From positions 1 through 40,527 of IMG/VR virus record IMGVR_UViG_3300034022_000863: DNA of 40,527 bases; one strand, given 5' to 3'. The translations under genes were made by a program, and so were the position numbers. The DNA is from a virus. Below the pieces are notes generated by a model. That model saw only the letters and a list, made by a program, of their open reading frames with translations. It did no database searches and was not told the DNA's origin. This document shows, one piece after another, positions 1 to 40,527 of the stretch (positions within the stretch are counted from its first letter, which is position 1; every line of letters begins with the position of its first letter).

Positions 1-228
1 GCCGTCAACGCTCCGCTGGCACCCGTGTTGAAATCGCTGGTGCTCAAACAGCACTCCGAGATCGCCGACCTGAAAAAGAAACTGGCCGCGCTGGAAGAGG
101 AAGCCTCGCGCACGCGGATGCAATCCGAACCGGGTGCCGTCGGCTCCGGAGATGGCGTCGGCGATCCTGTCCGTCAGGACAGCGAGTTCGGGGCTTACGG
201 AAAATACGCTCACCTTCTGAAACAATGA
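1..228 (+). CDS. 3' end of a phage protein with coiled coil (partial, starts before the window)
   Basis: The frame is open from base 1 and ends at a TGA at 226-228, so only the last 75 residues are visible. A charged heptad-like stretch (KQHSEIADLKKKLAALEEEA) predicts a short coiled coil, followed by a Gly/Ser/Asp-rich tail. The stop overlaps the next start in an ATGA, the same junction style used in the plus-strand array at 33.6-38.2 kb. The product cannot be named; a scaffold-like or small structural protein is possible but not shown. Confidence 0.6.
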   Translation, partial: AVNAPLAPVLKSLVLKQHSEIADLKKKLAALEEEASRTRMQSEPGAVGSGDGVGDPVRQDSEFGAYGKYAHLLKQ

Positions 229-557
229 CCCGCACCACCAAACCCGGCTACGTCTACTGCCCTCCCGCTAATTACCGGGGGAACCGCAAGTACCCGTTTG
301 AGATGCTCGTGGAGGGCGAGTGCATTGAGCCACCATACGCAGCGAATGATCTCGCCAAGGTCAAGTTTGCCGTGGCCCGGTGGCGACGCCTCCACGGCGA
401 CCCGCTTACCATCTCCCACACCGACGCCGGACTGGTGGTCGGGTGGGCGATGGGAGCCGAGCGTGTCACGCCGCGAGAGGTAACCAAGCGCGGGCCGAAG
501 AAGGCCAAGCCGCCTAAAACTGCACCTCGGAAAACTTCCGAAGCGCCGCAGTCCTGA
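225..557 (+). CDS. Hypothetical phage protein, 110 aa
   Basis: Starts in an ATGA overlap with the preceding gene, which supports translational coupling and this start. The protein begins with a Tyr/Pro/Asn-rich segment (GYVYCPPANYRGNRKYPFEM), continues with a mixed alpha/beta-like middle and ends in a Lys/Pro/Arg-rich tail. I do not recognise a family. Its 3' end overlaps the 3' end of the convergent giant gene by 44 bases, so the two transcription units meet tail to tail with no room for a terminator. The function is unknown. Confidence 0.65.
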   Translation: MTRTTKPGYVYCPPANYRGNRKYPFEMLVEGECIEPPYAANDLAKVKFAVARWRRLHGDPLTISHTDAGLVVGWAMGAERVTPREVTKRGPKKAKPPKTAPRKTSEAPQS

Positions 558-3500
558 TCTTGTTGATCTCGACGTTAAACTCGGTCTGGGCATCTGGCTT
601 GTCCTTGGCCAGCTTCCGCTCGTAAGACGCCATCCGCTCAGGGGTGAGGTACTCGCGGATCTTGACCCCGGCGGCGGCGTTCCATTTGCGGACGAACTCG
701 TAATTGTCCATCACGCGGGTGCCGTCCTTGAAGCGCCGGGTGGTGGCGAGGAAGTTGGGGCTCATCTTGGCGACGAAGTTCAGGATAGGATCGTCGAGTG
801 ACGGGGCGATAACCCGGTGGGCCAGCGCCGGGTAGATCTCCCCGAGCATCCCTTCCCGCTTGGTGTGGATCTCGCGCCCGAGAAAGTCCTGCGCGGGCTT
901 GTTATTGAAGGATGGGACGAACGGCACGTTGGCCAGCGCCCGACCTCCCCAGCCGAGGGCTTTCTGGTCCTGCGGTCCGTAGAGGATGGTGTTGATCTCA
1001 CCGCCAAGGCGGGGCATCAGCACGTTGGAAGCCAGCCGGGAAGTGGCCTTGGACCAGTTGCGCAACTGACCGTCCGCAGAGTAGGACGAGCCACCCGCCA
1101 GAATGTCAGAGAGGTTCTTCATGACCACCGCTTCCTGGAAGCCCGCCAGCGTCTTGCCCATTGCGTAGGCAATGCGGTCGGACTCGGCTTCGCCGGGTTT
1201 GCCGTAGCGGTGGGCGTCGGACCATGCGGCGATGGGTGCCAGCATCCCGTAGAACGGAGACTCTTGGAAGCGGAAGCCGGTGCCGCCGTTAAAGCGGAAG
1301 GTAAACGGTGCATTGCCCTTTTCCCGCCATGCCTTGTTCTCGGCAGGATCGGACGGACCCAATCCCGTGATGTAGAAGTCGGCCTCGTCCTCGTCCTCGT
1401 CGAAGCTGAGAGCAGCCTTGATGCATAGCCCGATCATGATCATCGACCCGATTGTCGCTTTGGCCATAAGGTCGGTCTTCCGGTAGGCAGGGACTCCTCC
1501 AACGGGCTTGTTCCAGTTGCCGTACTCACCATTGCGGTTGAAGAGGTAGTTGGTAAAGCTCTGAGTCTCGTTGCTGTTTTTGTCGATGGCGTAGAGGCGG
1601 AGGAACCCGTAAGGCGTCCAGTCGAGCGTTTGGGAGAACGCCGCGATAGGCATCCGGATGGCAGGCAAGGCAAATTTCAGGGCGGGAATTTTCCGGGTAG
1701 CCGCCAGCATCAGGTTGCTGATCTCCCCGAAAATACCCTCGGTCGTGTCAGCAAGCGACCAGCGTTTGGCGTTCTCGCGGCCCCCCTGCAAGTATTCCTG
1801 CGTCTGTTTTTCGGTCAGTCCGAGGTTCTTGCCCAGCATCTCGTCCATGATTCGCCCCACGCGGATGCCTCGTTCAGCCTTACCGAGTTTCTTCTCGGCG
1901 ATCTCGTCGTCGGCCTGCTTGTTAGCCTTGGCGAAGGCATCCTTGAAGTTGCCACCATAAAGCGCGTCGTCGATCTCCCTCTGGATGGTGGCCGTACTGG
2001 CCGCGCCTCCCCTAGCCTGCATCACCTTGACGGCTTCAAGTACCTTGGACATCTCGAAAGCGGAGGTCCGGTTAATGAAGTCAGAAGCCACCATGGTCCG
2101 GCGGGTGTATTTGCCAAACGCCGCCATGGCCTTGATGACCTTCTGTGCGCTCTTCGGCAGCACTTTGCCTTCATTGGACCACTGAATTTGCGCGTCTTTG
2201 ACACGCGACAGAATTTCCATCCCGGTGTTGGCAAACTGAGAGGTCATGTCGCTCTCGTCCTTGCCCAAACCTTCCGACCACATGAACGCTGCGTTATGCT
2301 GCATGTTGACAGCGTAACCGCGAAGCCACTGCCGGAAGAGAACTTTGGCGACAGCGAGTCTGGGGGCGGGGGTCACTCCCTTGGCGATAGCGTCGGCGCG
2401 GGCCGCTGCCGGACCAGAAATTGTGATGAAGATACCGCTGTCGCTCGCGGCTTTGATGAATCCCCAGACGAAGTTCACCTTGAACGTCGAGAGGATGCTC
2501 ATGAAGATGTTGGACATGGTCCACTCTCCCAGCAGGCTGAGGACGGTAATTCCACGAGCGGCCTTGATCTTGTCGAGGAACTTTCCTTTTAAGCTATCTC
2601 TGGTCTCCTCTGTCAGGTGAGGGTCGTTGGCTTGAGCAATCAGGTCGATCAACTCCTGCCGGAACTCCGGGGTAAATTCCTTAGCGTTCTTGCTGTTGAG
2701 CAGCAGTTTCTCCACATTGTCCGCAGTCAGGCCCCCCATCTCTGCCAGCTTGATGAGCTTCTCGGCCTCGGTCTTCTGCGTTTTCTTCTTGCCGATGACC
2801 GGCGTGAGCACTCGGTTGATGCGTTGGGATACATCCTTTTTACGGGCTTCGGAGATGTACTTCATCGCCTCGGCGATGACCGGCCCCATGAATTTGTCGG
2901 CCTGCTCTTTAGTCAGGCCGAGGGCTTGAGCGAGATTGCCGACCTTCGCTTCGAGGGTGGTCTGGCGGTCCTGATCGCGGGCCATGCCGATGATGTCTGC
3001 GAGGCTGAATCCATACTCGCGGGCGAGGTATTGCAGAACGGTCTTGGGCTTCTGGTCGAGCAGTTCCTCGGCCTCGGATTGGTCGAGGGGGATCATGAAC
3101 CCGCCACGTTTGGCCAGCTTGCGGCGCATCGCCTTGCGGTTTTTGCGGTTAATTGCCAGTCGGAATTTGCGGTCCGTGGCATTGAGTTTATTCTGTTGCT
3201 CCATCAGATCGCGGGACGAGCGTTGCGCCTCCATGCTGATTGCTTCAGATTCAGCGGACTGGTGGGCTACCCAGTCGGCTTCCGCTTTCATGTCCGCAGC
3301 CTGCGCGGCACGGACTTGGCGCTCGGCTTGCCGGATGGCGGCTTTGTCCTCTCCGTTTTTAAGCCGGGTCCAGAGGTCCTCGTATTCCTTGACCTTCTTT
3401 TTGGCGTCCTTCGCAGCCTTCTCCTTCTTGGCACGGGCGGCTTTGAAGTCGGCGATGACCATGTTCTTCTCGTCGATCATGTCCTGAAGGACGCGGGCCT

Positions 3501-6500
3501 GCGCCTGCTGGCTGCGAATCCCGTCAGCCCGTTCGGCAGCGCTCTTGCGGAACTCTCCGGTCACTGCGGCCACGACCTTGTTGAGGGCGTCGGGGGAAAG
3601 GACCTTGCTCAGTTCGCGGCTAGGATCACGCAGCGAGGCTTCCAGTTGCTCGACCGTCTTGCCGGTCAGAGCGGCGTCCATGGCCACGTCGTTGACGCTG
3701 ATTTTGAGGCGCTTCAGTTCGTTCTTCAGCACCGTGTTGAGTTGCTTCTCGCCGTAGGCTTTGCCATCGGCGAACGACTGTCCGGTCAGCATCTGCATGA
3801 ACCCACGGATCTTGTCGGAACTGGTGATGTTGGCAGAGGCAGGATCGGACTGGAGCAGGTCGTAAACGGCCTGCACGGACTGCGCTGCCAGTTGTGGGTT
3901 GGCCACCACGAGGCCGAAGGCGAGGGTGACGTTGTCCCCGCCAGCTTTGAGGTCGGCGGGGAGCCCAGCCTTGGCCATCATGGTGGAGACGATGGCGTCC
4001 ACAAGGACCTCTTTGTCCGTCCGGGTTTTGGCGGGACTGGTGGAGGGCTTGACGATCTTGTCGAGCAAGCGGTTGATCCGGGCGGCGACGATGTCTTGGA
4101 TTTCCCCCTCGGGAGGAGCCTCTTTCGGGATCGGTGCAGCCTTTGGCTTGGCCTTCGCCTTAGGCTTATTGAACGCGCTGAGTATCTCATCGATACTCTT
4201 TTTAGTTTCAGCCAAGGCTTGCTCCAAGGTCTTACCGCTGTCTTCAATCTTCTTGATTCTAGCCGCAACATTGGCGCTGCGCTCTTCGGGAGTGAGCGAG
4301 TACGTCCCGTCCTTGCGTTTCAGATAGGCGTATACTTGGAGCAACTCGGTGAGGTCATCAATCTTTCCGCTCAGTTCCGCCCCAAGGAGTTCCTGCCCTT
4401 CTCGGAACCATGCTGGAAGATCCTCCTCGGTTTCGGCAGGCTTGACCTCGTCAAGGACCACTTCGCCGACGTTGGAGGTTTCTTCCCCCCTCACCACGGC
4501 GGCTACCCGCTGGCCGAGCATGGACGTCATGGCGTCTTCGGGTGCGGTGTTGATTGCCTCGTTGCCTAGACCCTCCATCTCCTCTCTGACGGTCGTGGCG
4601 GCTTTGTCGAAGTCGTTCTTGACGTTCTGCTTGCCGTCGAACGGCAGCAGTTGCTCCGCATGTCTCACCGTCATCGCAGGGTTGTTGGCGATGTTGTTGA
4701 AGATGTCCGCTGCCTTAACTTGACGACCGGGAATAGCTAATTGCTCTCCCATCAGGGCACCGATTTTGTCTGACTCGCGTTTGGCGAGTTCTTGAGACAT
4801 AGGGTCGCGCTCGGGGTTGGTGGACTCGTTTAGCAGGTCCCGCGTGTACATGCCTGCGTACGCGCCGAAGGTCATGTCTTGGTACTTACCTTTAGCGTTA
4901 AGCCGTAATTCCTGAATGAACGCCATGTGCTGGGCCACCGTGAATCCCTTGTCTACATTGGCGTCGTAAAGCGGCAACGCCTGCTCTATGGCATCGTCCA
5001 TGGTCTGACCCTCGTAGGTCTGATTTTCCATCAGCACGCGCACCCGCGTGCCCGCTTGGTTGCGAGCAACGTTGGAAGGCTTGGTGACGGCGGGGGCGAG
5101 GGAGAAACGGATGTCCGGGGATGTGGTGTCGAACCGCTGGGATGGCAGGATGATCTTGCCGTTGTCGTCGTAGGTGATCGGGTCGGCGGACTTGATTCGT
5201 TCTGGCCTGTCACTGGTGAATACCTCAGGTTCCCCTCGATAATAAGGATCACTCAAGTAAAAGCGGCGGACATATTTCCCGTGGTTTGATGCGTAGTTTT
5301 TATTGCCGGTGAACCAAAATTCTGGATACTTGTCCTTAGACTTACTCAGATCAAAAACGTCGAACTTTGAGTCGGAAGCGTGCCACACCGGCCCCACGTT
5401 ATACCCCGCAGCTTTCGCCGCGTCATCGACGATCTTCTGCTGCGCCGCCACGTCTCCGCTCTCGACCGCAGCCACGTAGGCTTTGTCCTGCGGGGTGGCT
5501 GGGGCGAGGGAGAAGCGGGTGTCGGCAGAAACGGAAGGCGTCTTTGCCTTCCGTGGCGCGTTTGTTGGGTGGGTCATGATCGCCGTCTGTCCGACGCGCC
5601 GTTGTACCTCAAACCCGTATTTACCGAGGAGAACCTCCATTCCGGGGTTTGTCACCTCTACTTTGAACGCCAGATCGTCGCGCCCGTCGCTCTCTTGTTG
5701 GAACAGGCTGAACGCTTCTTGAGCCAGTTTTTCTCCTACACCCTGACGTTGGGAAGCCGGACTCACGACGACATCAAACGAAAACTCGTCTCCGTCCACT
5801 TCGGTATAAAGTCCGCCGACGATGTCACCTTTTTTATTGGTGGCCACTGCCTTTAGCTCCTTGCCGCGCAGAATCCCGACGCCCGTCTCCTTGGCGATTT
5901 TTGCTACCGCAGTATCTGCTTCATATGGGTCAACACCGCCTTCTTCTGCGTCGTACTCATCCGCTGCTACGTATTTTACTTCAAAATTTCCGCCTTTTGC
6001 GGCTGGGGCGAGGGAGAAACGGGTGCCACTGGCGAGTCCTACGTTTACTGACGCATCTGCGGGATCAATGTCCTCACTTGAGTAGGGCGGGATCTCTCTA
6101 CGCTGACTCGGCGTGAAACCTTGGCGGGCTTGCACGTCTCTGGATTCAATCTCTCCCGCTGCGCTTCTATACTCGGCGTTGGCAAATTCCCACGGGACAA
6201 GTCCCGACTCAATGGACGCTTTTCTGTCTTTCAACGCCTCAACTTCTTTGCGCAACTCGTCGGTCCGCCGGTATTTCTCCGTCAGCTTGTCTCCAAGAAC
6301 TTTCTCCGCAATACCAGCTTCGAGTTTTTTAGTGGCTGCTTTTATCGCGTCGGATACTTCTTTCAGATCAGACTGATAGTTGCTGCTAACTTCGTAGCGT
6401 TTTCTGGCCCGCAAAAGGTTCTGCCTTTCTCCGGGCGACGAACCGAGCGCAAACCCTTCGTAGTTCTGAATCCAATGCTGAATTTCATGCAGCAAAACGC

Positions 6501-9500
6501 TCGTGCGGTCTACCCCATCCATGACAGAGCGCAGCGTCACATAACTGTCGCGGCCAAACGTGACAAAACTGAATGAGGCTTCATTCGTCTTCATGGACGG
6601 GTCGGTCTTTACCTGTAAGTCTTTCAGTTCTGGATATACCTTGAACAGCGCCTTGTGGTCCATGACCTCGGCGAGGCGGTAGCGTGACCTCTCAGTCGGT
6701 GGGGTAAGGCTCTTTACCTTATCATCCGGCACCTCAAATCTCATCTTTCCGTCGTATTTTCCGGGGAACCAGCCGGTCACTGCCCGGACCTCCTCGGAGG
6801 TCTTCCCGGCGGCAATCATTGCTTCGGCGGTTTTTAGGAAGTTTTTCTGAGGCTCACTCATCTCGGCCATTCGCCCGGCCAGCGCCATCGCCTGCACCGG
6901 CGCGTTCGTCGCCCGCTGTTGCAGCTTCCCGGCCAGAATCTGCCGGTTCACCTTCTTGTAAAACTGCTCAAGACTCATGTTAGGGTCAAACCCCTTGGAG
7001 TACATCAGGTCGTCGAACCACTCGCGCACCTTGGCGAGGAACTCCTTGATGGCCCGTGTCATCTTGGCGTTGCCCGCGTAGGCTCTGAGCCACTCGGCTC
7101 CGTTGTTGGCCAACCCGGTCACCATTGCCTCCTCGGTGATCTGCTCGGGGCTCATGGTCATTCCAGCCTCGGTGACATACCGGTTGACGATGGCCTGACG
7201 CAAAGGTGAGTCGGCCAGCAGCGCGGCTCCTACATCGTAAAGCGCCCGCTGCTCAGTAAACAAAGTGGGGGTGAGCAGGTGAGTCGTCTCGTGGAGCGGC
7301 GTGTCCAGAGTCATCCTCCTCTGGTTTAAAAAGATAGCAGGCTTGCCGTCCACCGGGGTGGTCGATCCTGCGACAGGAGGGGCGATGACGCCGGGAGCCA
7401 CCCCGGTGTTGTTGATGACGAACGGAGCGGTGGTAAGGCCGAGCGATTGGATCGCCTCAATCATGCTCTGCGCACCCTCGACGGTCAGTCTGCCAGTCTG
7501 GTCGATCAGGTCGTTGGGCGTGGCTCCTTGTGACGCCACTGCTGGCGTAATCGGCGGGACCGCAGGCGTTTGCGGCGTGACGGGTGGTGCCTGCTCCGTC
7601 ATAGGAGGGACCGCACCCGCTGGTGCTGTCACAGGTGTCGCCGCTGGTGCCGTTTGCGTGTCCAACTCAACCGACAGGATCACGTCTTTGTTAAGGATCA
7701 CGGACTCAGGGAGACCCCTGATGTCGATGCCTGAAATAATGTCCACGCCTTGGTCAAGGAGATCCTGCCGGTCTTTGAGACTGAGCCTTTCGATGGCTCC
7801 TCTGGCTGCGACCCGCATGGCCCGCGCTCCCGGAGCAATAGCCAGCCGGTTTTTCGGTCCTTTGTATTTGGCGGCGGTTTCGGCTGGCCCTGCGTAGAAC
7901 CCACCGAAGTCTCTTCCGCGTTTGCCTTGTTTTGCTCCGGTCGTCCGCATTGGGTCGATGCTATCCAGCCCCTCAGGAAGTTCTCCCGAATGGAATAGCT
8001 CTGTGGGAGGGGCTTCGGTGACTCCCGTAAAACGTCCTGCCACGACTGGCTCGCCAACAGTCGGCGGCGTTTGCGCCGCCGTGGGTGACGCAGCAGGCAT
8101 AGCACCCTGCGTGGGTGCAGCGCCGGTCGTCTTTTTAAGCACCGGCAGGTCGATGAAAACAGTTCCGTTTTCCCATCTGACGTTTCCATCTCCGAGGCTG
8201 GGGTCAAAACGCCGCAGCATTTCTACCAGCATGGGGCGTACTGCCAGAAACTGCTTGCCGCTTGTAATACTTATGGGGCCAAATTTACCGTCTTTATCTA
8301 CGGGTATCGGCAAGTCGTTTACTTTACTCTCTCCGGATATAGCCACCTCGGTAGTGACCAACGACCCGTCTTCGTTCCGCAGCAGTTCGTACCCTTTGTC
8401 AAGTTGGGACGCGATGAATTTAAGTCCATCCGTGGATACTGAGGTGTCTTCCGTGTATTCGTGACCTTCTGGAAGTACACTCTGTAGATCCTCCATCATG
8501 GATCTGGTGACGCCCGGTTTTTCCGTTCTGCGTTCCAGCTTCGACGTAAACCGATTGGTCGGATTCCCGGCGGCGTCATACTCCCGCGTGTACGCGATGA
8601 AGTCGTTGTCCCCAAACGCGGCAATGTACACGTCGGTGCTCCCTGTCCGTGGGTTTACATACTGCGCCAAGCCGTACCCATCGCGCTCTTCGTAAGTTTG
8701 AAGTGCAGCGTCTTCGCTTAGTTTCCCGCCAAAGTTTGTCGTGTCCGGGAAGAGTTCGGTATTCCTCGGGACGGTCGTAACAGGTGCTGCTGGCGCTGCG
8801 GGCGCTGCGGGTAGCGTCTCCGCCGCAGGAAATGCTTCTGGCACGGCTCCCGGAACTGCCGCCGCCGCAGGTAACCCTTGCGGCAAGGCTGCTGGAAATG
8901 CCTCCGCAGGAGTTGTCTCTGCAAATCCGGGTGGCGGAGGTAGCGCCCCGGCAGCAGGTGCCAACGGGTCAGCGATGGTAGGATCAAACGCAGGATCGAG
9001 TGCATCGGTTCCCGGAACTTGCGGAGCAGGGGTAGGTTGAAACTTGGCTCCCGGATGTGCAGCCGCAGCTTCAGGATCGTTAGCCGCTGCCGCTTGCTGG
9101 GCCACCCCAGCGCTGATAGCCTCGGAAGGTCTCGGAGCAACGGGAGGAAGGGGACGCATCAAATTGACGCCGCCGAAGAACGCGCCGCCGATGGCACCAC
9201 CGGCTCCTGCTTCGACGTTGCCCTCAAGTATTCCGGGGGTTTTCACTCCTTCTGGAGCGAAGGTTGAAGCGACGAGGTTGGACCCCACGTTGGCAGCGAT
9301 TTCTTCCACCGTGTTCTCTCCCACGTCGGCGAGGAACCCGCCGGTCCTTCTTGCCGCGTTTGCCCCAAGCCCGCCAAGTCCGGCGAGCCTGCTCATCGTG
9401 TTCAACTCGGAACCAAGGCCGAAGATGTTCTCGGAAAGCATCTCGGTGGCCGCGTTACCAAGGACCATGCCCATGCGCTCCGGACCTTGGATGCCGTATC

Positions 9501-10092
9501 GGTCGGCCTGTTGCGCCCCGCTGCCCGCGCCCGAGGCAAGCATGGTGGTGTTGGCGGCGATTCGCCCGCCCAACTGGGCGCTGGCGGCTCGGGCGGCAGT
9601 TTGGGCGGCGACCTCGGCGGCAGTTCCGCCTACCAACTCGGCCCCGGCACCCAGTGCTCTGCCAATCCTCATCCCTGCCATACCGGGCGCGAGGAACCCG
9701 GCCACGTTGCCAAGCACGTTGCCGGTGAAGTTGGTCTTCTCCATGGACGGGTTGACCGTCAGGTTCTCCGTGACCGCCGTGTCCATGTCGCGGGCAGCTT
9801 GCTCGATGGCTTCGCTGCCGGTGAGGGCACCGACGCCTTGGACAGCGGAGGTGAAGGTGGAGGCCGCGCCACGTCCGGCGGCACTGGCGAAGGACGAGAT
9901 GTACCCTTGGCCGTTGTCGTATTCCGTTATGTGCTGGTTGCGGAGATTGTTGAGGTTAACCTCGTCTATCCCAGTGGCTTTTAATTCTGGAAGAACCGTG
10001 GCGTCATACCACTGCTGCCGGACCAACTGTTGTCCAGAAGTGGGTAGACTCTGAAACTCTTCGTCGGCGATAATTTGCTCCCATGTTGCCAT
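514..10092 (-). CDS. Giant polyvalent internal virion/ejection protein, 3192 aa
   Basis: One uninterrupted reading frame and last gene of the virion operon, starting 6 bases after the upstream stop. Order seen: residues 60-180, Ala/Gly-rich membrane-like segment; 315-445, Pro/Ala linker; about 695-800, ART-like (ELFHSG, GGFYAG); 925-1040, zincin with HETTH at 934-938; 1150-1355, segment with HEIQH at 1202-1206 (LPD23-like); 1370-1510, GNAT-like fold (SPASQRQGVGEKL near 1445); 1540-1660, second ART-like segment (VWHAS, FWFTG); 2190-2310, long coiled coil; about 2510-2600 and 2800-2950, hydrophobic segments including a membrane-type helix. RFSLAPA occurs near 1357, 1525 and 1661. Proteins of this type are thought to be packaged and injected with phage DNA, carrying effector domains against host defence. 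The position after internal-virion-like genes fits that role. The enzymatic assignments are by motif only. Confidence 0.85.
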   Translation of the reverse strand: MATWEQIIADEEFQSLPTSGQQLVRQQWYDATVLPELKATGIDEVNLNNLRNQHITEYDNGQGYISSFASAAGRGAASTFTSAVQGVGALTGSEAIEQAARDMDTAVTENLTVNPSMEKTNFTGNVLGNVAGFLAPGMAGMRIGRALGAGAELVGGTAAEVAAQTAARAASAQLGGRIAANTTMLASGAGSGAQQADRYGIQGPERMGMVLGNAATEMLSENIFGLGSELNTMSRLAGLGGLGANAARRTGGFLADVGENTVEEIAANVGSNLVASTFAPEGVKTPGILEGNVEAGAGGAIGGAFFGGVNLMRPLPPVAPRPSEAISAGVAQQAAAANDPEAAAAHPGAKFQPTPAPQVPGTDALDPAFDPTIADPLAPAAGALPPPPGFAETTPAEAFPAALPQGLPAAAAVPGAVPEAFPAAETLPAAPAAPAAPVTTVPRNTELFPDTTNFGGKLSEDAALQTYEERDGYGLAQYVNPRTGSTDVYIAAFGDNDFIAYTREYDAAGNPTNRFTSKLERRTEKPGVTRSMMEDLQSVLPEGHEYTEDTSVSTDGLKFIASQLDKGYELLRNEDGSLVTTEVAISGESKVNDLPIPVDKDGKFGPISITSGKQFLAVRPMLVEMLRRFDPSLGDGNVRWENGTVFIDLPVLKKTTGAAPTQGAMPAASPTAAQTPPTVGEPVVAGRFTGVTEAPPTELFHSGELPEGLDSIDPMRTTGAKQGKRGRDFGGFYAGPAETAAKYKGPKNRLAIAPGARAMRVAARGAIERLSLKDRQDLLDQGVDIISGIDIRGLPESVILNKDVILSVELDTQTAPAATPVTAPAGAVPPMTEQAPPVTPQTPAVPPITPAVASQGATPNDLIDQTGRLTVEGAQSMIEAIQSLGLTTAPFVINNTGVAPGVIAPPVAGSTTPVDGKPAIFLNQRRMTLDTPLHETTHLLTPTLFTEQRALYDVGAALLADSPLRQAIVNRYVTEAGMTMSPEQITEEAMVTGLANNGAEWLRAYAGNAKMTRAIKEFLAKVREWFDDLMYSKGFDPNMSLEQFYKKVNRQILAGKLQQRATNAPVQAMALAGRMAEMSEPQKNFLKTAEAMIAAGKTSEEVRAVTGWFPGKYDGKMRFEVPDDKVKSLTPPTERSRYRLAEVMDHKALFKVYPELKDLQVKTDPSMKTNEASFSFVTFGRDSYVTLRSVMDGVDRTSVLLHEIQHWIQNYEGFALGSSPGERQNLLRARKRYEVSSNYQSDLKEVSDAIKAATKKLEAGIAEKVLGDKLTEKYRRTDELRKEVEALKDRKASIESGLVPWEFANAEYRSAAGEIESRDVQARQGFTPSQRREIPPYSSEDIDPADASVNVGLASGTRFSLAPAAKGGNFEVKYVAADEYDAEEGGVDPYEADTAVAKIAKETGVGILRGKELKAVATNKKGDIVGGLYTEVDGDEFSFDVVVSPASQRQGVGEKLAQEAFSLFQQESDGRDDLAFKVEVTNPGMEVLLGKYGFEVQRRVGQTAIMTHPTNAPRKAKTPSVSADTRFSLAPATPQDKAYVAAVESGDVAAQQKIVDDAAKAAGYNVGPVWHASDSKFDVFDLSKSKDKYPEFWFTGNKNYASNHGKYVRRFYLSDPYYRGEPEVFTSDRPERIKSADPITYDDNGKIILPSQRFDTTSPDIRFSLAPAVTKPSNVARNQAGTRVRVLMENQTYEGQTMDDAIEQALPLYDANVDKGFTVAQHMAFIQELRLNAKGKYQDMTFGAYAGMYTRDLLNESTNPERDPMSQELAKRESDKIGALMGEQLAIPGRQVKAADIFNNIANNPAMTVRHAEQLLPFDGKQNVKNDFDKAATTVREEMEGLGNEAINTAPEDAMTSMLGQRVAAVVRGEETSNVGEVVLDEVKPAETEEDLPAWFREGQELLGAELSGKIDDLTELLQVYAYLKRKDGTYSLTPEERSANVAARIKKIEDSGKTLEQALAETKKSIDEILSAFNKPKAKAKPKAAPIPKEAPPEGEIQDIVAARINRLLDKIVKPSTSPAKTRTDKEVLVDAIVSTMMAKAGLPADLKAGGDNVTLAFGLVVANPQLAAQSVQAVYDLLQSDPASANITSSDKIRGFMQMLTGQSFADGKAYGEKQLNTVLKNELKRLKISVNDVAMDAALTGKTVEQLEASLRDPSRELSKVLSPDALNKVVAAVTGEFRKSAAERADGIRSQQAQARVLQDMIDEKNMVIADFKAARAKKEKAAKDAKKKVKEYEDLWTRLKNGEDKAAIRQAERQVRAAQAADMKAEADWVAHQSAESEAISMEAQRSSRDLMEQQNKLNATDRKFRLAINRKNRKAMRRKLAKRGGFMIPLDQSEAEELLDQKPKTVLQYLAREYGFSLADIIGMARDQDRQTTLEAKVGNLAQALGLTKEQADKFMGPVIAEAMKYISEARKKDVSQRINRVLTPVIGKKKTQKTEAEKLIKLAEMGGLTADNVEKLLLNSKNAKEFTPEFRQELIDLIAQANDPHLTEETRDSLKGKFLDKIKAARGITVLSLLGEWTMSNIFMSILSTFKVNFVWGFIKAASDSGIFITISGPAAARADAIAKGVTPAPRLAVAKVLFRQWLRGYAVNMQHNAAFMWSEGLGKDESDMTSQFANTGMEILSRVKDAQIQWSNEGKVLPKSAQKVIKAMAAFGKYTRRTMVASDFINRTSAFEMSKVLEAVKVMQARGGAASTATIQREIDDALYGGNFKDAFAKANKQADDEIAEKKLGKAERGIRVGRIMDEMLGKNLGLTEKQTQEYLQGGRENAKRWSLADTTEGIFGEISNLMLAATRKIPALKFALPAIRMPIAAFSQTLDWTPYGFLRLYAIDKNSNETQSFTNYLFNRNGEYGNWNKPVGGVPAYRKTDLMAKATIGSMIMIGLCIKAALSFDEDEDEADFYITGLGPSDPAENKAWREKGNAPFTFRFNGGTGFRFQESPFYGMLAPIAAWSDAHRYGKPGEAESDRIAYAMGKTLAGFQEAVVMKNLSDILAGGSSYSADGQLRNWSKATSRLASNVLMPRLGGEINTILYGPQDQKALGWGGRALANVPFVPSFNNKPAQDFLGREIHTKREGMLGEIYPALAHRVIAPSLDDPILNFVAKMSPNFLATTRRFKDGTRVMDNYEFVRKWNAAAGVKIREYLTPERMASYERKLAKDKPDAQTEFNVEINKIRTAALRKFSEVQF

Positions 10093-10097
10093 GACTA

Positions 10098-12287
10098 CTA
10101 CTTACCGAACTCTGGCGGGAGTGGAAGGGCAAATTTTTGAAGAACAGAACTTGCGGCGGCTTGAGTTTGTTGCGGCATTGCTGGAACCGCAGCAGCCGGG
10201 TTGCGCCGTCTCAGTTCGTCTCGGGCTGCTGCGATCAAGGCGTCTTCAGCGGTCAGCGGGGCGCTGCGCCCGGACAATGCCGGGACATTGTACCCAGTTG
10301 GCAACGTGAAATCCTTCAAATAGGTGTCCGCCATGACCTTCGACATTTTCGGACCGGAGGAGGTGGCTCTTGCGGACCCGGCTGTGCTGAACCCTCCCAT
10401 CCCGCTGCTTTCTCGTTGCCCGGACACGATGGCTTGCAACACGTTGTCTTGCATGTCGGTAACCGTCGGCAGGGCTTGACGTTTCATCTCATTCCACATG
10501 TTGTTGGAAAGCGCGATGGTCTCAGCCGCTTTTTTCTCGGACGCACTTATAGGCAAGGAAATGTTACGGACCGGAGCCGCAGTTCCAGTTGCAGGGTTTA
10601 CCTTGATGTCTTCCGGTCTGACAGCATCTGTTGCTGGTGGCCTCGTCGGTAGCCTGTCGGCTTTAAGCGCGTCGTTGAGTCGGTTAACAAGTTTGTTCTG
10701 TCGGGCTTGCGCAAAATTGGCTTTCCCGATTTCCAGTTGAAACTCCGCCTTGGTTTTGTCGTCCATGTCAGGACGTGATTTGATGGCGTCTTGGTACGCT
10801 TGGGCGTTTTCGACCAATTTTCGGTCGGTTTCTGCATCTTTGGAATCAATTTCCCGTTTTGCCAGTACCACCTGCTCTGCCGTGCGGTAACCACGGCTGG
10901 CATTGGTGATCCCATTAAGCTGGCGAAAGGCGTCGTACTCGGTAAGGACGGCGATTTTCTGCTCTGCCAACTGCGCCATTCCGGGGTCGGACGCTTCTTG
11001 GTAGATTTGCCTGCGATCCCCTATCGGCAACACACCGTTGAGGTTACCCAAGCGGTTAAGGGCACCTTGACGCGATTCAATCCCTTTGATATTCTCCTTC
11101 GCTTCAAGTAATTGTTGGGTCGCTTCCCCTTCAATGCTGGCGCTGGCTGCGGCGAAAGCATCCTGCTGCTTAATGTACCTATTCCATTCTGAAACGCGAC
11201 TTGGCAAAAGTTTTCCAGATCTGATCAATGATCTGGCATCGTCTATGTTGCGCGGGGCTTGGGCGCGAGCCATTCGCGCCGTTTCTATGACAGAGGCCAG
11301 TTGTTTTAACTGGTCGCGCCCTTGGGTGGCAATGTCGGCTTGACCAAACACTGGGACTTCCGGCATCTGCGCAACGCGTGGAATGTCAATTCTGTCAGTG
11401 TAAGGGTCGGTTCTATTCAGCATGTACCCCATCAAATCGTTGCGTCGAGGCACAGGCGCGGACACGGCGGGCGCGGTAGTAGACGCGGCTGGAAGCTGTG
11501 GCATGGCCTGCGGACTCGTAGCAGGAGCGGCATTTGGGACGTCCATTGCTGGAACCGCAGTAGGAGCAAGCGCAACAGTGCGCGGCATCAGCCCCGCGTT
11601 GAGCGCAAAGGGAGTCGGTGTAAAAGCAGGGGTGCTGACCGGCAAAAGGCCGGGAGAGCCAAGTGGGATAGATGGGGTGGCGCTCGGTGCGGCGGGCGGG
11701 GTGTTGTACGTCGGCGCTTGCGGAGGCAGCATCAGTTCTCCGGGGAGCAGATCAGGAGCAGTACCGGACGCAGCAGTCGGCGGGAGTATTTGTGGCAATA
11801 AAAGGTTTGGCTGATTATCTCCTCCATCTGCCATTGGTAAATCGGCCTCCGCACCATTTGCTGATGAGCCACTCGCATTTACGCTTCCTTCCCCCACAGG
11901 CGAAACCTCAGATGGCGTGGTGCCATCTCCAGGAATAGCCGAGGACGGCTGTTCAAGTCCGGGCGGAGAAATGTCCAACATGCCCTGCCCGCTGCGGGAA
12001 ATCGGGTTGCGGGCGCGGTAGGCGTTCGCCTGCGCCGTCACGGTGTCGTTGGCAAGCTGCTTGGTTCTGATGTCGTTCTCGAAAACCCGCTGCTTCAGAT
12101 CGTCCCGGCGACCAATCGCCTCCATCATCATCTTGAAGTCGTTCGCCTTCTGCTCGCGGGCACGCTGGATTGCAGCTTCGGCCTGCTGCTGACGCTGCAT
12201 TTCAAGACGCTCGTAGTCGCGGCGGGAGGTGTCCGCCGTCTGGAAAGACTGGTTATATGCGCCGACGGGATCTGGAGTAACAGCCAT
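10098..12287 (-). CDS. Probable internal virion protein, 729 aa
   Basis: I place the start at 12287 (MAVTPDPVGAYNQSF), 4 bases after the upstream stop. A GTG start 34 codons earlier would lie inside the previous gene. An N-terminal Gln/Arg/Glu-rich helical region (residues 15-70) is followed by a long Pro/Ala/Thr-rich low-complexity linker (about 110-310), then helical Gln- and Lys-rich segments and a C-terminal tail. The pattern and position between a gp14-like protein and the giant protein resemble T7-type internal core proteins that form the DNA ejection conduit. The assignment rests on composition and synteny, not on a recognised domain. Confidence 0.6.
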   Translation of the reverse strand: MAVTPDPVGAYNQSFQTADTSRRDYERLEMQRQQQAEAAIQRAREQKANDFKMMMEAIGRRDDLKQRVFENDIRTKQLANDTVTAQANAYRARNPISRSGQGMLDISPPGLEQPSSAIPGDGTTPSEVSPVGEGSVNASGSSANGAEADLPMADGGDNQPNLLLPQILPPTAASGTAPDLLPGELMLPPQAPTYNTPPAAPSATPSIPLGSPGLLPVSTPAFTPTPFALNAGLMPRTVALAPTAVPAMDVPNAAPATSPQAMPQLPAASTTAPAVSAPVPRRNDLMGYMLNRTDPYTDRIDIPRVAQMPEVPVFGQADIATQGRDQLKQLASVIETARMARAQAPRNIDDARSLIRSGKLLPSRVSEWNRYIKQQDAFAAASASIEGEATQQLLEAKENIKGIESRQGALNRLGNLNGVLPIGDRRQIYQEASDPGMAQLAEQKIAVLTEYDAFRQLNGITNASRGYRTAEQVVLAKREIDSKDAETDRKLVENAQAYQDAIKSRPDMDDKTKAEFQLEIGKANFAQARQNKLVNRLNDALKADRLPTRPPATDAVRPEDIKVNPATGTAAPVRNISLPISASEKKAAETIALSNNMWNEMKRQALPTVTDMQDNVLQAIVSGQRESSGMGGFSTAGSARATSSGPKMSKVMADTYLKDFTLPTGYNVPALSGRSAPLTAEDALIAAARDELRRRNPAAAVPAMPQQTQAAASSVLQKFALPLPPEFGK

Positions 12288-12291
12288 GATG

Positions 12292-13389
12292 TTAAGAAAC
12301 TTTGGGCCAAGGTTTATTGCTGGCTTGGGTATACCTGTAATCTGGAGGTCCCACAAAACTAGTGGACAGCGCCCCCTGTCCTGCCACACCGGGTGCTTGT
12401 CCGCCGGTGATGTCGTAGCCGCCGGAGAGGTTGCGGAATCCGTTCACCGCCGCCGACGGAGCACCAAAGCTGGTCACCGCCTGCTGGTAGCCCATCGGAG
12501 GAGCTTGTGGCTGCAACAGGTTCTGGAGCGCTTGCTGGTCCGCCTGCCGTGTGTACCCTGCAATGCCTGCATTGATACCACCTGTGAGGGCGGCACCGGC
12601 GACACTGGTCGGCTGGTTGGCCGCTTGCAGACCGCCCCGGCCAGCGATGAGGTTCAGCAATCCGGCTTTCTGCGGATCGGGCTGCATCCCGAACGCCAAC
12701 TCGGCGTTGCGCTCGGACTGCGCGAACTGTGCGCCAAACTGGTTTTCCTGAATGGAGTTGCTGATGGCCTGACCGACGTCAACGAACATGGACTGCGGGT
12801 TCACCCGGCGGTTCACCGGATCGACCGCATTGAACATGTTGACGAGGTTGTTCATCCCCGCCTGACCTTGGTTCATGAGGTCCATGCGGGCGAGTCCGAG
12901 GTCGGCAGCGACCTGCTGGGCGTTGGCATTCCCGCCGCCGAGGGACTGAGCCTCGGTGCGCCGGGAAGTGATCATGTTCTGGTCCTCCATGGGGAGTTGA
13001 CCGCGCAGGAAGTTCTGCGTGTTCTGCGACTGCTGGCCCACTGCGGCGGCAAACCCCGGATACAGGGTGTTGATCCGGTCCATCGAGTCCCTAGTGATGG
13101 CCTGATTGGTCTCCCGCATCAGGTTCAAATTGGCGGGGAGATTGCGCTGGTTCCCGGCAATGGTGCTGCCCGCGATGTTGCCATACCCAGGGTCGGATTT
13201 GAACATCGGGCTGTAATCAACCCCCGTCCAATCGAGCTTCTCGCCGAACGCGGAAGGATTGGCGCGGGCGTAGGCCACGGCCTCGTCGAGTCCTTTGGAC
13301 GCGGCGTTGGCACGCTTGTTGGACTGACTTGCTCCATACGCGGACGAAGCGGCACCCACCACAGTAGTTGCTACAGCTACCCAAGTCAT
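12292..13389 (-). CDS. Internal virion / DNA-transfer-like protein, 365 aa
   Basis: Begins with a hydrophobic Ala-rich segment (VAVATTVVGAASSAYGAS, residues 4-21), then is rich in Ala, Gln and Asn throughout with many small helices. This composition is typical of small ejected core proteins such as T7 gp14 that insert into the host envelope. The start overlaps the upstream stop in an ATGA at 13386-13389, so translation is probably coupled. No enzymatic motif is visible. A role in forming the ejection channel is inferred from composition and from its place ahead of two larger internal-virion-like genes. Confidence 0.6.
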   Translation of the reverse strand: MTWVAVATTVVGAASSAYGASQSNKRANAASKGLDEAVAYARANPSAFGEKLDWTGVDYSPMFKSDPGYGNIAGSTIAGNQRNLPANLNLMRETNQAITRDSMDRINTLYPGFAAAVGQQSQNTQNFLRGQLPMEDQNMITSRRTEAQSLGGGNANAQQVAADLGLARMDLMNQGQAGMNNLVNMFNAVDPVNRRVNPQSMFVDVGQAISNSIQENQFGAQFAQSERNAELAFGMQPDPQKAGLLNLIAGRGGLQAANQPTSVAGAALTGGINAGIAGYTRQADQQALQNLLQPQAPPMGYQQAVTSFGAPSAAVNGFRNLSGGYDITGGQAPGVAGQGALSTSFVGPPDYRYTQASNKPWPKVS

Positions 13390-13841
13390 GACGGACTCCC
13401 TTCCAGCAAAATGTTGGTGTGCTTCATGATAATTTGATCTTCGATAACGGCCAAGTCGGTTTCGTTAGTGGGGTGGAAAGTGAGCCAGCACACGTCGGTG
13501 TGGGCGTACACAACGCGGCGGGTTCCCGGTTTGGTGATGCCGTGGAACGGTGCGTGAATGGTAACGGCTCCGGTCTCCTTTGTCCATACGGATAATGACC
13601 CGCTGACGATGACGTACTGGTGCTCCTGATTGTGGATCTTCGACGTAGCAAGCGTCCCTCCCGCCATGTACATGGTCCGGCAGTACAGCCCCGGCGTGAA
13701 CGCGTGGGTGACCGGGTTCTCCGTCAACGGGTAGTGGGTCACCATCTGGTGCTCGACATGGTCCACCAACTCCTGTGGGGAGAGGTCTAGTCCTGAAGCC
13801 CCGAAGGCTTCGATGGCCTCGGTTAAGTCAGTATCGGACAT
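13386..13841 (-). CDS. Cupin-like phage structural-operon protein, 151 aa
   Basis: The middle of the protein (residues about 60-125) reads like a small double-stranded beta-helix: HNQEHQYVIVSGSLSVW, then a beta-rich stretch with APFHGITKPGTRRVVYAH and WLTFHPT. The spaced His residues (HNQEH, FHG, FHP) could bind a metal as in cupins. Cupin-like proteins of this size occur in several podovirus virion operons, but their role is not known to me. The start overlaps the upstream gene by 14 bases and the stop overlaps the next start by 4. It could be a decoration or assembly factor. Confidence 0.6.
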   Translation of the reverse strand: MSDTDLTEAIEAFGASGLDLSPQELVDHVEHQMVTHYPLTENPVTHAFTPGLYCRTMYMAGGTLATSKIHNQEHQYVIVSGSLSVWTKETGAVTIHAPFHGITKPGTRRVVYAHTDVCWLTFHPTNETDLAVIEDQIIMKHTNILLEGSPS

Positions 13842-14856
13842 AGCGGCGGGTTCTCCTCATCATGGCCCTCCCGGTGGACAGCATGGTCCGCCCGGACTCC
13901 GGCATGAGGAGCGTGTTGAAATTCATGTTGTCGTTGCGTTGGTCGGCGGCGGTGACAGCGGCCAGTGACGCGTAAATCCGGTTGAGCCCCTGCTGCTGCC
14001 CTGCGGTCAGTTCGAGGGTATCGACGTGCTCGTAGGCTTTGAGTGCCAACCGCCAGAGGGTGTTGTCGGAGAACGGCGCGAGGTCGGTATCGAACACCAG
14101 CGGCATGGGTTCGCGCAGGCCGTAGTAGTGGATCTTGCGACCGGGCAAGGTGCCTTGGAGGCGGAACCACTCGTGGACCGGGGTCAGGATGGAGGGATGG
14201 TAGCGCCCCAACTCGGTGCCGTTGTCGGTCTCGACGGTGATCCACCCACAGCGTTCGGGGAAGACGATCTCCACGAACTCGCCGACCGAGGTCCCGGTGG
14301 AGACGCGGCCCGGTCCGAGCACGATGTCGATCCGCTGCTCGCGGTTGTTCAAATCGTAATACTTGACGCCGATCAGCTTGCCGCAGTCTTCCTGACTGTC
14401 GGAACGGAAGGTCACCACCCGCGAGTCGTTGCTCGGGATGTCGCGGGACAGCAACCGGGGAGGAAGGTGTTCGGCTTTGAGTTCGCAGCCCCGGACGAGC
14501 GGGTAGTCGCTGCCGGTCAGGTAGTCCCGCCCCAATGCGAAATCGGTGGCCACCCGCTTGGCGGTGATCTCGTACTTGTACGCGTCGGCGCGGAGTTCGC
14601 GGATGTTCTGAAGCTGCGCGGGCATCACCACGGCGGTGAAGCAGGTGAACGCCCCGTTGCGGCAGTTCTCGGTGAACGTCTCGGTGATCGCGCAGCCGTC
14701 GGACTTGAAGTAGAGCCACACCAACGACTCAGTGCGGTAGAGCATGTCGAGGGTCCCGTTGATCAGGTCCACGATCTCATCGCGGTTGGCAACGGGGTCC
14801 TTACTGGTGGCTTTGGCGACCACCCGGATGACTTTGGAGAGGGGCGCTGGTGTCAT
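13828..14856 (-). CDS. Virion structural protein, possible head-tail adaptor, 342 aa
   Basis: An N-terminal helical segment (NRDEIVDLINGTLDML) is followed by beta-rich sequence with many aromatic residues. It ends with an Asn/Met/Arg-rich tail (MMRRTRRYVRY). Its size, its place beside a nozzle-like protein and its helical start followed by beta sheet are compatible with a tail tubular A/adaptor type protein of short-tailed phages, but no diagnostic motif was found. The start overlaps the upstream stop in an ATGA at 14853-14856 and the stop lies inside the cupin-like gene. It is treated as structural from context. Confidence 0.5.
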   Translation of the reverse strand: MTPAPLSKVIRVVAKATSKDPVANRDEIVDLINGTLDMLYRTESLVWLYFKSDGCAITETFTENCRNGAFTCFTAVVMPAQLQNIRELRADAYKYEITAKRVATDFALGRDYLTGSDYPLVRGCELKAEHLPPRLLSRDIPSNDSRVVTFRSDSQEDCGKLIGVKYYDLNNREQRIDIVLGPGRVSTGTSVGEFVEIVFPERCGWITVETDNGTELGRYHPSILTPVHEWFRLQGTLPGRKIHYYGLREPMPLVFDTDLAPFSDNTLWRLALKAYEHVDTLELTAGQQQGLNRIYASLAAVTAADQRNDNMNFNTLLMPESGRTMLSTGRAMMRRTRRYVRY

Positions 14857-15380
14857 GTGGGTGGGGAGGGGATGACGAAGAGACGACCGCTGCCACGGAC
14901 GATAATCTCGTCAAAGGGGGCGGCGTCGGTGGTGGCGATGCGGTAAACGCTGTAGCGGATCTGCTGACCCACCAACCGGGCGGGGCCGATGTTGACCGGA
15001 GCCTCGGGCGGTTCGAGGGTCCAGTCGATGTTGCGCAGGGCGTTCTGGAGGTCGGACACGCCGGGGGCGTCGAAGGCAACCTCGACCGGCACGCCGGGGC
15101 CGGTGGTGGTGGTCAGCGTGATGGCCTGCTCCTGCAACTCCACCTTCACGATGCCGGGGGTGTAGACGGCACCCTCGGAGTCGATGCTGGTGATGTTGTC
15201 CTGTAAGGTGGAAGCGCGGATGGTCCCGGACGACGTGGTGGTCGTGGTGGGAATGTCCACCCTCCAGTTGGCGCGGATAAACGCATCCATCAAGGACGGC
15301 GGCAAACAGGCCGAAGCCTGTGGCGTGAAGTAAACACGCACCGGTACGCCGGAGGTTTCGGAATCCTGATTGACTGCCAT
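14853..15380 (-). CDS. Small virion-operon protein of unknown function, 175 aa
   Basis: The start is taken at 15380 (MAVNQDSETSGVP), 4 bases after the upstream stop. An upstream in-frame start would overlap the previous gene by about 100 bases. The sequence is Thr- and Val-rich with alternating beta-like segments (RASTLQDNITSID, ITLTTTTGPGVPVEVAFDAP), suggesting a small beta-sandwich. No family was recognised. A tail or neck accessory protein is the likeliest role, given that it sits between the nozzle-like and adaptor-like genes. Confidence 0.55.
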   Translation of the reverse strand: MAVNQDSETSGVPVRVYFTPQASACLPPSLMDAFIRANWRVDIPTTTTTSSGTIRASTLQDNITSIDSEGAVYTPGIVKVELQEQAITLTTTTGPGVPVEVAFDAPGVSDLQNALRNIDWTLEPPEAPVNIGPARLVGQQIRYSVYRIATTDAAPFDEIIVRGSGRLFVIPSPPT

Positions 15381-15384
15381 ATGA

Positions 15385-17169
15385 TTATGCTCGCATGAAA
15401 GGGTCGTATTGGCAAAGGAGATTCCCTTGCAGACAAGAGTTGGGTGGGGAGGTGCCGGACTTGCCGCTACCGAGTCCGCCGATAGCAAGATCGACGACTG
15501 CGCTGCCGGTGCCTTTGATCAGAATCTGAATCCACGGGGATTTGAAATCCCGGAAGATGGAACCAAGGGTGAGCGGCTCCGCATCGGCGTATCCGCTGGT
15601 CTCCCAAGTGGTGTTGGTGAAGGTGTTGCTGTAGACCTGCTTGAACGGGTCCTTACCATTCGAGCGTGCATAGATTTCTACGCCTACTTTATCGCGGATG
15701 TCTGTCAGGGACAAATAGACATCACCCCAGGAGGATGGGTTATACTCACCCCCGCGTGAGAGGCGGCGGGTCAGGATCTGCCAAGGGATCTGGACCGGGG
15801 TGCCGTCGGCGAGGATGTCGTCGCCCCACTGGCTGGTCCACTCGGCGAGTCCCTTGGTGCCGTCTGCTTTGCGGAGGATGGCGAAGATGCGGGTCTTGGT
15901 GCCGGTGTCGCGGACCTCAACGAACTGGATGACCTCCCCCATGGCGGCGGGCAAAGTGGTGATGCCTTCCCAGACCATGGCCTCGGGCGAGCGGGTGCGT
16001 CCGGGCGCGAGGGCGGCGGTGACGTAGCCCCGGTGCCAGCGGTTGGGGCCGTCGGTGACCGGGTAGACGGTGCAGGCAAGACGCTGCTGCCGGGAGGCGA
16101 CGTGCAACGAGGTGAACAACAGGAGGTCCTGCGGGTCGCGGTCGAGCAACGGCTTGATCTCCTGTCCGAGGTTGACGTGGGGGTTACCCGGTTGGGCACC
16201 CTCTTGGGTGACGTACTTGAGCGAGGTGATCCCCTCGGCGGTCCGCATCAGGAGTTCGTCCTTCCCCGGCCACGCGGCGTAGGGACCGGTGGGGCCGACA
16301 CTCTCGTGGACGACGCGACGCATTGAGGTGGTAGCCCACTGGGCTCTGGGAGTTCCGGCGAGCACGCCCCACATGCCGGGGCCTTGGGTGCCTGCCACGA
16401 TCTCCGCCTGCGATGCCAGTCCGCCGCCACGGGCGGAGGTGACCATGTGCAGGCTGACGATGTCTCCCATCTCCTGCGGTGCAGGGAAGCTAACAGATGT
16501 CAGATCATAAGATTGGTCGCTAGTAAGGAGCAGGTCGGTGTTCCCGGTCAAGTTCAGCCGGTGGATGTGGTCACCGGCGATGAGTTCGTTGCCACGGTTG
16601 ACGACCCAGATGCGGTCGCTGTAGAGCACCGGTCCCGCAAAGTTGGGGAGTCGTGAGGACGCCGGAGCGTTGGAGTTGTAGCCGGTAGAGGTAAGTGTCT
16701 GGAGACCGTCCCAGATCTGCGTGTTGCTCACGCCGTCGGTGCGGATGACGTAGTTGGCCGCTTGGGCAAGCCACGCCAGCCGCATGGGTGCGCGACCTTG
16801 GTATCCGTCGGAGATGTCCTCCACCTTGAAGGTGCTGGCTTCCGGAGTAATGCGGTACAGCTTCCCGGCGGCGGACTCGATGATGCCTGTCTCGCCGGTC
16901 GGACGCAGTTGCGAGGTGCTGCCGATCCGGGGGTCGTAGGCAATGGCTCCTTGGGTGTTGGTGGCCGACCACTCCTCGGGGGCGCTGGTGCAGGCGTACT
17001 CCACCCACGTTGAGCGGGTCTGGAACCGGCGCTCGCGGATGTGGAGGTTGGTCGTGCTGTAGATGAAGCTGATCCCCGCCGAACGGGCCTCTTGGCTGAA
17101 GAGCGCAATGGAGTCATCTTGGAAAATTCCAACAGACGGGAGCGCGATGGACAGGGGGTCAGCAGACAT
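15385..17169 (-). CDS. Tail nozzle-like virion protein, 594 aa
   Basis: The start is placed at 17169 (MSADPLSIALPSVGIF); a start 56 codons earlier would overlap the previous gene and reads as out-of-frame noise. The protein is beta-rich, with repeating blade-like units (RIWVVNRGNELIAGDHIHRL, MWGVLAGTPRAQW, TRIFAILRKADGTKGLAEW), consistent with a beta-propeller-containing nozzle like T7 gp12 tubular protein B. It ends with Gly/Ser-rich sequence. One base separates the upstream stop from this start. The nozzle call is inference from blade-like repetition, size and operon position. Confidence 0.55.
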   Translation of the reverse strand: MSADPLSIALPSVGIFQDDSIALFSQEARSAGISFIYSTTNLHIRERRFQTRSTWVEYACTSAPEEWSATNTQGAIAYDPRIGSTSQLRPTGETGIIESAAGKLYRITPEASTFKVEDISDGYQGRAPMRLAWLAQAANYVIRTDGVSNTQIWDGLQTLTSTGYNSNAPASSRLPNFAGPVLYSDRIWVVNRGNELIAGDHIHRLNLTGNTDLLLTSDQSYDLTSVSFPAPQEMGDIVSLHMVTSARGGGLASQAEIVAGTQGPGMWGVLAGTPRAQWATTSMRRVVHESVGPTGPYAAWPGKDELLMRTAEGITSLKYVTQEGAQPGNPHVNLGQEIKPLLDRDPQDLLLFTSLHVASRQQRLACTVYPVTDGPNRWHRGYVTAALAPGRTRSPEAMVWEGITTLPAAMGEVIQFVEVRDTGTKTRIFAILRKADGTKGLAEWTSQWGDDILADGTPVQIPWQILTRRLSRGGEYNPSSWGDVYLSLTDIRDKVGVEIYARSNGKDPFKQVYSNTFTNTTWETSGYADAEPLTLGSIFRDFKSPWIQILIKGTGSAVVDLAIGGLGSGKSGTSPPNSCLQGNLLCQYDPFMRA

Positions 17170-17170
17170 A

Positions 17171-18358
17171 TTAGATAACGAAAGCGTCCAGAAGTACCGA
17201 TATGGTGGTGGACCCGTAAGTTCCAGTAACACTAGGGGTAATCTCTGTAGCCTCAATCTTGATCTGCTTGCTGGCCGGGATAGGCACCACCACTTGGTTG
17301 GTGACTCGGTCCACTCCCACCGTTGAACCACTTCCAATCAAGGCGTATTGCTGATCGCCGATTTTGATTTCGTACAGCGTAGACCGGGTTCCTCCAGAAC
17401 TAGCCAACTCGACGCTGATTAGCACGGAACTGTACTTGGCGTCGTACCCTACTACCGATGTCAGGTTGTAATTAGTGAGAACGGTGGTAAACCCTTGCGC
17501 CGCAGTGTTGGCGCGAAAATACATCGTGATTCGCGAAATTAAGTGGGTGAACGTCGGAATAGCCTCGGAGTTCTCCGTGATCATATCGAGGAAAGACGCT
17601 TTGGTCAGGCGCTTGAGCTTCCATTTGCCGCTGATCTTGTCCCACATGGCAAACCCGAAGTTGTCCGTGGCGGTGTCCGCCAGACCTGCTCTGGTCTGCT
17701 CCAAGTCGGCCAGTACGGCTTCCTCGACCACTGGCACCCCGTCGTGGTTGAAGTACTCGACGGTTTGCGGGGCGCAAGAGTCAGTCGAGGGGACAACGCG
17801 GTAGGCGAGCAGACTCACGTCGTCCGGGAACGTGGCAGGCATGGGTCCCGGAACGATCTCCACCGGGCTGATCTCCTCGGACATCGCGGTGTTGGAGGAG
17901 CAGGTGTGCCGGTGACCGAAGAGGATGCCGGTGGTGCTCTCCACTGGACGGACAACCGCCATGTTCCGGTCCGGATTGGCTCCGATTTCGCGGCAACCGG
18001 GGTCAAGCGCATAGACCGGGAACCCGTAGAGGGTGGACGTCTCGCAGGCGAAGTTGTCGGCCACCACGGTCGAGGCGCTGCTGGTGCCGACGTATATCTT
18101 GCCGGACGCGGAATCGAAAACAACGGGGCCGTCGTAGGAGCAATCCAAGACGTTGAAGTCTTCGCCGTTGGCGATGACTGCCTTGCCCGATTCGGCTTGA
18201 ATCATGGAGGGAATCCATGTGAACGCTACCGGTGTTACCGAGGGGGTGCTGACCCGTCGAGGCATCACGCAGGAGACGGTGGTTCCGAGCGCCGCGCCAC
18301 ATCCGGACGACGTGTAAGAGACGACAGGAGAAGAGGAGGAGCAGGAAGTGCAGGCCAT
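17171..18358 (-). CDS. First virion-operon protein, unknown function, 395 aa
   Basis: The N terminus is Cys/Ser-rich (CTSCSSSSPVVSYTSSGCG), unusual for a cytoplasmically assembled virion protein. It is followed by a beta-rich body and a predominantly beta C terminus (SKQIKIEATEITPSVTG). No family was recognised. It is the first gene of the leftward virion block, behind a promoter candidate at 18368-18396 whose -10 ends 9 bases before the ATG. A tail or fibre-associated role is possible. The Cys cluster could form disulfides or bind metal. Confidence 0.55.
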   Translation of the reverse strand: MACTSCSSSSPVVSYTSSGCGAALGTTVSCVMPRRVSTPSVTPVAFTWIPSMIQAESGKAVIANGEDFNVLDCSYDGPVVFDSASGKIYVGTSSASTVVADNFACETSTLYGFPVYALDPGCREIGANPDRNMAVVRPVESTTGILFGHRHTCSSNTAMSEEISPVEIVPGPMPATFPDDVSLLAYRVVPSTDSCAPQTVEYFNHDGVPVVEEAVLADLEQTRAGLADTATDNFGFAMWDKISGKWKLKRLTKASFLDMITENSEAIPTFTHLISRITMYFRANTAAQGFTTVLTNYNLTSVVGYDAKYSSVLISVELASSGGTRSTLYEIKIGDQQYALIGSGSTVGVDRVTNQVVVPIPASKQIKIEATEITPSVTGTYGSTTISVLLDAFVI

Positions 18359-18367
18359 GACCGGGGG

Positions 18368-18396
18368 ATTCTACGGGTAAATCCTTGCTGGCGCAA
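18368..18396 (-). promoter_or_regulatory. Candidate promoter of the virion operon
   Basis: On the minus strand, TTGCGC and TAGAAT are separated by 17 bases. The -10 box matches five of six consensus positions and lies 9 bases before the ATG at 18358, which leaves almost no 5' leader. It sits just downstream of the terminators that close the replication module. The -35 matches only three positions, so an activator or a phage factor may be needed. Confidence 0.4.
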
Positions 18397-18404
18397 TGAC
18401 GAAA

Positions 18405-18439
18405 AACGGCTGCTCGCCCCTGAAAAGCGAGCAGCCGTT
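18405..18439 (-). terminator. Rho-independent terminator closing the replication module
   Basis: AACGGCTGCTCGC at 18405-18417 pairs perfectly with GCGAGCAGCCGTT at 18427-18439 around a 9-base loop. Read on the minus strand the 13-bp stem runs into TTTTT, a strong intrinsic terminator. It separates the SNF2 helicase end of the replication operon from the virion operon promoter. Confidence 0.85.
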
Positions 18440-18494
18440 CTGATCAAGCCAATGCAGCGGGCAATGTAACGGGCGATGTAGCAAACGGGCCTTT

Positions 18495-18532
18495 GGTTTT
18501 CGTTAAAACCGCCCACCGGGTTGCCCCGGTGG
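18495..18532 (-). terminator. Tandem hairpins just after the SNF2 helicase gene
   Basis: CCACCGGG (18513-18520) and CCCGGTGG (18525-18532) form an 8-bp stem with a 4-base loop. On the minus strand it is followed by GCGGTTTT, a short T run. Directly behind it GGTTTT/AAAACC (18495-18510) forms a second small hairpin. Together with 18405-18439 this gives stacked terminators 35-160 bases after the helicase stop. Confidence 0.6.
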
Positions 18533-18566
18533 ACGGCCAACTATGTCAACAATCCGAGCTTCCAGT

Positions 18567-19919
18567 TTACGCGGACTCGCGTGATTGCGCAAGAAGTTTT
18601 ATATTGGCGACGAGATTCTTGAGCATTCCTTGTTCGTTGAGGTTCTTTGACTCCAGCACATCCGCCATGGCCCAGTCTATCGAATCGGGCACCATCAGGC
18701 GGTAAACTGTGGTTGGCCGGGTTTGTCCCGTCCTCGCCACGCGCGCATTGAGTTGCATGAAAATCTCGTTGGAGTAGTTCAAACTGAACCACGCGATCTC
18801 GCAGCAGGTGCCCTGCATCTGGAGGCCGTGCGACACCGAGTTGACGTGAACCACCCACATTGGGATTTTGCCCGCGTTCCAGTCGTCCAGCCGTTTGGCG
18901 TCGAACTCTTGGGCGCACGGAATGGCGGCGAGGATGCGGTCGCGCTCGTGGATGTAGTTGGTCGCCACGAGGAGAGGGCGCTGCTTTAGGTCCTTGTGCA
19001 GTTTCTTGAGGGCGTCCAATTTGGCGTCGTGAACCCATACCACCCCGTCCTCGGAAATCACCGCCCCTGACGTGACTTGTCGAAGTTTGGTCACAAGAGT
19101 GGCGGCGGACAATGCCACCACTTCCTTGTCGGAGACCTCGGCCAGTAACTCCTTCTCCAGCGTTTTGTAGACTTTGCGGGCGGCGTCCGGGATGGCCACG
19201 TCCACGTCCACAATCGTGGTGGGTGGAATGTTGAGATAGTCCTCGGAGCGCATCACGAGCGTGATGTCAGCGATGGATTGCTCGATCATTTCCTTGGCCC
19301 CCGGACGTACCGTGAAGGAGTACCCCATATAGTCCGACTCAAAGAACCTGCTGCGAAACCTGCTGAACGCCGTGCCCAGCCGGACGCCTCCATCCATGAC
19401 GCGGTACTGACCCCACAGGTCGAGGTGAGAATTGGGGACCGGTGTTCCGGTGAGTCCTACGCACCGTCGGAAATGGTGCCTGTGGGTCTTCACTACTTTG
19501 GCTCGTTTGGAGGAAGGGTCCCGAAACTTGCTGATTTCGTCGATGACCAACATGTCTGCTGCAATCGACTTGCGTTTTAAAAGCCCGTTTTTCTCGAAGG
19601 TTTGCAACATCTCAAAGTTGATGAGGTAGATGTCCGCAGTGCCTTCCCTCCATGCTTTCATGCCCTCCTCGGTGCGCAGGCTGACATACCGCAGATGGGG
19701 CGTCCACCGGGCGATCTCGGCGGGCCACGTCAAAATCGACACCCACAGAGGGCTGACGATAAGCGCTCCCGTGATAGCACAGTCGTTAATGAGGAAGTCA
19801 ATGGCGTCTAGAGTGGCCCTCGTTTTCCCTAACCCCATTCCTGCGTCGATTGCGGCCTCAGGGTGGTCAAGGATAAACTTGGTCATCGTAACCTGTTGTG
19901 GCAGGGGAGGGAGTTTCAT
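18567..19919 (-). CDS. SNF2-family DEAD/DEAH-type helicase, 450 aa
   Basis: ATP-dependent DNA translocase. Visible motifs in order: Walker A GMGLGKT at residues 27-33 (Lys32), motif II DEIS at 127-130, motif III LTGTPVPN at 156-163, and a C-terminal motif VI, RVARTGQTRPTTVYRL, near residue 400, all in the phage SNF2 arrangement with a RecA-like second domain. The start at 19919 follows the HNH stop in a TAATG overlap; a start 12 codons earlier lies inside the HNH gene. Homologues sit in phage replication clusters with VRR-NUC, DUF2800 and DUF2815 genes, as here, and probably remodel recombination or replication intermediates. Confidence 0.92.
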   Translation of the reverse strand: MKLPPLPQQVTMTKFILDHPEAAIDAGMGLGKTRATLDAIDFLINDCAITGALIVSPLWVSILTWPAEIARWTPHLRYVSLRTEEGMKAWREGTADIYLINFEMLQTFEKNGLLKRKSIAADMLVIDEISKFRDPSSKRAKVVKTHRHHFRRCVGLTGTPVPNSHLDLWGQYRVMDGGVRLGTAFSRFRSRFFESDYMGYSFTVRPGAKEMIEQSIADITLVMRSEDYLNIPPTTIVDVDVAIPDAARKVYKTLEKELLAEVSDKEVVALSAATLVTKLRQVTSGAVISEDGVVWVHDAKLDALKKLHKDLKQRPLLVATNYIHERDRILAAIPCAQEFDAKRLDDWNAGKIPMWVVHVNSVSHGLQMQGTCCEIAWFSLNYSNEIFMQLNARVARTGQTRPTTVYRLMVPDSIDWAMADVLESKNLNEQGMLKNLVANIKLLAQSRESA

Positions 19920-20431
19920 TATCCGTGGTTGGCAAACTCCCCGTGCAGCCTGCAACGCGCCTCACGGACCGCCACTGCCGCGTCTTCGATGGACCTAAAA
20001 AGCCCGAGATATAGTTGGACTCCCTCTACCTGTATCTGCGCCCTCCATTTTCCACTTTTTCTGTCCCGCGACACCCCTTTAATACCTGAAGTGTTATGCT
20101 TTGGGGTTGATACGTTGCGATGGTTTTGTCCGGACGTCGCCTCACGTAGATTTGACATACGGTTACTTAATTTGTTCATGTCTATGTGGTCTATTTGCAA
20201 AGAAGGGTTTTCTCCGGTGTGTATCAGCCAAGCAAGCCGGTGCGCGAGGTGGTCACGCCCATTAATCCTGATGCGCCTGTATCCATTTACGTCGAAACCG
20301 GCTTCCGATCCTGCCCTTACGCAACCCCGCGACACCAACCACGTAAAAACCCCTGTGAGTGGGTCGTAGCATAACAACTTCTTCGCCGTCTCCTGTGAGA
20401 GGGTATCTATGTCGGTCGATTTTTGTCTCAT
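19919..20431 (-). CDS. HNH homing-type endonuclease with AP2 DNA-binding domain, 170 aa
   Basis: Residues about 45-106 show the HNH core (HRLAW, then QIDHIDMNKLSNRMSNLRE with DH at 81-82 and Asn90, then NHRN), and residues 116-165 form an AP2 DNA-binding domain (GVSRDRKSGKWRAQI, YLGLFRSIEDAA). This domain pair is typical of free-standing homing endonucleases. The gene sits between VRR-NUC and the SNF2 helicase, shares one base with the helicase start, and is preceded by a large hairpin with a T-rich run (20445-20506) instead of a ribosome-binding site. It is probably a mobile insertion in the replication operon. Confidence 0.93.
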   Translation of the reverse strand: MRQKSTDIDTLSQETAKKLLCYDPLTGVFTWLVSRGCVRAGSEAGFDVNGYRRIRINGRDHLAHRLAWLIHTGENPSLQIDHIDMNKLSNRMSNLREATSGQNHRNVSTPKHNTSGIKGVSRDRKSGKWRAQIQVEGVQLYLGLFRSIEDAAVAVREARCRLHGEFANHG

Positions 20432-20444
20432 GTGGTAAAAAGAA

Positions 20445-20506
20445 ATCGGGCGAGGGGAAGCTGCGGGGACTCCGGATTTCTCCGGCGCAACTTCTCCTCG
20501 CCCGAT
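20445..20506 (-). terminator. Mid-operon terminator/attenuator-like hairpin ahead of the HNH gene
   Basis: ATCGGGCGAGGGGAAG (20445-20460) pairs with CTTCTCCTCGCCCGAT (20491-20506) over 16 positions with one G-T. The 30-base loop holds a second hairpin (CCGGA/TCCGG). On the minus strand the stem is followed by ATTTCTTTTT and then the HNH ATG at 20431. It can act as a terminator or as a translation-blocking leader. Bases 20507-20600 between it and the VRR-NUC stop hold no gene I can support. Confidence 0.75.
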
Positions 20507-20600
20507 GGTGGCGAATTGATATATCTGAAACCGGCGGGTCCCTCCGCAGGTGGTCTTTTACAACTGTGTTCACGGTATTTGGCTTCCGCTGGAAGTCAAA

Positions 20601-20876
20601 TTATTTGTGCGCTTCTAAGAGGATCATCCCGGTGGCCAGACTATCGCAGTAGTAGGCAGGAACGCCTTGGGCCAGCAGCTTTTTGATCTCTCGGTACTGC
20701 AATTCCGTCGGTTTTTTACCGGGAGCTTTGACCTCGATGAAAACTACTTGTCCGCTGGGGGAGATGAAGATCCGATCCGGGACTCCTTTATGCTGGGGGC
20801 TGACAAATTTGTAGACTAGATACCCCTTCTTCCGCGCATAGTCGCAGAGAGCTTTTTCGAGGGTGGCTTCTCTCAT
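20601..20876 (-). CDS. VRR-NUC domain nuclease, 91 aa
   Basis: A stand-alone PD-(D/E)XK nuclease of the VRR-NUC type. The motif residues are visible: Glu7 in the first helix, Asp34 in GVPDRIF, then Glu48-Val-Lys50 (FIEVKAPGKK) and the QYREI helix at 60-64. The length is normal for phage VRR-NUC proteins, which are believed to cut branched DNA during replication and recombination. The start overlaps the methyltransferase stop in an ATGA at 20873-20876, so the two are probably co-translated. Confidence 0.93.
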   Translation of the reverse strand: MREATLEKALCDYARKKGYLVYKFVSPQHKGVPDRIFISPSGQVVFIEVKAPGKKPTELQYREIKKLLAQGVPAYYCDSLATGMILLEAHK

Positions 20877-21736
20877 AGTAATTCGGCTCCGTCAAAGGCT
20901 TCGATAAACATAGCGGCTACTTGGGGGACAATGGCATTTCCGGCTCCCTTAAGGAGCGCAGGGCGTATACTCCCGCGTCGTGCCAAGTTGTAGGGAAGCC
21001 TTGAAGCCAAAGGGAAAAGGCTGGGGAAAGTTGAAACCCGGCGGTGCTTGCCGTCGCGGCAGTAAATCCAGATGGTTCTGGACCAATGATCGAAGCCTGC
21101 GCCGTCAGTTGGCACTCTGTCGGCCATGTGGCCATCTGTGCGCTCCAGTGTAAATCGCTCCCCGGACCGCCAGCTAGTCTCCCCTCGTGCTGGGTTACAC
21201 TCCTCCCACTTTTCGCGTTGTGGCTTTCCGGAGTTGGCCACCCAGTATAAACGCTGTCTTTGGTGGTCCGCGCCCGCGCTGTGTGCGCCCATCGTACAGT
21301 CCCCGCAGGCGTAACCTTCTCCCTCCAAGTCTGCTCGTATACTGTCGAGCCAACCGTGTCCAACCGCGCTTTCAACCTGCTCACCAAAAACAACGTCAGG
21401 GCGGCACTCGCGGATGAGATTGAAGAAGGCGGGCCAGAGGTGGCGCTCGTCGTCGGAGCCTTTGCCTTTACCGGCGACCGAGAACGGCTGGCACGGACAG
21501 GAACCGTGCCAGACAGGGCGGTCGGCGGGCCAACCGGCAAGCTGGAGGGCGAGATCCCACCCTCCGATCCCTGCGAAGAAACCAACGCGGGTAAATTTTT
21601 TAACGTCGTCGGGGGATACATCATAAATACTTCTGTTGTCGATTTTTCCGGCCATTATCAGCCCTTGATCCATTAAACCTTGTAGCCACGCGCACGCATG
21701 GGGGTCGTTCTCGTTATAGTATGCCTGCGGTCTCAC
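20873..21736 (-). CDS. C5-cytosine DNA methyltransferase, 287 aa
   Basis: Transfers methyl from S-adenosylmethionine to cytosine C5. Motif I GFFAGIGGW is at residues 52-60, motif IV GSCPCQPFS at 78-86 with catalytic Cys82, motif VI as GEQV (Glu119, replacing the usual ENV), motif VIII QRQRLYW at 159-165, and motif X GNAIVPQVA near 267. The first 50 residues are a phage-type extension. The stop overlaps the VRR-NUC start by 4 bases and the start overlaps the previous stop by 4. It probably protects phage DNA from restriction. The same DNA carries a long alternative frame (see findings). Confidence 0.93.
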   Translation of the reverse strand: MRPQAYYNENDPHACAWLQGLMDQGLIMAGKIDNRSIYDVSPDDVKKFTRVGFFAGIGGWDLALQLAGWPADRPVWHGSCPCQPFSVAGKGKGSDDERHLWPAFFNLIRECRPDVVFGEQVESAVGHGWLDSIRADLEGEGYACGDCTMGAHSAGADHQRQRLYWVANSGKPQREKWEECNPARGETSWRSGERFTLERTDGHMADRVPTDGAGFDHWSRTIWIYCRDGKHRRVSTFPSLFPLASRLPYNLARRGSIRPALLKGAGNAIVPQVAAMFIEAFDGAELL

Positions 21737-22146
21737 GCCTTTATTCCTTTCTCGGTCAACGTCCAGAATCCACGGGTGGGGTTATTTATCAGGCCGTGGT
21801 ACTTGAGGCTGGAAAGGTAGAAGCTGATGGATTCAGTACCGATGTCCGCCACAATGTCGCCCCGGTACAATGGAAGCGGGTACGCCGCTTTGAACTGTTC
21901 TAGGATGGCCACGCACACCCGTGATTTTGGGTTGGCGTAGTTTATGACATTCTTGCGTTTTACGTAGGGAGTACTTTCCAGTTTCTCGGTTGGCTTGTTG
22001 ACCGTCGTCGGCACAAACCGGCTCAAGTCTTGCAGCAGTTCGCTGCGTCGGTTGTCGATGGCAATTTGGTCCAGCGCGAGGTTGTCGATCTGGTCGGCAA
22101 GACGGCGGAGGTAGATGGATCGTTCGTTTAGTTCGGATGCGTTCAT
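21733..22146 (-). CDS. Hypothetical protein with winged-helix-like C terminus, 137 aa
   Basis: The N-terminal half is helical and charged (LNERSIYLRRLADQIDNLAL). The C-terminal half (residues about 80-137: VCVAILEQFKAAYPLPL, DIGTESISFYLSSLKYHGLI, GFWTLTEKG) reads like a winged helix-turn-helix, with a recognition-type helix followed by a beta wing. It is probably DNA binding, with no family named. It ends in an ATGA overlap with the methyltransferase start. Its own start has the leader CCAACTAACTAACAACT and no Shine-Dalgarno sequence. Confidence 0.75.
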   Translation of the reverse strand: MNASELNERSIYLRRLADQIDNLALDQIAIDNRRSELLQDLSRFVPTTVNKPTEKLESTPYVKRKNVINYANPKSRVCVAILEQFKAAYPLPLYRGDIVADIGTESISFYLSSLKYHGLINNPTRGFWTLTEKGIKA

Positions 22147-22265
22147 AGTTGTTAGTTAGTTGGGTGGGGCTCCGTGGATGGCGGACGCGCTGCCCCGGAC
22201 GCGCAGTTCTAGGAGGACAACAAGTAAACCCCCTCCCGCAATGCTCTGCACGGCTTACAGTTTAG
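22147..22265. other. 119-base spacer with a repeated GGACGCGC
   Basis: No gene was seen between the polymerase stop and the 137-aa gene. The spacer holds the A/C-rich leader of that gene and two copies of GGACGCGC about 15 bases apart. No convincing terminator was found. Confidence 0.4.
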
Positions 22266-24425
22266 TCATTTGGTGTAGTATGGGGTAATGGCTCCGGCGG
22301 CTTCAAGAGGGAATCCGGGTGCCCATGAGGGTATGGCGCAGAACAGGCTGGTCAGTTCCTCCATGGTGTTGCCGCGCTCGGGGTGGTGGTTGCAGATCAA
22401 CTGATCGTGGACCACGAAGCAAGGCTCGTACCCGTGTTTCTCAGCGTTCAGGACGCCGTGGGTGAGGAAATCCGCAGCAGTGGCTTGGCTAACATTTTCC
22501 ACTAACACTCCGCCCGAGGTCCGGACTCGGCCCCACATCGCCTGTGTAATCGGACCGTGGTAGCTGATCTCGCTGGACGCCCAGATGCCTTCGCGGACGG
22601 TGCCGTCTGAGTTGAGCGCCCGCCATTTGTCGATAGGCATCCACTCGGTGTCCTCCTCGCCGTCGGCGTCCACGACCTTCTTGCCGTATTTGTAGACGGT
22701 GGTGACCTCGGGCAGAGGGTAGTTCAACCGGCGACCGGAGGGAAGCTCCATCACCATGTTCAGGTAGCCGAGCTTGCGGTGACAACCGAACCGGATCTTG
22801 TCGTTGACGACCTGCCATGTTCCGGGGGCCTCGATGGCCGCAACGGCGGCGTCCTGCATGGCGCTCCAGAAGCCGGTGATGGCCTTGTTGGCGGAGCGGT
22901 AAAGCTTGACCACCTCTTTGGCCTTCTTCTTGGGCACCTCGGTCCCGAAGTTCTTGGCCATGGTGGCAAAGGCGCGGTAGCCCCCGGCATAATTACATGC
23001 TAGTGCTAACGTCTTGCCGAGAAATCTTAACTCTTTGTCTACCTTGTCGTATGGGACGCCGAACACCAGCGACGCCGTGGTCTTGTAGAGGTCCTTGCCG
23101 TCACGGAAGGACTGGAGCAACTCATCATGGCCAGAGAGCCACGCCACCACCCGCGCTTCGATCTGTGCCAAGTCGATGTCGAGGAACTGGCCGTCGGCGG
23201 GGTGGATGAAGTGCCGGATGCAGGAGGCGATGGCCTCCAAGGGACTCCCGTAGGCCAACTCCAGCAACTCGGGGTCGGCGCAACCGCTGCGGATCAGGTC
23301 GTAGCACTCGTGGGTGTTGTCGATGGACGGGCGGCGGAAGTTCTGGATCTGAATGATCTTCCCGGAATGCCTTCCCGTGCGCGAGGCTCCGTACCAGAGG
23401 AGCGCCCCCCGGACTTTGTTGTCCGGGCAGACGGCCCCGCGCATAGTGGGCAACTTCTTCAGCGCAGCGAAGGAGAGGAGGGCTCGCAGCTTGAGCGCCT
23501 TGACGGCCTCGGTAGTCATCGCGGCCCACTCGGGCTGCACGGTCTCTCCGGTAGACTCGCCGTCTTCGTCCTCGACCTCGCCGGTGAGGATGCGGCTGAC
23601 GGTGGTGGCTCTCATGTCGTCGCCGGGGTAGCCGCGCTCCTTGAGCCACGCCAGCACCTTGGCCGTCTGGCCGGAGTTGTAGCCGGTGATCTCCCGGAAC
23701 TCCTCCCCAGCGGTCAAGTTGAACGCGTCCACCAGCTTCTCCGCTTCGATCACCGCCGGGACGTTGATCGGGATGCCGGTGCAGTTCATCCGCAAATCCA
23801 GTTGGAAGCTGTCGAGCAGGAACCCCTCCAGTTCGAGGGACTTGAGCTTGCTGTGGATGCCGCGCTCAACCTCCACGTCTTTGCGGCAGTAATCGCTGAA
23901 CTTGGCCCACGCCTGCGGGTAGGTCAGCTTCTCGCCTGCTACGGTGACGGTGCCGGGGTCGGTCGGGAAGCGCCGCTTGCCGGTCTTGCTGTCGGGGATG
24001 CTGAAGATCCTGATCAGCGCGGAGCCCACCTTGTCCTTCTGGTCTGCCAGTTTGAGGAACTCGGCGGCTTTCTCCAAGGAGTAGGGGATGCCTGCCACTC
24101 GGGCCATGGCGGCGGTGCATCGCCACTGGGTCAAGGCTGGCTGCTTGAATTTGAAAGTCCGCTGCCACTGGTATGCCGAAATTGCTATTTCAAAACCCGC
24201 ATTGTGAGACGCAATAATGCCTCCGGAGACGCAGGCTTCTCTGAGCAGCATGAGGGCTGCGGTGTTGTCCTTAGCGTAGCGGTCCCAGATCTCGACCGGA
24301 CCGTTGTCCTTGCAGATCGCGCAGAGGACGATCTCGGTGTCCTCGCCCGAGGCGTATTTGAACGCGCCGTAGGACTTGAGGTTTTCGCTCCCAAAAGTTT
24401 CAAAGTCGCAATGGAACACGCTCAT
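22266..24425 (-). CDS. Family A DNA polymerase with 3'-5' exonuclease, 719 aa
   Basis: The replicative polymerase of the phage. Exonuclease motifs: Exo I CDFETF with Asp7 and Glu9, Exo II ASHNAGFE at 72-79, Exo III YCRKD with Tyr179 and Asp183. Polymerase motifs: A as DLAQIEAR with catalytic Asp418, B as RFLGKTLALACNY with Lys471, C as VVHDQ with Asp674. There is no 5' nuclease domain. The motif C neighbour of the catalytic Asp is Gln675 instead of the usual Glu. The gene lies downstream of SSB and nuclease genes and 2 bases after the small gene before it. Confidence 0.97.
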   Translation of the reverse strand: MSVFHCDFETFGSENLKSYGAFKYASGEDTEIVLCAICKDNGPVEIWDRYAKDNTAALMLLREACVSGGIIASHNAGFEIAISAYQWQRTFKFKQPALTQWRCTAAMARVAGIPYSLEKAAEFLKLADQKDKVGSALIRIFSIPDSKTGKRRFPTDPGTVTVAGEKLTYPQAWAKFSDYCRKDVEVERGIHSKLKSLELEGFLLDSFQLDLRMNCTGIPINVPAVIEAEKLVDAFNLTAGEEFREITGYNSGQTAKVLAWLKERGYPGDDMRATTVSRILTGEVEDEDGESTGETVQPEWAAMTTEAVKALKLRALLSFAALKKLPTMRGAVCPDNKVRGALLWYGASRTGRHSGKIIQIQNFRRPSIDNTHECYDLIRSGCADPELLELAYGSPLEAIASCIRHFIHPADGQFLDIDLAQIEARVVAWLSGHDELLQSFRDGKDLYKTTASLVFGVPYDKVDKELRFLGKTLALACNYAGGYRAFATMAKNFGTEVPKKKAKEVVKLYRSANKAITGFWSAMQDAAVAAIEAPGTWQVVNDKIRFGCHRKLGYLNMVMELPSGRRLNYPLPEVTTVYKYGKKVVDADGEEDTEWMPIDKWRALNSDGTVREGIWASSEISYHGPITQAMWGRVRTSGGVLVENVSQATAADFLTHGVLNAEKHGYEPCFVVHDQLICNHHPERGNTMEELTSLFCAIPSWAPGFPLEAAGAITPYYTK

Positions 24426-24426
24426 G

Positions 24427-24630
24427 TCAGTAGGAGAACTGGGGGCGTGGGGTGGTCGGGTTGATGTCGTGCGAGCGTCGCATCGTGCGCTCCCGCTCGT
24501 TGTCCGCCGTGGACATCCGTGCCATCGTCAGGTCCGTCAGCAGGAACCGGAGGTCGTCCTGAAGCAGGTGATTGGAATTGATCTCGTCCGCGAGTTCTGC
24601 GGCCCGTTTGCGTCGTTGTTCAGGATTCAT
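24427..24630 (-). CDS. Hypothetical helical protein, 67 aa
   Basis: The start is set at 24630 (MNPEQRRKRAAELADEINSN), 4 bases after the upstream stop; the longer in-frame extension overlaps the preceding gene out of frame. The product is short, charged and helical, rich in Arg and Glu, with a tail ending in PRPQFSY. It is wedged between a 69-aa gene and the polymerase with almost no spacing, so it belongs to the replication operon. No function can be assigned. Confidence 0.65.
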   Translation of the reverse strand: MNPEQRRKRAAELADEINSNHLLQDDLRFLLTDLTMARMSTADNERERTMRRSHDINPTTPRPQFSY

Positions 24631-24634
24631 GTAT

Positions 24635-24844
24635 TTAGTTAGCTGTGAAAAGTTCTGCGTGTGCATTGAGGATGGCCCCGGACATGGTGGGAGATTTGGA
24701 AAACCGGCGATTCCCGGCGGTAAAGACGTAGTAGTCCTCTTCTTCCTCGTCACCTTCGTGGAAGATGATCGAGATGGTCGTTTCTGGGATGGAGTCAAAG
24801 TACTCCTCCAAGTTTCTCAGGGCGTAGTCAATGTTGTCGCTCAT
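24635..24844 (-). CDS. Hypothetical acidic protein, 69 aa
   Basis: A small protein with an acidic cluster (EGDEEEEDYYVF) followed by a basic beta-like stretch (NRRFSKSPTMS). The leader reads AACCAGATAACAAA before the ATG, again without Shine-Dalgarno. It is the first of two tiny genes between SSB and DNA polymerase. The acidic stretch could mimic DNA or bind a replication protein, but that is speculation. Confidence 0.7.
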   Translation of the reverse strand: MSDNIDYALRNLEEYFDSIPETTISIIFHEGDEEEEDYYVFTAGNRRFSKSPTMSGAILNAHAELFTAN

Positions 24845-24906
24845 TTTGTTATCTGGTTATTTGTGAAAATTACCGCAGAGACCGCTGCGGTGCCGGGATC
24901 TGATGC

Positions 24907-25503
24907 TTAGGAGAGGTCGTCCATGTCCTCGTCCTCGGCGTCGAAGCCGTCGGCGGTAGGCTTGCTGGCACCAAAGGGTTCGCCCTTGGCGGCAAACTGG
25001 ACAACTTCCAGTCCGCAGCAGATCTTCTTGCCGTAGGCCGGATTAGCCTTTTTGTCGCCCTTGCCGTTCAGGGAGAACAGGTTGATGCGGGCGTTGACGT
25101 AGTCTCCGGCCTCGGGGTACTTGATGTCCGTCTTGTCGGTGATGACACGCGGTTTCCCGGTGGAGGGATCACGCTTGTTGTCGAGGATGAGCGGAGCACC
25201 AAGGGAGTCGGCGCGGTTGGCGCTGAGGAACCACTTGTTCTCGAAGCCTTTGTAGACCTCATCTTCCTTGTTGGTATTCAGGTTGCCGTCGCGCAGGGCG
25301 CTGTCCTTGCCGGGAGGGACATTGCCCTTGAACTCTGCCGTGGCGATGGCCTTGATGGCCGCTTCCACTTCCTTCAGGGTGGCGTCATCCTCGATGATGA
25401 GGGTGCAGCCGTAGCGGGGTTTGCCCCCTTGGATGGCTTTGGCTTCGGTCAAGCTGTCGCTGAAGGCGAGACGGACGTTTTTCAATGTGAGTGTAGTATT
25501 CAT
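24907..25503 (-). CDS. DUF2815-family single-stranded DNA-binding protein, 198 aa
   Basis: Recognised from the family start (residues 1-15, LKNVRLAF), the repeated Gly/Asn/Lys-rich OB-fold-like body (GGKPRYGCTLIIEDD, GDYVNARINLFS, KKICCGLEVVQF) and the acidic C-terminal tail (DAEDEDMDDLS), the hallmark of phage SSBs such as T7 gp2.5, where it contacts polymerase and helicase. DUF2815 proteins regularly accompany DUF2800 nuclease and family A polymerase genes, as they do here. It would coat single strands at the fork. Confidence 0.92.
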   Translation of the reverse strand: MNTTLTLKNVRLAFSDSLTEAKAIQGGKPRYGCTLIIEDDATLKEVEAAIKAIATAEFKGNVPPGKDSALRDGNLNTNKEDEVYKGFENKWFLSANRADSLGAPLILDNKRDPSTGKPRVITDKTDIKYPEAGDYVNARINLFSLNGKGDKKANPAYGKKICCGLEVVQFAAKGEPFGASKPTADGFDAEDEDMDDLS

Positions 25504-25570
25504 CTAAGTTATTTATTTTTGCCGGTTGGGTTCCTCACCGGCAGGAGGTTTTCAGCGTGTGCTGGAAAGT

Positions 25571-25798
25571 TTAGGTAGTCCGTTGGACGAAGCGCCCTTT
25601 GACGCCAGCTTCTTCATTCAACCAAGTGATGAAGGTTTTGAAACTGGAGTTTTTCTGGTAGCGCGAGGTGTAGGCTTTGAGGTTCAGTCCGTCGCCGGGT
25701 TCAAACAGGGTCTCCCCGATTTGCAGAGCGTCAAACATGAGCTTGCGGCGGACGTGGATGCGGGTGGGTGGTTTTATTTGCCGTTCAATCTTGATCAT
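25571..25798 (-). CDS. Hypothetical basic protein, 75 aa
   Basis: The start overlaps the last 14 bases of the DUF2800 gene, consistent with coupling. The protein is basic at both ends (MIKIERQIKPPTRIHVRRK, VKGRFVQRTT) with a central QIGETLFEPGDGLNLKAY. It resembles small nucleic-acid-binding phage proteins, but no family was recognised. It sits between the Cas4-like nuclease and SSB genes, so a replication-associated role is plausible. Confidence 0.6.
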   Translation of the reverse strand: MIKIERQIKPPTRIHVRRKLMFDALQIGETLFEPGDGLNLKAYTSRYQKNSSFKTFITWLNEEAGVKGRFVQRTT

Positions 25799-27008
25799 CG
25801 GTGGTGGTGAATCCTTCGGTTGGGGCGGGAATGGCTGGGCGCTTGTCTCCGGAAAGGGCCAAAACTGGCTTTCCGTTTGCCCTAACTGTTAAAGCATCTA
25901 CCGCCGTAAGGATTTCTTTCGGAACCTTGCAGTCTTTAAGCAACTTTGCAACCTGAGTTGGTGAGACGAGTTTGCGGGTGAAAAGCTGGTCCTCGGAAAG
26001 CAGTCCCTTGACGGCCTTGACGGCGGACTCCTCGTCGGCCCAAGCGCGGTTGCCTTGACGGCCTTCCACGAGCTTGGTGCCTCTGACGGGATTGCCCTCC
26101 ATGGCCTGCTGGTGGAGGTACTTGGCGCAGCCTTCGATCAGGCCGATCAACTCCTCGGACCGTTGGTGGATGCCGAGGATCTGCTGCTGCGTGAGGGTGG
26201 CCAGCACCGGGATGTCGATGGTATCCACCAGTTCCAATTCGCACTCGAAGGCGTCAAGCAGCTTGGGGTCGATCCGGGCCAGCGGCTCTGCGGCCCTGAC
26301 GTGGCAGACTTCCTTGGCCTTGCACCACCGGCAGGTCTTGTAGTCGGGGGCGAAGTCGAGTGCGGCCTCGGGGCCGTTGAGAATGACGTCGGCAGCGGCG
26401 GTGACGTGGCTGATGCTGGCGCGAAGCTCGCCGATAGTAAGCTGCCAGAGCTTCTCGGTCTCGCCGCCAGTGTAGCGGGGCTGGCAGATGCGGATCTCCA
26501 CGGGGGTGGAGTCAGGGAAAGAAGTGGGGTGGTTGAGGATCAGGCTGTAGGCGTAGATCGCCAACTGCTCGTTGTGCTCGGCCTCGACGGGGACTCCGAT
26601 GCCGTATTTGAGGTCGGTGACGCAGATCATCTCGGGGCTGATGATGGCGTGATCGACGGTCCCGGTGTCCTGTGGGAAGTAGAACAGCGGCACCTTGGTC
26701 TCCACGAGGACTTGACCCTCCCAGCGGTTGGCCAGAGTCTGGCAGAGCCGGGTGTAGTCGAGGACGGGAGCGAAGTCTTTGGGCAGGTCCTTTTCCTTGA
26801 GTTTGCCGAGGAGGATCTGCTCGGCGTAGTCGTGCGCTTGTGTACCCTCGTCGGCGTATATGCTGCCACGCTCGGCGTTGGCCACCACCTTGCGGATGGC
26901 TGGGTCAGGGGACTGGCGGCAGGCTTCGGTAAACGCGATGGACGCGGTACATTTACTCCACGTAGACGCGGAGGAGGGGGAGAGCTTTGAGTGGGTGGTT
27001 GGTGGCAT
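25785..27008 (-). CDS. DUF2800 Cas4/RecB-like nuclease, 407 aa
   Basis: A PD-(D/E)XK exonuclease of the DUF2800 family. Seen: an early Cys20 (WSKCTASIAF), the nuclease core with Glu103, Asp119 (GTVDHAII) and Asp132-Leu-Lys134 (VTDLKYG), a QLAIYAYSL helix, and a later CRWCKAKEVC cluster. The Cys20 plus three clustered Cys is the layout that holds an iron-sulfur cluster in Cas4 and AddB. The start is placed at 27008 (MPPTTHSKLSPSSAS), one base after the upstream stop. It probably resects DNA for annealing by the neighbouring SSB. Confidence 0.9.
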   Translation of the reverse strand: MPPTTHSKLSPSSASTWSKCTASIAFTEACRQSPDPAIRKVVANAERGSIYADEGTQAHDYAEQILLGKLKEKDLPKDFAPVLDYTRLCQTLANRWEGQVLVETKVPLFYFPQDTGTVDHAIISPEMICVTDLKYGIGVPVEAEHNEQLAIYAYSLILNHPTSFPDSTPVEIRICQPRYTGGETEKLWQLTIGELRASISHVTAAADVILNGPEAALDFAPDYKTCRWCKAKEVCHVRAAEPLARIDPKLLDAFECELELVDTIDIPVLATLTQQQILGIHQRSEELIGLIEGCAKYLHQQAMEGNPVRGTKLVEGRQGNRAWADEESAVKAVKGLLSEDQLFTRKLVSPTQVAKLLKDCKVPKEILTAVDALTVRANGKPVLALSGDKRPAIPAPTEGFTTTDDQD

Positions 27009-27009
27009 A

Positions 27010-27210
27010 CTATAAAATTGGTTTGGTGGTGTCGATAACGGCTTCGCCAAGGACGGTGTCTTGTCTGGCCATCACCCGCAGCCATTTCTCACGGCGCTGG
27101 GCGAGGATGCGGTTGGCCTTGTTAAGGGCTGAGTTTTGACCGACAACGAAGGCGCAGAAAACAGCAGTTAAGTAGCAGATAGACGCGTAAATGGCGGCTT
27201 GGATGTCCAT
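27010..27210 (-). CDS. Small membrane protein, 66 aa
   Basis: One strong transmembrane helix (AAIYASICYLTAVFCAFVVG, residues 5-24) is followed by a basic cytoplasmic-type tail (NRILAQRREKWLRVMARQ). The gene is the first after the folded leader RNA at 27226-27421, so that leader would control it and the nuclease behind it. The function is unknown; a membrane-modifying or superinfection role is possible. No Shine-Dalgarno is seen; the ATG follows TTTTTCCAAC. Confidence 0.7.
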   Translation of the reverse strand: MDIQAAIYASICYLTAVFCAFVVGQNSALNKANRILAQRREKWLRVMARQDTVLGEAVIDTTKPIL

Positions 27211-27225
27211 GTTGGAAAAAGGGAG

Positions 27226-27421
27226 GGGGTGGCAGGGTGTTCTGGGCTTTCGGCTGTCCAGTCCTACTCGGGAGGCTCACTGGCTACCACCCCTAATGGT
27301 TGAATGCGGGCCGGAATTGCACCGGCTATGGGCGAATCTTCACAGACCACTAAATTTCGGAATTGAACCGATGGAATCAGCCCTGTTCCTGAGCGTGTCA
27401 CTGTCCACGCCGCCGCATTCA
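27226..27421 (-). ncRNA. Structured leader RNA, possible riboswitch-like element
   Basis: A 293-base gene-free stretch folds into several strong stems when read on the minus strand. TGAATGCGG (27413-27421) pairs perfectly with CCGCATTCA (27301-27309). GCCGG/CCGGC (27310-27326) and CGG/CCG (near 27358-27370) close loops TGCAATT and TTCAATT. GGGGTGGTAG (27284-27293) pairs with CTGCCACCCC (27226-27235) around a CCAGT/ACTGG hairpin. A TTTTT run follows before the ATG at 27210. Blocks GTGGTCTGTGAAGATT, GCCGGTGCAATTCCGGC, GTAGCCAGTG and AGCCCAGAACACCCTGCC resemble, in order, parts of the cobalamin riboswitch, but the GGGAA box is missing. Bases 27422-27503 hold no gene. Confidence 0.5.
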
Positions 27422-27503
27422 GATTGAATCCGCGACTGCCGCTGTCCCCACCGCTACCTGCCCAGGTTTTGGTTATTAAGGGAAGCGACAGCCCGGAAAT
27501 TGT

Positions 27504-28163
27504 TTATGCGAGGTTGGCCAACTCGGCGTGGAACGCCACGAGGTTCGCGTCGGGGACGGTGGAGACACCGCCGGGGGCTTCGTACTTGGCGAGGAGTTCA
27601 CGCACCTTGCCCTTGAAGGCATTGACGGGGGCTACTCCGCCAGCACCGATGACCTTCAGCTTGTGGGTAAACAGTTCTTGGACCTGTCCCCGCGTAATGG
27701 TGGGCGCTTCGGGTTCTGGCTCGTCGGTGAGGTCGTCGTCGAGCGAATCAAGCTCGGCAACTGGCTCCTCGGTCGCGGGAGCGGGCTCAGGGGTGACCTC
27801 GGCGGTTGCCGCAGCGGCAGCGGCCTCGTCGGCAGCGATCTGCTCCTTGGTCCGACGGGTCCGCTTGGGTTTGGCGTCGGTCACCGCCGTCTCGGGCGGT
27901 GCTGGTGCCTCTTCTTCCGGGCAAACCCAGAGTGGCGTGGTGCAGACGCTCGGCTCGGCGTCTCCGCAGCCCCAGAGTGGCGTCGACTGGCTTTGCAGCT
28001 TGACGTAGGCGTTATGGTAGTTGACGGAGCGGACGCGGGTGGCGACGGCGTCCTGAAGGGTCTGGTACGCCTGAGTCATCCGGAGGACCACTTTGGTATC
28101 GTGGGACAGATTGTTGGCTTGGATCAGGATCGTGTCAGCGAGTGTTTGTTCGAGTTCAGTCAT
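27504..28163 (-). CDS. Hypothetical phage protein with basic/acidic linker, 219 aa
   Basis: The N-terminal helical part (residues 1-55) is followed by two copies of a TPLW-x-C motif (TPLWGC, TPLWVC), a basic KPKRTRRTKEQ block, a long Ala/Glu/Pro linker, and a conserved-looking C-terminal helical domain (ITRGQVQELFTHKLKVIGAG onward). The C-terminal part may contact DNA or SSB. The order N-domain, linker, C-domain is common in phage replication-associated accessory proteins, but no family was recognised. The leader is CACCAACTAAAACA. Confidence 0.7.
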   Translation of the reverse strand: MTELEQTLADTILIQANNLSHDTKVVLRMTQAYQTLQDAVATRVRSVNYHNAYVKLQSQSTPLWGCGDAEPSVCTTPLWVCPEEEAPAPPETAVTDAKPKRTRRTKEQIAADEAAAAAATAEVTPEPAPATEEPVAELDSLDDDLTDEPEPEAPTITRGQVQELFTHKLKVIGAGGVAPVNAFKGKVRELLAKYEAPGGVSTVPDANLVAFHAELANLA

Positions 28164-28167
28164 TGTT

Positions 28168-28548
28168 TTAGTTGGTGATGGGGTTACCTTGTAGCGGGGT
28201 TGCGGTGTTGTAAAGGAATATTTTCCTGAATCTTTTCAACAGAGCATTTTTGTCCATGATGGACGCATCTTTTGGCAGTGGGGGGCACTTCCGATGCTTC
28301 CAGTTCTCTGAGCCGTCGTATTCTTCGCGGTCGGACCACGTCCCGTCGGAATACCAAATGGTCCCGAACAGTTCCTGCTCTCCGTACCCAGCGTAGTACT
28401 CGAAGTCCATCAGCGGAAGCACCTCGGCAAGCGTCCCTTGAATGGACGATTGCTTGAAGGGGAAAGCCCGGTAACTGATTTGGCTGATCTCAACGTATAT
28501 CACTTCCCGATCCTTGATGTGATCCAGCAGTTCGTTTTTGGCGTTCAT
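28168..28548 (-). CDS. Hypothetical phage protein, 126 aa
   Basis: Beta-rich and Trp/Tyr-rich, with the stretch LFGTIWYSDGTWSDREEYD and KHRKCPPLP. I recognise this segment as common in small phage early proteins, but I know of no function. It lies 4 bases upstream of the 219-aa gene and behind a leader ACCAACCACAACC preceded by the hairpin at 28565-28626. Confidence 0.75.
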   Translation of the reverse strand: MNAKNELLDHIKDREVIYVEISQISYRAFPFKQSSIQGTLAEVLPLMDFEYYAGYGEQELFGTIWYSDGTWSDREEYDGSENWKHRKCPPLPKDASIMDKNALLKRFRKIFLYNTATPLQGNPITN

Positions 28549-28564
28549 GGTTGTGGTTGGTGAT

Positions 28565-28626
28565 CGCCACCAAGGGCAGAGGGCGAGCTACGTTGCGCCT
28601 CGCTCATCCGTTCCACCCTTGGCGGC
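28565..28626 (-). promoter_or_regulatory. Leader hairpin before the 126-aa gene
   Basis: GCC-A-CCAAGGG (28566-28576) pairs with CCCTTGG-C-GGC (28616-28626) with one mismatch. The interior holds GCGAG/CTCGC. No T run follows, so it is not a simple terminator. It lies in the 88-base spacer between two coupled genes and could set RNA processing or ribosome access. Confidence 0.45.
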
Positions 28627-28636
28627 AAAGTTTGTT

Positions 28637-29269
28637 TTAGTACGCCCATTTCGAGTCGCCGAGGATCTCGTCGGAGTCCATCCACCACTCGTCCCACTGC
28701 GCGTTGGTGGCGACGTCCCAATCGGGAATGGCGGCGGCGGCGTCCTTGCCGGTGAGTGAGACCGGGAGCCATTTGATGCGGTTGTTGGGGTAGATCGCAA
28801 TCTGCCCGTTTTCGAGCTTGATCACGTTTCCCTCCTTGTGCTCCTCCAGCAGTTCCGAGTCGCCGACGTCAAGGGTGCCCTGTGCCTGTCCCTCGGGCAT
28901 GTAATCCACGGTGAACCAGTAGTGGCCGCGAATCGGGGGCATTCCCTTGCCGAGGTTGACGATGACCGGCACGTCAGTGAGTTGGTCCTTGCGCCAGACC
29001 TCGATGCTCCCGGAGAGGCACTCCCATAGTTGGATCTTGTGCAGCGGCAGCGGTTTATGGTCGTCCTCGGGCTCGTACCAGTAGACGCACTGGGGAGGGA
29101 TCTTGTCGTAGCAGGCGGCATACTTCTCGATCCACGCTTGGAAAGCGAAGGGTCGGTTCCGCATGGCGCGGACGGAGACGAGCCACGCGGGCTCATAACG
29201 GTCGGCTGGTCCACCGAACGCGTCGGCACGGATGAAGATTTTGGTCTTGGGACAGTTGACGTTTCTCAT
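28637..29269 (-). CDS. Hypothetical early phage protein, 210 aa
   Basis: The start is at 29269 (MRNVNCPKTKIFIRADAFGG), 13 bases after the upstream stop. The protein is Trp- and Tyr-rich with beta-like segments (VYWYEPEDDHKPLPLHKIQL, RGHYWFTVDYMPEG) and a C-terminal TNAQWDEWWMDSDEILG. I do not recognise a family. Its neighbours are other small genes of the leftward early block, so it is likely expressed early. A longer in-frame extension to 29380 would overlap the preceding gene and is rejected. Confidence 0.65.
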   Translation of the reverse strand: MRNVNCPKTKIFIRADAFGGPADRYEPAWLVSVRAMRNRPFAFQAWIEKYAACYDKIPPQCVYWYEPEDDHKPLPLHKIQLWECLSGSIEVWRKDQLTDVPVIVNLGKGMPPIRGHYWFTVDYMPEGQAQGTLDVGDSELLEEHKEGNVIKLENGQIAIYPNNRIKWLPVSLTGKDAAAAIPDWDVATNAQWDEWWMDSDEILGDSKWAY

Positions 29270-29282
29270 GGTTTTCAGCGGT

Positions 29283-29654
29283 TCAGGCTGGTTTGTGACA
29301 GGGCATCCAGTCCTCGCCGGGGCGTTTGATCTCACAATTTTTCTGAAGAGACTCGTAGGTTGACCAAGTTCTTTCCCCACAGTAAATCTGGATTTTTGCG
29401 ACGCTTGTTACCATCCACCATTCGGGAAATCCTATACTCCTGATCACGCTCCCCGGCGGCACATCCTCCGGCCCCAGCGGGATCATTACTGGTTCGGGCT
29501 TGATGCGGTAGTTTTCCGGGCGCTCAATGAATTTTACGTCTTTCACATCATCCCAGACTATTGATTGTCCACACTCGATTCCATGCTGGATCGTTTTGCC
29601 ATCGACAACGGCTTGGACAAGTGGCAGGTAGAGGTGTGCGTTTTCTTTTGTCAT
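29283..29654 (-). CDS. Hypothetical phage protein of a widespread early type, 123 aa
   Basis: The opening MTKENAHLYLPLVQAVVDGK and the segment ENYRIKPEPVMIPLGPEDVP belong to a type of small protein I have seen in many phages, always of unknown function. The second half is a beta-like domain (GSVIRSIGFPEWWMVTSV). It lies between a CoiA-like nuclease gene and the 210-aa gene, with a 71-base spacer on the nuclease side. Confidence 0.75.
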   Translation of the reverse strand: MTKENAHLYLPLVQAVVDGKTIQHGIECGQSIVWDDVKDVKFIERPENYRIKPEPVMIPLGPEDVPPGSVIRSIGFPEWWMVTSVAKIQIYCGERTWSTYESLQKNCEIKRPGEDWMPCHKPA

Positions 29655-29725
29655 AGTTTCGCGATGTAGTGTGGGGTTGTGGCGTTGTCAAGGTGCAATC
29701 GTTTTAGATTTTGGCTTTGACTTTT

Positions 29726-30397
29726 TTACTTCTTTTTGGGGGTTACATCTTGGCCAAACAGGAAGTATTTTCGTGACGAGGCGTTATAAAAAGTGTGTTG
29801 CGGGATTTCAGACTCTTCAGGATCAACAACCTTCATTCCGACTCTGCGAAGGAACTCGTGCTCTTTCAGCGGGTATCCCCACCCCCCGCAGGGGACGGAC
29901 GCGTACAATTTTTTAACGTGAAAAAGGTTTCCTCCAACATCAAACACAATCGGTTTCGTTGCGGTCCACCAGCTTTTTCTGGGATGTTTCCATCTGAATG
30001 AAACAAACCCGTTTTTGGCCCGGAACGACAAATTTTTGGCAAAATCGTCTGCTCTGACAACCCACACCATTTTCTGATACGTATTTTCCCTTATACGAAT
30101 ATGCCCAGACGGGATGTCGCTCGCTTGGAACTCAATTACACGGACGGGTGTTTTTACGTCGGCTCTGTTATCTCCCACTTTTACTTCTGTCCATTCGGCG
30201 GGGAATTTTGACTTCCATTTTCGGTGCCATGCCGATTCTCCCTCTTTCTGTGGATCACAATCTGCCCCTTCGTGAGCCCAGTGCCATGCCAAAATCTCTC
30301 CACATTTTGGCCTGACATCTCTGCCGCAGCAAAAACATTTTCCTTTGGCTCCGGGGTAAGCTCCCGCCCTTTTTCCGTCTACATTTGCTACTATCAT
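29726..30397 (-). CDS. CoiA-like nuclease with zinc-binding N terminus, 223 aa
   Basis: The N-terminal Cys cluster (C21, C23, C24, C32) and WHWAH at 38-42 match the zinc-binding region of competence CoiA-like proteins. A PD-(D/E)XK-type core follows: Glu54 with WHRKWK, Asp80 in DNRADV and Glu89-Phe-Gln91 in VIEFQAS. Later FRWKHPRKSWW and LFHVKKLY also fit phage CoiA-like proteins. It probably cuts or processes DNA. The gene lies 6 bases downstream of the primase-helicase gene, so the two are co-transcribed. Confidence 0.85.
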   Translation of the reverse strand: MIVANVDGKRAGAYPGAKGKCFCCGRDVRPKCGEILAWHWAHEGADCDPQKEGESAWHRKWKSKFPAEWTEVKVGDNRADVKTPVRVIEFQASDIPSGHIRIRENTYQKMVWVVRADDFAKNLSFRAKNGFVSFRWKHPRKSWWTATKPIVFDVGGNLFHVKKLYASVPCGGWGYPLKEHEFLRRVGMKVVDPEESEIPQHTFYNASSRKYFLFGQDVTPKKK

Positions 30398-30403
30398 AAT
30401 GTT

Positions 30404-32974
30404 TTACAGTAGGTCGTCGATATCTCCAATCGCTTCTTTTAGCATCAACCTCTCCCGGAGTTTGTCCCCGGGGTCGCTGCCATCCCATGTCTCGTGCAGC
30501 CACATGGTCTGTCGATGGTTCTCCCCGACCCTCACCTGCCCGTGCTTGGTGAACCCCATACGGGTCAGTCCCCGGGTGATACCTGCTACAGTGGCATTGC
30601 GTTCGTGACTGCGTCGAAGCTCTGTCATCAGCGGGGTGAACGCAATCATGTCTCCGTAGACGCAGTGGGTATCTCCCTCGTCGATGATGTTCTGTATGGC
30701 GAACTCCATGTCGGTCCTCCCGGCGCTGACCACAGTGCTGCGGGCCGCAGTGACGGGGGCAACCCCGTTGGGGTTAAAGTCTGGGTGCAACGGGTAGTTT
30801 AGGAGGAAATGGCGGGCTCCTCCGGCGAGGTCGTCCTTGAGACGGAACATCTGCGTGAAGTGGTCCGGGTTGGACGCCTTGAACGCGTCGATGTCACGTT
30901 TGGTCTGGAACACTGACTGGAGCACAAAAAACCGTCGGTCGTTGTCGTCTATCCGTATGCCGTTGGCTGAATTGGAGGCAAAAAAGTCGTTGGCGAGGTT
31001 TGGGACGGTCCGCACGTTTTTGAACTTCTGCGAGATCGACACTTCCTCGTTGGTGATTTTAGCCTTCAAGCTGTTCATCCGGTCCTGCTTCATGTTTCCT
31101 TGGAGAACCTCGTCGTAGAAAATGAGCTGCTTGTCAGCCATCCACTCGTTGAACGGACTGGAGATGGCGTCGTCCCCGACGGCAACGTAGTTGGTCTTCC
31201 CAAGCACTACCCCCATCATGTCCATGAAAATGCCTTTGCCGGACCCCTCGGCTCCCTGCATGAACACTGCGTATTTGATTTTTCTGCCTGGCTGCTGGAC
31301 AATAAACGCCAGAAAACTCAGGAGCATCTGCTGGGAAAGGCGGTCCGGGAAGTTTACCTTGGTGTGATACTCAATGATCTTTCCAGCTTCTGCGGAAGTG
31401 GCCGGGTCGGCATCCACTGGAGATGCCTTGTAAGAGTTGATGTAAGTCCGCTGGCCGTCGAGGATAATTTTCTCGTCGGGACGCCCGGGGTAGTAGCGGA
31501 ATCCATCGATTTTTGGGAAAGCAGGCATCCGCAAAACCAAGTCAGATGGGCGGATTGCCCTCCCATCTGCGTCAGGGGGGATCTCCGTGACAAACTTCCC
31601 ATTAAACCCGTCCACAACGTAGCTGGTCTGGTCCGAGGGGTCGAGCGTGTCCATGTGGACAAATTTGTTCTCTGGGGCTAGAAACGCCCATCCTACCGCC
31701 CAAGATGGAACCCGGTCTTCGTCATTGTCATCAGATGCTTCCGCGTCAATCTGGCGACGGGCTTGGTTGACCGCCTTTCGGACGTTGGAAGCGGTGACTT
31801 TTACACCAAGGATGGTGGACCTTGCCGCGATAGCTCCGATTAAAGTGTCCACCTCAAGGGACGTGAGCCCCCCAGCGGAAGCGATCCGGTGCGGGTGGGA
31901 AGCGATTAACGCCGCAGAATCGGTCTCTTCCAAGATCTCTCTGCGCAAATCCATCATCCCTTTCTGTGTGGGGACCCCGTTTTGCTTCCATCCTGCTGCT
32001 GTGGCGCGTTTGATGATGGTCCGGAGGGTGATGGGGGCGGACGTGCTGTTTGGAGACGGCCTGAACGAAGCCCATTTGGATCGGATGGAGCCTGGGGAGT
32101 CATATTTAGTCCCCTTGCGGCTCCAGTCGTCAAAAAGCTCAAACCCCTCTTCGTCGTAGGCGGCGTCTCCCTGCCCGAACTGGTGGCGCAGCGCACACAT
32201 TACCCTCACCCACAGGTCGTAGGACTCGTCCGGGTCCAGATGTTCCAGCATGCCCCTGATGGCTGAGGTATCAAGGTCGAGCACTTGGTCCACGTCAGAA
32301 ACCACCGGGACAAACTGGGCTTCCTTGGTAGGTGCAGGAATTTCGTAGTCCACAAACTCCCTGTGAAGCATCCTCGGGCGGGTGGTAGCAAACGCCACGA
32401 GAGGGTTGGGGTCATCGGTGCAGGCCGTGGGGAGATACATCGGTTGATGACAACGGATGGTCTCGCTGTTCGGAATAATTCCCAGCTTCGCGCAGAGGTA
32501 CCGCACTGCCTTCTCGTAGTCGTCCGGAGGGAAAGGTTCCACGTCCACCAGCAGGCGCAGGCGCGGGGCCTCCGGAGTGGACGAAAGGGTCCGGTAAAGG
32601 ATGAAGTTGAAAGGAATTAGCCGGGTAACCGCCTGACCGTCGAGTAGTGGGGCGGCGTGGCTGGAGTCGTCAATGTCCAAGATTACCAAGGGGCAGGACA
32701 CTACCTTCTCCCGTTTACGAGGACCGGCGGAATCCAAGGACCCAGCGCAGACAAACTTCTGGCGCTTTACCGCGTCCCGGTCTTTTTTACACATCGCGTT
32801 CAACTCGGCCCGGGAGGGGCGGATGCGGATGGGTGAGTGGTAGAATGCCAAGAACAGCCCGTTGAACGAAGTAGGCGTCAGTGGGTGAACGTCCCCAAAA
32901 ATGGAGTCACCCCCAAAATACACAGGTTGACTTGATGGGGGAGGCAGGGTAGGGGAGACAACAAAGTTTTGCAT
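30404..32974 (-). CDS. Primase fused to SF3 helicase, 856 aa
   Basis: A two-part replication initiator. N-terminal part: AEP-like primase remnant with VILDIDD (Asp100, 102, 103). Residues about 240-330: PriCT-like domain (GMLEHLDPDESYDLWVRVMC, GSIRSKWASF). C-terminal part: SF3/D5-type helicase with Walker A GAEGSGKG (Lys580), Walker B IFYDE (Asp621-Glu622) and a FFASNSAN sensor followed by DDNDRRFFVL. It makes primers and unwinds DNA at the fork. It is the first gene of the leftward early operon, starting beside the AT-rich divergent region. A weak CATAAA -10 box lies 6 bases before its ATG. Confidence 0.93.
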   Translation of the reverse strand: MQNFVVSPTLPPPSSQPVYFGGDSIFGDVHPLTPTSFNGLFLAFYHSPIRIRPSRAELNAMCKKDRDAVKRQKFVCAGSLDSAGPRKREKVVSCPLVILDIDDSSHAAPLLDGQAVTRLIPFNFILYRTLSSTPEAPRLRLLVDVEPFPPDDYEKAVRYLCAKLGIIPNSETIRCHQPMYLPTACTDDPNPLVAFATTRPRMLHREFVDYEIPAPTKEAQFVPVVSDVDQVLDLDTSAIRGMLEHLDPDESYDLWVRVMCALRHQFGQGDAAYDEEGFELFDDWSRKGTKYDSPGSIRSKWASFRPSPNSTSAPITLRTIIKRATAAGWKQNGVPTQKGMMDLRREILEETDSAALIASHPHRIASAGGLTSLEVDTLIGAIAARSTILGVKVTASNVRKAVNQARRQIDAEASDDNDEDRVPSWAVGWAFLAPENKFVHMDTLDPSDQTSYVVDGFNGKFVTEIPPDADGRAIRPSDLVLRMPAFPKIDGFRYYPGRPDEKIILDGQRTYINSYKASPVDADPATSAEAGKIIEYHTKVNFPDRLSQQMLLSFLAFIVQQPGRKIKYAVFMQGAEGSGKGIFMDMMGVVLGKTNYVAVGDDAISSPFNEWMADKQLIFYDEVLQGNMKQDRMNSLKAKITNEEVSISQKFKNVRTVPNLANDFFASNSANGIRIDDNDRRFFVLQSVFQTKRDIDAFKASNPDHFTQMFRLKDDLAGGARHFLLNYPLHPDFNPNGVAPVTAARSTVVSAGRTDMEFAIQNIIDEGDTHCVYGDMIAFTPLMTELRRSHERNATVAGITRGLTRMGFTKHGQVRVGENHRQTMWLHETWDGSDPGDKLRERLMLKEAIGDIDDLL

Positions 32975-32996
32975 ACGGCATTTATGTGAGACTTCA

Positions 32997-33029
32997 GCGG
33001 GCCAGATCCTTTAGCGAGGACTGGCCCGC
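32997..33029. other. Strong inverted repeat beside the primase-helicase start
   Basis: GCGGGCCAG (32997-33005) pairs with CTGGCCCGC (33021-33029), extended by TCCT/AGGA past one bulged A. It lies 23 bases ahead of the primase-helicase ATG. It has no T run on the minus strand, so it is more likely a protein-binding or origin structure than a terminator. Confidence 0.55.
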
Positions 33030-33411
33030 GTTCTGTTTACGCCACGAGGCGAGGAAAGCAAGGAGTATTTCCACCAATACCCCGACGACGAGGCGCGGTT
33101 TAACTTGCGGTGACTTTGTGGCCGACTACTACAGCCTCAAGGTCCTTATATAATCAAATTTTTTTTCAAAATTTCTGTTTTCTCTCTCTATTACTCTCTT
33201 TTTAGGTAGTCAGTCAGTCAGTTAGTAAAAAAGAAGAAAAATAAAGGGGAAAACAGCGATTTTGGGGTGGCTACCCCGTCGGCTACGGGGGTGACTGTGA
33301 CTACGCCTCGACGTCAATTATGAGCGGATTTTCACATTTCTGTTCGGAGAGAAACATATTTCGTATGTTTGGCGACGCGATTTCTCATAGATTTTAATTA
33401 CCATAATTTGA

Positions 33412-33533
33412 TTTTAAGTCCAAAAGTTAAATTTAAGTCCATTTTGTGCCTTACCTGCCGTAAAACCGTCCGCCGAGCTAATTTTAAGTCCCGCTAAAAT
33501 CCATCTTAACATGTCCAAAACCGTTTTAAGTCG
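33412..33533 (+). repeat. Four TTTTAAGTC-type direct repeats (iteron-like)
   Basis: Copies start at 33412, 33432 (TTTAAGTCC, one T shorter), 33482 and 33524, all on the same strand and mostly followed by C. A decayed TTTTAAC is at 33544. Spacing is 20, 50 and 42 bases. They lie just upstream of the rightward promoter, so they may be replication iterons or operators for that promoter. Confidence 0.6.
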
Positions 33534-33577
33534 CCCATTTGGATTTTAACTTTCTCTAAAAAACCACCAAAACCAAC

Positions 33578-33605
33578 TTGACACCCCGACAACCCTGTTC
33601 ATAGT
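33578..33605 (+). promoter_or_regulatory. Promoter of the rightward small-gene array
   Basis: Perfect TTGACA at 33578-33583, 16-base spacer, then CATAGT at 33600-33605. The -10 ends 9 bases before the ATG at 33615, so the first transcript would have only a few bases of leader. No Shine-Dalgarno is present. Confidence 0.6.
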
Positions 33606-33614
33606 GACCTCCAC

Positions 33615-33962
33615 ATGACCCGTTCTGACATTCTATCCGCCGCTGCCGCCTGCGTCACGCAGGACCGCAACAACACTTATGGTCCGCCCGAGGACTCCTT
33701 TGGCGTCATCGCCGCCTACTGGTCCACTTACCTTGGCGTGCCACTGGAAGCCGCGCAGGTCGGCACCCTGCTGGCCCTCATGAAGATCGCCCGCCTTCAG
33801 CACAACCCCTCCCATGCCGACTCCTACGTCGATGGGGCTGGTTACCTTGCCTGTGCCGGGGAGATCGCCACCAAGACCCTCTCCCTCGCGCCGCTGGGAC
33901 AGCCCGTGGTAGTCCGTCCGCCCTCCGTCGTCCCGTCCTCGTTCGACGACTGGACGTGGTAG
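33615..33962 (+). CDS. DUF6378-family protein, 3' end altered by a tandem duplication, 115 aa
   Basis: The core RNNTYGPPEDSFGVIAAYW, LLALMKIARLQHNPSHADSY and GAGYLACAGEI matches DUF6378, a helical phage family reminiscent of MazG-like proteins; no activity is established. An exact 50-bp tandem duplication at 33905-34004 shifts the frame, so the protein now stops at 33962 after FDDWTW. Without the second copy it would run on to a TGA at 34067-34069 that overlaps the next ATG in the ATGA style of this operon. The start is fixed by the promoter 9 bases upstream. Confidence 0.85.
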   Translation: MTRSDILSAAAACVTQDRNNTYGPPEDSFGVIAAYWSTYLGVPLEAAQVGTLLALMKIARLQHNPSHADSYVDGAGYLACAGEIATKTLSLAPLGQPVVVRPPSVVPSSFDDWTW

Positions 33963-34004
33963 TCCGTCCGCCCTCCGTCGTCCCGTCCTCGTTCGACGAC
34001 TGGA
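33905..34004 (+). repeat. Exact 50-bp tandem duplication
   Basis: Bases 33905-33954 are repeated without a mismatch at 33955-34004. The unit length is not a multiple of three, so the second copy truncates the DUF6378 gene. The absence of divergence suggests a recent event, slippage, or an assembly artefact. Confidence 0.9.
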
Positions 34005-34065
34005 TGAGCGCACGCACTGCACCGATCAACGCCATCTGCTCCGACGAGACACCCCTCAACCAGCC

Positions 34066-34515
34066 ATGAGTTGCGCCCCCGTCATGATCCCCAAGGGAAC
34101 CCAGTTCGGGTTCTACACCACGACCAGCGCCACCCCGGTCTCCGTCAAAGGCAACAACCACTGGGAGGTCAAGTGCATCTGCGGCACGGTCAAGCTGTGC
34201 AAAGGGGCCAATCTCCGGTCCGGCAGGTCCAACTCCTGCGGATGCAGTGCTGGCGACACCATCAGCCGCAAGGCCATCGTCCGTCTGAGCGCCAACCCGC
34301 GCACGTCGTCAAGCTCACGGGAGCCACGCGAACCCCGCGAGGCCAAAGCGCCGATGTACCCCGCCAAGCCCACCACCGCAGAACTTGCCGTCCTTGCCGC
34401 GCTTCCGCCTGATCTTCGACTCGCCCTTGCCATGCGCAAGTCCGGAGCCAAGTGGGGGGAGGTGCTGGAACTCACCGGACTCACCCGCGAACAAGTAGAA
34501 GCCCTCCAACCATGA
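34066..34515 (+). CDS. Zinc-ribbon plus helix-turn-helix-like protein, 149 aa
   Basis: The N-terminal half carries a zinc-ribbon pattern with two C-x-C pairs (KCICG at about 36-40 and SCGCSA at about 57-62) separated by a basic GANLRSGRSN, typical of small phage proteins. A Ser/Arg/Pro linker leads to a C-terminal helical region (DLRLALAMRKSGAKWGEVLE, LTREQVEAL) resembling a helix-turn-helix. It is probably nucleic-acid binding. The stop overlaps the next start in ATGA. Confidence 0.75.
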   Translation: MSCAPVMIPKGTQFGFYTTTSATPVSVKGNNHWEVKCICGTVKLCKGANLRSGRSNSCGCSAGDTISRKAIVRLSANPRTSSSSREPREPREAKAPMYPAKPTTAELAVLAALPPDLRLALAMRKSGAKWGEVLELTGLTREQVEALQP

Positions 34516-34823
34516 ACACCGACCTGTCTATCCCCCGCGAAGCCGTCGCCGCTGCCGGTTGCGCCCTCCAGTTCACCATTGCCGAACTTAGCTCGCAACT
34601 GAGCAACATGCCCGAGGACGATCCCGGTCGCACCGGCGTTGCCGAGGCGATGCACGTCATGCAGGACGCCGCCAAGTCCCTGTACTCCGCGCTGCCCGTC
34701 CCCGCTGACCTGAGCGACCGGGTCAAAACCCTTGAGGACGCCATCCGTTTGATCGACGACACCACCATCGAACTGGTAGTGGCCAACATCTGCCGGGAAA
34801 CACTGGAGGGTAGCAAGCCATGA
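34512..34823 (+). CDS. Hypothetical helical protein, 103 aa
   Basis: The start is fixed at 34512 by the ATGA overlap with the upstream stop (junction CTCCAACCATGA); the longer frame to 34452 is out of context. The protein is helical and acidic (AAGCALQFTIAELSSQLSNM, TLEDAIRLIDDTTIELVVAN) and ends in SKP. No family was recognised. It is one of the chained accessory genes. Confidence 0.7.
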   Translation: MNTDLSIPREAVAAAGCALQFTIAELSSQLSNMPEDDPGRTGVAEAMHVMQDAAKSLYSALPVPADLSDRVKTLEDAIRLIDDTTIELVVANICRETLEGSKP

Positions 34824-35005
34824 AACGCGCCATCTACGTAGGCAAATCCTACCCGTGGATCAGATACGGGATGACCGGCACCCATTGGTCGGACTCGTTT
34901 GGCGCGGCGTTCCGCCCGGACGGCGACCCCGTGGCGATCATTGTGCCTCGGAAAGACCTCTACATCCGGCCTAAAGACGAAACCAGACACTGCCCCAAAC
35001 CATGA
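34820..35005 (+). CDS. Hypothetical protein, 61 aa
   Basis: Starts and ends in ATGA overlaps (junctions AGCAAGCCATGA and CCCAAACCATGA). It is a beta-like small protein with GKSYPWIRYGMTGTHWSDSF and a basic C terminus ending in PKP. No family was recognised. Its position in an unbroken chain of overlapping genes supports it as real. Confidence 0.65.
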   Translation: MKRAIYVGKSYPWIRYGMTGTHWSDSFGAAFRPDGDPVAIIVPRKDLYIRPKDETRHCPKP

Positions 35006-35214
35006 TCCCAATCGACAAACTGGAAGAGACGTCCTCTCCGTTTATCAACCAGTGGGAACTGCTGGTGCTCCTCGACTGCTTGCACGGATCGTTGCGGTTA
35101 GAGGATGGCGGAAACATCTGGAAATGGAACACCGAACAACGGAAAACCGTCTTGGAGTCCATTTACCAGCGGATGCACAAGACGGCTATCGACACCTCAA
35201 CTACAAAACCATGA
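35002..35214 (+). CDS. Hypothetical protein, 70 aa
   Basis: Starts in an ATGA overlap and ends in the TKP-stop junction (TACAAAACCATGA). The product is helical with INQWELLVLLDCLHGSLRL followed by IWKWNTEQRKTVLESIYQRM. Its middle resembles small helical phage proteins of unknown function. No motif allows an assignment. Confidence 0.65.
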   Translation: MIPIDKLEETSSPFINQWELLVLLDCLHGSLRLEDGGNIWKWNTEQRKTVLESIYQRMHKTAIDTSTTKP

Positions 35215-35402
35215 ACGAACGAACTCTCTACCAGCAACTCACCGAGCTCGAAAACATCTGGGAGACATGCATTGCCGGATGGGAGCATTGCGCCCGACTC
35301 GCCACCAAAGCAGGCGACGACGATTTAAGCCTGCGCAACTCAATCCGCGCCAGAACCACTCAGCATTGTCTGGACGAACTGCGCAAAGTCACAAAACCAT
35401 GA
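35211..35402 (+). CDS. Hypothetical helical protein, 63 aa
   Basis: The start at 35211 is set by the ATGA overlap; a longer frame beginning at 34899 runs through the two preceding genes and is a shadow. The protein is helical (LYQQLTELENIWETCIAGWE), with two Cys and a tail ending in TKP at the next ACAAAACCATGA junction. No family was recognised. Confidence 0.65.
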   Translation: MNERTLYQQLTELENIWETCIAGWEHCARLATKAGDDDLSLRNSIRARTTQHCLDELRKVTKP

Positions 35403-35746
35403 GCGACACCCCAGAAACAGATAGCCTGCCGCAGCCTTGTCCGGCCCGTTGTCAGGAATGCCATAACATTGGCATTGTCGGAGATGAGGGGCCGGGTCGT
35501 AAAAATGCCATCAACGAGTGGCACCCTTGCGACTGCCCTAAAGGCGATGAACACCGCCCCCGACGAATGGAGCGATTCCATCCCGAGTGGACAGACGCGG
35601 AGATGGATGCAATCTCAGAACTCGCAAAAGCCAAGGAGATGTCACAGAAAAACATCATCAGGCAGGCCGTGAGGCTCTACCAAGCTGCCGTCTTGGGGGA
35701 CTGCACTATTGTCTGGCCGAACAACGTGATACCCAAACACCCATGA
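35399..35746 (+). CDS. Zinc-ribbon plus ribbon-helix-helix-like protein, 115 aa
   Basis: Begins with the shared tag MSDTPETD. Residues about 14-52 have CPARCQEC, then GIVGDEGPGRKNA and HPCDCPKG, a zinc-binding layout repeated in the gene at 36280. The C-terminal half (EWTDAEMDAISELAKAKEMS, KNIIRQAVRLYQ) looks like a ribbon-helix-helix DNA-binding fold. A small regulator is plausible. The stop lies in the variant junction CAAACACCCATGA, and its last codons NNVIPKHP recur as a 9-codon ORF at 37578. Confidence 0.7.
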   Translation: MSDTPETDSLPQPCPARCQECHNIGIVGDEGPGRKNAINEWHPCDCPKGDEHRPRRMERFHPEWTDAEMDAISELAKAKEMSQKNIIRQAVRLYQAAVLGDCTIVWPNNVIPKHP

Positions 35747-35952
35747 ACGAGACCATCTACGAAACCCTCGAATCAGCAAAACAGGCTTGTAAAAAATACA
35801 TCGAAGCGGTGCAAGCCCTTCAAGACCAGTTTGGCATAAGCGAAGAGCTTACCGATTCCTGCGCCAGGTCAATCTTCACCGGCCAGTATTGGGACGAAAC
35901 GGGCCGACTTAAGAGCTTCGGATTCACTAACCTGGATTTAACAAAACCATGA
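35743..35952 (+). CDS. Hypothetical helical protein, 69 aa
   Basis: Coupled at both ends by ATGA overlaps, ending in the LTKP junction. The N-terminal half is a helix (YETLESAKQACKKYIEAVQA), followed by FGISEELTDSCARSIF. No family is recognised. It has no sign of membrane segments or metal-binding motifs. Confidence 0.65.
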   Translation: MNETIYETLESAKQACKKYIEAVQALQDQFGISEELTDSCARSIFTGQYWDETGRLKSFGFTNLDLTKP

Positions 35953-36191
35953 CCGACACCCCAGAAACAGACGACCTGCTAAAAATAAATATACCCGATC
36001 TTGTTGATCTCTGCCGCAAGATGGAGCGGGAGCGCAACGAATGGAAGGAAAAAGCCGAACGCCTGCAAGCCGCCTGCAACAAATGGAGCGAGTCCGAAAT
36101 GCTGCTTACTAACTGCCCAGATTGCCGGGAGTTTCGCGGGCATGGGCATGAATGCAAATCTGGGCAGGACACCCCAATTACAAAACCATGA
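35949..36191 (+). CDS. Coiled-coil protein with Cys motif, 80 aa
   Basis: Opens with the shared tag MTDTPETD and continues with a charged coiled coil (LCRKMERERNEWKEKAERL), then a C-terminal CPDC-x10-C cluster (NCPDCREFRGHGHEC) that could bind zinc. It ends in TKP at a TACAAAACCATGA junction. The tag and the ERER coiled coil recur in the gene at 37604, so the two are probably duplicates of one cassette. Confidence 0.7.
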   Translation: MTDTPETDDLLKINIPDLVDLCRKMERERNEWKEKAERLQAACNKWSESEMLLTNCPDCREFRGHGHECKSGQDTPITKP

Positions 36192-36259
36192 GCACCACAG
36201 AAACAGATACAGACGTGCCTTGTTCGGCAATTACCATTCCGTTGACCTCAACGAAATAA
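36188..36259 (+). pseudogene. 23-codon remnant of an MSDTPETD-type gene
   Basis: Starts at the conserved ACAAAACCATGA junction and begins MSTTETDTDVP, close to the shared N-terminal tag, but stops after 23 codons at 36257-36259. The following 20 bases form a leader (ACCACCAACCAT) for the next gene. It looks like a truncated cassette, or a short coupling ORF kept for reinitiation. Confidence 0.45.
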
Positions 36260-36279
36260 TCCATCTCACCACCAACCAT

Positions 36280-36897
36280 ATGAACACAAAAGACCTGATC
36301 AAAACACTCAACACCCATGCCCCGCTAGAAATGGCGGAACTCAAAGCGGCGCTGGCCAAAAAACTCAAGCCCTCGTGCGAAGACTGCGGCGGAACGGGGA
36401 TATGCGGGGATGAAGGTCCAGGAAGGCATAACGCCCACTTTGAATGGGTGCCGTGCGACTGCCCTGCCGGGACAATCCACAAGTCCATACCAGAAGGCCT
36501 CCCTGAACACAAAGCTGACCAGATACGCACAAAAGCAAGAATCGAAGTGCTTGAGGATGCCCTCAACGAGATATTCCACCGCACGGACTCCACCACGGCG
36601 CAGATGGAAATCATCCAGAAGGTGCTGCCCCAAGGTGGCGAAGCAAAGCCGCCGCAAAAAGGGCCACCTCCCCCTAAATCATTTCCCGAAAAGCTGCTTT
36701 CTCTTTCTGACTGGCTGCGGGGCCGCGCCCAATCAACAGCGCTCAAATCGACGACAATGACAATGCTGCAGGACCGTGTGGCCCGCTTGAGTCAAAAATA
36801 CGGCCACGACAGTCGCAAATCGAACGTCCCAGCGGTGGCACCGGCCACGCTGGACTCCACTTCACCTGACGAGGTTCATCCTCTCCCAAATCACTAA
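36280..36897 (+). CDS. Zinc-ribbon protein with helical tail, 205 aa
   Basis: The start at 36280 has the leader CACCACCAACCAT. Residues about 33-65 hold CEDCGGTGICGDEGPGRHNA and VPCDCPAG, nearly the same zinc-binding motif as the 115-aa protein at 35399, so the two are paralogues. A helical part follows (RIEVLEDALNEIFHR), then a Pro-rich linker and a basic C terminus. The start by the 298-codon longer frame would run through two earlier genes and is rejected. The function is unknown. Confidence 0.7.
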   Translation: MNTKDLIKTLNTHAPLEMAELKAALAKKLKPSCEDCGGTGICGDEGPGRHNAHFEWVPCDCPAGTIHKSIPEGLPEHKADQIRTKARIEVLEDALNEIFHRTDSTTAQMEIIQKVLPQGGEAKPPQKGPPPPKSFPEKLLSLSDWLRGRAQSTALKSTTMTMLQDRVARLSQKYGHDSRKSNVPAVAPATLDSTSPDEVHPLPNH

Positions 36898-36908
36898 CTA
36901 ACACCAAT

Positions 36909-37130
36909 ATGACCATGAACCAACTGATCAACCAACTCGTCACCGATGGTGGCGCAATCGTATCCTCGGGCGACTGTTCGCAAATCGAAATCGCCAATGC
37001 ACAATCCACTGGCCGATTCGCGGTCCGCGACGACGGCATGGGATTTGTCCGCCGCACCAAAGAATGGCTTGCACTCCAACTGGCACGCGAGAAAGCGCAC
37101 CCAAACACGAACGGCAAATTCTTCACATAA
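36909..37130 (+). CDS. Hypothetical protein, 73 aa
   Basis: The leader is ACTAACTAACACCAAT with no Shine-Dalgarno; a second ATG lies 6 bases on, so the start may be 36909 or 36915. The middle GRFAVRDDGMGFVRRTKEWL suggests a small beta-hairpin and helix, ending in a basic tail. No family was recognised. Confidence 0.65.
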   Translation: MTMNQLINQLVTDGGAIVSSGDCSQIEIANAQSTGRFAVRDDGMGFVRRTKEWLALQLAREKAHPNTNGKFFT

Positions 37131-37135
37131 CGCCG

Positions 37136-37249
37136 ATGGTGATGGACGGCGCGAACCCGCTCTACCTCGCTAATAGGCTTCCTCGCAGCTCCATCCACCA
37201 ACTTGTTCATCCTTGCCCGAATTACCTATGGATACCTTATCACCAATGA
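37136..37249 (+). CDS. Possible coupling ORF, 37 aa
   Basis: An ATG 5 bases after the previous stop opens 37 codons that end in TGA at 37247-37249, which overlaps the ATG at 37246 in ATGA fashion. It keeps the chain of overlaps unbroken across an otherwise empty 97-base gap. The encoded peptide is not recognised; its value may be to carry ribosomes to the next gene. Confidence 0.35.
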   Translation: MVMDGANPLYLANRLPRSSIHQLVHPCPNYLWIPYHQ

Positions 37250-37581
37250 CCGAACCCGAAGCGCGAACCGTGGCACTCCTGCGGATGCACTTCGGCTGCA
37301 CTTTCGGAAAGCTCGCCATGTGCTGCCAAGCCCTATGGGGTGCCGACCAATGCGAACAACTCACCGGATACCGCTACGGCGCACCGATGGGACAAGGTAT
37401 GGTGATGGCCATGGAGGATTACTTCCGGCTGGAACGCTGCGAATCCGACAGCATGAGCATGGGTGAGCAACGATGCGCGGCCTGCGGACTGTCGCAGGCG
37501 GCAATCAGCCGATCACACGACACGCCCAAGCAATGCGGATTCTGCGGAGAGTTCGCGTCAATGTGGAATTCTATTGAATGA
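37246..37581 (+). CDS. Zinc-finger-like protein, 111 aa
   Basis: The start is taken at 37246 (MTEPEARTVALL) because it sits in an ATGA overlap; an in-frame ATG at 37228 is the alternative. An N-terminal helical region (HFGCTFGKLAMCCQALWGAD) precedes a C-terminal treble-clef-like Cys pattern (CAACGLSQAAI, then CGFCGEF). It is probably a small metal-binding, perhaps nucleic-acid-binding protein. Its stop overlaps a 9-codon ORF that leads to the next gene. Confidence 0.65.
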   Translation: MTEPEARTVALLRMHFGCTFGKLAMCCQALWGADQCEQLTGYRYGAPMGQGMVMAMEDYFRLERCESDSMSMGEQRCAACGLSQAAISRSHDTPKQCGFCGEFASMWNSIE

Positions 37582-37607
37582 ACAACGTGATACCCAAACA
37601 CCCATGA
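37578..37607 (+). CDS. 9-codon relay ORF between two coupled genes
   Basis: Begins in an ATGA overlap with the previous stop and ends in an ATGA overlap with the next start. It encodes MNNVIPKHP, identical after Met to the C terminus of the 115-aa protein at 35399. The DNA at 37581-37607 exactly repeats the 3' junction of that gene. It probably keeps translational coupling across a copied junction. Confidence 0.45.
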   Translation: MNNVIPKHP

Positions 37608-37864
37608 GCGACACCCCAGAAACAGATAACGCCCAATTCGGGACCGGACGGGTCAGCGTGGACTTTGCGCGGCGGCTTGAGCGCGAACGGGACGAAGCAA
37701 CGGAACGAGTTACCGAAGCCGAAATCCTTCTCGCCGATCTGGCGTCAGGCTACTGGCGCGCCATCCTCAACGACCAAGACCCCAGCGGTGAAGGTCTCAT
37801 GGGAGAGCGGGTCGCTCAGTATTGGGCGAGGTATTGCAATGATCCATTAACCACAAAACCATGA
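37604..37864 (+). CDS. Coiled-coil protein with MSDTPETD tag, 86 aa
   Basis: Starts at a copied CAAACACCCATGA junction, has the shared tag MSDTPETD and then a coiled coil (FARRLERERDEATERVTEAE) like the gene at 35949. The C-terminal half is unrelated to that gene (GLMGERVAQYWARYC) and ends in TTKP at the standard junction. A recombined duplicate of the 35949 cassette is the simplest reading. Confidence 0.7.
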   Translation: MSDTPETDNAQFGTGRVSVDFARRLERERDEATERVTEAEILLADLASGYWRAILNDQDPSGEGLMGERVAQYWARYCNDPLTTKP

Positions 37865-37965
37865 CAAACGATGACATCACCCTCTGCTTTATCGCCGGAA
37901 TAATCTGCTCAATCATCACATTTCTCATGCTCCTGATCGAGTATCTGGCAAACAAATACCTATGA
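37861..37965 (+). CDS. Small single-span membrane protein, 34 aa
   Basis: MTNDDITLCF leads into a membrane helix (IAGIICSIITFLMLLIEYL) and a short tail, NKYL. It starts at the CACAAAACCATGA junction and ends in an ATGA overlap with the next gene. The next peptide has the same layout and a similar start, so this is a tandem pair. A holin-like or antiholin-like role is possible, but this is unproven. Confidence 0.55.
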   Translation: MTNDDITLCFIAGIICSIITFLMLLIEYLANKYL

Positions 37966-38063
37966 ACCCCGACGACATCACCACCTGCCTGATCTCCATG
38001 ATGGTCGGCACCGTCACCGCCTGCATCCTGCTCCTGAGATACTGGGAAGTCAAAGACCGATGA
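37962..38063 (+). CDS. Small single-span membrane protein, second of a pair, 33 aa
   Basis: MNPDDITTCL is followed by a membrane helix (ISMMVGTVTACILLLRYW) and a charged tail. The DDIT-x-C start is shared with the 34-aa peptide just upstream, pointing to duplication. Both ends overlap neighbouring genes in ATGA. It is a candidate for a membrane-active accessory peptide. Confidence 0.55.
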   Translation: MNPDDITTCLISMMVGTVTACILLLRYWEVKDR

Positions 38064-38197
38064 GCCCCCACCTCCGCGCCATCAGAAAGTTCCGCCGCCA
38101 CCGTCGCCGCTTTCTTATCGGGAGGTTAATGTCTGTCCTGCGCCGACGGGCTAAAGCCCGATTGATGAACGGCAGGTGGTGTCACATCTCAGACTGA
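38060..38197 (+). CDS. Small Arg-rich protein, 45 aa
   Basis: Starts in an ATGA overlap and is strongly basic (AIRKFRRHRRRFLIGRLM, RRRAKARL). It could bind nucleic acid or membranes. The last 16 bases overlap the convergent zinc-ribbon gene. A CGGGC-TAAA-GCCCG hairpin (38147-38160) lies inside the coding sequence without a T run. It is the last gene of the array. Confidence 0.45.
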   Translation: MSPHLRAIRKFRRHRRRFLIGRLMSVLRRRAKARLMNGRWCHISD

Positions 38198-38454
38198 CAA
38201 CTCCTACAGACGATCCGCGCACCGACTTGGACCTCTACTCCAGCGAGTAGCGCGTCGCGATCGGCCAGCGTCAACCCCAACCCCGCCAAGTCCTCCGCCG
38301 ACGCCTCCGCCAGTTCTTCCGGCGTGAGGTAGTCCTCCATGTCGTCGTCGGCCTCGTCAAGTTCCAGCTTTGTCCATGTGACCGGCAGGACCATGGAGGG
38401 GTCCGGCTCGAAGTCACGATGGCATCTCTGGCAGGAGAATGTGAAGTGGTCCAT
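38182..38454 (-). CDS. Zinc-ribbon protein with acidic middle, 90 aa
   Basis: Two Cys pairs frame the protein: CQRC at residues 8-11 and CRSC near 84-87, as in a zinc ribbon. Between them is an acidic, helical stretch (LDEADDDMEDYLTPEELAEA). It is the only minus-strand gene at the right end of the array and faces it tail to tail. A palindrome (38490-38501) lies 36 bases upstream of its start, so it may be separately regulated. The function is unknown. Confidence 0.7.
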   Translation of the reverse strand: MDHFTFSCQRCHRDFEPDPSMVLPVTWTKLELDEADDDMEDYLTPEELAEASAEDLAGLGLTLADRDALLAGVEVQVGARIVCRSCQSEM

Positions 38455-38489
38455 GGTCTTAGAAATCCCACCGACCCGATATTCCGCAA

Positions 38490-38501
38490 GGTAAATTTAC
38501 C
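38490..38501. promoter_or_regulatory. Perfect palindrome GGTAAATTTACC, operator-like
   Basis: A perfect 12-base palindrome 36 bases upstream of the minus-strand zinc-ribbon gene, followed by ACG. A second copy with a longer centre lies at 38589-38602 and is also followed by ACG. It probably binds a dimeric regulator. Confidence 0.55.
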
Positions 38502-38518
38502 ACGATCCCTCCACCCCC

Positions 38519-38550
38519 GCCGCTTCCGGATTACCCGGTGGCGGCTTTTT
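38519..38550 (+). terminator. Rho-independent terminator on the plus strand
   Basis: GCCGC (38519-38523) pairs with GCGGC (38541-38545), with an inner CCGG/CCGG (38526-38529 and 38535-38538) and a loop of ATTAC, followed by TTTTT. It lies downstream of the plus-strand array and can end its transcript after the convergent gene. Confidence 0.8.
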
Positions 38551-38563
38551 CGTGTCTGGATGC

Positions 38564-38649
38564 ATATGTTAGGATGTCTGGAATTACGGGTAAAAAATTA
38601 CCACGGGGGAGGGCGTTTCAGTGCATATGTTAGTAAAGTGATATGTTAG
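38564..38649 (+). repeat. Three ATATGTTAG direct repeats
   Basis: Exact copies at 38564-38572, 38625-38633 and 38641-38649; the first two are preceded by TGC. They bracket the second GGTAA palindrome. They could be binding sites of a regulator or of a recombinase. Confidence 0.6.
38589..38602. promoter_or_regulatory. Second palindrome GGTAAAAAATTACC, operator-like
   Basis: GGTAA and TTACC arms separated by four A, followed by ACG as in the copy at 38490-38501. It lies between the first and second ATATGTTAG repeats. The same regulator could bind both copies. Confidence 0.5.
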
Positions 38650-38998
38650 GAAGGTAAAATTGGGGGTTGGAAAATTAATCTGGGTGCGTGGTCATCAGGA
38701 TATAAATCATGGGGGCCAGTCTAAACTCGAACCGAACCGCTTCGCTTTGCTCTGCCATAGGGGTCCCAAGCGCTCATCCCCCCGCCCCTCTTTACATACC
38801 CTGCCCTTATCCCATGCCGGGCGGAACCTTCACCCTTCACCCTTCACCTTTCACCCTTGCCACACGTTGCAATCTGCCATGGGGGGGGGAATGCCATGTT
38901 CCTCTTTTTGTTCTCACCTATCAATTCAGAAAGTTGCAACTCGGTAACTATCAACGGATTAGAGCAATTCGGTATCGAATCAATAGTTCGATATTGTC
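38650..38998. other. Gene-free stretch with short tandem repeats
   Basis: I see no gene that can be supported here. It holds a fourfold TTCACCC-type 7-base tandem repeat (38829-38856) and a run of nine G (38881-38889), both prone to slippage. Open frames crossing it lack coding character. Confidence 0.5.
38829..38856 (+). repeat. Fourfold TTCACCC tandem repeat
   Basis: Units at 38829, 38836, 38843 (TTCACCT) and 38850. The 28-base array is outside any gene. Confidence 0.8.
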
Positions 38999-39415
38999 CT
39001 AAGTATCAATTACTTGTGCCCCGCTCCCGAGCCTCCTTCTAGGCGTCACGTCCCGTTCTAGCGTATCTTCACTTGGTCCGCTTTCACTTGGCAGCCTCGC
39101 CATCCCCACCCATACCGCCGCCGCTCCCCCTCCCGTTAATTTGTGTTGTGCGCTGATTTGCTTCTCAAGTAGGCTCATTAGTCTTTCGCTCATAACGAGC
39201 GCAGCTGCCAACGCTTCAGACCGTGAGCCCTCGTGTAGTTCGTCACGTAAATCGTTCAACTCTTTTTCTAGTTCATTTTGCAGCGTGTCAAATTGACTAG
39301 CGGCCTTGTCGTATCGTCTCATTAAATCCGGAGCGGTTCTGTTGCACCAGTCTACAATTCCGGGGCCGAGGGCAAGAGCGCGAAGTCTTGAAAAGTTGTG
39401 AATTGCAACGCTCAT
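38999..39415 (-). CDS. Hypothetical protein with coiled coil, 138 aa
   Basis: The start overlaps the stop of the HTH gene in an ATGA (39412-39415), so the two form a unit. The middle is a strong coiled coil (KAASQFDTLQNELEKELNDL), followed by an Ala-rich helix and a polar tail. It may be the partner of the HTH protein, for example in oligomer formation. No family was recognised. Confidence 0.65.
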   Translation of the reverse strand: MSVAIHNFSRLRALALGPGIVDWCNRTAPDLMRRYDKAASQFDTLQNELEKELNDLRDELHEGSRSEALAAALVMSERLMSLLEKQISAQHKLTGGGAAAVWVGMARLPSESGPSEDTLERDVTPRRRLGSGAQVIDT

Positions 39416-39606
39416 TCTGGCAAGGCCAAGTCAGGGTTTTTCTCAAGTAAAAACCTCAAAATACGGTACCGTAACCGCCCCTCAAAATACCATTTTTCCG
39501 CCGTAGAATGATGGCACCCGATAGCGTCAGCGATTGCCCGGCAGCGGTGTTTAATTGAAAGGGGATTGCAACGGCGATTGCGCCTCTGCTTAACTTTTTC
39601 TGTCAT
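39412..39606 (-). CDS. Small helix-turn-helix DNA-binding protein, 64 aa
   Basis: A basic N terminus (KVKQRRNRRCNP) precedes a helix-turn-helix (CRAIADAIGCHHSTAEKWYF) with a recognition helix, then RYRILRFLLEK. It faces away from two plus-strand units whose shared operator GGAAA-N3-TTTCC begins 47 bases from its start, so it is a good candidate for the regulator of that region. A terminase-small-like role cannot be excluded. Confidence 0.75.
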   Translation of the reverse strand: MTEKVKQRRNRRCNPLSIKHRCRAIADAIGCHHSTAEKWYFEGRLRYRILRFLLEKNPDLALPE

Positions 39607-39652
39607 ACCAGAATCAATCCACTAAACCGGAAACCGTCAAAAGGAAAATTCC

Positions 39653-39713
39653 GGAAAATATTTCCAGCGTAGTAAAATAATCTCTTGACAATTGCTCACC
39701 ATCTGCTACTTAT
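39653..39713 (+). promoter_or_regulatory. Operator and promoter of the first right-end unit
   Basis: GGAAA-ATA-TTTCC (39653-39665) is followed by AGCGTAGTAAAA, TTGACA (39685-39690), a 17-base spacer and ACTTAT. The distance from palindrome to -35 (19 bases between them) and from -35 to ATG (51 bases between them) is identical to the second copy at 40044. The ATG follows a CTCCAACCAACTAAAAAAAA leader. Confidence 0.65.
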
Positions 39714-39741
39714 TAGCTCACCTCCAACCAACTAAAAAAAA

Positions 39742-39903
39742 ATGAACCTTAAAATATCTTATCCCGAATTATTAACTTTAATAGAGGCGCTTAGCCAATA
39801 CGTGGACAATGCAGAAACTGACGACGACAACGTTGCGGTTCTGGAATCTCACGTAATGCCGCTACTAAACAGGCTCGTAAATGACAGGCTCGAAACTCTT
39901 TAA
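39742..39903 (+). CDS. Hypothetical acidic protein, 53 aa
   Basis: Starts 51 bases after a TTGACA box and ends at TAA 39901-39903. The protein is helical and acidic (LLTLIEALSQYVDNAETDDD) with a second helix, SHVMPLLNRLVNDRLE. It has the codon pattern of an A/T-richer module than the rest of the window. No family was recognised. The promoter and the A-rich leader support it as real despite its length. Confidence 0.6.
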   Translation: MNLKISYPELLTLIEALSQYVDNAETDDDNVAVLESHVMPLLNRLVNDRLETL

Positions 39904-39916
39904 ATTAGCTAAAAAA

Positions 39917-40051
39917 ATGGAATTTAAACCGCATCCCCTCCGCTGTCTTTCCGATATCCTCTTTAACCTTGCAATGCTGCCGGGTTTACCTCTTGCCATA
40001 TCCCGCCCCATTGCACGCTTGTCATCCCGTTTCTATTACGTCAGGAAATAG
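39917..40051 (+). CDS. Possible small hydrophobic protein, 44 aa
   Basis: An ATG after AAAAAAA, 13 bases beyond the previous stop, opens 44 codons with a hydrophobic middle (CLSDILFNLAMLPGLPLAIS) flanked by basic ends. Its stop overlaps the second GGAAA-N3-TTTCC operator. The A-rich leader matches its neighbours, but no other support is available. A membrane-associated peptide is possible. Confidence 0.4.
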   Translation: MEFKPHPLRCLSDILFNLAMLPGLPLAISRPIARLSSRFYYVRK

Positions 40052-40104
40052 TTTCCAGCGTAGTAAAAAAGTCATTTGACAATTGCTCATTCCGCGCTCA
40101 TTAT
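40044..40104 (+). promoter_or_regulatory. Operator and promoter of the GP88 gene
   Basis: GGAAA-TAG-TTTCC (40044-40056), then AGCGTAGTAAAA, TTGACA (40076-40081), a 17-base spacer and CATTAT. It is a copy of the unit at 39653 with identical spacing. The ATG at 40133 follows a CTCCAACCAAAATAAAAAA leader. Confidence 0.65.
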
Positions 40105-40132
40105 ACCGCTCAACTCCAACCAAAATAAAAAA

Positions 40133-40527
40133 ATGAAACTACTATCTAAAAATAATACTAAGATTCTAAAAGGTGAAAAAATCGGTGTCCTTACCTACGG
40201 GCTCTCCCTTGCCCCTGCTAAACTTAATGGCAAAGTGAACCTTTGCCTTTACGCTAGCGCGGGATGCCGGGCGGCATGCCTTTACACGTCAGGCCATGGG
40301 GCATTTTCCAATGTCAAAGCGGCGCGCATGAATAAAACCATGGCATTTATTAATGAGCAGCCAGCTTTCCTGCTCCAATTGGAACAGGATATCCAAGCTG
40401 CCATTAAAACGGCAAAGCGTAAAGGGATGCGTTGCGCAATCCGGCTTAATGTCCTTTCGGATGTGGCATGGCATGAAATGATCGATTTCACAAAATATCC
40501 CGATGTGCAATTCTACGATTACACGCC
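40133..40527 (+). CDS. GP88-family phage protein, 5' part (runs off the window)
   Basis: 131 codons are visible before the window ends. The protein begins MKLLSKNNTKILKGEKIGVL and has LSLAPAK, then NLCLYASAGCRAACLYTSGH with Cys38, Cys45 and Cys49, and GAFSNVKAARMNKTMAF, which I recognise as the GP88 (gene product 88, mycobacteriophage L5) family core. The Cys triad suggests metal or cluster binding. The biochemical role is unknown to me. The gene is driven by the duplicated promoter at 40044. Confidence 0.8.
   Translation, partial: MKLLSKNNTKILKGEKIGVLTYGLSLAPAKLNGKVNLCLYASAGCRAACLYTSGHGAFSNVKAARMNKTMAFINEQPAFLLQLEQDIQAAIKTAKRKGMRCAIRLNVLSDVAWHEMIDFTKYPDVQFYDYT

Follow-up and report, generated by a model that had tools for sequence, protein, structure and literature searches.

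The closest known counterparts of the gene array described here are the start-associated sequences of Cluster K mycobacteriophages, the conserved boundary sequences of lambdoid phages and the promoter early stem-loops (PeSLs) of T4-like phages. The start-associated sequences (SAS/ESAS) are 13 bp long and sit just upstream of the starts of many small non-structural genes, most of which share one orientation; in some cases they overlap the stop of the preceding gene, and they are suspected of acting in translation initiation (PMC3203893). The lambdoid boundary sequences, as cited in PMC3029335, are short, lie at gene borders and have been proposed as sites of the homologous recombination that makes mosaics. 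PeSLs, as cited in PMC4503421, are a repeated regulatory element, located between small genes, through which genes are shuffled among related phages. A limited literature search returned no description of the array junction or of TPETD starts.

Our window is the whole 40,527-nt stretch of viral DNA that was analysed. Within this 40.5-kb phage, the array at 33615-38197 has 17 main plus-strand genes of 23-205 aa (Table 1), in agreement with the roughly 17 tiny genes described in a sequence-only reading of the same DNA. The 4-nt ATGA overlap characteristic of termination-reinitiation gene pairs is found at 11 of the 16 array junctions versus 3/26 in the remainder of the phage (Fisher p = 4e-4). 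This is a strong excess, although the description of nearly every stop as overlapping the next start was worded somewhat too strongly. The lambda ninR region likewise contains a run of small genes chained by ATGA stop/start overlaps; it is not known to have a constant coding start of the TPETD kind. ATGA overlaps couple translation, and in Bacteroidetes they do so without a Shine-Dalgarno (SD) sequence (PMC6728339).

Table 1. Features of the array and candidate recombination genes of the phage.
Feature	Position	Strand	Basis or remark
Promoter-like site, TTGACA-16-CATAGT (putative)	33578..33605	+	consensus scan only
Gene 1, DUF6378 / phrog_474 family	33615..33962	+	3' end truncated by 50-bp tandem duplication (33898-33997), which shortens the gene
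Cassette, F06 family, 149 aa	34066..34515	+	homologues in L007, L008, L033, L034, 57-59% aa identity
Cassette, 103 aa	34512..34823	+	ATGA overlap at both ends
Cassette F03, MKRAIYVG, 61 aa	34820..35005	+	eight phages, seven different successors
Cassette F18, 70 aa, C-terminus TTKP	35002..35214	+	L063 copy: 79% DNA identity
Junction ACAAAACCATGA	35203..35214	+	exact match
Cassette MNERTLYQ, 63 aa, C-terminus VTKP	35211..35402	+	ORF
Junction + TPETD codons, 31-nt constant element	35391..35421	+	repeat comparison
Cassette F07a, MSDTPETD, Cys-rich + ribbon-helix-helix (RHH_1), 115 aa	35399..35746	+	90% DNA identity to L066 and L068 copies, neighbours there differ
3' constant element GAACAACGTGATACCCAAACACCCATGA, tail NNVIPKHP	35719..35746	+	ends gene 35399
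Cassette F08, MNETIYET, 69 aa, C-terminus LTKP	35743..35952	+	L063, L064, L070 copies at 90-95% DNA identity, four different upstream sequences
Junction + TPETD codons, constant element	35941..35971	+	repeat comparison
Cassette MTDTPETD..MERER, 80 aa, C-terminus ITKP	35949..36191	+	3' part (36026-36228) common to L063, L066, L070
Junction ACAAAACCATGA	36180..36191	+	exact match
Very short ORF MSTTETD, 23 aa	36188..36259	+	
205-aa gene	36280..36897	+	GDEGPGR..CDCP segment in common with gene 35399
73-aa gene	36909..37130	+	without overlap
111-aa gene	37246..37581	+	
Copy of 3' constant element	37580..37607	+	behind stop codon, mostly untranslated
Cassette F01, MSDTPETD..LERERDEA, 86 aa, C-terminus TTKP	37604..37864	+	initial 75 nt identical to L066
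Junction ACAAAACCATGA	37853..37864	+	exact match
34-aa hydrophobic peptide gene	37861..37965	+	
33-aa hydrophobic peptide gene	37962..38063	+	
45-aa basic peptide, F10 family	38060..38197	+	cassette in L066 and L068 too
gp2.5-like ssDNA-binding / annealing protein (phrog_112)	24907..25503	-	candidate recombination protein
Exonuclease (phrog_69, DUF2800)	25785..27008	-	candidate recombination protein

A single sequence had been read at the junctions with ATG positions 35211, 35399, 35949, 36188 and 37861, and each does carry an exact copy of ACAAAACCATGA (beginning at 35203, 35391, 35941, 36180 and 37853). Every copy forms a stop/start joint, and no copy was found on the minus strand. The expected count in the array is 0.002, with a maximum of 1 in 3000 first-order Markov shuffles of the array, and allowing up to two mismatches gives 12 matches in the window versus 2.7 expected. 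The upstream proteins end in TKP as claimed, their C-termini being TTKP, VTKP, LTKP, ITKP and TTKP. Before TPETD-type genes the constant part is longer than this 12-mer, about 31 nt (ACAAAACC followed by ATGAGCGACACCCCAGAAACAGA), and it often extends into the next gene as the MSDTPETD codons; a leader of the ACAAAACC type also stands before most TPETD-type starts of related arrays. Where cassettes lack TPETD, the sequence common to their joints is just about 6-16 nt.

Like the SAS, the joint places a constant sequence immediately before several small-gene starts, here at five exact joints. The SAS contain AGGAG and are placed 3-7 bp before the start, whereas the joint, which abuts the ATG, lacks an SD, takes in the stop/start overlap and enters coding sequence. 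Instead of the 13-bp SAS consensus GGGATAGGAGCCC with its SD core, the joint reads ACAAAACC, and an SD is absent at 16/17 array starts, the exception being 34820, with GGAGG at -15. The earlier remark that no SD is present is accurate for those 16 starts, but the feature is general in the phage rather than specific to the array: minus-strand genes likewise lack the SD consensus. Unlike the array, the SAS are not reported to take part in cassette exchange in PMC3203893.

The other known systems differ in further ways. In the cited account each lambdoid boundary sequence is proposed for particular module borders, whereas in the array one sequence recurs at many joints and codes for both genes. 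PeSLs, as cited, have a promoter and a stem-loop, whereas the signal at the array joints is probably translational. A consensus scan found no promoters at individual joints, and the single good promoter-like site lies at the start of the array; terminators were not found at joints. Nor did we find promoter/terminator pairs flanking the cassettes, as in a moron, where a single inserted gene has its own promoter and terminator; the genes here overlap. No inverted repeats, stem-loops or attC-like repeats, such as integrons have at each cassette end, were found at the joints. Folding at the joint is weak, and we rejected special folding there because the low structure mostly reflects base composition (z about 0 to +1.2).

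The test set beforehand for the cassette reading was to look among related phages for whole genes gained, lost or reordered at the junction, and all three kinds of change were found. About 10 viral contigs, mostly with a different core, share tiny genes with the array at 80-100% DNA identity next to different neighbours. Cassette F03 is followed by seven different successors in eight phages, each via ATGA, and the exact 4-nt overlap is retained in 41/54 variable adjacencies. Between fixed genes there are zero to six cassettes, and L110 has an empty site. The primase-like protein of the window has no relatives in viral contigs and is absent from eight cassette-sharing records, which suggests that most of the sharing is confined to the array. 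A caveat to this comparison is that the relatives are all metagenome contigs, where misassembly at single joints is possible. Searches of isolated phages by tblastn gave no match to gene 37604 and matched gene 35399 only via its ribbon-helix-helix part, in Rhizobium phages. As a route to the host, the CCATGA-TPETD pattern gave 18 matches in genome contigs, which we judged to be chance because the proteins are unrelated and do not have the LERERDE part.

The ends of identity blocks between phages concentrate at the joint. For 36/66 distinct 5' ends the position relative to a start codon is between -12 and +3 (3.3 expected), and 29/66 3' ends lie within -3..+30 (7.0 expected); the other 30/66 5' ends and 37/66 3' ends lie elsewhere, some within genes. 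Around the joint the ends scatter over ~35 nt. A 798-nt block shared by L066 and L068, with ~100% identity versus ~83% outside, starts at -8 and stops at +26, inside the constant element. Mosaic breakpoints at conserved sequence, the mark of a recombinogenic boundary, are thereby present. The ends lying elsewhere weigh against the reading preferred below, as does the expectation that selection-kept whole-gene exchange of any kind would place many block ends at gene borders. The comparison demonstrates that the joint exists, that whole genes are exchanged, gained and lost, and that breakpoints fall at the joint; the view that whole cassettes are exchanged there is well supported, as the sequence-only reading had proposed in its picture of a cassette array with gene shuffling.

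Our preferred reading, which we regard as probable, is that this is an array of exchangeable cassettes in which a portable stop/start overlap serves as the joint and in addition guides recombination. The array would be a tailed-phage operon made up of small accessory genes, and one cassette would be one gene, from a CCATGA start to the following CCATGA. The joint would superimpose one gene's stop on the following gene's start. The leader within it, ACAAAACC, is A-rich and folds weakly; it would form the start region of the downstream gene and also specify the T-K-P at the C-terminus of the upstream gene product, so that a cassette could be translated behind almost any other. In many cassettes the MSDTPETD codons lengthen the joint to ~31 nt, and it would provide homology at which recombination proteins could swap whole genes. 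Here these may be the gp2.5-like annealing protein and the exonuclease, and in relatives the Sak4-like protein and SSB that they encode; such swaps would take place between phages with different cores. Annealing proteins are found in both kinds of phage. RecA and Red require about 30 bp of homology (PMC2327257). The homology at joints without TPETD falls below the usual minimum, which counts against homology guidance. We infer that the joints probably support termination-reinitiation, and hence translational coupling, and that exchange would be driven by homology in common, not by random breaks and subsequent selection. The possible double role proposed earlier, reinitiation signal and recombination homology, fits these data.

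We consider it unlikely, though a real contender, that the joint is a translation signal only and TPETD a protein motif only, with illegitimate recombination moving cassettes, selection keeping intact translated genes and the repeat not guiding the crossover. Random breaks would seldom preserve an exact 4-nt ATGA over dozens of rearrangements, and yet most variable adjacencies have it. The TPETD codons are identical between unrelated gene bodies beyond what codon usage predicts, whereas in distant phages TPETD is conserved as protein with other codons, as this alternative would have it. Identity blocks also enter the constant element and stop inside it. In favour of this alternative, phage mosaicism is usually explained by illegitimate recombination (PMC3029335), and joints without TPETD have few bases in common. 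It draws further support from a second phage group, which has a slot of 1-8 cassettes and several inner joints with a true SD (AAGGAGG....AAATGA); the use of a different, SD-bearing joint suggests that the constant part follows translation needs. That this group has the same architecture also speaks for the preferred reading.

Tandem duplication and divergence within one lineage would make the shared joints and TPETD starts a matter of paralogy, not exchange. We find this very improbable: genes 35949 and 37604 both belong to the TPETD..ERER type, and the window has two copies of the 3' element, but the window cassettes resemble single cassettes of other phages (90-95% DNA identity) more closely than they resemble one another, neighbours are unrelated, unrelated bodies stand behind the same start, gene orders differ, and there is an empty site. 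A dedicated, integron-like site-specific system inserting cassettes at the joint is scarcely credible, since one-gene cassettes in a row with constant joints, zero to six between fixed genes, would resemble one, but the joint has no inverted repeats and only weak folding, is coding sequence, and has block ends spread over ~35 nt, some inside genes.

Returning to the cassette array with a recombination-guiding joint, we tentatively extend it to a general plug-in system, with somewhat less than even confidence. The constant joint would act as stop, start signal, C-terminal tail, N-terminal tag (TPETD) and recombination homology at once, phages with unrelated cores would share a pool of tiny genes, and the joint would be adapted to the translation type of each group (leader without SD versus SD). 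It has long been asked how phages trade their numerous tiny accessory genes. The boundaries here are repeated and fall within coding sequence, and comparison across phages reveals both breakpoints and an empty site, so homology-guided cassette trade becomes directly testable, and the joint together with TPETD offers a marker to locate fast-changing accessory genes.

A second repeat, GAACAACGTGATACCCAAACACCCATGA, closes gene 35399 and occurs again at 37580, where the mostly untranslated copy is likely a remnant of exchange. The 23-aa ORF at 36188 is perhaps a truncated cassette.

The 40,527-base window covers the IMG/VR virus record completely, and its array of tiny genes contains five exact copies of ACAAAACCATGA, every one of them a stop/start joint (0.002 expected in the array), with zero copies on the opposite strand. 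The constant junction proposed in the sequence-only reading is thus borne out. That reading also had nearly every stop overlapping the next start; ATGA overlaps are enriched in the array (11 of 16 adjacent pairs; in the rest of the phage, 3 of 26; p = 4e-4), though "nearly every" somewhat overstates this. The Shine-Dalgarno (SD) sequence is missing, as it had claimed, at 16 of 17 array starts, but because the remaining phage genes likewise lack an SD consensus and tend to have A ahead of ATG, this absence is not specific to the array. The frameshift caused by a tandem duplication makes the DUF6378 gene (gene 1) stop at 33962; since an open frame beyond this point extends to CCATGA, the overlap chain probably once started at gene 1.

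Features of the window phage and its array
Feature	Position	Strand	Detail
Primase-helicase-like protein, family A DNA polymerase, DUF2800 exonuclease, gp2.5-like annealing protein		-
Open frame	514-10092	-	3192 codons; no PHROG match
Protein gene	28637-29269	-	matches phrog_3704 (annotation ferredoxin / host takeover)
Gene	29283-29654	-	away from array; relatives adjoin cassettes in contigs L063 (8999-9364) and L040
Array	33615-38197	+	seventeen main genes, 23-205 aa
Tandem duplication	33898-33997		50 bp (94%)
CCATGA	34066-34069		downstream of DUF6378 gene end

Contigs sharing cassettes, all of them from metagenomes, were found by pattern and protein scans, with genes called by a custom script. 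The window primase was not found in the eight cassette-sharing records tested, and blastn matches between the window and the fetched loci are mainly to array genes; outside the array, the stretch at 28.6-29.7 kb is matched at ~70% by L063 and L078, and that at 19.6 kb by a few loci. Individual cassettes are 80-95% identical in DNA between phages, next to unrelated neighbours. For example, gene 35399 stands between MNERTLYQ and MNETIYET in the window; in L066 it comes after MSDTPETHIQPR, in L068 after MTNTPRTD, and in both of these contigs MSTPETDSLPQL comes next. Gene 35743 has a different upstream sequence in each of four phages, being an in-frame fusion in L063, and identity among its copies begins at CC/ATGA and is absent upstream.

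Whole genes are also gained, lost and reordered among related phages, a positive outcome for the check proposed in the sequence-only reading. Eight contigs share the frame F04-F05-...-F02, preceded in L066, L068, L070, L110 and L113 by all or most of Sak4-like F20, SSB-like F11 and F12. The number of cassettes between F03 (MKRAIYVG, 34820) and F02 varies: L110 has none, L072 and L074 have two each, L113 has ~3 and L066 has six, while L075 carries two and L068 five, each with F06 in addition. L070 shares the frame but lacks F03. In eight phages, the window included, seven different genes come after F03, every time with a 4-nt ATGA overlap. Although the last 60 nt of F03 are 98% identical in L110 and L075, it leads into F02 in the former and into a cassette in the latter. 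Single cases may be misassembled, but F07a-F22-F10 recurs in L066 and L068, and F03-F07b-F01 in L072 and L075, which argues against misassembly in general.

When all pairs of arrays are compared, identity blocks have 66 distinct 5' ends, of which 36 fall within -12 to +3 of a start codon, against 3.3 expected and at most 12 in 5000 circular shifts. Of 66 3' ends, 29 fall within -3 to +30 (7.0 expected, maximum 19). About half of all block ends lie elsewhere, some within genes. In the cleanest case, L066 and L068 share a 798-nt block of three cassettes, ~100% identical, that begins at -8 and ends at +26 between unrelated immediate flanks; outside it they are ~83% identical. Taken together, these comparisons show apparent exchange, gain and loss of cassettes with breakpoints at the joint.

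The sequence-only reading is correct on this main point, but understated the element. The repeat ahead of many genes, ACAAAACC followed by ATGAGCGACACCCCAGAAACAGA, extends into coding sequence (MSDTPETD), and these TPETD codons are common to unrelated gene bodies beyond what codon usage explains. A second repeat, GAACAACGTGATACCCAAACACCCATGA, forms the 3' end of gene 35399 (tail NNVIPKHP). A further copy, at 37580, follows a stop codon, is mostly untranslated and looks like the remnant of an exchange. Elsewhere the tail is attached to unrelated bodies: an L072/L075 gene, the interior of an L066/L070 gene, a 79-aa gene (L099/L105) and a DNA methyltransferase (L109).

We infer that homology drives exchange and that the joint couples translation. 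The joint together with its TPETD codons measures ~31 nt, near the length, about 30 bp, given as the least homology that RecA and Red need (PMC2327257). Annealing proteins, which promote gene shuffling in phages (PMC3945230, PMC5499656), are encoded by both kinds of phage and would recombine cassettes through this shared element. For cassettes without TPETD, homology guidance is less certain because their common joint is much shorter.

ATGA overlaps couple translation via termination-reinitiation, and Bacteroidetes manage without SD (PMC6728339). The joint, which is A-rich, touches ATG and is weakly folded, largely from base composition, would couple adjoining genes in this way. A second phage group has 19 distinct slots between fixed 64-aa and 109-aa genes (L021, L037, L058 and 16 further loci), holding 1-8 cassettes, TPETD-type and other (one in 16 of 19). 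Inner joints of its multi-cassette slots mostly resemble AAGGAGG.....AAATGA, a true SD, so that the proteins end in K-E-x-x-K. Two distinct constant joints in one architecture suggest translation as the first reason for constancy.

The array joint is a variant of known phage joints for gene shuffling (SAS, boundary sequences, PeSL). Unlike these, it is a stop/start overlap within coding sequence, carries an N-terminal tag and is common to phages with different core genes.

The family M[ST][DN]TPETD...LERERDEAR is broad (49 distinct small phage proteins, L009-L061). Eight of its N-terminal halves each pair with more than one C-terminal half, meeting at LERERDE, as if modules were swapped inside TPETD genes too. 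In L098 and L100, the leader AACACCCAAACAACC recurs ahead of three unrelated genes without TPETD and is perhaps another start-associated sequence.
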